From NCBI RefSeq assembly GCF_020520425.1, contig NC_079491.1, forward strand, positions 21,319,449 through 21,383,448: DNA of 64,000 nucleotides, given 5' to 3'. The position numbers and the translations under genes are program-made. Within the stretch, counting starts at the first letter, position 1. Each line of letters opens with the position of its first letter. Below the pieces are notes generated by a model. That model saw only the letters and a list, made by a program, of their open reading frames with translations. It made no database searches and was not told the DNA's origin. The DNA comes from Spinacia oleracea. Its lineage: Eukaryota; Streptophyta; Magnoliopsida; Caryophyllales; Amaranthaceae. Positions 1-64,000 of this stretch are shown piece by piece.

Positions 1-149
1 AAAATGCAAAGATGATAAAAACTCATCAGGACATACACAAGTCCGTACATGAGATCGAATAGATGAACTATATATAACTGTGAAGGTTACCAAAATCGGG
101 ATTATACTTTGAATCGGAAGGGACTCTTAAAATCGAATTGTACGATTCT
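1..149. other. Flank of the first Gypsy element
   Basis: AT-rich sequence left of the first retrotransposon. No gene or repeat was recognised. Its last five bases (145-149, ATTCT) are the left copy of the element's target-site duplication. Confidence 0.6.
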
Positions 150-842
150 TGTTTATGCCAAATTTCGTCTAGGGGCGATCTTTGGCTTAGGTCGACACTA
201 ACTAAGCGATAATCAAATAAGGGAAGACAAAGAGAGACACGACACAGAGAAGTGTTGACGCGAAAAACCCAGGAATAAGGTAAAAAACCGCGGATAGCTA
301 TGAGGCTATCAATCCACTAAGTTTCCTATATGATTGTTTGTATCTTATTCTAGAAATCAATGTAACAAAATATAAATAACGAATACAAGAATGATTTGAA
401 TGCTTTTATGGCTTGAGAGTATGAGAGCTTCAGTTTTTGTCCCCCGTTTGTCTTCGTCTTCGTCCTTTTATAGGAATTTTCCAACGGTCTGGTTGGTTGA
501 GAGAATCCCACAAAGATAGGGATATCTTTGTTGCACGTTTCTTTGGTCTTCAACTGACTCCACGCTTCTCGCGCATGCCTTGGACTCGTTCCTGCTATCA
601 TGACGGCGCTGCCCATCGTGGGCTTTAGGTTAACTTATCTTTATTGGCCTGCCCAGAGACGACGCGTCTCTACGTTCTTGCGCCTTGTCGTCTGTCCTTC
701 GTCGTCTATGCCTCGTCGTACGACGCCACGTCGGACGTATCTTCCTGGAACTATGCTTACCTGCGACACGACAGAACCTAGTTGACACGACATGATCAAA
801 CGTTAGTGCGGTTATGTCGTTAGTCCAAAAAGTGGGATAACG
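150..842 (-). repeat. 3' LTR of the first Gypsy element
   Basis: Near-identical to 9434-10126 with no length difference. On the minus strand it should start TG and end CA, but the first base here is C (plus-strand G at 842), while the other LTR keeps the normal TG. A TATA-like motif, CCTATAAAAGG on the minus strand, lies at about 464-474. An 88-codon minus-strand reading frame inside the LTR (350-616) has no recognisable domain and is probably not a gene. Confidence 0.95.
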
Positions 843-1149
843 GTTTGCCCCCAATTGTGAATTTGCGGAGTCATACAGAGCGAAAGAAACAATTTAAAAT
901 TTAAAAAATAAAAAACCGTCTTCAACTGCCTAGTTCGTGGGACAAACCGTTCGGAATTCCAGAGTAATAAATATCGATTCGCGACATGCAATAAAGTTCT
1001 TCACACCAAGATTTTTCAAAAAATTTCTAGATCCGAAAGCAGGAGAGAGAAGAGGGAGAGAGTGAAGTCAATTTTCGCACTGAGTTTGCTCGATTTCAGG
1101 TAAAATTTACTTTCTTTTTTCGATTTTCTTGTAGATTTTTGTAAGTGAG
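843..1149. promoter_or_regulatory. Polypurine tract and presumed leader of the antisense gene
   Basis: On the minus strand, bases 843-858 read as a purine-rich tract (AATTGGGGGCAAA) directly before the 3' LTR. This is where plus-strand DNA synthesis is normally primed. On the plus strand the rest precedes the antisense gene. It is AT-rich at 890-920 and purine-rich (GAGAGAAGAGGGAGAGAG) at about 1040-1060, as in a plant 5' untranslated leader. No convincing TATA box was found, so the promoter is not located. Confidence 0.5.
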
Positions 1150-3442
1150 ATGGGTAGATCTAAGTCGGTTGTAGTGAGAGGAAAGGGGGAGTCGGGATCC
1201 ACTCGGGTTAAGTCCCTTAACCCGATACATTCTACTGTGGTGGACCCGGCGGCGTTTGTTGAACTTGCTGGTTTGCCGCCGTCGGCGGAAGTGAAGATTC
1301 CCGGCTCGGACGAGGAAGCCTTTGACTGTCCAGAGGGGTATGTGGTTATGTACGAGTATCCGTTCACAATTGGCTTCAAATTCCCTTTCACTCCTCTAGT
1401 TAGATCTTTTATCGAGGTTTTCCATTTGAGCCCGGGTCAGTTGATGCCCCAGATATGGCGGGTTTTCACGGTGGTGCACGGAGTTACTGCAAACTGGCGA
1501 GCGCCGTTTGACCTGTCTGACTTGATGTATACTTACGACCTAGCGCTGCAGAAGTGTTGTAGGTATACCTTGGTCACGAAGAAGGGGAAGACGAACTTAG
1601 GTGTTGGTTTAGGTGTGAACGACAGGGGTTGGCAGAGTCGTTTTGTCTTCGTAGGCAAAGATTCTCTGGGAGATAAAGGGCGGTTTCTGGTCGAGGGATG
1701 GACGACGGAAGGTAAATGTGCTGTTTTGTCTTTGTTTCTCGTCGTTTTACTGAACGTCGCCTTACTTGGTTTTGTTTTGCAGTTGTCAAGGCGTCGTCGT
1801 TGACTGAGTTGAACGCTGATTCTGAGGACAAGTATCGGAAATTCTTGGGTTATTCTGTCGAGGATAGGTCTTTTAGTCGCGACGGGGAGTTTTTAGACGA
1901 GCAGGAGGTGAACCGGTCAGGCGACGTCGCCGAGGAGGAGGAAATAGACGAGGAATCAGGTCAACTGACTCGTCGTCGGAAAAGGTTGGATTTGCTTGAA
2001 GAGGTAGTGGAAAACTCGTCGTCCGCCGAAGGTGAAGTAGGCGATATGGCTGACAACTCAGGTATTTGCCTTCTTTTTTTTTTTTTTAATTTATTTCGGG
2101 GTTTGTATATATTTTTGTTTTTGCTTTGGATAGTGTTTGACCTTGATCTTTTGTGTTGGGTGTAGAGCACACTTTGTCGTCTAGGCCTGTGTCAAGGATG
2201 TCTCAGAGCGAGATTCAGGAGCGTGCGAGGAAGCGATTGAGGTCGTCCTCGACTTCTGGTGGACAAGGTATGACGGTCGTACCTCGGTTTTCTGCGATAG
2301 GTTCGTCGGCCGAGACGCCTGTCGTCATAGGAGCCGAAGGCTTTCATCCGATTGCTTCGTCATCGCCCCCACAGTCGTTCAAGGCGTCGTCTGCTGCTGT
2401 CGACGTTGGTAAAGTGTCTGCTTCGTCGGCCAAGAAGCGTCCTGCTGAGACGAATCCTGTCGAGGATACGGTTATCACTTTGCCCCCAGGCTTCTTGGGT
2501 GTTGAAGAGGCGTCTGTTATATGGCCTTTCGCTGATCGCTTGATCTTGCCTACGACGTATCGACGATATCACGAGGTGGATCCTCTTCCTGTCGCGTCGG
2601 ACGCCGCTGAACTTAGTCTGCGGGTGAGTTTTATTTAGTTTTTTCTTCTTTTTTGTTTGCAAAAGATGTGTGTTGTGTAAATCTGTTTTGGCATTGGTTT
2701 TGCGCAGGCGTCGCAGGCTGCCTTGGCTGTGCGTAGGCAATGTTCGTTGCTGTGTGACGAGGTGACGAATGCGAGGCAGCTGACGGCGACGGCGAAGAAG
2801 GCGGCCGTGTCGTGGGAAGCGAAGTGGAAGGCTGCTGAGAAGAAGGTCGTGGACCTCGCTGCGGTGGTTAAGGCCAAGGGTGATCAATTGAAAGGTAAGG
2901 ATAAGCAGTTAGCCGACGTGGCTAAAGATCTGGAGAAAGTGAAGGAAGAGCTGGCCTCGACGACGGAGGAGTTAGATGGATTGAGGAGCTTGTACGACGC
3001 CCTGCAGGAGGAGGCGAAGGACGTCGAGGCTCTCGCTATATGGAGGACGCGGGCGCAAATGATGTACTCCTGCTTGATTGAGGAGACTAGCCTTTGGCCG
3101 TGTCAGAAGGAAGTGGACGACTATCTGGCTAATGGCGGTACCATGGCTGACCTGTCGGTGCCTGTGGTGGATTCAGAAGGGTTAGCGAAGACGGCTGACA
3201 CCGCCAGTACTGAGGCGACAGAGGTGGATGCAGCCTTGTTGGTGGTGGATGCACCTGTTCCGGAGCAAGAGGGGGAGGTGTTAGCTGTTGGGTGCGAAGA
3301 GGAGGCTCTTGTCGTCGTTTCTCAAGACGAGACGTTGGACGTGGCGTCGGTGGAGGTGCCAGTCGTGACTGACGCCGTCGTGCCCCCAGAGCAGGAGTCG
3401 GAGCAGGAGGTCGTGGCCTCTACACAAGAAGAAGGGATGTAA
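1150..3442 (+). CDS. Four-exon antisense gene of a Tat retrotransposon (PF04195-like, coiled coil)
   Basis: Predicted exons are 1150-1711, 1783-2061, 2166-2623 and 2708-3442. All three introns (71, 104 and 84 bp) are GT-AG, and the phases join exactly to give one open frame of 677 aa ending in TAA. Residues about 55-185, including PEGYVVMYEYPF and LSPGQLMPQIWR, resemble the domain called putative gypsy type transposon (PF04195). Exon 2 is acidic. Exon 3 holds basic clusters such as RARKRLR that could be nuclear signals. Residues about 445-550 in exon 4 are a Lys/Glu/Ala-rich coiled coil, and the C-terminus is acidic. The gene lies antisense to gag-pol, as in Grande and Retand. The function of this family is unknown; a regulatory or DNA-binding role is only a guess. 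It has no stop or frameshift although gag-pol in the same copy has several. Confidence 0.85.
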
Positions 3443-4028
3443 TAGTTTGTAGTTTTTCGAATTTCTGTTGGTTTTTGTGTTTTGTTTGTGAATTTCTTTA
3501 CTCGTCGTCGATGGCGACGACGAGGTGGTTTGGATGACTTGTGTTTTGTTTTCGTGTTTTGGATGTTTTTACTCGTCGTCGGTGGCGGCGGCGAGGTGTT
3601 TGGATAATGCTTTGTGTTTGAATTTCGGAAGTTGTGGCCTTAGGGATCGCGCAATTTGTATTTTGCTATATAAGTGTGTTCCTCTTTTTTTCTTATTTGC
3701 GTGTGTTCTTTGTGACTCTTGTGTTTTGAAGCTTTCGTCGTGCGTCGTGTGGCATGTGTCTTTGAAATGGTGGCATTACATGTATGTGAAACCGTACCTG
3801 TATCGGTTGCTCGTTTGTTAATCACTTGGGATTCATTTTCTGTCATGCGTCGTGTGTTATCTTCTGCAAAAGAAAACATGGGTTGCTAGGAGGATTGGAC
3901 GTTGGGGATGCCAACGGCCCTCCGATGCCTAAGTCAGTAATAATTCCAAACAAATAAAGCGATAAAAAATAAGGAAGAAGGTAGGAACGATGGTACGACA
4001 ACTGATAAAATTGGCTACGACGGATGTT
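3443..4028. other. Spacer between the tails of gag-pol and the antisense gene
   Basis: The two converging genes end on either side of this stretch. It contains an imperfect duplication of CTCGTCGTCG-GGCG-rich sequence at about 3500-3530 and 3568-3597, capable of weak hairpins, and otherwise T-rich DNA suited to a 3' untranslated region. Short frames here show no domain. Confidence 0.5.
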
Positions 4029-7000
4029 TTAAAAGTGATAGAGTTTAAGATGTGTAGCATTCCAGCTTCGGGGGGCCGACTTGCCGTCTTTGGTGACGAG
4101 CCTGTATGCCCCCTTTCCGACGATTTTATCGATCAAGTATGGTCCTTCCCAAGCTGGCGCGAGTTTACCTGTGTTTAATTCTTTTGTGTTTTGGAACACT
4201 TTGCGCAACACCCAGTCGCCCTCCTTGAACATTTTTACTTTGACGTTTTTGTTGAAGCATTTTGCCACAATCTGCTGTTGTGACGCCATTCTTATCAACG
4301 CTGCTTCTCTGAAGTCTTCTGTGTTGTCGAGGTTTTCACTAAGTTCGACGTCGTTCTGCTCTGGCGTCATGAGTCCATATCGTGCACTGGGCAGCGTCAC
4401 TTCGGGGGGTAGTACTGCTTCGCACCCGTAAACGAGTGAGAAGGGAGTCTGTCCCGTCGCCGTCCTAGGCGTCGTCCTGTTGGCCCATAGGATGGATGGC
4501 AGCTCTTCTGCCCATCGTCCCTTCTTATCGTCCAGCCGCTTTTTTAGTGATGCGATGATTGTTTTGTTGCTGGATTCCGCCTGTCCATTTGCTTGGGGTA
4601 TCTTGGCGTTGACGTCTTTAGCTCAATGTTCCACGTCTTGCAGAAAGCCCTAGTCTTGTCGCTGATGAATTGGGATCCGTTGTCGCATATGATTTCTGAT
4701 GGCACTCCGAATCTGCATATAATGTTAGTCCATATGAACGAACATACCTCTTTGTCTCTTACTTGTTGGAACGCACCTGCTTCTATCCACTTAGAAAAAT
4801 AATCTGTTAGAGCGAGCATGAAGACCTTTTGTCCTGGGGCGACGGGTAGTTTACCGACGATGTCCATTCCCCATTTCATGAAAGGCCACGGAGTTAAGGT
4901 GGGGTGTAAAAATTCAGATGGTTTATGTGTCATACCTGCGTGTCGTTGACATTTGTCGCACTTAGCTACGTACCTCATTGCGTCCTTGAGCATCGTTGGC
5001 CAATAGTATCCGTTTCTTTTGATTCCGGTTGACAGGCTTCGTCCTCCTTCATGTCCGCCACATTCTCCTTCGTGGTATTGCTTTTGTAGTCTTTCCCATT
5101 CTGTTTTTTCTGCGCATCGCATCAACATTCCGTTCGCTGATCTTTTAAATAATATACCCTGCAAAATAACATATCGTGAAGCTTTGAAAAGTATCTTCCT
5201 GGCTTCGAGCTTGTCGTCGGGTAGGGTTTCATGTGTTAGGTAGTCGAGGATGGGCTTGGTCCAGCTGTCGGTGTTTGTGGTTGATAGGACGAGGCTGGCA
5301 TCTTGGGGTATGTCTTTTTCAATAGCGGGTGACAATAGGTGTACTAGAGGTATGGTCGAGAATGGCGACTTTCTGAGTGCGGATCCTAGGTTGGCAAGGG
5401 CGTCGGCTTGCGTGTTCAGGTCTCGTGGAACTTGTTTAATGGAGAGGGGTTTGAATTTGGAGGCTAGTTTTTTTGCTTTTTCGAGGTACAAGGTCATTTT
5501 CAGGTCTTTAGCCTCGTAGTCGCCGTTGATCTGGTTGACGATTAATTGTGAGTCGCTAAAGATGTTGAGTCCACTTGCCCCCAATTTTTCAGCTAGCGTC
5601 AACCCGGCGATTAATGCCTCGTATTCTGCTTCGTTGTTTGTCGCTTTGAAGTCGCAGCATATGGCTTGTGCTATCATGTCCCCTTGTGGTGACTTTAGCA
5701 CGACGCCTAGACCTGCACCGCGAAAGTTAGACGAGCCGTCGACGAAGAGCGTCCATATCTCTTCTACGTTATTGATGAGTTTGACTTCGTCGTCCGCTAT
5801 TTTCTCCAGGTCGGGGCTAAAGTCTGCCACAAAGTCTGCTAGTGCCTGCGATTTCACCGTCGTTCTTGGTTGGTATTTGATGTCGAAGCTTCCTAGCGCC
5901 ATCGTCCATTTCTCCATTCGACCTGTTAGTTCTGGTCTACGCATCACAGACTTGATTGGATAATTAGTCATCACCACTATTTGGTGAGTTTGGAAATAAT
6001 GCCTTAGTTTTCTAGCTGCAGTAACGAGTGCTAAAACGAGTTTTTCGAGGGAGGAATACCTGGTTTCCGCTTCTAGTAGCGACTTACTTATGTAGTAAAT
6101 AGGTAGCTGTTGCGTTTCGTCTTCTCGGGCTAGGACCGCGCTGACTGCTGTGGAGCTGACGGCTAGGTACAGTTGTAGGACTTCGCCTTCTTTGGGTTTG
6201 GACAGGAGGGGTGGCGACATCATGTATTTTTTGAGGTTTTGCAAGGCTGCTTCGTGGTCGTCGGACCAGTCAAAACCTTTATTTTTACGCAAGACGTCGT
6301 AGAATAGACGACACTTGTCCGACGACCGCGAGATAAAACGATTTGGTGCCGCCACTCTTCCTGTCAAGCGTTGTACCTCTTTTATGTTACTGGGGGGTTG
6401 AATGTTGATGATTGCGCGCACCTGGTCGGGGCTAGCCTCGATTCCTCTTTGGGTGACGATGTAACCTAAAAATTTCCCTGCAGACACTCCGAAAGAACAT
6501 TTAGTTGGGTTGAGTTTCATACCGTATTTTCTCAATATGTCGAAGGATTGTCGTAGGTGTTCGATATGGTCGTCGGCCTTCCTTGATTTTACTAGCATGT
6601 CGTCGATGTAGACCTCCATCGTGTCTCCAAGTTGGTCTTTGAACATTTTGTTGACCAATCGCTGGTACGTTGCACCTGCATTTTTAAGACCAAAAGGCAT
6701 GACTTTATAACAATAAATACCTCTGTCTGTTACAAAAGATGTTTTCTCCTGGTCGTCTGGGTGCATAAGGATCTGGTTGTATCCGGAGTAGGCGTCCATA
6801 AATGTTAGTAGCTCGTGTCCAGCAGTGGCGTCGACCAGGGCGTCGATGTGCGGCAGCGGGAATGGGTCTTTAGGGCATGCTTTGTTGATGTCTGTGAAGT
6901 CGATACAGACTCTCCACTTTCCATTCTTTTTACTGACGACGACGACATTTGCTAACCAATCTGGATATTTGACTTCTCTGATTTTCCCGGAGTCTATCAG

Positions 7001-9375
7001 TTTTTGGACTTCTTCGTCTATGATTTTATTTCTCTCAGGCGCGAATTTTCGCCGTTTCTGTTTCACTGGTTTGAAGTTGGGGTCGACATTGAGTTTGTGG
7101 GTGATGATGTCTGAACTGATTCCTGTCATGTCCTCGTGCGACCAAGCGAAGCAGTCCGAGTTTTCTCTTAGGAATGACACTATCTGACTTCTGATATTGT
7201 CAGGCAGCGACGCTCCGATCCTTACTACTTGGTCTGGCTTTGCCTGATCTAGCGTAATTTCGTCGATCTGTTGGTCGTCGGGGTCGTCTGCCGTAGACCC
7301 TGGCTGTAATTGCTAGATGGATGACTTTGATGGTTTCAGCGCTGTTTCATAACATTTCTTTGCGTCCCTTTGCTGTCCTTTGATTTCCATGACTCCCCAT
7401 TTGGTTGGGAACTTGATTGACTGGTGGTATGTCGACGGCACCGCCTTCATTTTGTGGATCCATGGTCGTCCCAAAATGACGTTGTATGCTGATGGGCAGT
7501 CGACGACGTTGAACTTGGTCATCACATTAACACCTTCTGCGTACGTAGGCAGCTATATCTCTCCTACTGTACGTAGCGATTCTCCACTGAATCCTACTAG
7601 GACTGTCGACCTTCTGATTATACTTTTTTCGTCTAGTCCTATTTCCTGCAGAGCCTCTAGGAACAATACGTTTGCTGAACTGCCGTTGTCGATCAATATC
7701 CTTTTGATGAGAGCGTTGCCTATTGGGAGCGATATGACTAGCCCGTCATGATGTTCCTGTATTGTGTCGGTTGAATCTGAGTCGTCGAAGGTTATTATCA
7801 TCGCCGCTAATGACTTGTCGAGTGCTACTTCGTCTTCGGTCTGCCCCTCCTTGACGGCTTCAGATTCGCCCCTGTTGATTTTTTTAGCTGCAGAAGAAGT
7901 TAGTCCACATATATCTGAACCACCAGAAATAACGTTTACCACTTTTTCGAACGTGGGCGGGGCTGGTCGGTCGCCGCTTGGTGCTGGGTTGGGTTGGGAG
8001 CTGCTATCCTTGTTGTACGTCTCCTTTCCTTTGTCGCTCAGTAGGTCCTTCAGGTGGCCTCTTTTCAATAGATACGCCACCTCCTTTTTGAGGGAGATGC
8101 ATTCCTCGGTTGTGTGGCCATTGTCGCGGTGGAAGTCGCACCACCTGCTCATGTCCTTCATAGAGTCTGGTCTGTCACTCTTCTTAGGCCATCTGACGGT
8201 ACCACCTACACTTTGAAGGGCGTTTACCACGCCTCCGATGTCGACGTTGAAGCCATACTCGGAGATGGGGGGATAAACGACCCGTTCATTCCTGTAAACA
8301 CTGTTAGTATCATCATATTGATTGACATTTTGTACCTGACCCTGGCGGTTGTATGGTTGATGTCTCCAGCCGTTGTTCCTTGGGGTGTACAACCTCCTGT
8401 CGCTGCTGCCCCCTGCTGGTCGCTGAGAAACCATTCGTGTAATCTCGTCGTCTTCAATCCGCATCTGGGCCGTAGCCCTCGATCTGACTTCTTCGAAGTT
8501 TGCACAGGGATATTTGGTTAGTTCCCGGTACAGCTCTGAGTTGGGGACGAGACCTCTCTTGAATGCTTCGATGGCTGTCCTGACATCACAGTTTTTTATG
8601 CTAATTTTTTCACAATTAAAACGGTTAAAATAATCGCGTACCGACTCGGTAGTTCCTTGGACCAACCGATAGAGGTCACTTGTTTATTTCTCCAACTGGC
8701 GACTGCTGGCGAATTGTTGGTAGAAGGCGTTGATGAGGTCGGACAGGCAGAAGATAGATCCAGGTGTTATGTTCATGAGCCATTCCAGGGCTGCTCCTCG
8801 AGGGTTCCTCCGAAGGATTTGCACATGACGGGCTCGACCAGGTCGTAGGGGATGCCGATCTGCCACATTCGCTGCTTGTAGAAGTTGACGTGTCTGTATG
8901 GATCAGACGTTCCGTCATACAGGGTGGTCCAGGTAGGGAGTCGGAGCTGGTGTGGTACCGTCACCCTAGCGATCGCTTCACAGAACGGCGATGCTGCATA
9001 CCCGTCGGTCGGCTCGGTCTCCACGGGCGTGGGTGCCCCCGGCAGTTTGGTCATCAGCTTCATCATCAACGAGCATCGCTTCTTCATGTGATTTTCCATC
9101 TTATTTAGGCGCTTGGTGACGGGGTCCGGTATTGCTTCATCCTTTTCCTCATGTGGCTCCTCGCCGTCGGACAGGTCTTCAGAGTCGCCAATCATCTCGA
9201 ATATCAACTTCTTCGGTTTTGCACCTGGCTTGTAACGCGATTGATGCTTGTTACTTTTCACGGATTCGAGCTCCTTCTGGAGGTTTTCAATGGAGGCCCT
9301 TTCTTGGGCCAGCTCTGCTTGGGCCTTCTCGTAGGCCGCTTTCATCTCTGCGAGCGTCATCTCTTTAGTAGTCAT
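4029..9375 (-). pseudogene. Gag-pol polyprotein of the first Gypsy element, broken
   Basis: One long frame read from ATG at 9375 about 40 bases after the primer-binding site. Order: Gag, with an N-terminal coiled coil and a CX2H...HX4C finger (WCDFHRDNGHTTEEC); protease with IDNGSSANV; reverse transcriptase with YIDDMLVKS; RNase H with FVDGSSN; integrase with an HHCC finger (ending CDKCQRH) and a DDE core (MDIVG, CDNGSQF); and an integrase tail ending at 4029. Five lesions are visible: a frameshift near 8790, stops at 8684-8686, 7553-7555 and 7313-7315, and a frameshift near 4600 in the integrase core just before its conserved Glu region. The copy cannot make a complete polyprotein. Gag, protease and pol share one frame, as usual for Tat elements. 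The family normally supplies particle, reverse transcription and integration functions. Confidence 0.93.
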
Positions 9376-9412
9376 GGTGTGTAGGGTGATTTTGCGTGAA
9401 ACCTAGTTAATG

Positions 9413-9430
9413 TCCCCACAGACGGCGCCA
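9413..9430 (-). other. Primer-binding site of the first Gypsy element
   Basis: On the minus strand this reads TGGCGCCGTCTGTGGGGA, three bases from the 5' LTR. It begins TGG, complementary to the CCA end of a tRNA. Similar sites are common in plant Gypsy elements; I do not assign the tRNA. It fixes the orientation of the element. Confidence 0.85.
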
Positions 9431-9433
9431 AAC

Positions 9434-10126
9434 TGTTTATGCCAAATTTCGTCTAGGGGCGATCTTTGGCTTAGGTCGACACTAACTAAGCGATAATCAA
9501 ATAAGGGAAGACAAAGAGAGACACGACACAGAGAAGTGTTGACGCGGAAAACCCAGGAATAAGGTAAAAAACCGCGGATAGCTATGAGGCTATCAATCCA
9601 CTAAGTTTCCTATATGATTTTTTGTATCTTATTCTAGAAATCAATGTAACAAAATATAAATAACGAATACAAGAATGATTTGAATGCCTTTATGGCTTGA
9701 GAGTATGAGAGCTTCAGTTTTTGTCCCCCGTTTGTCTTCGTCTTCGTCCTTTTATAGGAATTTTCCAACGGTCTGGTTGGTTGAGAGAATCCCACAAAGA
9801 TAGGGATATCTTTGTTGCACGTTTCTTTGGTCTTCAACTGACTCCACGCTTCTCGCGCATGCCTTGGACTCGTTCCTGCTATCATGACGGCGCTGCCCAT
9901 CGTGGGCTTTAGGTTAACTTATCTTTATTGGCCTGCCCAGAGACGACGCGTCTCTACGTTCTTGCGCCTTGTCGTCTGTCCTTCGTCGTCTATGCCTCGT
10001 CGTACGACGCCACGTCGGACGTATCTTCCTGGAACTATGCTTACCTGCGACACGACAGAACCTGGTTGACACGACATGGTCAAACGTTAGTGCGGTTACG
10101 TCGTTAGTCCAAAAAGTGGGATAACA
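9434..10126 (-). repeat. 5' LTR of the first Gypsy element
   Basis: 693 bp, TG...CA on the minus strand, followed on the plus strand by the ATTCT duplication (10127-10131). A TATA-like CCTATAAAAGG (minus strand, about 9748-9758) is the likely promoter of the genomic transcript, which would run leftward through gag-pol. Confidence 0.95.
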
Positions 10127-10131
10127 ATTCT

Positions 10132-10942
10132 ACAAACAAGTACTTCGTATAATCTAGAATTTAAAGCTTGAAAAAGTGCACCAACCGGTTTTGAGTGTAA
10201 GTGGAAAATCGGAGTTGAAATGACTTTGGTGAAATTGCACCGAAAACCGGCCGGTTTTTCAAACCAGACCGATTTTGAGAAAGTCATAATTTATGAATAA
10301 TTATGATTGCATTCGCGCCTGACCGGTTATGAGAAACCGGCCCAACCGGTTTTGAAAACACCTCTTCGATTTTGTCCGGTTTTTTATTATCTATTTGGAT
10401 TCCTTTTGTAACAACCCTTTTGTCGATATTTTAAGTGTATAATAAGATTTCTAATTTATTTTTGAATTAAAAAAATCAAGTACCACGTAGATAATTATAA
10501 GGTGCCACATAGACATTTTAATTAATTAATTACTAATATATACAACTCCATCCAAAATCAAACACTTTAATAATTAAATTCATCCAAATATAAATTTTAT
10601 ATTATTTTGTTACATACTTACATACTCCCTTTCGATCAGCTGTAAAATTCATACATAATATGCAAACTTATGGTCTATTGATGTCTGATTAGATATGTCT
10701 TCATACACGTATTATTATATACTTTCAAAACATAACCATTTTCAAAAATAAAATAAAAAATCCTTATAGATGGTTGTTTTGGAAAATATGAAACTTTACA
10801 TGCTACAATTAGTATTGAACAATTGAACAATTGAACAAATTCAAATATATATGGTCCAACATATTTGATTCACCTTATTAGTTTATCATTTCAAAATATC
10901 AATTTTTTATTTTTTATTTTTTCTATAATACTTAGTACGTAA
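10132..10942. other. Intergenic DNA with CCGGTT-rich stretch and Helitron relic
   Basis: 10150-10390 contains several copies of ACCGGTTTTGAG-like sequence in both orientations. It has no coding potential and probably belongs to another, unidentified repeat. 10425-10605 is a partial copy of the Helitron body found at 10943-11593 (shared phrases such as GCCACATAG and CCATCCAAAATCAAACAC). The remainder is AT-rich with nothing recognised. Confidence 0.5.
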
Positions 10943-11593
10943 TCTAATACTCCATATTATATATTATATATATAAAGGAGGCATATTTGCTGAATTATTA
11001 GAGCGTCACGTAGGAAATGTAATGGTTCGTCCAATGAAAAATACAATTTCTAATTTATTTTGAATTAAAAAAACCGAGTGCCACGTAGATAATTAATTAG
11101 GTGTCACATGAATACTTAATGAATTAATTACTAATATATACAAATCCATCCAAAATCAAACACTTTAATAATTAAAAAATAAATGTAAAATAAAATTCAT
11201 CCAAAATCAAACACTAATCTAATTTAAAATAAAATTCAATCCAAAATCAAACACTAATCCAATATTAGAGCGCCACGTAGAAAATCTAATGGTTACGGCC
11301 AATGAAAAATAAGATTTCGAAAATATTTTTGAATTAAAAAAGTCGAGTGCCACGTAAATAAATAATTAGGTGCCACATATATACGTTTATTAATTAATTA
11401 CTAATATTACGCATATACAACTTCATCCAACTCAAACACTCTAATAATTAAAAACTAAATCTAAAATGAAATTTAATATAAAATAAAAAACTAATCTAAT
11501 CTAATAAATAAAATATAGCAGGTGGTATATATAAAAGTTTTATTTAACTTAACAATTTAATAGAATCCGTGCATCGCACAAGCTAAAATCTAG
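10943..11593 (+). mobile_element. Non-autonomous Helitron
   Basis: Begins TC after an A (10942) and ends CTAG (11590-11593) before a T (11594), the A|TC...CTAG|T layout of Helitrons. A short hairpin (GTGC-ATC-GCAC) lies about ten bases before the end. There is no target duplication or coding capacity. The body is two imperfect ~290-bp repeats, each containing TTAGAGCG, CCAATGAAAAATA, GTGCCACGTA and CATCCAAAATCAAAC. The same family recurs at 29.78-32.21 kb. The 5' boundary is less certain than the 3' end. Confidence 0.7.
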
Positions 11594-11636
11594 TAAATAA
11601 TAATAAATAACTAAATAACTAAATAATTGATTAATA

Positions 11637-11679
<43 letters not shown>
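11637..11679. repeat. (AAT)n microsatellite
   Basis: About 14 uninterrupted AAT units within a longer imperfect AAT-rich tract (11597-11700), between the Helitron end and the mariner-like element. Confidence 0.9.
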
Positions 11680-11945
11680 GATGAATAATAAATTATAGTA
11701 ATTAATAATTAAAAATTCAATAATAGATAATACTTCCTCCATTCCTTTTTGTTGTTCCCATTTTCTTTTTTGGCGTTTCTTTTTGTTGTTCCCCTACTGA
11801 ATCTTTACTATTTTTTGCCATAGTTTTTTTCCCAATTTACCCTAAGATTCCCCACTATTTACCAAAAAACCCTAAGGTTCCACCCATTCCCACCCACTTT
11901 TACCCCACCCGCCTTATTTAATTATTTAACCTAACCCCACCCACC

Positions 11946-12020
11946 CCACTTTATAAACCGTCCCTTTCTCTCATTTCACTCACCCTCTCTCATTCTGATT
12001 TACTCTCTCTCACCTCTTCC

Positions 12021-12060
<40 letters not shown>

Positions 12061-12300
12061 CTCTCTCTCTCTCTCTCTCTCTCTTCAAAACCCTCCCCTG
12101 TTCTTGAGAAAAACCTAGGTTTTCCGCCTCTGTTCTGGGTTTTCCTCTCCAAATCTCTCAAATCTGAAACGTTTTCGCATAAATTCTTTCATAAAAATTA
12201 CTCGGAATCATATTCCGAGCAGATCCCCTCTGTTTTTGTCCCCTTTTTGGTCCATAATCGTCGCTGATTGTGTTGTCTATCTTTGTTTTTCTGGATCGTG
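11946..12300 (+). promoter_or_regulatory. Promoter and leader of the mariner-borne plus-strand gene
   Basis: A TATA-like TTTATAAACC at about 11950-11959 is followed by a CT-rich leader. It contains two long (CT)n tracts (12023-12054 and 12061-12083), typical of plant 5' untranslated regions. The first ATG of the downstream gene is at 12301. Confidence 0.5.
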
Positions 12301-13443
12301 ATGGGTTCTTCTTTGTCTAGAACTCGAGGTGATTCTGGGGTGGGAACTTCCGGTCAAAGAATCCCCGATTCCAACTGTGATTGGGGATCCAAGAGCAACT
12401 GTCCCAACAACGAGCATTCCTACTCCGGCGAGTATAAAAACAATCTTTATATGGCCCAAAAAGAAAATACGAGTACTCGAAACTATTTGAAAGAATGGTT
12501 TGAGAAGAGGGAAGTGGAGCCAGGGGAGGAGGTTGAGTCAAAATATGACGATCGGAAACCCACACCCTCAGATCTGCGTTTTTTCGGTGAAGGAGATTCC
12601 GATGAGGTATTACTTTTGATTTTTTGCGATTTATTTAGGGTTTTTATGTCAGTGTTATCTAAAAATTTAATCAAGTTTGTTTGCATGTCTAAAAATGTGG
12701 GATTTGATAAATTTTGGGATTATTTGGAGTGTTCATTGTACTCGGATTATTTATTGGATATGTTGCTCTGATTTCCCATTGCATGTGTTAAAATTGCAGA
12801 TCTGATATTATTTCGAATTTGTTGGGAATTTTTTGGAGATTTGTTGAATAAATCAGTCTTTTTATGTTATTTTGTGCTCTGTTTTCTCATTGCATGTTTT
12901 TAAAAATTGAGTTATGAAATTATTTGGATATATTTGGAAATTATTTGAATTAAATCGGAATATTTATGTGATTTGTTGCTCTGTTTTCCCATTGCATGTG
13001 GTAAAAAATGGGATCTGGATGTATTTGGAAATTTATTTGGAATTTTACAACATTTATTGGATTTTAATGGGATTTTTTTGGTGGTTTGCTCTCATTTATC
13101 TCATTGCATGTGGTAACCATGGTGATCTGAAATTATTTGGAACTTTATTTTGAGTTGTTGGATTAAATCGGATTAATTTTTGATTGATAATGGTGTGAAA
13201 TGTTGATCTGATTTTAATTCATGGTCCCCTGTTATTATATGATGGCACTAATCATGTTGTTTGTCCCCTATTGATTGCAAGGAACCAAGTGGGTCTGATT
13301 CATTTGATCTGGTGTATGTTGGAGAGTGTGAAAATGAGAATGGAGATGCTGTTGGGTCTCCCGGGCAATGTTCATCTGGTTATCCCTCCTCAAAGAAAGT
13401 TGAAAAGGGAAAAAAATCGGCTTCAGCATCTGATGATGCTTAG
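12301..13443 (+). CDS. Two-exon gene of unknown function inside the mariner element
   Basis: Exons 12301-12606 and 13282-13443 are joined by a 675-bp GT-AG intron in phase 0, giving 155 aa that end at TAG. The start is the ATG at 12301; an upstream in-frame extension begins at a non-ATG codon. The protein starts MGSSLSRTRG, a possible N-myristoylation context. It is hydrophilic and mixed-charge, with an acidic middle (EEVESKYDDRK) and a Lys/Ser-rich C-terminus. I recognise no domain. It is opposite in orientation to the transposase and has a TATA-like box and CT-rich leader of its own. It could be a captured host gene, an accessory transposon gene or a chance structure. Matching phase and clean splice signals favour a real gene. 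Confidence 0.55.
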
Positions 13444-16400
13444 ATAAGTCTGTCTCCTTTCTTCCTTTTAAATTTTATTAAATGCTGGCTAGTTGTGGAG
13501 TCATAAGGTGGATGCCAACAACTGTGATCTGTTGTTGGCCAGGGGTGTTGTTGTTTGGATGATGATGTTGTGATTTGTTGTTTGGATGATGATGTTGTGA
13601 TTTGTTGTATGGATGTTGATGTTAGATAATGATGTTGGTATAATGATATTGATAATGTCCCCTGATAATGATATGGATGTTGATGTTAGATAATGATGTT
13701 GTGATTTGTTGTATGGATGTTGATGTTAGATATTTATTGTATGGTTTGATGGCTTAATGTCCCCTGTTTTTTGGTATGTTGTCTGTCTGATGAATATGTT
13801 GCTTTGGTGAGTATGAGATTGGATCAGTACACCTATGTTTTGGATTAGTAAATGCATGAAATGAATATAATTTGGGGAAATACTTTGAGTTATTTAAGTC
13901 CTCTCAATGTGGCCTTGTGTTGAATGCTTAATGTCCAAGTATGTCCCTTTAGGATAAAGTAATGTCCCTTTATTGTTTGTGATCGACGATGAGTCTTTTT
14001 AATGCTGAGGAACAAGTCTTATTAACCACAAATGCTCGTGCTGCCATTAGTATCATTAATGATATTTCTCGGGCGCTAAGTGTTTGTGGTTTGGATTTGT
14101 TTCAATGATGCTTGGGGACATTCTGAGATCAATATTAGGAGGTTTGTGATGTTCAATGATGTAATTGTTGATATTTTGAGATCTATGTTTTAATAATTGT
14201 CCTTTAACTTCTTCTGTCAAACGGAGTGAATGTCATTTCACACAATCAAATGTGAATATCAATCATTCCATTTGGCAGAAGAATGTTAAAGATATAATAG
14301 TATTGAAACTAGTTGATCAATGATGTGTGTCAATATGTCTGAGAAATGAAACCCTACATGTTAATGATGTGCTTAATGATTGATGTCCCATGAATCAGTA
14401 GAGGTCTGTGATGAGTCTTTCATTTGATGAGGTTCAACCCTATGTTTTCATTTGATGCATTGCTGATTGTTATTGTTATGTTTGATCTGTGATGAGTCAT
14501 CATTTGCTGAGACTCAAATCCAATGTTCCAATACCACTTGTGCACCATTAGCATCATTGATGCTCTTTCGGAGCTAAGTGTTAGGGGATAGGGTTTGTGT
14601 CAATGATGCTTGGGGACATTCTGAGATCTTATGTCATGTTAGATATGTTGTGTTAGTGATTTGTTTTGGCTTTCCGGTCTTTTGCCAGTTTTAATGTGTT
14701 AGGATACAATGAAATTGAATCCTTCACATATAAATTGGCATTAGACGGGAGAGGCAATTAATGTCTTGCAAAACAACATGTATGATTGTGGGGTTAATGA
14801 TATTCAAACCTTGTGCATTCTTGCCTTGTGCATTGTTAGCATCTGTGATGAGTCTTCATTTTATGAGTGTCAAACCCTATGTTTTTCAATCAAACTCATG
14901 CACCATTAGCATCCATGATGTTTTTCAGGAGCTAAGTTTAATTGGAAAGGGTTTGATTCAATGATTTTTGGGGACATTCTGAGATATTTATGATTCTTTA
15001 AGAACAGTTTGTTTATGTGAGGCATATTTCATGTGTTATCAATGATGAAATGGTTGTTTTAGTCAAATTTTACTTCTTTTGACGCATCGGTTTCTAAGTG
15101 GGAATAATTTCCATCTGAAAATGATGTGATATTAATATTTATTTCCATTTAGAAGCCGATGTGTTTAGAGTTGTGATTTTGTATGTCCTGAGTTTCTTGG
15201 GCCCTTAGTATCCTCTGTCAAATGGAGTCAGTTTCCTTAATCTTTTTAAATTGTGTTAGTAATTTGCTCCATTTGGGAGTAGGATATTAATGTCATAAGC
15301 TTCAATTATGAAAAACAACTTATAACTGAGAATAACAACAATGAATAAATTATGTCCCCTTGATCATTCATGTTGTAATTCACTACCTTGCCTCTGCTGC
15401 CTTGTTCTTGTCTTGTCTTTCATGTGTTATCAATGATGAAATGGTTGTTTAAGTCAAATTTTACTTCTTTTGACGCATCGGTTTCGGAGTGGGAAGAATT
15501 TCCATCTGAAAATGATGTGATTTTATTCTTTCTTTCCACTTCGAAGCCGATGTGTTTAGAGTTGCGAATTTGTATGTCCTGAGTTTCTTAGGCCCTTAAT
15601 ATCCTTTGCTTAATGGAGTCAGTTTCCTTAACATTTTTAAAGTGTGTTAGTAATTTGCTCCATTGGGCAAGAGGATATTAATGTCATAAGATTCAATGAT
15701 GAAAAACAACTTATAACTGAGAATAACAACTAGATGGACCCTTGCCTCTGCTGCCTTGTTCCCTTATAACTGAGAATAACAAGAGGATATTAATGTTTGC
15801 ATGTCCCCTTGCCTCTGCTGCCTTGTTCTTGCCTTGCCTCTGCTGCCATGTTTTAATTTCCATCATGTGTTATCAATGATGAAAATGTTGCCTTGTTCTT
15901 GCCTTGCTTCTGCTGCCTTGTTGTCCCCTTGCCTCTGCTGCCTTGTTGTCCCCTTGCCTCTGCTGCCTTGTTATTGTTTTGCTTCTGCTGCCTTGTTCTT
16001 GTTTTGCCTCTTCTGCCTTGTTATTGTTTTGCCACTTCTGCCTTGTTCTTGTTTTGCCACTTCTGCCTTGTTCTTGTTTTGCCACTTCTGCATTGTTCTT
16101 GTTTTGCCACTTCTGCCTTGTTCATGCCATTCTTCTGCTGCCTTGTTCATATTGAAAGTGTTTATATTCATGTGAATAATAGTGATGAATCATAGTGTTT
16201 ATTGCCTGTGCTTATAAATCTCAGCATGTGAATAATAGTGATGTGAATAAGAATGATTAAAACAAACTTGAATAAACTTAAACATGAGATTCATTCATTG
16301 ATGCTTCCAAAAGATATGCTTACAAAATGTTTTGCCTACATGTTATGCTTGCATTTAAGCTTACAAAAGTGAAACATTGGTTGTACTTGTCAATTTCAAA

Positions 16401-16447
16401 ACATGTCCCCAAAACACAAAAAGTTATCTACTTGTTTGCTCTTTGCT
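13444..16447. repeat. Degenerate tandem-repeat interior of the mariner element
   Basis: Noncoding by inspection. It holds ~40-bp repeats rich in GATGATGTTGTGATTTGTTG (13555-13740). A ~50-bp motif containing CTTGGGGACATTCTGAGAT occurs three times (about 14085, 14570 and 14930). A ~390-bp tandem duplication pairs about 15020-15330 with 15412-15720. A ~25-bp minisatellite, TGCCTCTGCTGCCTTGTTCT and variants, spans about 15730-16145. Leucine/cysteine-rich frames across the minisatellite are artefacts of the repeat. Confidence 0.75.
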
Positions 16448-18064
16448 TCACTGGTTTGCTTTCCATTCATCATAGAGTTGCATGCATTCATTAACTGCCC
16501 ATATAGGTGCCTTGACTTGCTCTGGCAGTATGCCTTCATCTTCTAGAATCTTCTTCTTGTTGTGTGGAAGTTGGTAATCATTGTTGCCTTTGTGTTTTAG
16601 AATCTCATTAGAAACAAACTGTAATGTCATCCACACATTAGACAATGTCTTAGGATGCAACTCATTAAAAGAATCATACACTACTCCACTTAAGTCCTCC
16701 ACAATTTCAGGCATTTTCTTGTGCATAAGTGATTGTATTGACCTGAAAAATCTCAAGTCCAAGATGTTGCAATCTGGACTGTTTGCTGGCTGTTGAGTCA
16801 ACACAAAAGTGAACCCATCTTGTTTGTAGTGTAGTTGCCATTCAGGATCATTTTGCAATATATGTGCCTTTGCATTATCTTGAATAATATAGATGACCTT
16901 TTCCCCTTCATGTGGTGGCACTTAGCCTTGATTGCTGGAAGTAGCTTGTTGATCATCATTGCCCTTGTTTCTATTTGATTTACAGACTTCACTGGCTTTG
17001 TTTCAATGATCCCCTTTACTCTGTTTTTTGATGTCCTCTTGGCTGCAATTGCATTTGTGAATGGAAATATGCCTAATTTACCATCAAATTCACATTCTCC
17101 ATTTTCACCCCTACCTTGGTCTGGCTACTGCTGTCATGAACATGAATTTTGGTATCTTGGTTCTTGAACTTGCACTTCTGTGTGGATAGGGTTCATTGTT
17201 TGCAAGATAAACTCTCTGGTTTTTTTTAGTCAAATAAAACCACTTCTCATCAATATGAATGAAGTCATACATGTTGTTATATGTTGGTTCTTGTGGTATA
17301 GTGTAATCCATTATCAGTCTGAGTGCCCACCTTATCCTTGCCATTTTGCATGCTTCTGAAATGCCTGGATGCAAGGGACTTGAGTGTGGCTTAATAATTT
17401 TCCTCTTGATGAGCCTCCATACTGTTGTTGGTCCCAAATTGAGCATTCTTGCAAGATCTATGATGCATGTTCTGCCCCCCATGCCTATTTGTGCAATTGA
17501 GTCATAGGAGACTTGAACCTTTTTCCTTCCACATCTGTGATACTAGCTTTGCACAATATATGAGTTCATTGTTGCCTTCTGTTTCTTTGCTTTGCCCCAT
17601 ATTTTGCCTATGGTTCTTCTGGTGTAATCAAATTCTATGACTGCATCCCTTATTGCCCCATACAACAGAGTTTCTGAATCTGGAATCTTTCTATTTAGCA
17701 GGAACACCAATATTTCTAGCCTCAATTCATTATTTATTCTTGGAGTCCTAGGCTTGTGATGATCTGTTGTGTGTGTTGCTGTTTTTTGATGATGAGGTGA
17801 TGCATTTTCTGATGGTGGTGGAAAGTTCAAATCAAAAAGAAATGGTACCTCTTGAAAGTTGGTATTTTGCTGTTGCACTTCCCCTTCTACTTCTGGTACA
17901 TGTTGTACATCTTCAAAGTCCCCAAAATCAGCAGCAATATTTTCAGAAGCTTGTACTAAGTCATCAGCATCATCACCTTCGTCCGAGTCAGGATCGGAGT
18001 TAATGTCGTCGCCTTCATCATCAGAAAAACCGAGAAAATCGTCTTCCTCTTGATCTGAAGCCAT
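16448..18064 (-). pseudogene. Mariner (DD39D) transposase, decayed
   Basis: Start ATG at 18062-18064. The N-terminus is acidic. A helix-turn-helix region is split by a stop at 17543-17545 and continues in the same frame (IDLARMLNLGPTTVWRLIKR, about 17400-17460). The catalytic triad is visible: HIDEKWFYL, then QDNAKAHI, then CNILDLRFF. Thirty-nine residues separate the second and third aspartates, the spacing of plant mariner transposases. A frameshift near 17115 moves the central part (about 16925-17115) into another frame, and a second near 16922 returns to the original. There are thus one nonsense and two mutually compensating frameshifts. The family cuts and pastes its DNA at TA sites. The protein ends with TAA/TGA-type stop at 16448. 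Confidence 0.9.
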
Positions 18065-18181
18065 TAAGTCCCCTATTTTTTAGCTCTTTAATGCTGAATT
18101 GAAGAAGAATATTTGGTGTGTCCTTGTATTTATTGAACATGAGTTGGATCAGAATTTTGGTCTTTTTTGGGAAAAGTGACC

Positions 18182-18190
18182 CTATTTATA
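18182..18190 (-). promoter_or_regulatory. TATA box of the mariner transposase
   Basis: Minus-strand TATAAATAG, close to the plant TATA consensus, about 120 bases upstream of the transposase ATG. It fits a start site near 18150 and a short leader. Confidence 0.65.
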
Positions 18191-18613
18191 AAGGCAAATC
18201 ACTTTTACATTCCCTCAAAAATTTGGAGGGAAAAACTAAGTCAATGTTTAATTTGTTGGGAAATTTTCATGGAACTTTTGGAGGGAAAAAGGGGGGTCAG
18301 AAATTTGGGAAAATTTTTCACCCAAAAAAAAACGTGACTCTTGTAATATGATTGGTTGGTGATCTTTTCTGTTGGGTCCCCCAGCCCATGTGACTCAAAT
18401 TGGTTGTTGATTTATTCAATACTTTAATAAATATCTACTTTTCCCCCAATTAATTTAATACTTTCTCTCTCTTTACATTATTCAATCTCTTACACATAAT
18501 CATTATTCTTACATCCAATCATTACTCGTATCCCAATACAAACAAAGATTCAGTTTTCTTAAAAACCCCCCAACATTCTTTATGGGAACAACATAAAGGA
18601 ATGGAGGGAGTAG

Positions 18614-18617
<4 letters not shown>

Positions 18618-18687
<70 letters not shown>
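18618..18687. repeat. (AT)n microsatellite
   Basis: About 35 perfect AT units immediately after the mariner element and before the inverted terminus of the next element. Frames of alternating Tyr/Ile come only from this tract. Confidence 0.98.
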
Positions 18688-18689
<2 letters not shown>

Positions 18690-18690
<1 letters not shown>

Positions 18691-20490
18691 GGTCCCCCTC
18701 CAATGAGAAGATCTTTATAATGAGAAAAATTAGAAGCGATCTAAGCCGTCCACATAAAATAGATCAGACGGCCAGATTAGCACGTGAAAAATAAAAATAA
18801 AGAACGCATAAACCAAACCCAGGCAATTACTCAAACAAGATTTTCCCTCCTTCTGCTTGCGGACTACTCTTTTATGGCGGACATTAAAGCTCTCTACTCT
18901 CATTAATCAATTGTTCATCTTCTCGCCAAACGAAATTTCTGAATTGATGTCAACCGTTCCCCAACATGAAGGTATTTTGTTCTATTTGTTGTAATCAATT
19001 ACTTTTAAATTTTGAAATTAGGCTTTCAAAATTATTGAAACAATTACAAATTGAACCAATTAGAAAAATTTGACTGCGAAATTAGTGAACTTTCATTGCG
19101 AAATTGTTAAATTTTGATTCCGAAATTGTTAAATTTGGATGTGCTCATGTTGAATTTTCGGGGTTTAAGCCATGTTGTATTATTTTAAAGTGTGGGTATA
19201 AGCACCATTCAAATGATTGCAAAACTAGTAAATTTTGATTGCGAAATTGTATACTTTGTATTTGCTCATGTAGAATTTCGTGGGGGTTTAAGCCCTGTTG
19301 TTGAATTTCTTAAAGTGTGGGTTTAAGCCCTGTTGTTGGAGTTTGTAAAGTTGGGGGTTTAAGCACCCAAAAAAAAAGGAGTAAATGAGCAAAAATATAA
19401 TATGATCTGTGTTTTGCTAATTTCAACAACTCTTGCTAATTTGCTCATGTTTTGCGTAAATGAGCAATTAAGATTATGAGCGAAATTCATAAATTTGACT
19501 GTGAATGAAGAAATATCAGAAAGAATATGATATGTTATCGAGTAGTTATTGTTTGTGTGCGAGGGAGGTCTTGATAAAGTAGTTATTGTTTGTCCGCGAG
19601 GGAGGTGCCAATTTTTCTTACAGACTACCCTTCCGTAAAATCCTACCTTGATTCTTTGTGTGCAAATGAGCAAACTATAAATCTTATCAAACCAAGTTCG
19701 CCTGCACAAACCAAGCCTTTCTGTTTCTACGTCAGTTTATTTTCTCAGTTTATTTTCTGCATCAGTTCATACCATTTTCCTTTCAGTTCGGATTTGATAA
19801 GCTAAGGCCGTGAGGTTTGGCAAACTTTGATGCACTAGACATTCGGAACAGGACTGCCATCTTTGGCAATGAATTTGATTCCATCATTCACAATCATAAC
19901 CAAAATCTGTAGAAGAAACAAGAAAGTCATATCGCAAAATCATGGTTCCTTCATTGAGTTGTTTCTGATTTGAGTAAGAGTGGTTCATGTAATATGAAGT
20001 AGTTTTTGTTGCAGAATACTGATTCTACATATTGGTTTTTTTTTTTCTCTTCTGAATCTTTGGAACAAAGAGTACAAAAAACTCAGTGAATGACATTTTA
20101 ATGTTAGCAAATTCTTTACTGGTGCTCCTAATTTCAGTAATAACAGGTTGTCGTGAATGACATTTTAATACTAGCAATTTTTTAGGAATGCAGATGAGGA
20201 GTTGCAGCAGCAGCAACATATTAGGTATCCGGAAGCAGGTGCATAAGCCATCTTTATATACAGGGCGTAGAGAAGCTGGTTACCCAGACAGTCCATAGCG
20301 TTTCTGCTGAACTTACTTGTCCAATTGAAAATCTAGAATAACAAGCTTTGAAATGCAACATGGTTCTGTGCATTTGATTTGACAAAGTTGGACATGTGTG
20401 TCTTCAACTTGCACGGCTGCAACAAGAAGTCGCGTATGACTTCTTATGGAAAAGGATGCCGGAAGCAATCGTGGTGCTAAGTCGCAACAC
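18690..20490. other. Left arm of the capturing element, no gene identified
   Basis: AT-rich sequence with loose repeats of ATTGCGAAATTGT and GGGTTTAAGC (19080-19360), and the first scattered TTTGCTCAT motifs. Short frames (for example 19590-19805 plus) show no domain. Confidence 0.4.
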
Positions 20491-20499
20491 CTTCTTAAA

Positions 20500-22015
20500 A
20501 TCGAAACTATAATATTTGCTCATTTTGAAACAATGAGCAAAAGTTTAAAATCGGACTTTAATATTTGCACATTTAGACACAATGAGCAAAATTTAAAATC
20601 CGAACTTTAATATTTGCTCATTTAGAAACAATGAGCAAAAATTTAAAATCCGAACTTTAATATTTGCTCATTTAGACAATTAGCAAATATTTAGAATCGA
20701 AACTATAATATTTGCTCATTATGACATAATGAGCAAATATTTAGAATCGAAACTATAATATTTTCTCATTCAGAAACAATAAGAAAAAAAATTAAAATCC
20801 GAACTTTAATATTTGCTCATTTAGAAACAATGAGCAAAAATTAAAAATCCGAACCTTAATATTTTCTCATTTAGAAATAATGAGCAAAAATTTATAATCC
20901 GAACTTTAATATTTGCTCATTTAGACATAATGAGCAAATATTTAGAATCGAAAAACTATAATATTTGCTCATTTAGACACAATGAGCAAATATTTAGAAC
21001 CGAAACTATAATATTTGCTCATTTAGACCAATGAGCAAATATTTAGAATCGAAACTATAATATTTGCTCATTTAGACACAATGAGCAAATATTTAGAATC
21101 GAAATTTAATATTTTCTCATTTAGAAACAATGACCAAAATTTTAAAATCCGAACTTTAATATGTGCTCATATAAAAACAATGAGAAAATATTTAAAATCC
21201 GAACTTTAATATTTGCTCATTTACACAATGAGCAAATATTTAGAATCAAAACTATAATATTTGCTCATTACATACAATGAACAAATATTTAGAATCGAAA
21301 CTATAATATTTGCTCATTCAGAAACAATAAGAAAAAAATTTAAAATCCGAACTTTAATATTTGCTCATCTAGAAACAATGAGCAAAATTTTAAAATCCGA
21401 ACCTTAATATTTGCTCATTTAGAAACAATGAGCAAAAATTTAAAATCCGAACTTTAATATTTGCTCATTTAGACATAATGAGCAAATATTTAGAATCGAA
21501 AAACTATAATATTTGCTCATTTAGACATGAGCAAATATTTAGAATCGAAAAACTATAATATTTGCTCATTTATACATAATGAGCAAATATTTAGAATCGA
21601 AAAACTATAATATTTGCTCATTTAGACACAATGAGCAAATATTTAGATTCGAAACTATAATATTTGCTCATTTAGACACAATGAGCAAATATTTAGAATC
21701 GAAACTATAATATTTGCTCATTTAGACACAATGAACAAATATTTAGAATCGAAATTTAATATTTGCTCATTTAGAAACAATGAGCAAAAATTTAAAATCC
21801 GAACCTTAATATTTACTCATTTAGAAACAATGAGCAAATATTTAAAATCCAAACGTTAATATTTGCTCATTTAGACATAATGAGCAAATATTTAGAATCG
21901 AAAAACTATAATATTTGCTCATTTAGACACAATGAGCAAATATTTAGAATCGAAACTATAATATTTGCTCATTTAGACACAATGAGCAAATATTTAGAAT
22001 CGAAACTATGATATT
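20500..22015. repeat. Array of ~50-bp palindromic tandem repeats
   Basis: About 30 units. Each contains TTTGCTCAT, a 6-10 base loop such as TTAGACACA, and ATGAGCAAA, so every unit can fold into a hairpin. Units are joined by two alternating spacers, TAGAATCGAAACTATAATA or TAAAATCCGAACTTTAATA, and vary slightly in length. Related motifs recur outside the array at 23530-23770 and 25225-25530. Confidence 0.9.
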
Positions 22016-22295
22016 TGCTAATTTTCTTGCTTTCTGTTTTGGGTTTTTTTCCTGATAATTTCTTGCATAGTTGTTCATTTTTGTGTTTTTTGGGAAATCT
22101 AAGTGATTGTTGAGGTTAAATTGATTAATTTCCTTTTTTCTTGTAATTTCATGAATAGTAGTTAACTTTTGCTTGGATTTTGGGAACTCAAAGTCATTTT
22201 TCCTGGGTAAGATGGCTAGTTTTCGGTTTTTTGGTGATTTCAAGTTTTTACTTTCTTGAGATAGATTCTTGAATTTGTTTCAATGTATTTGGGTG

Positions 22296-22462
22296 GTCAA
22301 GAAAATAGAGAAGCAGCTGCCAAAGCTAGCAATAGTGACATTGGCAGCAGGAGTATTGACTCTAGGATCAGTTGGTGATGCTTCAGTTGCCAAATCTGGT
22401 GGCCTTATTGGTGGTCACTCTTCTGCTCCTCGTCCCTCGTCTCCTAGAATTAATTCTAGGTA
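22296..22462 (+). pseudogene. Fragment resembling a DUF1517 (FLAP1-like) plastid protein
   Basis: An open stretch with a hydrophobic segment (LAIVTLAAGVLTLGSVGDAS) followed by KSGGLIGGHSSAPRPSSPR, then a GT donor-like site (about 22461). DUF1517 thylakoid proteins have a hydrophobic stretch followed by a Ser/Gly/Arg-rich SGGRxGG segment of this type. The rest of such a gene was not found nearby, so this looks like a single captured exon. The match is from memory and short. Confidence 0.4.
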
Positions 22463-22463
22463 A

Positions 22464-23822
22464 TCTAACATTCTAATTACATTGACTATACTTAAATGTC
22501 TCCATTGATTGTCTTGTAAACTTGATGCATTGTGAATACTGGAAATTGTCAGTTTGCGACTGTAGCCTCGTGCACTCAAAATTGGCGACCGTACTCACTG
22601 CTGCAAATACTACACTGTCTGGATGCCCGCGCAAGTGTGGAAATATGGTAATATTTAATTATAGTTCTTGTATACATGTGTGGTGTAGTTGTGGGGCTGT
22701 GAAGTGGTGTTGTGTGTGGGTGTGTGTGTGTGTGGGTGAGGGCTGGTGTAGTCAGGAGTGTGTCTGCGAGACTGCAAGGTTGGTTGTATGAGCTAAAAAG
22801 TGGGGTTTCAGATGCTATTGCAGTTGGTGCATTGGTTCAAGTTGTTGTCTATTTTGTTGGGCCTCTGTAGTTAGGTGTTGTGAGGAGATCGAGGTTATGC
22901 AGGGTTATCGTAGCAGCTTCTGTTATGGTTTTAGGAGGTTTTTGGTGATGATGTTGCCTGGCTAATTGTTCTTTTCCCTTGGTGTCGTGGTCTGATATGT
23001 CTACTTGTTGTAGCAAAATATGATCTAAAATGAAGAGGTCGTTATTGCCGTTGTTGCTATAGAGTAGATGTTGCCGCAACTGATATATCTTTTGATTTTA
23101 AATAGATACTGACCTCAAATCGAATGTGATCTGAAATACATGTTGTCGGTCTCTGGAGTTATATTGATAAAAGGAATTGCAGTAAAGTTGAGTCTCGTCT
23201 GCATGCTGATTCTTGTCTAACATCATCACTCAACAGCTTCAGACTGACAATCCTGAGAAGGTGAAGCTAGTGTTCTGATATGGGAGCGAGACAAAGAATT
23301 GTTGCATCAGCTAGGCTGTTTTTTTTTTTTTTTTAATAATGTATATAATCTTGACTAGTTGGAGTCTCCTTATGCAAAGATTACAATAGGTTGCAGTATT
23401 TATATACAATTTTGTCATTGGAAATGGATATTTTGTATCAATCAATACCCCAAAGCTGATTATCATGATGAATCTTTAGTGATGGGAGTTTGAGTGGCAA
23501 GAATTTCCTCTAATGTTAACAAACCCGAACTTTAAAATTTTAAAAATGAGCAAAAATATTTGTTCATTTGTGTAAACTGTATAAAATGAGCAAAAATATT
23601 TTCTCATATAAATTGTTTTGAATGTTAAGTAATCTGAGATTTTAAAATATTTACTCATTTAGACAAAATGAGCAAAAGTTTTGAATATTAACAAACCCAA
23701 ACTTTAAAATTTTAAAAATGAACAAAAATATTTGCTCATTTGTGTAAACTAAAAAAAATGAGCAAAAACATATTTTCTCATTTGTGTAAACTATAAAAAA
23801 TGTCATATGGGAAAAATGTAAC
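22464..23822. other. Spacer between captured fragments
   Basis: No gene recognised. It contains a GT-rich tract at 22690-22740, a T17 run near 23318, and the hairpin-repeat motif (ATGAGCAAAAATATTTGTTCATTTGTGTAAACT and relatives) at about 23530-23770. Several frames are open for 60-90 codons but have no domain. Confidence 0.4.
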
Positions 23823-24281
23823 GAGTCAGTTGACATTTATTCTTTTGGGATGTGCGTATTACAGATGATCACCCTTGAACCTCCATACAATGAATACATT
23901 AACAAACATCATGCTCGTATGAAGGCAAGTTCGGGTGTAATGTCTGATTCATTAAGAAGAGTGGTTGGCCCTGCGGCTAAGCGGTTCATTGAGAGGTGTC
24001 TGGCTCCTGCTTCTGACAGACCCACGGCGAGTCTCCTTTTAGATGATCCGTTTCTTGAACAGACTATTGTTCCTATCAATTCAACACCAACTACAAATAA
24101 TCAGAATATGACAGAATGTTTGAAGGTTGTGCCTGGTGAAGTGGATAGATTACTACCCAAGACATTTATGTTAAGAGGGACAAAAGTAAACAACAATAAC
24201 AGAATATGGCTTGTCAGCTGCAGAAGTTGTAATGGTAACTCAGCTTATGGACACACTCATACCAGTAGTGGCATCTTATAG
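23823..24281 (+). pseudogene. Captured fragment of a WNK-type protein kinase
   Basis: Begins mid-domain with ESVDIYSFGMCVLQMITLEP, the subdomain IX region of plant WNK kinases. It continues through a region equivalent to subdomains X-XI (KRFIERCLAPASDRPTASLL, then DDPFLEQ). The catalytic Asp, DFG and glycine-rich loop are absent, so no active kinase is possible. The reading frame continues to 24281 with sequence that does not look like WNK. WNK kinases are cytosolic Ser/Thr kinases that lack the usual subdomain II lysine. No introns are visible in the fragment. Confidence 0.75.
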
Positions 24282-24429
24282 TGGTCGCCGGAGCGTAAAG
24301 TACTATGAAATATCGTGCCAGGATCGTGTTGTTATGCCAGTTTATCAAGTAGGCTTGTTGAGAAGCATGCATCCTGTTTCTCATGTAAGGCAAGTTATTC
24401 GACTGTTGATCAGTAGAATTCAAGAATAG
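24211..24429 (+). pseudogene. Unidentified exon-like fragment
   Basis: About 72 codons open, containing SAAEVVMVTQLMDTLIPVVA and SCQDRVVMPVYQ, ending in TAG. It is coding-like in composition but not recognised. It overlaps the end of the WNK-like frame in another frame and may be part of another captured gene. Confidence 0.35.
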
Positions 24430-25560
24430 CAAATCACTAATGCAGATCTTTCTTTACAGATAGAATTGAATTTTCTTTGTTAAATGTAGGGATATATCAA
24501 GTCGAGTATTATAGTTGTTGTGGAAATTTATCAAGTCGAATGTGTAGATCTAGTTTTGAGGAAATTTAATAAAACATAATGAAGTTTATTTGTAGTCTCA
24601 TCTAAGTTTTGTTTTTATGTCATTAAGGTTCAAATTAATCTGCCCTGCATTGTCAATTAAATTGATTACTATACAAAGTAAACCTGCAGTTGCTACTTGA
24701 GTTTAGTAAAATTTCAATGCCACTGCTTTGTGGATGTATCCCAATGTTAGCTCTTGTACAGAAGGAGTATTATCCTGAGAAGACTTGTTTCAGTTTTTGC
24801 AACTTGTACGTTAACTATGATCGCGTTCTCTGAGCTTATACGGAGTATAAGTGTATAACAATCCCTAGTAGATTGACTCGTATACTACGTATCACATTCC
24901 AAAAGCATAGTTTCATACTCGCATATCACAGCCATACAGGGTGTTTGTTCTGGGTTCAGTTTTATAAGCATATCACAGCCACATAGGCTGTCTGTTATCT
25001 TTTGAATGATTTCCTGACTGCAGAGCAATCCGATTGCAAGGTGGCATATATGATAAGGTTCAATCAATATAATGGCATTCTCCACTCATCTGTTGTTGGG
25101 AGAGATGGTATTTTTATACACACTTCTTTTGATCAGGTTATGAAGAAGATATTAAACCTGTTGTAAAACTTGTCACCTCTGCTAACAAATTTCAGAAAAA
25201 TAGGTGAAGCTATTGCTTGATTCCTAGGTCAAATTTGCTCATTTGTGTAAAATATAAAAAATGAGCAATTTTTTTGAATGATAAGTAGTTTGAGATTTTA
25301 AAATATTTGCTCATTTGGACACAATGAGCAAAAAAAATTAATACTAACAAACCCCAACTTTATAATTTTATAAATGAGCAAAAAAATTTGCTCATTTGTG
25401 TAAACTATAAAAAATGAGCAAAAATATATTTGCTCATTTGTGTAAACTATAAAAAATGAGCAAAGTTTTTGAATGTCAAGTAATATGATATTTTAAAATA
25501 TTTGCTCATTTAGACACAATGGAGCAAGTTTTGAATATTAACAAACCCGAACTTTAAAGT
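24430..25560. other. Spacer with scattered hairpin-repeat motifs
   Basis: No gene recognised. A ~40-bp phrase containing GCATATCACAGCCA occurs twice (about 24918 and 24967). 25225-25530 repeats the TGAGCAAA/TTTGCTCA hairpin motif with a TTTGTGTAAACTATAAAAA spacer. Confidence 0.4.
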
Positions 25561-25565
25561 GAAGA

Positions 25566-25638
25566 TTAATCTACGTGAGATTCGAACCCACATTTTTTGT
25601 GCATTTGCACAATGCTCTACCTATTGAGCTAGTAGGCT
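25566..25638 (-). tRNA. tRNA-like sequence (tRNA relic or SINE head)
   Basis: On the minus strand there is an A box (TAGCTCAATAGG), a B box in a T-arm with a paired stem (GTGGG-TTCGAAT-CTCAC), and partial acceptor pairing (CTAC with GTAG). The anticodon arm is TTGTG-CAAATG-CACAA, a six-base loop rather than seven, so the anticodon is unclear. Together this suggests a decayed tRNA or the head of a SINE, not a working tRNA gene. Confidence 0.4.
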
Positions 25639-25709
25639 AGTGGTTTTAAAAAGAAGCAACAAAAGTAAAGCAACGTTGTAAAGGAATCTGCCGTTGTATG
25701 GAAGCATAC

Positions 25710-25913
25710 CTGTTTGATGATCCTTTGGCAGCATTGATGAGTTCATCTGCAAGGCACTCAGCAATAGTTTTGATGTTCCTGAATGCACTCTCACGAGCCC
25801 CTGTTGTCAGGAGATATATGGTCTGATTCACCCTCCTTAATGTAGAGATATCAACAGCCTGACGCCTAACAACACCAGCTGATCCAATCCTTGTGTCATC
25901 TTCTCTTGGTCCA
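25710..25913 (-). pseudogene. RPS5: Captured exon of ribosomal protein uS7 (RPS5)
   Basis: Flanked by an AG acceptor (25914-25915) and a GT donor (25708-25709). It encodes [18 protein letters not shown]... to INAAKGSSN, the highly conserved central-to-C-terminal part of eukaryotic small-subunit protein uS7 (S5 in older plant naming). It lacks the N-terminal half, and the C-terminal tail (YAIKKKDE...) would lie in the next exon, which is not seen. It has no stop. An upstream exon-like stretch (26374-27409) joins it in phase but is not uS7. This makes it a captured internal exon. Confidence 0.8.
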
Positions 25914-26373
25914 CTGCATTAGAATATATGTCAGGCAGGAACAATGCCTATAACCAGAAAATTCAGCACCATAACATGCCTTTTAACCAGAAAATTTAGC
26001 CTGTAAACAGTCTAACAGTAAAGGTAAGGATGATATGACGATTAATTCTAGACAAAGGGAGTACCAAACAAAGAGCTTAACAGATAAGTTCATCCCATTA
26101 GCTTTAATAAAATTTAGAAATATGCTTTCTTTTCCATGTTAAGACACCTTCAGTTGACACGCAAGCAAAAATAACGTTTGAAACTAAATCATTTTCCTTA
26201 TCTGTAAATGTGATCTTTGTTCCCTTTTTCTATCCCGACTTTACTTCTATTGACAGTATTTTCTGTTTCTGGTACATGACATCTGATTTTCGTTACCATC
26301 AAGAGAAAAAGGATCAAAGTAATAGTGCCAACACCTAAACACATTTATACACTTTAGATACAAGTAGTATTAC

Positions 26374-27409
26374 CCATTGGCATCTTCAATAGGAGGCGGT
26401 TTCTTTTGGGTGCTATCCTCACCAGGGGCGGACCCAGGAATTTATAAATGAGGGTCCAAAACAAATTGCATTCTAATTTCTCATATTTGCTTCTTTTAGT
26501 GGGTTAAAGTTTAGAGGTAAGTAGCCGAAATATTAAAAGCACCATAATAAAATATATGTAGAATTTAGGAACATTTTTTTTGGGTTTGCAATAACAATAA
26601 AACTCAACACATAATCCAAATTTCAACAATAACTTGGGGCGATATCAATTTAAAATGGAAAAAATGAGTTTTTCATCGTTGAAAGAGATTTACTTTATTA
26701 CAATAATTGCCACTGAACAAATAGCACACAAAGACACTAATAAAAAAAGGAACACCATTCTTAACAGTTATGGGGCATTATGTTATTATATACGTACGAG
26801 GGAATTAATTAAGCCTCTAAGTCTAAGAAACATGCAACTTTAAGTCTGTACAAGCGGAATGTAAAAATACATTAAAAGTATATATCGATCTTATGAAAAG
26901 TACAAAAAAAAAAAAATGAATTAAAAATAACATTACTAATTTTTTTGTGTTTCTGTAAAATGAAAATCGTGAACCATAGGGAAAAAAAGAAAAAGTGATA
27001 AAGGAAAAGGACTTGCAAAGCGAAAAGAAAAAAAATAAACAAGAATAATTTAGATGATCAACGAAGGATAAGTAATAAACAAAAGGAAAAAAATAAACAT
27101 AAGAAAGAAGGGGTTAAAAAATTATATTTAACACCCTTTTAGGAGGATTCGAATCCAGACAAAATGTGTAAAACAATGTTCAAGCAACCATTAAGCTATA
27201 AGTATATTTCATTGTAATTAATGTAAGTTAATTATACATAATTTGACTATTTCAAGTGCAATAAATTACCCCAATATCAATTTCACAGTTTTTTTTCAAA
27301 AATAATGGGGGTCCCTTTGGACCCCTCCGGGTATATATAGATCCGCCCATGATCCTCACTGTTTGTTTGATACATATTCTCACTTCCACCATCACTGTAG
27401 ACGTTCATC
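26374..27409 (-). pseudogene. Unidentified exon interrupted by a hAT element
   Basis: Outside the hAT insertion (26423-27351 plus one duplication copy), the minus strand has an AG acceptor before 27409 and a GT donor at 26373-26372. The open sequence between includes MNVYSDGGSENMYQ and KKPPPIEDANG. Its donor phase fits the uS7 exon acceptor at 25913. I do not recognise the source gene. Confidence 0.45.
26423..27351. mobile_element. Non-autonomous hAT element, 929 bp
   Basis: The ends are CAGGGGCGGACC and, inverted, CATGGGCGGATC. It is flanked by a perfect 8-bp duplication ATCCTCAC (26415-26422 and 27352-27359), which is diagnostic of hAT. It has no transposase. It contains a degenerate tRNA-like stretch at about 27140-27205 (minus-strand TAGCTTAATGG and GGATTCGAATCC). 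Confidence 0.9.
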
Positions 27410-27411
27410 CT

Positions 27412-28655
27412 GAATCACGAACACAGGATTAACATGGCAGTCCACTATCAGGGGGCGTTTGGTTGGGGGTATTCAGGAAAGGGAAAGGGAATGGACTGAT
27501 ATCATTCCCTTTGTTGTCGTTTGTTTGGCATGTTTCACCATTCCCTTTACCCAATTTCATTTTTGGGTTACCCCCAAAACCTTCTACCTTGATTCCCCAC
27601 CCCCCCCTAGACTTTTCCATTCCCATTCCCCCCAACACCTCTCAAAAACGTTGACCACCACTTGACCAACCTTGACCAACCTTGACCAACCTAGGTCACC
27701 TGAACCCCCACCTCACCCAGCCACCAGATCAACCACCGGCGAAAAGGAGAGATGGAGACGGAGGGGGCGGCGGCGAAAAGGAGAGAAGGAGACGGAGGGG
27801 GCGGAGAGGGGCGGCGGCGAAAATGGAGAAGGAGAGGGAAGGGAAACGAAGAGGAGATAAGGAGACGGAGGGGGTGGGGGAGAGACGGCGGCGATAGAGG
27901 GAGAAGGAGAGGGAAGGGCGGCGAAGAGGGGAGAAGGAGACGGAGGGGGAGGGGGCGGGGGAGGGGCGGCGGCGACAGAGAGAAGGAAAGGGAGGGGCAG
28001 CGAAGAGGAGAGAAGGAGCTCGACGGAGGGGGGGCGGCGGCGACAGAGGGAGAAGGAGAGGGAAGGGCGCGGCGGCGAAGAGGAGAGAAGGAGACGAAGG
28101 GGGCGGCGCCGGAGGGGAGGGGGATGTGGAGGTGGTCAGAAAAAATGGTGAGAAGGAAGGTGAATGAAATTAATAAAAAGCTCCCAAACAACATTTTATA
28201 TCAAAGGGAATGATTTCCATTACCATTCTATCCCATTCTTGATTCCATTCCGTTTACCCCTTGCGAACCAAACGGCCCCTCATCCTAACCTGAATTTGCT
28301 TAAACAAAAACCTTGACACCGGAGGTACATCTGTAGCAGGATAATGCAACCCGAGATACTACTGTAAATCAGGCTGCTTACTCTCAGCCACAACCTCCCC
28401 ATGTTCATCCTCGTGAAACTTATACACCATAACCGTATCATAACCAGTAAGCTGCCTCACACTCTCAACCACAATATCACACAAAATCTTAATATCCCCA
28501 TCAGGCACAGACTGCAAATGTGAAATTTCCCTCACAGCAAGCTTCTGAGACTAAACCGCCCCAGCAATCGACAACGTCAGGTCCTCAGTCCTAGCAGGTT
28601 CCAGATAAATAACAAACCCCACATCAATCCTATGCAAAATTGCCTAAAAGGGCTT
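27412..28655 (-). pseudogene. Captured phytochrome fragment, split by a MITE
   Basis: Minus-strand sequence 28283-28655 matches the phytochrome PAS-GAF junction: [64 protein letters not shown] and [19 protein letters not shown]. It continues on the far side of the MITE with IVDCHVNPVFVIQDE (about 27408-27447). The chromophore-binding Cys region is not present. Two in-frame stops occur (in the equivalents of AVQSQ and DLEPY), so it is nonfunctional. Phytochromes are red/far-red photoreceptors; this is about 140 residues of one, most like PHYB/PHYE types. Confidence 0.85.
27451..28279. mobile_element. PIF/Harbinger-like MITE, 829 bp
   Basis: The ends are GGGGGCGTTTGGTTGG and, inverted, GGGGCCGTTTGGTTCGC. 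It is flanked by a 3-bp TCA (27448-27450 and 28280-28282). Its interior (27730-28130) is an extremely purine-rich GGAGA/GGCGGCG tract that yields long but meaningless Arg/Gly/Glu frames. A (CTTGACCAAC)n stretch lies at about 27660-27692. It has no transposase. Confidence 0.75.
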
Positions 28656-28656
28656 C

Positions 28657-28740
28657 AAACATAATTCTAAAAAGGCATCTGCAACTCTGCAAGTCCGCAA
28701 ACATAATTCTAAAAAGGCATCTGCAACTCTGCAAGTCCGC
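28657..28740. repeat. 42-bp tandem duplication
   Basis: A unit starting AAACATAATTCTAAAAAGGC and ending GCAAGTCCGC is present twice in a row, at the 5' edge of the phytochrome fragment. Confidence 0.9.
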
Positions 28741-29716
28741 AAAACAAACTTGATATTCCCTTGTCAAGCAAACAAATAGCATAAAAAAATCTGTAACAAA
28801 GCTCAAAGAACTAGCAACTTCAGAAATACACTCATTAAATCCATCAGATCATTTAACAGCCTTTGCTACTAATTCTAAAGTAATGGGAAGTTCTCTATGT
28901 CTTAACGGCTACCTAAAGATAGTAGACGGGGATTATACTAGTCACTATCAAACAGTTAAAATCCAACTAAAAGGAAATCATACAGACGGCTACCTAAATT
29001 TATTGCGAAGTTGGTGAAAGTAGCATCAATTGCAGCTTCGATTGATTATGAAGCAACCAAGATCTTTGGATTAGTATTATTGTTTTTTGGAGTTTATGCT
29101 AATTAGCCAAAGCAATACCTGTTCTTCATATCACTGCCATTGTACTTTGAATTTACTATCCAATTCGAGTTAATTGCACCAAAATTCGACATACTACAAA
29201 ATCAATCACAACACTACTTAATTGCACCAAAATTCGAATAGACTACAATCATAAAAAGTATGGGGGAAAGAGAAATACATTAGCATAATAACTACCAAAT
29301 AATCAAAAGACTAATTCAAAGAACAGAAAACCCTAATTCCTAAATCTCAATCGAAAAATCAAAAGAAACAAACGAATTAGGACAAAACTTCAATCGCAAA
29401 ACGTACTAAAGAAATACAAATCCAATATCTAACCTGGGAAATCGAAAATCAACCTCAAAGTAACTGTTGCAATAGATCTTCGAAATTGGGGATGAAGATG
29501 GAGGTGAAGCTCTGAATCGCAGAAGAGGAGAAAAGAGGAGAGAGAAAGTCCAACAGGAAAAACAAAGAGGAGTGAGAAATTTTCAGAAAATTGAGAAGTC
29601 ATTCAGAAGGAAGAATTACAAAAACAATGTTAATGAATTTATTTGAATAGGTGAAAAAGGAGTTGTGCGATTGAATATTACGCTTTTGCCATTAATGAAG
29701 CTACGGTTTAGAGTTG
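28741..29716. other. Right arm of the capturing element, no gene identified
   Basis: AT-rich DNA. The purine-rich stretch near 29490-29560 (GAAGAGGAGAAAAGAGGAG...) reads on the minus strand as a CT-rich leader-like sequence, so it may be a captured promoter or leader. ATTGCACCAAAATTCGA occurs twice (about 29173 and 29220). No coding sequence recognised. Confidence 0.35.
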
Positions 29717-29780
29717 TTAGATCCGATCACAGCGAACGCATGAGATTGCTTCTCATTCTTCTCATTTTAAGTTGCCATAA

Positions 29781-30784
29781 AGGAGGCATATTTGCTGAAA
29801 TATTAGAGCGCCAGTAGGATTACTAATGGTTTCGGCCAATGAAAAATAAGATATCTAATTTATTTTTGAATTGAAAAAACTATGTGCCACGTAGATAATT
29901 AATCATATGACACAAATATGCAAACAAAAAAGTTTTGATTAAAAAAAAGACTTAGATCTAACCTAAAACTACTGTGTTACTTTTTTCTACTTACTATTAC
30001 TATTAGATAAATTAGATATGAATTAGGGACTTTTTGCTACGTACTACTATTATTAGATAAATTAGATATGAATGATGGGTTTTTAGAGAGAGAGAGACAA
30101 CAAAAGTTTTCAGCTTTTTTTCAAGTAAAAATGGAAAAAATGGGGAATTTTATTCGTTTATTTCTGGCTCTAAGTAATTTTAAGTTAATTTAATTACTCA
30201 GGATTAGCTTAAGGTCACTTTTCTTTGTACTTGGGTTATTATTTTCAGTGGGGTAGAATTTAATGACCATTAATTAGTAAAATTAGGATAAATTAAGTAA
30301 AATTAGTATAAAATTAATCAAATACTCTAATAATTAAAAAAACAAATCTAAAATAACATTCATTCAAAATCAAACACTAATTTAAAATAAAATTTATCCA
30401 AAATCAAACACTAATCTAAAATTAAATTAAATCCAAAATCAAACATTAATCCAATATTAGAGCGCCACGTAAGAAATCTAATGGTTTCGGCCAATGGAAA
30501 AATAAGATTTTTAAATTATTTTTGAATTAAAAAAGTCAAGTGCAACATAGATAAATAATTAGGTACCACGTAGATATTTTAATTAATTAATTATTAATAT
30601 TACGCATATACAATTTCATCCAAAAACAAACACTCGAAAAATTAAAAAATAAATCTAAAATGAAATCTAATCCAAAATAAAAAAACTGATCTAATATATG
30701 AAATATAGCAGTTCGTATATATAAGAGCTTTATTTTAAGCTAACAATTTAATAGAATTCGTGCAACGCACGGGCTAAAATCTAG
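29781..30784 (+). mobile_element. Non-autonomous Helitron copy
   Basis: Same family as 10943-11593. The body starts near AAAGGAGGCATATTTGCTG. The 3' end has hairpin CGTGC-AAC-GCACG and CTAG (30781-30784) before T. The 5' terminus is not resolved because it abuts the right end of the capturing element. No coding capacity. Confidence 0.65.
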
Positions 30785-32213
<1,429 letters not shown>

Positions 32214-32369
32214 TAATAATAATAATAAGTTGAATTGAATTAAATAAAATTATACTCAAATAAACTTAAAACTTAAAAATTAAATTAAATTGAATTGAAT
32301 TGAATAATCCTTAACTGAACTGTATTGAATTGAAATGAACTTAAAAATAAGCTCTCAGAATGAAATTTA

Positions 32370-32744
32370 CTCCCTCTGTTCCATTTTGTTTGTTACGTTT
32401 GGACTTTTGCACGTTTATTAACATATTATAAAGATTCTTTTTATTTTTTATTAAAAAAATAAACTCAAGTAAAACATCAATCCATTAATCATTGCAACAA
32501 CCAATAGGATTGTTTTATTATTAAAATGAACCAATAATGGAAAAGCACAAAGATTGTTAACTTAACATACTTGAGAAATTGTAAAGAAATTTAATGAGTT
32601 GAAAAAATTAGACCAATTAAAATTAAAAGGTGGCACACAAAATGATAGTATAATAAGTTTATAAAAGGAAAGATTCACCCACGTAACAAACATTGTGAAA
32701 CACCAACAAAAGAATACGTAACAAACATTAAGAAACGGAGGGAG
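32370..32744. mobile_element. Stowaway-type MITE (375 bp)
   Basis: The ends are CTCCCTCTGTTCCATTTTGT and, inverted, CTCCCTCCGTTTCTTAATGT, then a shared GTTTGTTACGT. It is flanked by TA (32368-32369 and 32745-32746). No coding capacity. Located about 130 bp upstream of the PPR gene, so it could contribute to or displace that gene's promoter. Confidence 0.88.
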
Positions 32745-32878
32745 TAGCTAAAAAGACCAAGGTCAACTCTTTACCATCCCAACTCTCGCGCCAGAATTCT
32801 ATGTCGTCTCCTAACCCAGCTTAATTAGGCCAATACACCAGAAATGAACTCCTGACTCCTAATATCATATCATCATCA

Positions 32879-34948
32879 ATGGCTGAACTCCCAGCCCATC
32901 TCTCTGCAAAGAAATTGTTGATACTCCTCAAATCCCAGAAAAACACCAAGAATGCTCTGTCGCTCTTCGACTCAGCTACCCACCATCCAAACTACAACCA
33001 CACTCCCATCGTCTACCATCACATCCTTCGCCGACTCACTGATCCCAAACTCGTCAATCACGTTACTCGAATCATCGATTTAATCCAAACCCAGAAATGT
33101 AGCTGTTCTGAAGATATTGCTTTGACTGTTATCAAAGCTTACACTAAGAATTCCATGGCTGAGCAAGCTCTTAATATTTTTAAGGAAATGCCCCAGATTT
33201 TCGGGTGTCAACCGGGTATAAGATCGTATAACTCAATGCTCAATTGCTACGCACAATCTAATCAGTGGGATAAGGCTGAGTCTTTCTATAATTATTTTCA
33301 GACATCGGGTGTTATACCCAATTTAGAAACTTTCAATGTTTTGATTAAGATTTCGTGTCGGAAACGACAGTTTGATAAGGCACAGAAGCTTTTGGATTGG
33401 ATGTGGAGTCATGGAATATTTCCAGATAGTTATAGTTATGGGACTTTGATCCATGGACTTGTGAAATGTGTTAAATTATCGGATGCGTTGAAGGTGTTTG
33501 ATGAAATGTCTGTGAGAGGTCTTACCCCTGATGTCACTTGTTACAATATTTTGATTGATGGGTATTTGAAATCTGGTCTTGTTGATGAAGCGAAAGAGAT
33601 TTTCCATAGGCTAGTTACTGATTCTGCAGTTTATCCGAATGTGGTGACTTACAATGTCATGATCAATGGCCTGAGCAAATGTGGTCATGTTAGTGAGAGT
33701 TTGGAGTTTTGGCGGCGTATGAGAGTAAATGAGCGAACATTAGATGTGTTTACTTACAGTAGTTTGATTAATGGACTATCCAAGTCAGGAAATGTCAAAG
33801 AGGCTTCAATGGTTTATGCAGCGATGATTGAGAGTGGGCTTCTTCCTGATACTGTTACTTGCAATGTTATGCTTCATGGATACTACAAAGCTGTAATGAC
33901 GGAAGAGTTTTTCAAGTTATGGGAGTTTATGACAAAAGAGGATCTTGTTAATACCGCAAGTTTTAACATTTTCATTAGGGGCTTGCTTGAAAACGGGAAG
34001 GTGGATGAAGCACTATCTATTTGGGAATTACTGCCTGAGAAAAGTTGTAGTAGTGATTCGACAACATATGGTGTCCTGATTCATGGGTTGTGTAGAAATG
34101 GATACCTAAACAAGGCTCTATCAATCTTGAAAAGGGCAGAGGATGGAGGTAAGGCAGATGTTTATGCCTATACACCATTAATTAATGCACTGTCTAACAG
34201 CGGAAGGCTTATGGAAGCTGTAAGTCTGGTAGATATAATGGCTGACCGTGGACATATTTTGAATTCCTATGTTTTCAATGCTTTAATAAATGGGTACATC
34301 CGAGAATCAAAAATAGAGAAGGCCATTACAGTTTATAAGGAAATGGTCAGTAAGGGTTGTTCACCAACACCTGTTACGTATAATATCTTGATAAATGGTT
34401 TGTGTAAATCAGAAAGATTTGAAGATGCATATATTCAGGTAAAGGATATGCTGGAGAAAGGTTTTAAGCTAGACTTGATTTCTTACAGCTTGTTGATAGA
34501 TGGTCTTTGTCGAAGTGGGAAGATGAACAAGGCACTTCAGTTGTGGTGTCAGATTCTAGGAGAAGGTCATAAACCTGATATAACCATGCATAATATTATT
34601 ATTCATGGACTTTGCTCTGATGGAAGACTAAACGATGCAGTGCAGTTATTTTCAAATATGAGGTGCATGGACTGCACACCCAATCTCGTTACCTATAATA
34701 CGCTAATGGAAGGATTTTATAAAACTGGTGACTGTGAAATGGCAGCTGCGATCTGGGCCTGCATTCTGAAAAAAGGAATTCATCCAGATATCATCTCATA
34801 CAATATTGTCTTGCATGGACTTTGTTCCAGCCACAGAATATTAGATTCCATAGGGTTTTTACATCATGCGGTTCATAGAGGAGTAATTCCTTCTGTTGTT
34901 ACATGGACTATCCTTGTGAGAGCTGTTTTTAGTTATGGCATTCTATGA
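32879..34948 (+). CDS. P-class pentatricopeptide repeat (PPR) protein, 689 aa
   Basis: A single intact, intronless frame from ATG at 32879 to TGA. After an N-terminal region with AKKLLILLKSQKN it consists of about 16 tandem ~35-residue PPR motifs (for example TPDVTCYNILIDGYLKSGLV and TYNTLMEGFYKTGDCEMAAA). There is no E or DYW tail, so it is P class. The whole length, including YHHILRRL, FGCQPGIRSYN and the VTWTILVRAV ending, agrees with what I recall of Arabidopsis AT3G09060, making it the likely orthologue. P-class PPR proteins bind organellar RNA for processing, stability or translation; the target here is unknown. No strong transit peptide was evident by eye. This is the clearest host gene in the window. 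Confidence 0.95.
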   Translation: MAELPAHLSAKKLLILLKSQKNTKNALSLFDSATHHPNYNHTPIVYHHILRRLTDPKLVNHVTRIIDLIQTQKCSCSEDIALTVIKAYTKNSMAEQALNIFKEMPQIFGCQPGIRSYNSMLNCYAQSNQWDKAESFYNYFQTSGVIPNLETFNVLIKISCRKRQFDKAQKLLDWMWSHGIFPDSYSYGTLIHGLVKCVKLSDALKVFDEMSVRGLTPDVTCYNILIDGYLKSGLVDEAKEIFHRLVTDSAVYPNVVTYNVMINGLSKCGHVSESLEFWRRMRVNERTLDVFTYSSLINGLSKSGNVKEASMVYAAMIESGLLPDTVTCNVMLHGYYKAVMTEEFFKLWEFMTKEDLVNTASFNIFIRGLLENGKVDEALSIWELLPEKSCSSDSTTYGVLIHGLCRNGYLNKALSILKRAEDGGKADVYAYTPLINALSNSGRLMEAVSLVDIMADRGHILNSYVFNALINGYIRESKIEKAITVYKEMVSKGCSPTPVTYNILINGLCKSERFEDAYIQVKDMLEKGFKLDLISYSLLIDGLCRSGKMNKALQLWCQILGEGHKPDITMHNIIIHGLCSDGRLNDAVQLFSNMRCMDCTPNLVTYNTLMEGFYKTGDCEMAAAIWACILKKGIHPDIISYNIVLHGLCSSHRILDSIGFLHHAVHRGVIPSVVTWTILVRAVFSYGIL

Positions 34949-36333
34949 TTATGGATGTTGCAAGTAAGTGAAGTTACTTTGGTTCTTCACATATAAGCTC
35001 TGTTACAAAAGGTAGGGAGTTACTACATTCTTTAGCAGTGTCCAATCTGTTGATGCATTTGGGTGCAGACCAAAGAAGAACAGTGGTCAGTGGTTAAAGG
35101 TGAAAGATCTTCTACAAGTGATGAATACTACTTTCTACTGCGAGGTTGTCATACTATGAAATCCAGTTTCCAGATAAGGCCAAGGCTTCAGGTAATTCTT
35201 ATGTTTTGTGCAGAGCAGGATGATTTGCTTGTCCCTCCATTTTCTAAATGCATGACCGTTTGCTTAGTTTATAGATTTACTCCTAGGTGGTGGGTGGCCT
35301 CTTTGATTCTGTGCGTTTATGTTCTGATAATTTTGCTTCTACTTTAAAGGATAGTGAGGGATCTATTTTCCTTAATTTTGGAAATTTGGAGGGATCCATT
35401 TTCCTTCCCCTTAACTATTGGGATTGTTTGAAAGGAAGATGCATGTTCAGATTGCCTACTCATGTCCCACCTCTCTTCTTCTTCTCTCTATTCTTTTCCC
35501 CCTCCTTCCCTTTATAATATCTAAACCAAACACTCAGTAAATCATTGTCAGCAATCAGCTCATATCCTTTGGTGTCATAAGGAGAGTTCCATTCTTGTCT
35601 TTTCCAAAAGTTGCATTCTGTAGCCTGTCTAAAGTTTTTAGTTCGGGTCTTTCCTTATATGGACAGCTTGGGACTCTCTGAAATCAAAGTATCATTGCAC
35701 CTAGACTGTCTATAAACAAATACAGTCGAATTACCTTCTGCATCTAAAAAGAAATATAGCCGAAAGTCAGAGAGCTCTCTAAATTTGTTGTGAGTTGCAC
35801 ATTAATCTGTTGATTGTTGAATGTTAACAATCTTGAAGCCCTGAATATCCATTCGAAGTATTTGTCTGACACAGTGCCTCAAACTAGAACATGGGCCGTT
35901 GCTGCTTGCTTTATCGGTATCTAAATTTCTACATGTGTTATACTTTATAACTGTTTGCTTATCCAAAAGCACAACCTTTCAGGTTAATGCTTCTATGCAG
36001 CTGTTCTATTCGCACCATAAATTTGAAAGCAAAAACATTTGTATTTCATTCATATGTTATACTTGTATAAAATTCACAACGTATTTGTACATCCAGAAGC
36101 ATTGATTATGCCTGTTGTGATGGGTTTTGATTGTGTCAGAAAAATTAGCACCACAACTTTCAGGTTAATGCTTATACGCAGCTATCAAAAGCAAACTAGC
36201 ATGATGCACAAAACCTAAGGGATGAGCAATACTAGGGTCTATAATATCTTGCTATACTCACTAGGTATACATTTTTTTTTCATACAATATTTGTTGTTTT
36301 TGAGTTGCTGAAGAAAAGATCACATAATTGAAT
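34949..36333. other. 3' flank between convergent host genes
   Basis: Low-complexity AT-rich sequence downstream of both genes. CTTTCAGGTTAATGCTT-like sequence appears near 35976 and 36157, and a CATATGTTATACTT-like phrase near 35933 and 36051. No further exon with good splice signals was recognised. Confidence 0.45.
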
Positions 36334-37193
36334 TCACCTTTTTTCATCTTTGTCCTCCTTTTCATGCTTCTCACTTCCAATTGACAAATTTTGCTCATAG
36401 AAGAATTGGCTGAGCAATCCAACAAAAACTGCACCAAGAACAGCTATTTTCTTCCAGTCTGGTGGGGAAGCAATATACGAATCAGCAATACCGATAGACA
36501 TGAGACCAATCAATGCAAGGTATATGTTTCTCCTGACTTTGGACGCAGCGCTATCTTTAGTAATATCACTAATTTTCTTTGCTTCCTCCTTGGCCTTTGC
36601 TTTATCAACTGGTGTCTTTTCCTGCAGGCTCTGAAAGAACAATCCTTCATTTCGACCCTTGACTATATCACCTTCAAAATCTGCCAACTCCTTTTCCCTC
36701 ATAGCAATCTCCTCCTTGCTTATCTCTGATGATTCTTCAAAGGCTTGCATCTTGCTTTCAATGTTCTCCATTATCTGCTTATCACAAAACAGAACAAGTA
36801 TTGTGTTATTATATTGGAATTTCAAATATTGATGAAGAATTAAGCAGATGAGCAGACCCGAGCACTGGCTTCATCGAGATCTTTTAGCGCACTTTCACCT
36901 ATGGCATCCATTTCAGCATTGGCTTCTTCTGCAAATTGAGTAAGATAAGCTGATCGTTCATCCAAGAAGTCAGTGAGTCTGTACTTTTGAGTTTGAAGCA
37001 TTGCTATTCTGGCCAGTAATTCTTGTTTTTTCGGGTCCCCTTGTGGCGGCGAACCCTCCGAACTCGAGTCTTTGGGTACGGACCGGCAGAGAGGGAGAGA
37101 GCAGAGCTTCCATAAGGTCCTTGTATGAAAGGTCGGATGCAGGAGATTGCTGGTGTTATTGAATGGGGTTTGGATTATCTTTATTGCAACCAT
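36334..37193 (-). CDS. Small plastid-type coiled-coil membrane protein, two exons
   Basis: Exon 1 is 36858-37193 (ATG at 37191-37193) and exon 2 is 36334-36774. They are joined in phase 0 across an 83-bp GT-AG intron to give 258 aa. The first ~45 residues are Ser/Thr/Leu-rich with hardly any acids, as in a plastid transit peptide. A Lys/Glu-rich coiled coil follows (about 55-200: KKQELLARIAMLQTQ, then EKELADFEGDIVKGRNEG and DKAKAKEEAKKI). Two hydrophobic helices come next (IYLALIGLMSIGIADSYI and IAVLGAVFVGLLSQFFY), then a charged tail. I recognise this as a conserved plant protein family without a secure name. It probably sits in a plastid membrane. It is convergent with the PPR gene. Confidence 0.85.
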
Positions 37194-37822
37194 TTTTTTT
37201 GTTGTTGAATGAAGTGTCCGGGAGATCGACTATTTCCCACCTCTCGTTAGAGTAGCCGTATCTATGTTATCTTTTTTATGCTCCAAATATAGCCATTTGG
37301 GTAAAGTCCATGTCACGTATTCTACACATCTCTTAGTTATTGACTTTTTTTTTTCTCTCTCTTTTGAATGTATCTATCTTTTAGCCCGTTGAAGGAACGG
37401 GTGGTTATATAGTGGCAGTTTAGCCAACTTTTAAAGTGGCAGTTTAGCCAACTTTGAATGATGGATAAAAGGAGGAGATGATACATGACATCTATTTATC
37501 TATGTTTCGCTTTTTAAATACTAGGTAAGTAGTTATAGATTGCAAATTACGGATCATGAAGGTATTTGTATCTAACTCATGCAAGATACCACCGCCTGTA
37601 TCTTATAAGACATAATTAAATAAGTTTTGATTCAGATAAGGAAAGAGCTTCCAAAGAAATGTATACAAAACGATATGAAATAATAAAAAAAAAACCCCAA
37701 AGGTAATGAGGAATTAGGCTTGGTAAAGCCACACCCCTAGAATCCTCTAACAAAATTTTATTAAGTTCAATCGGGGCAAAAGAAAAATTTTGAATGGGTT
37801 GAGCGACTTCATAGTTAGCAAG
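37194..37822. other. Intergenic DNA at the 3' edge of the LINE
   Basis: T-rich around 37345-37354 (T10). For a minus-strand LINE this could mark its poly(A) end, but no target duplication was found. A GTGGCAGTTTAGCCAACTTT phrase is repeated in tandem at 37422-37461. No gene. Confidence 0.35.
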
Positions 37823-38240
37823 TCAATTTGCCGCCCGATTACCTTCTCGGTGGACATGTGAAAGCTTCACCGACCAATCATCACTCTCAATCAACATCAG
37901 ACATCGTGCTAGCAGATGTGAGCATTCTCCTCTACCACAATCCTTACTTTGTATAATCTGAATGCAAGAATGATTATCCATTTGTATGACAAGGTGTTTG
38001 ATATCCAAGTCTTTGGCCAATTCTAGCTCTTTTGCAAGTGCCATCACTTTTGCTTTGAATGAGTTGCAACTACCAAAATTTGTTGACAGCCTCGAAATCA
38101 ATTTGCCCTTTTATCTCGAATAATCTCCCCCCACCAGCTGGCCCAGGTGAGGCCTTTACGGCACCATCAACATTCAGGACATACCAACCATTTGGGGGTG
38201 CAGTCCATTTAACAAATACCTTAATTTTATTATTTGGTGG
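37823..38240 (-). pseudogene. LINE RNase H domain
   Basis: On the minus strand WYVLNVDGAVKASPGPAGGG supplies the first catalytic Asp strand. KVMALAKELELAKDLDIKHL carries an Ala at the usual catalytic Glu position. VIQMDNHSCIQII and the terminal HVHREGNRAAN follow. The frame changes near 38090 between the first and later parts. This RVT_3-type RNase H ends at the stop at 37823-37825. It is cut off from the rest of ORF2 by the Gypsy insertion. Confidence 0.8.
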
Positions 38241-39830
38241 TGTAGACGCTTACTTTTGTCCCCATTCCCGAAAGGGAAGGTTCGATGATGAGAACATAAA
38301 TCTCCGCTTGGCAACGCATCTCCTATAAAATGACGAATCTCAATCACCCTTTTCATTTCACCCGAACTTGCTATTTATAGAAACCTGCTAAAAATAGTAG
38401 CTGTCGTAATGGGTAGCCGCTAAAAGTGGCAAACCATAAAAAGATGGAACTTGTCAGAATTAGGTGTTGCACTCCAACATAAATCCTAAATGAGATGGAA
38501 TTTGCGGTAAGAATCCTATTCCTAGTATAATTCAAAAATAAAGAGTCACGTATTAATTAAAATCCTAATGAACCTAGAGTTCGTAACGGGCCCAGACGCA
38601 TTCCGTCACAAAGTTAATACGCGCTGAAAGACTCGGATAAGTCTCAAAGACTCCGCATGCCACGAGTCCAAACCTGACAAGGAAATACGACCCAGACCCT
38701 ATTTTCAACGCCTGGCTCTGGGCGCTGAAAATACCTGGTACGTGTTTTTTCCTAATTCTCTTTGGATTAGAGCTCTAAAATCCTATCTTTCCTCGACCTG
38801 TTTTCCTATAAATAAGACCCCAAATTCGACGTGAAACACACAATTGAATATCCTGAGTATTGACTTGAACTTCTAAGCCTAAGCCTTACGCTGCGAAATT
38901 GTTCCCGCGTTCTGTCGCAATCGATCCAAAAATCGAACAGAACGCATCCTGTCCCTTGTAGCTGAAAAACTAAGCCTGGAAACTTGAGATTCGTTAAATA
39001 AAAAGGAGAAATAGCAAAGCCAAAGCGGTTAGTTTTCTGAGAACCGCAACGCGCCCCCTCTAGGGCGCGTTGTAATATGTCCCTCACATGATTTAATCGC
39101 TTTCTTATTATCCTTTACATAATTTAACTGCTTTTTATTGTCCTTTACATAATTTAACTGCTTTTTATTGTTCTTTACATGATTTAACTGCTTTTTTATT
39201 GCCCTTCGCATGACTTAATTGCTTTCATCGTAATAAGTATGATTCAAATGCTTTCCTCACATGTTATAAAAACTGTTAAACTATCAAATCTGATTGTTTT
39301 ATCACGTAAAGGTTATACTTTGGGAAATCGAACTATCATGCTAGGTCCCTTAAATCGACTTAAAACAGATAATCGCGATCAATCTAGTATTATATGTTGC
39401 ATATTGTTAAAATCAACTCAGATTAGTTTAATAGTTAACACATGTCCCTTCAATTATTTATGCCGAGCTAGTAAGGATATCCTGCCTCTGGAGTTATCGA
39501 CGAGCGAGTACTTCTCTCGGTAGTTACAGTCCCCCGAACCCTCAATCTCTACCCTGCGGGTGTATGTTGAGCGATCCCCACACCAGGGATCACAAGGGAA
39601 CCTACGGCCGTCGTGGTCAAACATAATTGCACTCCCTTTATGTCACGATAACCGGGTTTTGTCAGTTTTTCTCATTGTCGTTAAAAGCTGAATGACGACT
39701 CCTATATTACTAGTCAAATGGGTGTAAACTCACAGGAAATCCAATTACACTTGATTTGACAAAAAAGAAACGTCACACCCACGAGGGACGAGGTCACGCA
39801 TTAGCCTCGTGCTTTTTCGACCCCCTCACA
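38241..39830 (+). repeat. 5' LTR of the second Gypsy element
   Basis: TG...CA, 1,590 bp. It has a TATA box CCTATAAATAAGAC at about 38807-38820. A ~31-bp tandem repeat (ATTTAACTGCTTTTTATTGT plus CTTTACATA) occurs four to five times at 39086-39215. It carries only half of the palindromic module found in the right LTR (38702-38731). Confidence 0.95.
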
Positions 39831-39831
39831 G

Positions 39832-39849
39832 TGGCGACTCCACTGGGGA
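39832..39849 (+). other. Primer-binding site of the second Gypsy element
   Basis: TGGCGACTCCACTGGGGA, one base after the LTR. Sites of this sequence are familiar from Ogre/Tat-type elements. It sets the plus orientation. Confidence 0.85.
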
Positions 39850-41068
39850 ACGTTAATGAAATACTCGTGCTCGTAGGTAATCAAAATAGCCGAAGGGTGA
39901 AACGATCCTACTCCGCGTTTATTTCCTTATCAAGTTGGGACGACCTGAAAATCAGCATATTAATGTGAACGGGCAGAACCGCATAATGAATCTTGGCTCC
40001 CTCAGGGAGTTTGGACTAAGGATACCCATCGCCAACCGGGGGGTGCATACGCTTCGAATGTTGTCCACTCGGCACTTTCGCTAGTAGTACACCCGTCCCA
40101 AACCCAATCGCTCGCCCACTAGGTCCCTCTCGCCTGCATGCCCCCTTGGCTTGCACTTGCGGGTTGGCCTCTTGGGCGAAATTCGTCTGTTGAAGCCACT
40201 ACCTCGACCGGGGCATGTGGTGGATCTATGATAGAAGCGGTACCAAGCTAAGCGCAAATACTAGCCATAGAGACCTTTCATAAACTACGTGACATATTTA
40301 ATTTCCAAATCCATGTTTGCAATGTAGTTATGTGTAGCGAACTACGTGACTATGTTATGTTTGTGCGTACGGATAATGCTAGACAAACAATGTTAGAGAA
40401 CCAACGACTTTAAAAATTGCCCAAACATTCGTGAACCGATTGGCCAAAGAGTTATACTAAAATACGTGTTCCGCAAACCCGAGCGATCGCCACCAAAACA
40501 AGCGACGCTCGGGATGGCCCGTAACGAATCCCATAACGCAGCCACGCGTAAAGGACGTTATTAAGCAAGCACGCAAAAACAAAGTCGCATGAACAAAAGT
40601 ATACGCAAACAGAAAACGAGTACCAGCTAGGGACGCATTTTCAGCGCCCCTGGCTGGGCGCCAAAATTTCTAAACGCCCAGCGCTGGGCGCCGAAGTTGC
40701 TGCCTGGCCTTTTGGTCAGACACAGCAGCCTCGATGCCCACGCATAAAAAATACGTAGCAAAAAACACTTTTCGTAAAAAAATATATTGCTACGAGGGCG
40801 TATGAAAAAGCACTCGATTCTAAAAGCGACTTGTAAAAAATAAATAACTCCTTGTGTCGCCTCCTATGACGAAAATGTCCGGCACAAAAACCGAACATGC
40901 TAATGATTATGAATGTCACACGGGCAAGTGTTTCGAAAATCCAAAGAATGACCAAAAAAAAGAAACCCAAAATGTACCAACCAAGAAAGTAAAAAACCCA
41001 ATAAGAGAAAGTCAAAGTCTAGACTAAGTAATGCTTAAAACTTTGGGGCCTAAACTTTAGCTTGTCTT
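39850..41068. other. Leader of the second Gypsy element
   Basis: About 1.2 kb without a gene between the primer-binding site and gag. It contains a palindromic module at 40637-40697. A long untranslated leader is usual in Tat/Ogre elements and may hold packaging signals; none can be pointed out. Confidence 0.5.
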
Positions 41069-44046
41069 ATGAATAGGGCTGGTCCTGTCACTTGGTGCCG
41101 ATCCGAAAATCAAAGGTTAGTGCGTCTCGAAGATACATCTCCGGGTTTAGTGACTCCAAGCTCCGTCCGTCGTTCCCCATTTCAAGGATCTCCTCTCCCC
41201 CAACCTCGATTCGCACCCTCGAACATGTCCATCGAAGATTTGCGGGACCAGATGGCCCAAATGACCCAACTCATGAGCCAGCTGAAAATGGAAAACGAAG
41301 CCTTAGCAGCTGCGCAAGCTAAGCATGACCTCAATAACGAGAAGAGGATCGAAAAAATGGTTCTGCAGCAAACCATGGGGAGCAAGTACTTCTCCCTCGA
41401 TCCTGAACCTTTTCCTGGCAAACTACCAGAAAAGTTCAGTTCATCTGACTTACCCAAGTTCAAAGCCACAGACAACCCCCGTGATCATCTCTTGAGCTTC
41501 GTGAATGCTATGAACTTGAAAGGCGTGGACAAGTCCATGTATCTGCCTGCCTTTCCTTTATCCTTGGAACCCGTGCCGCTCAAATGGTACTACCACCAGG
41601 ACCCTAAGCTCTTCCCCACTTAGGAGGACTTTGTCAATGTCTTCATCAAGCAATACTCGTGGAACATGGATTTTCAAGTCACCATACGCGAGCTGGAAGT
41701 CCTCTGCCAAAAGAAAAATGAAGGTTTCACAACCTACTTTGCTAGATGGAGGGACCAAGCGGCCCAACTAATCAATAGGCCTCCCGAAACAGAATTGGTC
41801 CAAAAATTCATTGACAACCTGGACCCGGCTTACAGACAACATCTCAGGTACCTGGGCCTTGACACCTTCAAAAGAGTTTACGATGTGGGGATAAAGATCG
41901 AGGATGATCTCGCAAAAGCAACACAAAGCAAACCCGCCTACAAAAATAACACCTACAACCGAGGCCCCACGCCTCAAGCCCAAGAGGTCCATGCTGTAGA
42001 AACAACCTCAACCCGAAGGAGCCCCGGAAGGGGGACTCGAGACCGAAAGTTTGCCCCACTCGGGTCAACTCTAGTACAAGCTTTCCAAAGACTAACCAAC
42101 CAAGGTAAACTGAGGCCCATAGGCCCCACACCCGATCCTCCATTCAAAAACAAGTACTGGGTCGAAGGCACCCGCTGTGAATTCCATCAAGGGAACGGGC
42201 ATGACACCGAAAACTGCTGGAACCTAAAACACACGATCCAAGATATGATAGAAGATGAAATAATACCTCTCCCTAATGTTGGCAAACCCAACAACAACAA
42301 GATCCCACTCGGTTCTTGTCACATCTCTCTCGACCAACCAGAAAATACAAGCTTTGATCCCGCGGTGTATATCACGCCTCAGGGTGCACCACTTGCTAGG
42401 GTACCCATGGATCAAATCGAGAGAGAAGTGTGCGGTGTGTGGGATGACGATGCTGAAGATGTCTACTTGTCCCAGGTGCCGGACCAGAATATTTTTACCG
42501 AAACTTGGCCCGGGCACGCTCTCATTGACACCACCCCTCAGGAGCCCGAAGTCGACAATCTCACCCGATCTGGAAGGATATACCAACCGGATATTCACCC
42601 ACCTCCCATGGACGATATCCCAGTTAGACAAACTCCTGATAATGGGCGGCACACCATCGTCGCAGGAGTCATTGAAAATCCTCTCATGAAGCAACTAAAA
42701 AGAACCAAAGCCGAGATTACCATCTGGGATCTCATGTGCACTTCAAAAGAGCATCGCGAGAAACTTATTCGCTCACTTGACCTCATCTCAGTACCTACAG
42801 ATATCACACCTGACTCATTAATTAACCACGTCATAAGAGATGCTGGAGAAAAGGCTATAGTTTTCACTGATAAAGACTTGCTCAAAGAAGGGGGTGCCCA
42901 CAATAAGGCTCTCTATCTAGTGGTTGGATGCAAAGGACAAAACATCCCCCTAGCGCTCATAGATAACGGTTCGGCAGTTAATGTTTGTCCATTGCGGACC
43001 GCCCATTGCTTGGGGCTAGGAAACGATGACTTCCAAACGTCCACGCAGGGAGTACGAGCTTATGATAACTCTCGAAGGCCTGTGTTGGGAAAAATCAATC
43101 TTACAATACAAACCGGGCCTGTGGCACGCACCACGGAGTTTCAAATAATTGACATCAAGCCCACTTTCAACCTCCTTTTGGGGCGCCCTTGGCTCCATGA
43201 CTTGGGAGGTGTGGCTTCTACCTTGCACCAAATGGTTAAAATCAACCATAACGGGGTAATTCTGGAAATCTGCGCCCCCCCCCCCCCCTTGACGTTAGCT
43301 GTACTATGGTTGGAACGGCCGAAACTGCAGACGACCTTTACGGTTTTCAAATGGACGAAGCCGTCCATTTTATCGAAGACTATGATCCAGCATTCCTAGA
43401 CCCGCACGCATCCCGAATCATCCCTAAAATGCTGTTAGCTCAAGGATATTTCCCAGGAATCCCATTGGGCATAAGGAAGAAGGATTGTACGTTTCTTCCC
43501 CTACCCAACAAATCTACTCCCTTTGGCTTAGGCTATAGACCAACGGAGGAAGATATTGCCGACCGCTTGTCCAGGTTACGCCTTAAGCCGGCTAAGGCCA
43601 AACAAACCACTCTTCTTCCCCCATATCAAAGAACTCTTAACGGAATGTTCGTTCGAGAAGGAGAAGAACACCCATACTGTGATTTCCCTGAACCCTTTGT
43701 TTAGGATGGCTTGTTAAAACCCGGATTCGAGATTTTCCATGACTGCCACACCTTGGATGAGGCACCTCACCTCGCCAAGGACAAAGCAACTGAAATATTG
43801 GACAACCAAGCCCTATGGACATTATTCAATGAATCGAGGCCTATGGAGGACGAGACTGTAATGACTACCCTAGCTTTGCAAGATGAAGGTTTCGATCCGA
43901 CCCGGCTAATTTCTCCTGCATCAACACTAGAAGAGATCGAGAACGGATGGGTGAAGACATTTCAGTGGGTCAACAAAAAGGGAATGGAATTCAAGATGAG
44001 TACCGGCGAAGGACCAAAATTTTATGAGACCAAACCCAAGGCTTGA
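41069..44046 (+). pseudogene. Gag-protease of the second Gypsy element, broken
   Basis: ATG at 41069. Gag has an N-terminal coiled coil (LRDQMAQMTQLMSQLKMENE), a capsid-like region (WRDQAAQLINRPPETELVQK) and a CX2H...HX4C finger (CEFHQGNGHDTENC). A retropepsin follows with LIDNGSAVNV and LLLGRPWLH. The frame is interrupted by TAG at 41621-41623, by a shift at a run of 14 Cs (43275-43288) and by TAG at 43702-43704. The reading continues to 44046, where sequence such as WVKTFQWVNKKGMEFKMS ends. Reverse transcriptase would normally follow but is missing. The DNG protease motif and finger type place it in the Tat group, alongside but clearly different from the element at 150-10126. Confidence 0.88.
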
Positions 44047-45016
44047 GCCACAGAGAGCACCTTAGTAAAAAAAAAGCGCCTAGTAGTTCTTTAGATTGAT
44101 AGAAAAAAATGAAGACTTCGGATGGTCCTAAGACCCCTTAGAAAATAGGCTAATTTTTGTTTCAGTGTGTTTTCCTTACTTTCCAAATTAATAAAGGCGC
44201 AAGATTTCTCCTAAAAATTTCCATTCTAACACTAAATAAGCACTAATCATACTTGCAAAACAAAAGTGGCCCACTTTAGGCCCGATAAACAAGGTTCACT
44301 CAATCTTGAATTGTGACATCGAAACCACTTACCCAAGCCGCAAAAAAGACGCAAATAAAAATGACCAAGGCATTAAATCAGCCATGAAATCCCAAAGCCA
44401 CAAAACCAACCCCATGCAACCAAAGAAACCATAAGGAAAAGAAATCAAATCCAAACGAATTGCCCAGAAAAAGGGAACTCGCAAAATTTAAACATCAACA
44501 ACATACTCACCTTCAAGAAACACGCCTAACTTCCCAAAAAGCCTACACAAAGATCTTCATATCTTACAAACCCCAACTCCATTTTCAAAACCGTTTCGAG
44601 TCACGTATAGAAAAAATTAATCCGGACAAAAATGCGTCTCACGCTAACAGTAAAAAAAGTCTCCGAAATAGCCCTAAAATCGATTTTAATACGAATAAAA
44701 AAAGCAAGGCATAAAATGGAAAAATAAATGCAAGAACATGTGAAGCAATGCCCAGAAATCATTTTCAACGCCCAGGGCTGGGCGCTGAAATCTTTGACGC
44801 CCCAGCATGGGCGCTGAAACTCTCTGCCTGCCTAACCTTTTTCCAGAAGTGCTCGTCATTTTATCCGCACATAACGGAAAAATAACGAACACTTGGGGGG
44901 TACAACACGTATCCAGACATGCGTTCAAAAATTTTAGCCGTAAAAAAAAAAAACAAAAAAACACAAGCAGACGGGAATAATGATAACACTTCACTTATTT
45001 GACCAATTAAATAATA
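44047..45016. other. Noncoding interior of the second Gypsy element
   Basis: This is where pol would be expected, but no reverse transcriptase, RNase H or integrase motif is seen in any frame. Holds a palindromic module at 44762-44820. Confidence 0.6.
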
Positions 45017-46382
45017 TGTTGAAGGAAATAATGCCCTTGGTCCAAGTATGCATTCAATGTTAAGTCTAATAAATGCGGTTCAGTATTAATTAACAAGTTA
45101 ATAATTCAGTGAGATCAAGTGAGCTGAATGCCTAGCTAGAGGCCGCTTCAGTTCAAGTGGAATTAATGATATTAATCCACAGCTTACTCTTGACTGAACC
45201 CGTAGGGTCACACAAATAGTACGTAAACGGATCAAGTATTTAATGGCATTAAATACTCCATCTATGGATATTCGGAATCGACGGATCTTGGTTTCAGTGG
45301 GAGCTGAGATCGTCACAGGCAAGAAATGAATACTCCGGAAACGGAAATATGGATCGTATCGGAAATATAAATATTATCCAAGTCGTAGATGTTGCCGGAA
45401 ACGGAAACATGGTACGTATCGGAAAATATTATCGGAAATGGAAATATTGCCGGAATCGGAAATATTGCCGGAAACGGAAATATTGTCAGAATCGGAAATA
45501 TTATCGGAATCGGAAAATAATTCCGGAAACGGAAATATTAAATATTTGTTCGAAACGGAAATTGATTCCGGAATCGGAAATATTAAATATTGTTCGTATC
45601 GGAAATGAATTCCGGAATCGGGAATTTAATCGGAAGCGTATCGTACGAATTAGCATCGGACGAGGCCCGCTAGACGAAGGCCCAGCACGAAGCCAGGCCA
45701 TCGCCCAGCGAGCCAACACGCACCATCGCATGCCAAGCCTCGACCAGGCCCAGCGCAAGGCCAGGCCCAGCCAAGGCCTGGGGCGCGCGCGCGAGAGCAC
45801 AGCAGTGGGCCGAGCGCTGTGCGCCTAGCGTGGGCCGCAAGGCTTGCGCGGGTGTACGGTGCTCATGCAATGCTTGTGCGGGAATCCTAAAGCAATCGGG
45901 ATTCGAAATATGATTAAATCCTAAAACTATTAGATAATGATTATTTAATTAGAGTCCTAGTAGGATTATAATTAAATAAATTAGTATCCTAATAGGATTC
46001 CAAAACCTTTTCCATAACTCTATAAATAGGTGCCTAGGGTCACATATTTACATAGATTATTCAAGTATTCAAAGTGAGTTTTTGAGAGAAAAATTCAGTC
46101 ACATACCTTGCCTAAAAGTGCCGAAATTATTAGTACCTTAAGGGCGATTCTAGTTGGTCAATCTTAAGGCGGATCCGGACGTGCTGTGGACTATCTACGG
46201 AGGGACGACATTTGGAGTCCTAAAGACTTGTTCTTGTTCGGTTCGGGCGCAGCTAGGGAAGGCACGCAACAAAGAGTATGCATCTAAACTATGCTATATG
46301 ATTATGTGTAAATAATATGTATTCCTGGCTAAATGGTTTTTCCGCATGATTTATGAATTGTCATATGTATCATAACCTAACA
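45017..46382 (+). mobile_element. Solo LTR (1.37 kb) nested in the Gypsy element
   Basis: TG...CA ends (TGTTGAAGGAAATAATGCCC to CATAACCTAACA) with a TATA box (CTCTATAAATAGGTG, about 46018-46032). A ~12-bp CGGAAATATTGC-type tandem region lies at 45325-45625. An inverted copy lies at 55344-56675. There is no coding sequence, so each is a solo LTR or a very short LTR element. No target duplication was confirmed. The frame over the CGGAAA repeats is an artefact. Confidence 0.75.
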
Positions 46383-46709
46383 TATGTCTCCACCTCAGGG
46401 CATATCTATTAAAATTCGGCATCCTAGAATTTATTCTAGCTAGAACTACGCACGACCTGATTCTGACAAGATACGTAGGCAATCCTTACCAAGGATTCGG
46501 TCCAATAAAAAAAACATATATACATGGTGCAAAGTGTTAGACGCATATAAAATATAAAAAAGGAGAAACAAAAAAGTGAAAATAAAAATGAAAAAAAAAT
46601 ACGCCTTTATTAAAAAAAATGATAAGAAGGAAAACAATAGTGCTAAGGAATGAAAAACAAACACAACTGAAATAAATAAAGGGGCACCTACACCCTAGCA
46701 AGAACTACA

Positions 46710-48536
46710 CTACTCTAGTTCTTCCGGATCATCGAATAAAGTCTTGTAGAGGGCGATGTTCGCGGGGTCCACCCCGGCAAGTTTTTGCGCTTCCCCCATA
46801 TCAATCTCCATAAGAACCGGCTTCTGGACATTAACTTCCAAAGATGCCAAGGCTTCAGAAATATTCTCAGTGTGAACAGTTATAGCCCGCTCAGCCTCAA
46901 GGGCACAAACAATGGTGGGGGAAGGATTATCAACATTATCTGGATTAGTCACTGGTTCCGCTAGCGGCTGAACTTTCCTGACCCATACATTGTTCCGGCG
47001 ACGATCTTCGCGAGAGCCTGTATTTCTTCTAGCAGCAGCAGGCCCCTTCATGTCAGGCATCTTCCTAGGCCTAGAATTGGAGTGGGGAGGAACTTCCTTT
47101 CGTTTTCGATCAGGACGAGCTTTCACAATCTTAATACTATGGGTGCGAGGATTGGCAGAATCACGGCCCTCATATCTAACCCGAATGCGAGGTATCAAAA
47201 GCTCAGTCGACTCTCCATTTCGAGTCTTGGTCCTTACAGATTTGTCATCGGAACTCATCCACAACTTGTAGTTTTCAGAAAGACCCACAGGGCCATTTGT
47301 AGTCACGGCCCAACGCGGGAGACCATCATAATACTTAGCCCATGCTTGAACCCGTGCTTGTGAAAAGGCCGCTACTTTAGGTGGTACTGTATCAGAAAAG
47401 GGGATAGTCTGCCTTAACCCGTATTGACGCATGACTCGGTAAGGGAAAATATAAATGGGATGAGATAGCCCCAGCAAAGATACATAAACTGACACATCAG
47501 AACCCCCCGTCATAGTAGTCAAACCCCACCACGGTACCACCCACTTGATAGAACAGATACCATGAGTAAAAAAGGAAGCCCATTCGGCCTCGTCCTGGCC
47601 TCGGTGCAAATACTTTTGGTTACCCAAGGCTACGGGGCGATAATGTTTAGGATCGACAGGAATTTCTAAAAGCCTAAGTCGTTCCATGAGCCAAATCTGC
47701 AAAAAGAACAGGTACGATTAGATCAGAAAAATAATAAATAAAGAAACGGATTCTGGGGTGCACTTTCAACGCCCAGGTCCAGGCGCCAGAAATTCTAGCG
47801 CCCAGCCCTGGGCGCTGAAAATCAAGCCCCAGGCAGGGCTGGCAAAAAATATATATATATAAAAAAGAATGGAAAAAAGAGAAAGATCGAGTACCTGCAG
47901 CAATAGGGGGCTTCCCTTAAAATATTCGGATTTGGCATCCTTCTTCAACTCATCCGCACTCAGCAAAGTCTCGGCAACAACCAACGGCATAATAGAATAT
48001 CAACTTTCCATCTGGCTAATCAAGGGGATCAACCTTATGTCACCGAACTCACTATTGTTATTCGACGGCAAGTAATGATTCAACAAGAAAAATACAAGGG
48101 CTCGAATGTTCAACTTTTGTTCGGTCATGTTTTTACTAGGCCTAAAGTGGTGTTTTGCAAGCTTAGCCAAATTAACCTCATCACCTACAACAATCTCTGC
48201 AGGCATGTTAGCATCTAGTCCTAGGAAAGCCCCTATGGTTGTTTTACCTTCTTCAATGGTGCCAGGAGTGGCAGGAGTAGCATTAGTAGGATAACCAAGG
48301 ATTGCAGCAAATTCATCTGGCAAAGGACATATCTCATTACCCCGAAACGCAAAAACATGATGATCGGAATCCCAAAAGCCCAGGGCTGCGTACAGAAAGT
48401 TGTAATCAATTTTAATTTGTTGTAAGCCTAAAAGTGCCTCTAAGTGATATTCTTTCAACAAAGCCTTTTCTGTAGGAGTAAGGGCTCTTAGCCAGCGCCT
48501 AACAACTCGTTGGAGGGAGAAAGGAGGAGTCGACAT
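46710..48536 (-). pseudogene. Antisense gene of the second Gypsy element (DUF7745-like), one stop
   Basis: Minus strand, ATG at 48534-48536. Exon 1 is 47895-48536 and exon 2 is 46710-47696, joined in phase 0 by a 198-bp GT-AG intron. The predicted length is 542 aa including one premature TGA at 48000-48002 in exon 1. Beyond that stop the same frame runs on to the splice donor. YNFLYAALGFWDSDHHVFAF with NEICPLPDEFAAILGYP, and later YPYRVMRQYG-type sequence (IYIFPYRVMRQYGLRQTIPF), resemble the plant DUF7745 family found with retrotransposons. The C-terminal third is basic then acidic. Position and orientation match antisense genes of Tat elements, but the protein is unrelated to the one at 1150-3442. 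Function unknown. Confidence 0.75.
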
Positions 48537-50535
48537 GACGAAAAAAAAGGAAAAGTTAAAAAACTAGACAACTGCAAGAAGGAAGAAAGCTAAGAGTGAT
48601 GGAAAAGAAGGGCGTATCTAACCCCTATATATAGCTAAAAAGAAAAATCGAGTGACATCCTGATCCCATTCGGAATGCGTTACGAAATCCGCAAACCCAA
48701 AATTGCCAGGATAGTACTTTCAGCGCCCAAGGCTGGGCGCCGAAATTATTAACGCCCAGCCCAGGGCGCCGAAGATGCGGCCCAAGGCCCGGATCTCGCA
48801 AACGCGGAACAGGAAAAGAATTCTAAAAATAACAAGCATGTTGGTGGACGCAAGGCCCTATTGAAAGCAAGATCAAGCCCAAAAGCACATTTAAGACCCA
48901 AATAGTGAATAAATGTAAAACTTGTCGAAACTTCGACTCATCTCAAGTCACATATGTACATTTCTATATAAGCAAAATAAATATCAAAGTCATTCTTCGA
49001 AACACCAAGAAAAATATTGTTAAGTCGTTGGTTTCTCAAAATGAAAAATGTTTGTCTATCAAAAGATTAATCCGTGTCCAGCTAAACCTGATATTGTTGA
49101 AAATAAGCTTTGTCGTTCGAAGTCCCACTCCACGACTTCGTCAAAATAGCATGCCACTATAAAGGCCGCTCGCACATACGAGCGCGACCCCAAGCATGAT
49201 TAAAGGACATCATAAAACACATGCCACTTTAAAAAATGACCGTCAAGCTCGAGTGCTTGGGGGCTTAAAAATGCATACCCCAACGAAGAGTGCGCAAAGT
49301 TAAAATCATGATCATGGACTACGCTATACGCAGTCCCATGTTTGGATAATCTAAAAAAAAACAACGGATTTTGACCTCAGAGTAAAAGTAGCCCTTGATA
49401 TTTGTATATGGTCCTCTGATCAAAGACCAAGTAATGGCAAAATCGAGCCGCAAGGACCAGCTCCAAACCATACGAGAAGATGACCACAAACAATGGTCCG
49501 TCTAAACACATTGTCGACCCACATTCAGGTTGCCACTACATCCGAGCATCCCTCGAAATAATTCACTCTCGCGCCACGAACCGCGCGAGTCCCAAATGAA
49601 AAAAAAAGCGAATTCAGGGACGTCCACCCTCAGCGGACAGGGCTCGCCCACCTTCAGCGGGCGGGGTCTGCGTCACTAGCCGCGCAAGTCCTTAGTTTTC
49701 AAAATCTCTTCAAATTAAAAAACAGGCTCGCCATCTTCAGCTGGCGGGGTTTGCGTCACTAACCGCGCAGGTCCTCAGTTTTCGAAAATGTAAAGAAAAT
49801 AAAATTTTCAAAATAAAGTTCTCAAAATAAAAATAAAAACAGGTTCGTCCACTTCTATCGGACGGGGTGTCCACCCCCAGCGGACAAGGATTGCCCACCT
49901 TCAGCGGGCGGGGTCTGCGTCACTAACCGCCCAGGTCCTTAGTCGCTGCAGCGACAATTTTTCTTGGTTTCCCTTTTCGAAAAATCAAAGGATGGTTTCC
50001 CTTTTCCAAAAATCAAAGGATGGTTTCCCTTTTCCAAAAATCAAAGGACCCTTTTTTCAAAAATCAAAATTGGTTTTCCGCTTTTCCAAAAAAGAGCGAT
50101 GTGCTGGATTTTCCTTCGTTTTACGTCCCATAAAAACAAGGAGGTTTTCTCGTTTAGCTAACCCTAAAAAATGAGAATCTTTAAAAACATTTTTACCTCG
50201 TGATTGGGCTTGGCTAGGCCTAGTTACACTTTACAGCTTTGATTTCGAAAACATTTGTAGCCACTCCCAATGACAAAGTGAGGGGGTTCCTACGCGTCTT
50301 TAGATACTTCCAATGACAAAGTGAGGGAGTTTCTATACTATCCGTTGACAAATCCCAATGACACGTGAGGGATATGTCGACACTTCAAGTGATGACCCTT
50401 AAGTCAAATGTTATCACTCGGGGGCTCGTGAGACCCTCGCAAAGCAAGTCACATACACTATGGCTTGTATGACGCACTCCGTCTAGTACTTTGACCATCG
50501 TCTCATCCCGAGAATCAGTCAAAGTGGGGGCTAAC
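48537..50535. repeat. 3' untranslated region of the second Gypsy element with tandem repeats
   Basis: No gene. It contains a palindromic module (48717-48774). At 49620-49950 there are four or so imperfect ~75-90-bp repeats with CACCTTCAGCGGGCGGGGTC and TGCGTCACTAACCGCGCAGG. At 49967-50050 there are three to four 28-bp repeats (GGTTTCCCTTTTCCAAAAAT). CCAATGACAAAGTGAGGG is repeated at about 50267, 50308 and, partly, 50347. It ends with the polypurine tract. Confidence 0.75.
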
Positions 50536-52111
50536 TGTAGACGCTTACTTTTGTCCCCATTCCCGAAAGGGAAGGTTCGATGATGAGAACATAAATCTCC
50601 GCTTGGCAACGCATCTCCTATAAAATGACGAATCTCAATCACCCTTTTCATTTCACCCGAACTTGCTATTTATAGAAACCTGCTAAAAATAGTAGCTGCC
50701 GCAATGGGTAGCCGCTAAAAGTGGCAAACCATAAAAATATGGAACTTGTCAGAATTAGGTGTTGCACTCCAACATAAATCCTAAATGAGATGGAATTTGC
50801 GGTAAGAATCCTATTCCTAGTATAATTCAAAAATAAAGAGTCACGTATTAATTAAAATCCTAATGAACCTAGAGTTCGTAACGGGCCCAGACGCATTCCG
50901 TCACAAAGTTAATACGCGCTGAAAGACTCGGATAAGTCTCAAAGACTCCGCATGCCACGAGTCCAAACCTGACAAGGAAATACGGCCCAGACCCTATTTT
51001 CAACGCCTGGCTCTGGGCGCCGAAATCTTCGGCGCCCAGCCCTGGGCGCTGAAAATAACTGGTACGTGTTTTTTCCTAATTCTCTTTGGATTAGAGCTCT
51101 AAAATCCTATCTTTCCTCGACCTGTTTTCCTATAAATAAGACCCCAAATTCGACGTGAAACACACAATTGAATATCCTGAGTATTGACTCGAACTTCTAA
51201 AAATCGAACAGAAATCGAACAGAACGCATCCTGTCCCTTGTACCTGAAAAACTAAGCCTGGAAACTTGAGATTCGTTAAATAAAAAGGAGAAATAGCAAA
51301 GCCAAAGCGGTTAGTTTTCTGAGAACCGCAACGCGCCCCCTCCAGGCCGCGTTGTAATATGTCCCTCACATGATTTAATCGCTTTCTTATTATCCTTTAC
51401 ATAATTTAACTGCTTTTTATTGTCCTTTACATAATTTAACTGCTTTTTATTGTTCTTTACATGATTTAACTGCTTTTTTATTGCCCTTCGCATGACTTAA
51501 TTGCTTTCATCGTAATAAGTATGATTCAAATGCTTTCCTCACATGTTATAAAAACTGTTAAACTATCAAATCTGATTGTTTTATCACGTAAAGGTTATAC
51601 TTTGGGAAATCGAACTATCATGCTAGGTCCCTTAAATCGACTTAAAACAGATAATCGCGATCAATCTAGTATTATATGTTGCATATTGTTAAAATCAACT
51701 CAGATTAGTTTAATAGTTAACACATGTCCCTTCAATTATTTATGCTGAGCTAGTAGGATATCCTGCCTCTGGAGTTATCGACGAGCGAGTACTCCTCTCG
51801 GTAGTTACAGTCCCCCGAACCCTCAATCTCTACCCTGCGGGTGTATGTTGAGCGATCCCCACACCAGGGATCACAAGGGAACCTACGGCCGTCGTGGTCA
51901 AACATAATTGCACTCCCTTTATGTCACGATAACCAGGTTTTGTCAGTTTTTCTCATTGTCGTTAAAAGCTGAATGACGACTCCTATATTACTAGTCAATT
52001 GGGTGTAAACTCACAGGAAATCCAATTACACTTGATTTGACAAAAAAGAAACGTCACACCCACGAGGGACGAGGTCACGCATTAGCCTCGTGCTTTTTCG
52101 ACCCCCTCACA
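50536..52111 (+). repeat. 3' LTR of the second Gypsy element
   Basis: 1,576 bp, near-identical to 38241-39830 apart from indels. It holds the complete two-part palindromic module (50997-51055), where the 5' LTR has lost 29 bp. It lacks about 45 bp present near 38880-38925 of the other LTR. TATA box at about 51127-51140. Confidence 0.95.
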
Positions 52112-55100
52112 TGTGGCTTCTGATAGCTTCGAAATCGCATTCGATTGCTCTTCTTGTTTCATTGTACCTGACGTGAAGTAAGCCTCCAAAGTTTATGGGT
52201 ATTTTCGAACGTAAATCAAAGATCAAACCAGTGCGCCATCGGCAAATCCACCACATAGTTAAGCAAATGTAAGTAGCCCATAGTGGAAAACCAACTTCAT
52301 CTATGCGTTGCAGATTTTCCTTAATCACTACTTCAGGGGTGTATGAAAGAAGTGGGAGAATTAGCAGGTCCTCCCATCCTCCTCAAAGTGGCTTTAGGTG
52401 CTGGACAATCTCTAATCATATGCAATGTGGACTCTTCTCTTGCATCACAAGTACCACACTTGGGATCACCAGTCATGTTACACTTATATCTATTCAAGTT
52501 TCCCACGAGACGATTGTGACAAACGAGCCAAAGCAATGTTATCACACGTTTTTGCACCGGTGCGTGCCAAACCATGCTCCAACACTTATCATAAATCGAG
52601 TACGATTCTTGGAGCATAATACTTAAGACATACCTGATAGTGAATTTACCCTTCTCACTGCCATTTCAATTGACCAGATCAACCGGTTCAGGATTATCTT
52701 TCAGCTCGAAATATTAGATAATCTTTAAACGAGATTGATCCAAATATGGTAAGAATTTGTCCCCTTTCTGACCTTGGTTCGGTTCCTACATATCCTATAC
52801 CGGGGCACCTTCAACTTGTAGGATAGGTTGGGTAGCAAGCGAGCTCAGTGGCGTGGATGTCGCCCACTTGTGGTCCCAAAATAGAGTTCGAGCCCCATTC
52901 CCAACAACTACTCATAACCCTTCACAAAGGAATTTTGCATACTATGTGATACCACACCAAACATTTTACATTCCTACCTTTGGAGTAAACATGACTACAT
53001 AGCAGTGGCCTCTACAGTATTTGTATCGAAGAACACGAGACCACAATACATCGGGCTCAATTAATACTCTCCATCCCAATTTGGTTAAGACGGTGGCATT
53101 AGCTTGCCTAGGTGATCTAATTCCAATACCTCCTTTGTCCAATGGTTTTTGAAGGTTTTTCCTAGAAATTAAATGATTGCCTCGTCTTTCCTCGTTACCA
53201 CCCCAAATAAATTTACGAGTGTTCCTATCAAATTCATCGCATAATGATCGTGCAAGTTTAGCCTTCTGCATCAAATAAGTAGCCAAGGAAGTAATTGTTA
53301 ACATAGCGAGTGTAATCCTCCCAGCTAGAGAAAGGTATTTCGATTTTTAGCTAGTCAATCCACAATCCAATTTTTTGCATAAAGGTTATATGTGGCCTTG
53401 GTTACATGGCTAGTTAAAGTCGGCATGCCAAGATACATTGTTGCGTCCATTCTTAGTGTCGAACAAGTCTAGCTCTCGATGTTCGAATCAGTGTTACCCG
53501 AAATATAAATTTGAGATTTGGCATGGCTGACTTTCAATCCTGATTAATTACATAAGAGTTTGAGGCAATCTTGAATGATCCCAACTTGGTTAACATCTTT
53601 CACCACAAAGAGCACCACATCATCAGCAAAAACCATGTTTGATATAAGAGAACTGTTGCGGCTAGCCCTTATGGGCTTCCATTTTTGTAAGGCAATGGCT
53701 TCTTCAATGGTTTGGTAAAGCCTTTCCATGCACATTACGAACAAATAAGGTGAAAGTGGGTCACCTTGATGTATCCCTCGACTAGGCTTGAGGTTATGGG
53801 TGGGCTCACCATTCCACAACATTCTCACGGATGCAGAAGTAATACATTCCATGATAGTGTTGATCAAGAGGTAGGGGAGGTTCGTTTTCAGCATAATATC
53901 ACAAATAAAAAACCACCCAAGGGGGTCATAAGCCTTTTCAAATTCAATTTTCATCGCCATATAGCTCGTCGCCCCTTGTTTGTTTTACATTGTACGAATG
54001 ACTTCTTGTAAAATCACTATATTGTCTGTAATCTGTCTCCCAGGTACAAAGATTGCTTGCATATTTAGAGATAAAAAATAGAAGGTGTGGCTTGATGCGA
54101 TTAACAATTACTTTGGTAATTATTTTATAAGTTACGTTGCACAAGCCAATTTGATGAAAATGTGAAGCTAGTTCTGGATGTTTCCTCTTATGGAGCAGTA
54201 CAATATGAGTTTCATTCAACCCTTCAGGCATTTGTTTTCAAATGAGGAGATCCATGACAACTTTATGAAAATTGGGTGCAACTAAGTCCAATTTTTTTTG
54301 ATAAAAAGGGCTTGAAATCCGTCTTCCCCGGGTGCCTTGAGAGCTCCCATTTCCTTGATAACCATGTCGATTTCAATTGTATAGAAAGGCCTCAAAATAG
54401 TTTCCCAATCTTGAAGGGTGAGCTCCAGAAATACGTCTTGAGGTACGTCAAATACATGATGCTCGCACTCCTAACCTGTTCCTTGTCATACAACCAAGAG
54501 TTATTATATGCCTTAATTGCCACAATTTTATTGCACCATTACCGAATTGTTGCACTTAATTGGAAGAAAGTGGTATTTTTGTCACCATGTTTGATCCATT
54601 CCACTCTTGATTTTTGGTACCACAAATCTCTTCCTTCTCTAACACCTCTTCAACCTAGTTCTCTTCAAAGATTGGCCTCAAGTTTAATCGATCCTTTATC
54701 TACATGTTCCAAGAGGATATTTTTTATTCCAGAAAAGCGAGATGTGAGGCTTCTTTTTTGTTTAAAGATGTTGTCGAAAACCTCTTTATTCCATGATTGT
54801 AATTATGTCGATAGATTAGCCAAGGTCGTGGTCAAAGGGATATTTCTCTCCCTTTTTCCATAATAAAATCCTGAATTCTTTGTGCATGATCCATGTAGCT
54901 TGAAAATGGAATAGTTTATTCATTGGTTGTAAGGGAGCGAAGCCATTAGGAGCAATGAGGACATGGAAGTGGTCCAATTGTATAGAAGGTAGGTGTTTGT
55001 CCTTGGCCTCTTCAAATCGAAGGCCCCATTACTCGTTGCATAATGCCCTATCCAAGCGGCCACTCTGCCGTGTTTCTAGAGTGAGCCCTCGCGCCCATGT

Positions 55101-55343
55101 ATGTGTCTCACCTGAAAACTCCACTTTGATTAAATCAATATCGTTCACCCAATTATTAAAGAGCATCGAACAACATGTTGATTCATTGCAGGAGATGTTC
55201 CTTTCTGAGGGGAAACAAGTATCATTAAATCACCAGCCAATAATCAAGGCTCGTTGTGAGTACTAGTAAAATCTCGTAAGTCCATCCCAAAATTCCTTCA
55301 TTTTGTTCGAATCTGGACTAGCATAAACAACCGTAAAATGGTT
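52112..55343 (-). pseudogene. LINE ORF2: endonuclease C-terminus, reverse transcriptase, zf-RVT
   Basis: On the minus strand, from right to left: endonuclease remainder (about 54980-55310: FSGETHTWARGLTLETRQSG, RLDRALCNE); a linker; reverse transcriptase (54231-53544, with GIHQGDPLSPYLFVMCMERL and the catalytic FADDVVLFV); thumb/connection (53304-52966, with FIWGGNEERRGNHLISRKNL); and a zf-RVT finger (52617-52333, with WHAPVQKRV and CGTCDAREESTLHMIRDCP). The start of the RNase H linker extends to 52112, where the Gypsy element interrupts it. Frames change near 53960, 53310 and 52620, and stops are frequent, so it is dead. The family copies its RNA at a nicked target. Confidence 0.85.
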
Positions 55344-56675
55344 AGGTTAGGTTATGAAAAATCTAATGTCATGCGGAATAAACCATAAATGCCAGAATCC
55401 AAATTAAATGCATATAATCATTTAGCATAATTTAGTGAACACACTCTGTGATGTGTGCCTTCCCTAGATGCTCCGGAACCGAACCAAATAAGTTAGAACG
55501 CCAAACGTTGTCCCTCCGTAGAAAGTCCACAGCACGTTCCAATCCGCCTTAGATCGTACCAACTAGGATATAAAACAAGGTTTATAATTTCGGGATCTCA
55601 GTTTTAGGTGATAGGCAAATTGTATTGAATGTTGTGCTTTAATTCATGACCATAGGCCATGTATTTATAGGAAAATAGGCGAACCCTAGAAGCCAAAACC
55701 CTAGAGTAATTTTGGTAGTTTTAGGAAAAACCCAAAACCCTAAACACCCTAGGGTTGGCCGGTTTCTTTGCTTGCATAGCAAGCAAGCCGGCCTTGGCTT
55801 GCACGCAAGAGCCCCGCCGCGCTGGCCCAAGCAACAGGCACATCAGCGTTATCCCATGTGTTAGGCACAGTAGCGCTGGGTAGCCTTGTGGCTGCCATGT
55901 GCGCTGGCCCATGCACCAGGCCCAACAGCGCTGACCTTGCTGGCTGGCACACAAGTTGCTTGGCGCAGCTGCCAAGGCCCATCAAGTGATGGGCCATTGC
56001 TTCGTGCGATTGTTCGTCGCTCGTTTCGTGCTTCTGATTCGTTTTTCGATCCCAAAAAATATTTTCGATTCGAAAAATATTTACTTTTCCGATAATATTT
56101 CTAATTCCGATAATATTTTCGATTTCGACAATATTTCCGATTCCGGTAATATTTATGTTTCCGGTAATATTTCTGATTCTGGTAATATTTATGACTCCGG
56201 TAATATTTCTATCCCCTATAATATTTCCGATACGAACCATATTTCCGTTTCCGGCAATATCTTCAACTTCGGTAATATCTATATTTCCGTTATGAACCAT
56301 ATTTCCGTTTCCGGTAATATCTTCATTTCCGGCAAATATTCTTTCTTTGCCTTTTGATAGTTTGTTTAGCTCCCACTGAAACCAACATCAGTCATTTCTG
56401 AATATCCATAATTAGAGTAACCGAAAATAATATTTACCTAAATACTTGATCCGTTCACGTACTATTTGTATGACCCTACGGGTTCATTCAAGAGTAAGTT
56501 GTGGCATTAATAACATTAATTCCACTTGAACTGAAGCGGCCTCTAGCTAGGCATTCAGATCACTTGATCTCACTGAATAATTAACTTCCTTTATTAATAT
56601 TGAACCGCATTTATTAGACTTAGCATTAAATGCATTAAATCCAAACTTGGACCAAGGGCATTATTTCCTTCAAAA
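55344..56675 (-). mobile_element. Solo LTR inserted in the LINE endonuclease
   Basis: An inverted relative of 45017-46382. The minus strand begins with TTTGAAGGAAATAATGCCC, has a TATA box (CCTATAAATACATGG, about 55656-55670), CGGAAATATT-type tandem repeats (56060-56340) and ends CATAACCTAAC. The ends are slightly mutated (TTG rather than TGT at the start). Outer boundaries are good to within a few bases; no target duplication was confirmed. Confidence 0.72.
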
Positions 56676-56995
56676 ATACCACGGGGTGGCACCCACACGC
56701 ATAATATTCATGTTTATATGTTGATTGTGCTTAATTATGAGGTTTACTGTGACCAATTCAGGCCTCTAATACATCCAAAATCCCTATTGCATCGACTCTA
56801 GTATGACCAGTGTAGCGAATAGTAGTGGCAATTTTTTCCTGGCCTGTGCGCCTCCCATATGTGTTTCCATCAAAGAAATGACAGTAGGGCGATGGGTAAG
56901 AACAATCTCCTTTAAAGAAGACACAAAAAGAACCACTACCCTCATGCACCTTGGACATTCCATACAATACAAGATATAGAGAGAGTATGAGGACC
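56676..56995 (-). pseudogene. LINE endonuclease N-terminus
   Basis: The minus strand carries VISLMETHMGGAQARK, then IATTIRYTGHTRVDAIG in the adjacent frame. The METH glutamate is typical of the apurinic-like endonuclease of plant L1 elements. It is frameshifted near 56860, and the remainder of the domain lies beyond the solo LTR. Confidence 0.75.
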
Positions 56996-57700
56996 CAAAT
57001 TAGGAATTGTATCTTTCATTAAACGAGGTGTAGATGGTAAAGAAGTCAAATAAGCTTCACTAATGAGTCACATTAAGTGACGAACTTCACTAGGGATCAA
57101 CAGATTCACCACCAATTCTGGTGGTTCTGATTGGACTTCGAGCCACGAGTCCATCCCCACCTCGAGAATATGGGTCAGGGGGTACGCCACCACCAAGTAT
57201 AGATCTCCCATCGATTTCCCTACACATAGGGTCTTCTCTATAGGGATCAATAGGAGAACTATGTTGGGGGGTGGGAGAAATATGTGTGACATCAGTTGCT
57301 TGTGATTCGAAAGATTGAATTGCTTCTGATTGTTCTTCTGGATGTTGTCGTTGGCTTGGGAGTGAGCTTTGAAGACTATAACTGAGCTCTCTTTTCCAAC
57401 AGACTCTAAAGGGGAGGGTAATAATTGTGTTTCACTTGAATTGTTGGTGTGGATTTCTTTGAGGACTCGAATTGGGCCTTGTGAAGCAACCCTTTTTTTT
57501 TTCTTAATACACCTTTGAATGGGCTTTAGGTAACCGTGATTTCAAATAATTTGAGACAGTATTGCCTACCTCAAAAGATAGGTTTGTATGTGGCTTTTTT
57601 GTAATATTTTGAGTATTTGCATCCAAGTCAATTTTTTCGAAATTAGTTGCCTCTTCTTCTACCATAATATCTTCTATGCCATTTTTTCCCCGTTAAAATT
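56996..57700. other. LINE inter-ORF region
   Basis: Lies between recognisable ORF1 and ORF2 domains. Frames are short and broken. It is likely the low-complexity C-terminal part of ORF1 and the start of ORF2, decayed beyond reading. Confidence 0.45.
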
Positions 57701-58660
57701 CCTTGATTGTTGCTATGTAATATTCTCAAGGTTATCTTGGTTTCCAGGTATCGAGAATCTTGGCCCAATCCCATTAATTGTGCCCCTAATATCGGGATTC
57801 TTTGATTTGGAAGTTGTTTCCTTACTTGGATTTTGCCTTGTTATTACCCTTTCATTCACTGTCCCCCTTCCCAGTCGTTGCTGGTGGTTTTTCCGGTCAA
57901 GGGGCTCGCTTTCTCGCCGGTTTTTTAAGTAGCATCCAAGAACCAAAGTCCTCCAAATCTTCTGGGTTACTTTTGCGAGTATTATCATTGATCTTGGTAT
58001 TTCCTGATTGTGAATTATTAGCCTCAATGGAACGCCTTTCCTCCAACAACAGTGTAGGGAAATATATTTCATCATGACCCGTGACGCCACATTTGTAGCA
58101 TGCCAACTTGATTCCTTCGTACTGGACCCTCCAAATCTTCCCTTTGAGGAAAAAATTCAAAAACAAGGGCTTAGTAAGATCAATCTATCTCTACACTTAG
58201 TCTTGTAAATTGACCCCTCTCAGTTTCAGCCGTTGTCTTATCGACATGAAGAATTTGCCTATTTTTGACCCAAATTTGCTCAGAAAATTAATGTCGAAAT
58301 ATTCAACCGACAAATTAGGAATGCGAACCCAAATCGTTAGAATTTAATGGGGTCTTCATTAGGGATGAAGTTCCATACCCATTTTGAATGGTAAGATAGA
58401 AACCGCCAATAATCCAAGGTCCTTGGGGGAGTACGAAATTGTATTTTGCTTCAGTAGTGAAACGAGAAATGAAATAGCGACACCCAATGTGTGTTAGAGA
58501 AATTTCACCCCTAATATTATATTGAACTTCTTTTTGAGTCTTCTCATAAGTCCCATGTATCCCAATTTAAAATCAAGCATCATGATAAGTGAATTTCTCC
58601 ATGGTTTTCTCATCTTCCGCTTTTCCTCCTTGGTTAGGAGTATTACTGGGCATGTTCATC
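57700..58660 (-). pseudogene. LINE ORF1 (DUF4283/zinc-knuckle, gag-like)
   Basis: On the minus strand the start is near 58655. The N-terminal part carries KFTYHDA-like sequence in broken frames. A zinc knuckle, CYKCGVTGHDEIYF (about 58100-58070), has a Tyr where the final Cys should be. A polar tail follows (SIEANNSQSGNTKIND). Plant L1 ORF1 proteins bind the element RNA. Several stops and frame changes are present. Confidence 0.65.
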
Positions 58661-58690
58661 AGTCGGCTAGGGTTTAGTGTTGATAATGTA

Positions 58691-59460
58691 TTGTGAATAA
58701 ACACGAGAGATACGAGAGAGTGTGGTGTTGTGTGTATTATTCCATATAATAGCGGGTATATGTAGGCAGGGCCATCTCCGGCAATTTGGAGGCCCTGTGC
58801 TAAAGTACAGATATTGGGCCCTTATAAATTTTTACGGGCAATTATTTAATGTAAAACACATAATTATTATATTAATATTACTTTATTTATACAAAATATA
58901 GAGTGAAATTAATAATATGGTTTAACGTTTTATGTGTGATGGTTTGAGAAAATTGATGTAAAGGTTTGACGGACATGAAAAAACAAATAAAAAGGGGGTA
59001 AGGTGAAGAACCAAAACCTGGTCTCTGCTACCGCACTTATTAGTCCTTACCAAATGGGACAAAGATTACATGATGCATAACAAAACATATATTAGATATA
59101 TAAATATTTGTTATTGGAGGTTTAACCAATACTTCCTCCGTCTTTTAATACTCGCAACGTTTGTTAGTTTCACGCATGTCGATGTACAACTTTGATCATT
59201 TATATCTTAAATTCTCTTTATGCAAAAATTATAAAAAGTTGATATTTTGAAAATACACATTGAGACGAATCTAACAAGATCCCACATGACTATGTTTTAT
59301 CTTATATAAAAAACACTACGAATAGTCAAAGTAGATTATATGAATAGTGGAAAAAGTCCAAACGTTGCGAGTATTAAAAGACGGAGGAAGTATAATTTCT
59401 TTTCGAGACCCCCAAAATTTTGTGCCCCGCTGCTGTAGGTCCGCCTGGACCTCCCTCTAT
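58691..59460. mobile_element. Possible old hAT-like element containing a MITE
   Basis: 58772-58800 (GCAGGGCCATCTCCGGC...) and 59420-59455 (...GTAGGTCCGCCTGGACC) look like degraded inverted ends of the CAGGGC-type hAT repeats common in plants. GGGCCC/GACCCCC occurs inside each end. No target duplication could be confirmed. A Stowaway MITE is nested at 59132-59390. Confidence 0.35.
59132..59390. mobile_element. Stowaway-type MITE (259 bp)
   Basis: Perfect inverted ends of more than 30 bp (CTTCCTCCGTCTTTTAATAC...), flanked by TA (59130-59131 and 59391-59392). No coding capacity. The near-identical ends suggest a fairly recent insertion. Confidence 0.93.
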
Positions 59461-59850
59461 CCAACCCTGTATGTAGGGTACAATAATTAGAGTTTTGCTT
59501 GAAGAACAAGAATCATAAATATTCCAGAGATATTAACGGGCTCATAACACAAATCAAATCAACACCATCACTATTAACTAGGATGACCCAGAATATATTC
59601 AAATAGATATTTGTTAGTGTTGTTTGTTGTTTTTTAGAAAACTAATTGTTGGACCGTGCGCTCCCCCAAGATATAAAAATTATCGGTCAAGATACTATGC
59701 AAACACGAGCCTAATTATTTGATGGGGATACTTGCAAACATGAATGTAATAGACGATAAAAAACATAGCTAATTACATGTTGTAAGTTCCATCGAATTTC
59801 CTTATACAAAATATTTGCAAACATGGATATAATAGACCATAAGAAATATA
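59391..59850. other. Intergenic DNA
   Basis: AT-rich. No gene, RNA or further repeat recognised. A phrase containing AATAGACNATAA...AAACATRG is repeated at about 59750 and 59830. Confidence 0.4.
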
Positions 59851-60102
59851 CTTCATCTGTTCTTTAAATATCACATCATGGTTGAATTTCACTCCTCTAA
59901 CACATTACTTTTACTCTTAATATCTCAAATTGTGTATAAGTAAAATTTATAAAGAATTGATAGAAAATAGATATCGATACAAATCTAAAATGACCCCGCA
60001 AGACTACAATTTTCTTACATATGAATCAAAAAAAAATAGCCAAAGTCGTAGTGTGAATAATGTAAAAAACAAAATGGTGTGATATTTACGGAACGGAGGA
60101 AG
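59851..60102. mobile_element. Stowaway-type MITE (252 bp)
   Basis: The ends are CTTCATCTGTTCTTTAAATA and, inverted, CTTCCTCCGTTCCGTAAATA, then a shared ATATCACA. It is flanked by TA (59849-59850 and 60103-60104). Confidence 0.88.
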
Positions 60103-60829
60103 TAGTTTACTTACATAACGTAGGTTCCATAGGATTGCCTCATACATAGGTGATCCAAAAGGTTCAATGATTATTTCCTAGGAACGTGAAACTTCAGGTC
60201 TTCCCTGTTCCTCGTAAAAAAAACTCTACCACATAAGGTAGTTCACAATACTAAGAAATGCAATATAAACAAGGTATGCTTGCAAAAGGCATACATGCAT
60301 ATCGCCATCATACATAGTTTTGGTACTAATTAGCTTTCACACATACTTATTGTAATAACTTTTACACATATAAAAGCGAGACATTGCTGAAACTGATCAA
60401 GATCACTTCTCGACCGCAACCTCCAAAGCCTTATCGACGTTATCCTCCAGTGCCACCTCCTTGTAGTTGTTGGGCCTACCTCGACCGATACATGTTTGGT
60501 ACGTAGCATCTCCTTCACGGTCGTGATTTCTTTTTCATCATTCTGTAAATGTTACGAATATAAAATTGAGTTGCCAATTAAATAACAACAGTGATATTCT
60601 GTTGTAGGGTTGCTCAAATCTTACCTCTAATATACTCGAGTGTTAATACTTTACATAACTGCTCAAGTCACAAAGGCTTAAAATCTAGCATCAAGAACGT
60701 CTAATGATTTCTATCTATGGATGTGTTTATATCAATGCATGTGTCTATATGGATATTTTTGTAGCTATGTCTGATTTGTATTGAAGGGTGAAAATTGTAT
60801 GATATTTTCCATTCTTAAGCAATGTAATA
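60103..60829. other. Intergenic DNA with a short coding-like stretch
   Basis: Mostly AT-rich. The minus strand at about 60406-60510 is open and coding-like (CIGRGRPNNYKEVALEDNVD, then KALEVAVEK and a stop), but no start or clean acceptor could be placed. It may be a terminal exon remnant. Confidence 0.3.
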
Positions 60830-61085
60830 CTTCCTCCGTTCTCATTTACACGACACAATGGGTTTTTGACACTATTCATACAAGCTTATTTGACTTCTTT
60901 TTGTGATTTATACTTAAGAAAAAACATGATCGTTGGGCCTTATTAGTTTCGTCTTCATAAATATTTTTGAATATCAAGTTTTTATAATTTTTTCATATCC
61001 ATAATGAGAGATATTAATGTTTTAAACCGTCCATTGACAAACGCGGCTAAATAATTGTGTCATTTTTAAAAAAGAACATAGGAAA
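60830..61085. mobile_element. Stowaway-type MITE (256 bp), degraded right end
   Basis: Left end CTTCCTCCGTTCTCATTTAC followed by ACGACACAATGGG. The right end is an imperfect inverse (ATTGTGTCATTTTTAAAAAA...GGAAA). TA on both sides (60828-60829 and 61086-61087). Confidence 0.7.
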
Positions 61086-61725
61086 TATAATTTTACAAGC
61101 GATATTACAGAAAAGGGGAGTAATCAGAATTTTATCTAAACGATCTACTTTATACGAAGTATAATTGTGCGTGCTCAGTTTATATGAGTGCGTATTCTGC
61201 CACTTCTCAAGCCATTAACAGATACATATATATATATATATCCTTTTTAGATTATAGCATTCAAACACATACACTGAAAAGGTGTAAAGATGCTATTACG
61301 GGATATTTTTCCACTTAAGAATTCTTGTACCTTGGATATGTCAGAGTTCAAATGTTTCTTCTAGTTAACTCTATTTATATTGTTTTCCCGTTGGGAGAGG
61401 ACTTTAGTAGAGTGGAGGATTCTTGTGTGGATTTAAAGCACCTATTTCTCTGTACACTCCATGAAATTGTTTCAGCACATAGATTCTGACTCCTTGGGCT
61501 CTAGTTCTGAGAATTTGCTGCCTACTTTTGTATGTCCAAATTAAATTGGTGTACCTTGTCTAAGAGAAGGAAAGTAGAGGCGAATTTTGATAATAGTGTG
61601 TGTCAAATTGTGCAAGAAAAAGGTTACAGAAGGCAACAGTAGAAAACCCGGACCTTGTCAATTTGTGTGCTCCTTGTTGATCTGATCTCAGCTCACTGAT
61701 GGTTTGAAATCCATTTTGCCTGCAG
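61086..61725. other. Upstream of the orphan terminal exons
   Basis: AT-rich with a short (AT)9-type tract near 61228. A pyrimidine-rich stretch ending in GCAG at 61722-61725 is the acceptor of the next exon. No convincing upstream exon was found. Confidence 0.4.
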
Positions 61726-62100
61726 ATCTTTCACATTTTGAGCTGGTAATAAAGAGGCTGGAAGAACAAGCTGCACAAGATGCAAAGATGGATAAGGATG
61801 ATTCAGTTTGCATAATAGGTGAGGAAGAAAGGCCAAAGGAAGTTCTTAACACTCGTGTATGTAGTGTACCATGTTTCAGTTTTACATACATTGCATCTTA
61901 CATGTTCTTCCACTTGAGTTGTTCTTACTCTTTTTGGCATGTTGGTGGAATTGTAGGACAATGTTGCAAATTCCAAGCAGAAAGAAGAAGGACGAGTTGT
62001 TGATCAAGAGCCAGATAAGCGCCAATTTCAAAGCCCTCCCAAGTCTTATTACAATGAAGAAGAGGAAATAGACTGGAGTTCATATAAAAGTGAATCATAG
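61726..62100 (+). CDS. Last two exons of an unidentified gene
   Basis: Exon 61726-61856 follows a CTGCAG acceptor and ends at a GTATGT donor. Exon 61957-62100 follows TTGTAG and ends with TAG. The join is phase 0; the first exon starts one base into a codon, so an upstream exon is required. The encoded ~91 aa (LSHFELVIKRLEEQAAQDAK, then DSVCIIGEEERPKEVLNTR, then KRQFQSPPKSYYNEEEEIDW) is charged, partly helical and ends SSYKSES. No known domain was recognised. It is either a real gene whose 5' part lies beyond the transposons to the left, or a fragment. Confidence 0.5.
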
Positions 62101-63632
62101 CATTCAAACAGATACACCTTTTCTAGATCAAACAAGTACTCCCCTTTTTACCAAACTCTCATGGCTTGATGAATTGTTTGAAAAGGTATGTCAGTAGTCT
62201 TGTTTATTAAGGATATTTGTATTTTGCACTAATAAATGGAAGTTTTGAAAACTATATGACCTATGGGCTGAACTGTGTGACAAGGCTTGAGTCATTCTCA
62301 ACTGTTTACTCCGGCTCGATACAACTGATGGTTGGCCATGGAGAACAAACATCTATTAGAAGCAATACATAAGAGAGGAACATCATAGACACACAACAAG
62401 CATAGCTAGTTACCCATCAAGTCTAATAGATGGACCACTGACCAGGGAAAATGAATAACACCAATTCAGAAAGTGCGGGTAGGGTTCTGCAACACAACAG
62501 GCGAGTAGGGATCTGCAACACTCATTCAATAAAGTCATTTCAGACCATGCTATTACAGTCCTGTCAGATGCAATGTTGCTCATTTTGTGTATATATTGAA
62601 TCTTATCATTTCTTCTCCTCACAGGTGTATTAAAAGATCACAAATTCTTTTATTTCCTTTTTTCAAAAGACAAACCTGAGTTATTTTCCATCTAACAAAA
62701 AGATGCCTTAAGAGGATAACAACTTTTTTAATTGGTGAAAGCACACGTTTCATCATTTTTCGGTTCTATCATGTATTAACTGAAGAGTATCAAGTGTTGA
62801 TGCAGTCAGATTGTGGGGGAAGCTTAGATTTGATCATAAGTATGGACACAATACCTGTCGCTGAAGGACCAGAATGGGAAGTTTTGCTCGTTACTACATG
62901 AGCTGAAGGGGAGGGTTGCACCACCTGCTTCATGCATCCAAAAAGGAGCTAATAAACAAATTTCAGAGTACATGGATATTTATAAACTGAAAAGGAGAGC
63001 ATAAAACGAGCAAGATGGTTTCAGAAATCAACTCACAAATAGAAGCGAAGAAAGTCGGGTTTTAATAAACCCTGAAGAACAACACTTAATGTTGTATACT
63101 TCAATCTCCGACCCAGTTACAAACTTCTTGGATAAACATGACTACAGGTCAAAAGAAATATATGTATACATATTATAAATAACCCCAATGTAAATTTGTA
63201 AACAAATTTACAGGCATCCCAAATGCAAGAATCAGTCCAAGAAATCCCGCATTGGTGAGCACACCAAATGATAACCCTAACATTGCAGAGCATTAGTCAC
63301 ACTTAAACGGTTGAAACTTAAAATTAAGATATCAACCCATTAATTAAAAAGAAGCCAATGTTAATGAGACAAATATAAGGTCTTGAGAAACTTCCAAAAC
63401 AAAGTATATTCTCAAAACCTTACTGCAACTTTACGTAAGAGTTAAGTACATTGTTAAATTCATTAAATCTTACAGCAGATTAGAATTAGTGTCCAAGTGT
63501 GTTTGAGTTTCTGGATTCACCTAAGATGCCATAGTTGGTGTAGAGCATAATTCTATGCACCAGGGATTCACTTAAGTCTACATACTTGATTTGTATGCAT
63601 TTAGAAAAAGTTGCAGCCAAGAAGAATCATAC
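62101..63632. other. Intergenic or intronic DNA, nothing recognised
   Basis: AT-rich with no repeat or domain seen. A TGATGCAGTCAGATTGTGGG-type stretch at 62800-62900 has exon-like composition but contains stops in all three plus frames within ~100 bases. Confidence 0.35.
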
Positions 63633-63836
63633 TCATACCTGAGGCAATAGGATATTGGGGCAATTGAGTAGCTTGTATCTGCAGAAGAATCCAATAACTT
63701 CTAAGAGTCCAGACTGCTCAACCAACTGTACTAAAACATATTCACTGTAATCTAACATGGAATTCACCAACATATTTCCAAGTTTTAAATAGCGGAAGGT
63801 AAACAAAAACCCCAGGATCTTTGGGGAAATGAGCAA
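63633..63836 (-). CDS. Possible single exon of a minus-strand gene
   Basis: The minus strand is open, containing KLGNMLVNSMLDYSEYVLVQ and EVIGFFCRYKLLNCPNILLP. It ends at a good donor (CTCAG|GTATGAG, about 63640). An acceptor is not clear on the upstream side. The predicted peptide is leucine-rich and helical; the family is not recognised. Low confidence. Confidence 0.3.
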   Translation of the reverse strand: MLISPKILGFLFTFRYLKLGNMLVNSMLDYSEYVLVQLVEQSGLLEVIGFFCRYKLLNCPNILLPQV

Positions 63837-64000
63837 TACAAGGGCATGTAGGAACTAAAAAAAGGAGGGACACCAGTATAAAATGCTCAAACAAACTTCA
63901 TTCCATTATGCATAGTGAAACACATTGTAGGTTACATAACTAACCAAAAGTATGTGGCTGTATACAGAAGATGTGTTTGAGGAAACAACGGCCACAATAA
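63837..64000. other. Right edge of the window
   Basis: AT-rich sequence with no recognisable gene or repeat. Confidence 0.4.

Follow-up and report, generated by a model that had tools for sequence, protein, structure and literature searches.

A probable four-exon antisense gene in a Retand-type Tat retrotransposon of Spinacia oleracea

A young LTR retrotransposon in the genome of Spinacia oleracea carries, on the strand opposite to its gag-pol genes, four exons separated by three GT-AG introns, which join into 677 uninterrupted codons. The element is located at the start of the 64,000-nucleotide stretch that we analysed (contig NC_079491.1, positions 21,319,449 to 21,383,448; hereafter the window, in whose coordinates all positions are given). 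The open spliced frame, its splice signals, its position and the type of the host element can be read directly from the DNA. We infer that this is a spliced accessory gene of a Retand-type Tat element that encodes a nuclear regulator, and to this statement as a whole, mechanism included, we assign a probability of about one half. In the mechanism that we propose, the antisense gene would have a promoter of its own and be transcribed in the direction opposite to gag-pol. The mRNA would shed its three short introns to give a protein of 677 residues, in which a TRP28-like head is followed by linkers containing basic clusters, then by a coiled coil and finally by an acidic tail. The protein would enter the nucleus and pair via its coiled coil, the head would bind the DNA or chromatin of the element, and the acidic tail would adjust the expression of the element.

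Exons, introns and coding signal

The sequence-only reading had proposed four exons and three GT-AG introns on the + strand, and these coordinates do give 677 uninterrupted codons: the joined exons (1150-1711, 1783-2061, 2166-2623 and 2708-3442) comprise 2034 nt, that is, 677 codons and a stop. Exon 1 contains the ATG and the head (residues 1-187), with a TRP28-like spacing at residues 75-109 and no Pfam match. Exon 2 encodes an acidic linker with the basic cluster RRRKR, and exon 3 encodes a further linker with the basic clusters RKRLR and KKRP. Exon 4 encodes the coiled coil and the acidic tail and ends at the stop. The introns are short: intron 1 (1712-1782) has 71 nt and reads AAG/GTAAAT ... 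TTTTGCAG, intron 2 (2062-2165) has 104 nt and reads CAG/GTATTT ... GGGTGTAG, and intron 3 (2624-2707) has 84 nt and reads CGG/GTGAGT ... TTGCGCAG. Plant introns are usually T-rich, and the T content of these three (49%, 60% and 52%, respectively) compares with 20-28% in the exons.

The coding frame contains its terminal stop only, whereas the other two forward frames contain 37 and 41 stops; when the sequence was dinucleotide-shuffled 500 times, the most open of the three frames always had 16 stops or more, with a mean of 25.8. When up to three GT-AG introns were allowed, the longest open chain in 1150-3442 was 2081 nt, slightly longer than the four-exon model, whereas none of 40 shuffles exceeded 917 nt. 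The same search was applied to 46 control stretches of equal length (23 places in the window, on both strands), one of which reached 2066 nt and the others 1475 nt or less.

An open frame is compatible with many different GT-AG pairs and does not by itself locate the introns, so that junction placement from the open frame alone was rejected. The junctions were instead ranked with plant splice-site weights, one junction being shifted while the other two were held, and the proposed junctions ranked first among the frame-preserving alternatives (1 of 188, 1 of 106 and 1 of 70 for introns 1, 2 and 3, respectively). Two splice signals are weaker than the others: intron 2 has an acceptor at about the 96th percentile of all AGs in the window, and intron 3 has a donor at about the 97th percentile of the GTs. 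A retained intron would terminate the protein early: the frame of exon 1 would read through intron 1 and end at 1803, just beyond it; that of exon 2 would end at 2165, the final base of intron 2; and that of exon 3 would end at 2638, inside intron 3.

Codon composition provides a weaker signal. The purine bias at the three codon positions is 0.64/0.45/0.57 in the antisense coding sequence versus 0.61/0.50/0.54 in pol, and peaks at position one in both. A codon score trained on gag-pol gave the coding frame 0.078 per codon, one of the other forward frames 0.062 and one reverse frame 0.108. When the forward frames were compared exon by exon, the coding frame was the best of the three in exons 1, 2 and 4, and another of them scored higher in exon 3. 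Because the coding frame is not singled out and a reverse frame scores higher, gag-pol codon usage was dropped as proof of coding, and the long open frame and the splice signals are therefore the principal coding evidence. Judged on these features of the sequence, the gene at 1150-3442 is very probably both coding and spliced. Alternatively, there might be no gene, the frame being open by chance or a decayed remnant, with splice sites that are cryptic. This would account for the weak codon-usage score and for the lack of any Pfam family above the cut-off; it is highly improbable in view of the length of the open chain relative to the shuffles, the first rank of all three junctions and a location that is known for such genes.

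The flanks of the gene contain further motifs. Upstream (843-1149, + strand), a purine-rich tract of the element adjoins the LTR, and motif matching finds a TATA-like ATAAATAT near 967. Downstream (3443-4028, + strand), there are two similar CTCGTCGTCG repeats, and AATAAA-like sites near 3953. From the TATA-like and AATAAA-like motif matches, a transcript of approximately 1.0-3.97 kb, ending short of pol, would be predicted. The two CG-rich repeats have self-complementary arms and are located at 3502-3596, 71 bases apart, on the 3' side of the antisense stop. In the predicted fold of 3490-3605 (z -3.37, equalled in 0 of 200 shuffles), they pair together.

Might the antisense RNA, rather than the protein, be what matters? 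It has been suggested (PMC7264820) that such RNA pairs with the gag-pol RNA, and it could feed siRNAs that limit the element; the stable CG-rich fold predicted 3' of the stop would suit this role. However, the RNA would need neither 677 open codons nor three good introns to act in this way, its duplex would be shortened by splicing, and the predicted transcript may not overlap gag-pol at all. We consider this explanation very unlikely and prefer that of a protein-coding accessory gene. On the gag-pol strand, facing exons 3 and 4, there is also a stop-free frame of 182 codons (2360-2908, - strand).

The host retrotransposon

The antisense gene is contained in an LTR retrotransposon with both ends present, which occupies 150-10126 on the - strand. 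The 3' LTR (150-842) and the 5' LTR (9434-10126), both on the - strand, are 99.1% identical over 692 aligned bases (the partner segment being 9434-10125), and when the pair is extended to the ends, 7 of 693 positions differ. The element is flanked on both sides by ATTCT (145-149 and directly after 10126), so that paired LTRs and a target-site duplication are present with gag-pol between them. If about 1.3e-8 substitutions per site accumulate each year, the insertion would be roughly 0.4 million years old.

The pol region (4029-7312, - strand) encodes, according to Pfam matches, a reverse transcriptase, an RNase H, a second (archaeal-type) RNase H and an integrase. It consists of ORFs 4544-7312 and 4029-4622, with a frame shift near 4.54-4.62 kb. 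The gag and protease region (7553-9402, - strand) has a gag match that is below the Pfam cut-off; it contains a frame shift near 8.8 kb and, in the protease region, a stop at 7553. An additional stop precedes the pol ORF that starts at 7312 and may be a natural boundary. Because its gag-pol is broken, this copy of the element is not self-sufficient.

Which kind of element is this? In the pol ORF, a Pfam search found RT_RNaseH (residues 379-476), RVT_3 (525-642) and Integrase_H2C2 (736-791) in that order, and the pol domains exceed the Pfam cut-off. A second RNase H (aRH) between the RNase H and the integrase is a mark of Ogre and Retand elements (PMC6317226), and its presence here places the element in the Tat clade, Ogre/Retand type. 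The identification of the host as a Tat retrotransposon, already made in the sequence-only reading, is supported by this aRH position together with the LTR pair and the ATTCT duplication. The antisense gene is, as had been claimed, opposite in orientation to gag-pol. It is placed between pol and the 3' LTR and does not overlap gag-pol. In the Retand survey, the region between pol and the 3' LTR, with its antisense ORF, measures 2.9-6.6 kb (PMC11963269). Here, a long region of this kind with an antisense ORF is present at 843-4028 (approximately 3186 bases, or 3.2 kb), and its size, like those of the LTR (693 bases) and the internal region (8591 bases), is inside the published Retand ranges. 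The element is probably Retand rather than Ogre, a distinction made here solely on the antisense gene and the region sizes. The plant mobile domain, found in the extra ORF of 57% of Ogre elements and hence not strictly defining (PMC6317226), had no match in the 677-residue antisense protein when hmmscan was run against Pfam.

The predicted protein

The head of the protein had been described in the sequence-only reading as PF04195-like (TRP28, Transposase_28), and in this respect the Pfam profile search did not agree. With hmmscan, the whole 677-residue protein gave no PF04195 match at E values up to 1; exon 1 and residues 55-187, searched with a limit of 10, likewise gave none, the filters of HMMER being such that most weak matches are discarded. 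Membership of PF04195 was rejected on this result, and a tentative resemblance in residue spacing alone was retained. TRP28 has six conserved positions, G21, P25, L34, P46, N47 and F55 (Vicient 2025, PMC11963269). At the same spacing, the head has G75, P79, I88, P100, Q101 and V109, of which three are identical (G75, P79 and P100) and three similar. Of 20,000 shuffled heads, 53% showed three identities when these were considered alone, and 0.08% showed three identities with all six residue classes, the classes having been chosen post hoc. We count the frequency of the identities in shuffled heads, the absence of PF04195 and the codon score against our preferred explanation, and likewise the broken gag-pol of this copy and the failure of the structure and contig searches described below to find a relative.

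More generally, no Pfam family exceeded its cut-off for the antisense protein, the matches of coiled-coil type being sub-threshold, and a search of solved structures with the head found no relative (best E 0.17). The protein has no relative elsewhere in the window. Neither a viral contig collection, queried with the head or with pol, nor a genome contig collection, queried with pol, contained relatives; these were single-sequence searches that detect close relatives only, in collections that are not plant-oriented.

Three features of the protein sequence bear on its possible function. First, four basic clusters start at residues 144, 251, 302 and 370, and these could be candidate nuclear signals. 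Second, among 45 windows of the protein, hydrophobic periodicity is at its maximum at residues 477-546 (z 3.7 and 3.3), which supports the coiled-coil tail of the sequence-only reading, with the sub-threshold Pfam matches pointing the same way. Third, the last 117 residues (561-677) form an acidic tail with a net charge of -26.

A nuclear regulator has two close rivals, in which the product either helps transposition or acts, like VANC, against silencing. Each of these roles requires a protein, and the sequence cannot separate them. A spliced and coding gene might serve the transposition cycle, either in nuclear import of the pre-integration complex, which Vicient and Casacuberta (2020, PMC7264820) discussed for antisense accessory ORFs, or as a nucleic-acid chaperone. 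The coiled coil and the basic clusters are compatible with such a role as well as with gene regulation. However, a gene on the opposite strand would be expressed separately from gag-pol, and the acidic tail seems to fit a nuclear regulator better; we think a role in transposition unlikely.

A short motif deserves mention here. With both strands considered, CGTCGTC has 17 copies in the element (9284 bases, with one LTR counted) and is absent from the following 53,874 bases, its copies being scattered over the LTR, the antisense gene, pol and the noncoding parts of the element. This count was reached in 0 of 300 trinucleotide-based simulations and in 42 of 300 tetranucleotide-based simulations; since a tetranucleotide model can generate such an excess, CGTCGTC was not accepted as a target motif and is kept as an observation only. 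VANC of Arabidopsis VANDAL, an element-encoded nuclear protein acting on its own family, binds noncoding tandem repeats of that family (PMC10398659), and we cite it as a functional analogy, with no claim of membership. By analogy, the protein described here might bind short repeated motifs of the element and remove silencing marks from family copies, and the restriction of CGTCGTC to the element would accord with this. However, the excess is within reach of the tetranucleotide model, and many of the copies are within coding parts, and we regard VANC-like anti-silencing as quite unlikely. HBZ of HTLV-1, an antisense-encoded viral nuclear protein (PMC11963269), is another functional analogy to the nuclear regulator that we favour, again with no membership claimed.

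Antisense genes and their introns

How might introns persist in a retrotransposon? Sense-strand genes lose their introns via retrotransposition unless splicing is partial, as in Ogre. On the gag-pol strand, whose RNA is the one copied by reverse transcription, the three introns described here read CT...AC and would not be removed as GT-AG introns, which would explain their persistence. The antisense gene can thus retain its introns through retrotransposition, an established logic that we carry over to this element. Plant LTR elements are generally intronless, with Ogre and EVADE among the exceptions (2025 review, PMC12786077). The introns of Ogre and EVADE are spliceosomal, as here, but they are on the gag-pol strand and affect expression of the polyprotein, whereas the introns of the present gene are on the antisense strand (PMC6317226, PMC12786077).

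Retand elements are characterised by their antisense accessory genes (PMC11963269), and the precedent for antisense ORFs in Grande- and Retand-type elements that the sequence-only reading had named is confirmed in PMC11963269 and PMC7264820. In the 63 clusters that Vicient (2025, PMC11963269) inspected closely, antisense ORFs are present between pol and the 3' LTR, with TRP28 in all but two; antisense TRP28 ORFs, for which DNA binding is predicted, are found in 97% of recent Retand clusters. Such ORFs occur in eudicots and monocots, and their function is described as an open question (PMC11963269). A regulatory effect on the element is presumed for antisense genes of this kind. That survey used ORF Finder and yielded 104 antisense ORFs (PMC11963269), whereas the present gene has four exons and is unmatched by PF04195. 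With the Retand antisense TRP28 ORFs, it shares location, orientation, aRH position and region sizes, and perhaps some residue spacing.

The gene finders FGENESH and GENSCAN permit introns. Predictions by these programs underlie the antisense ORF2 of 15 bean families (Gao 2014, PMC4093653), which in Ty3-gypsy elements such as pvRetro13 is opposite to gag-pol and between pol and the 3' LTR, like the present gene; it has 211-939 residues with some SMC matches, and we liken it to our gene by description (PMC4093653). Introns and exons are not mentioned in the main text of PMC4093653, nor does the word "introns" occur in the texts of PMC11963269 and PMC7264820. The gene23 of Grande possesses its own promoter and encodes a nuclear protein (Gomez-Orte 2013, as described in PMC7264820 and PMC11963269). 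It is an antisense accessory gene in a long 3' region, likened by description to the present gene, for which an own promoter and a nuclear protein would likewise be expected. Vicient and Casacuberta (2020, PMC7264820) called for antisense and spliced transcripts to be examined. Among the literature matches listed, none was recognised as dealing with introns in accessory genes of the antisense strand, and earlier accounts of gene23, of extra ORFs and by Kejnovsky (2006) may describe some. The antisense accessory gene is of a known kind, and its intron-split form is probably new as far as the literature found shows.

We speculate, with the odds in our judgement against it, that spliceosomal introns find a refuge on the antisense strand, that Retand-type elements share one ancient multi-exon gene with a TRP28 head and a coiled-coil tail, and that many of the surveyed antisense or "Smc" ORFs are its exons. 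On this view, the introns may also assist the antisense mRNA in nuclear export and in evading silencing, in the manner of an ordinary host mRNA. If antisense accessory genes are spliced multi-exon genes, single-ORF surveys have captured fragments, and a splice-aware re-reading of published elements, which form 122 Retand clusters in PMC11963269, would provide full-length proteins to be aligned, folded and tested, which would make their function directly approachable.

The window contains a second LTR element (38241-52117, + strand), whose LTR pieces are 97-99% identical. It has gag/protease-like ORFs at 41054-43399, with weak matches only, and no reverse transcriptase or integrase was found among the seven of its ORFs that were scanned. 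Its antisense gene (46710-48563, - strand) matches the plant mobile domain (E 0.0015) and DUF7745 (E 4.8e-5), both below the Pfam cut-offs, and this copy is broken by an in-frame stop at 48002. Within it, a candidate 198-nt segment (47697-47894) has an acceptor at the 99.8th percentile, a donor at the 96th percentile and a T content of 41%, compared with 27-32% in the flanking exons, and is likely to be an intron of this second antisense gene. The presence in one window of two different types of antisense gene with introns would make a one-off arrangement less likely.

Elsewhere in the window, an uninterrupted pentatricopeptide repeat frame of 707 codons (32825-34948, + strand; PPR_2, E 4e-158) is probably an ordinary host gene, and a piece of reverse transcriptase (53544-53984, - strand; RVT_1, E 7.8e-12) looks like a LINE remnant. 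Tandem arrays are located at 20490-22072, with a period near 50 bases, and at 15864-16178, with a period near 25 bases.
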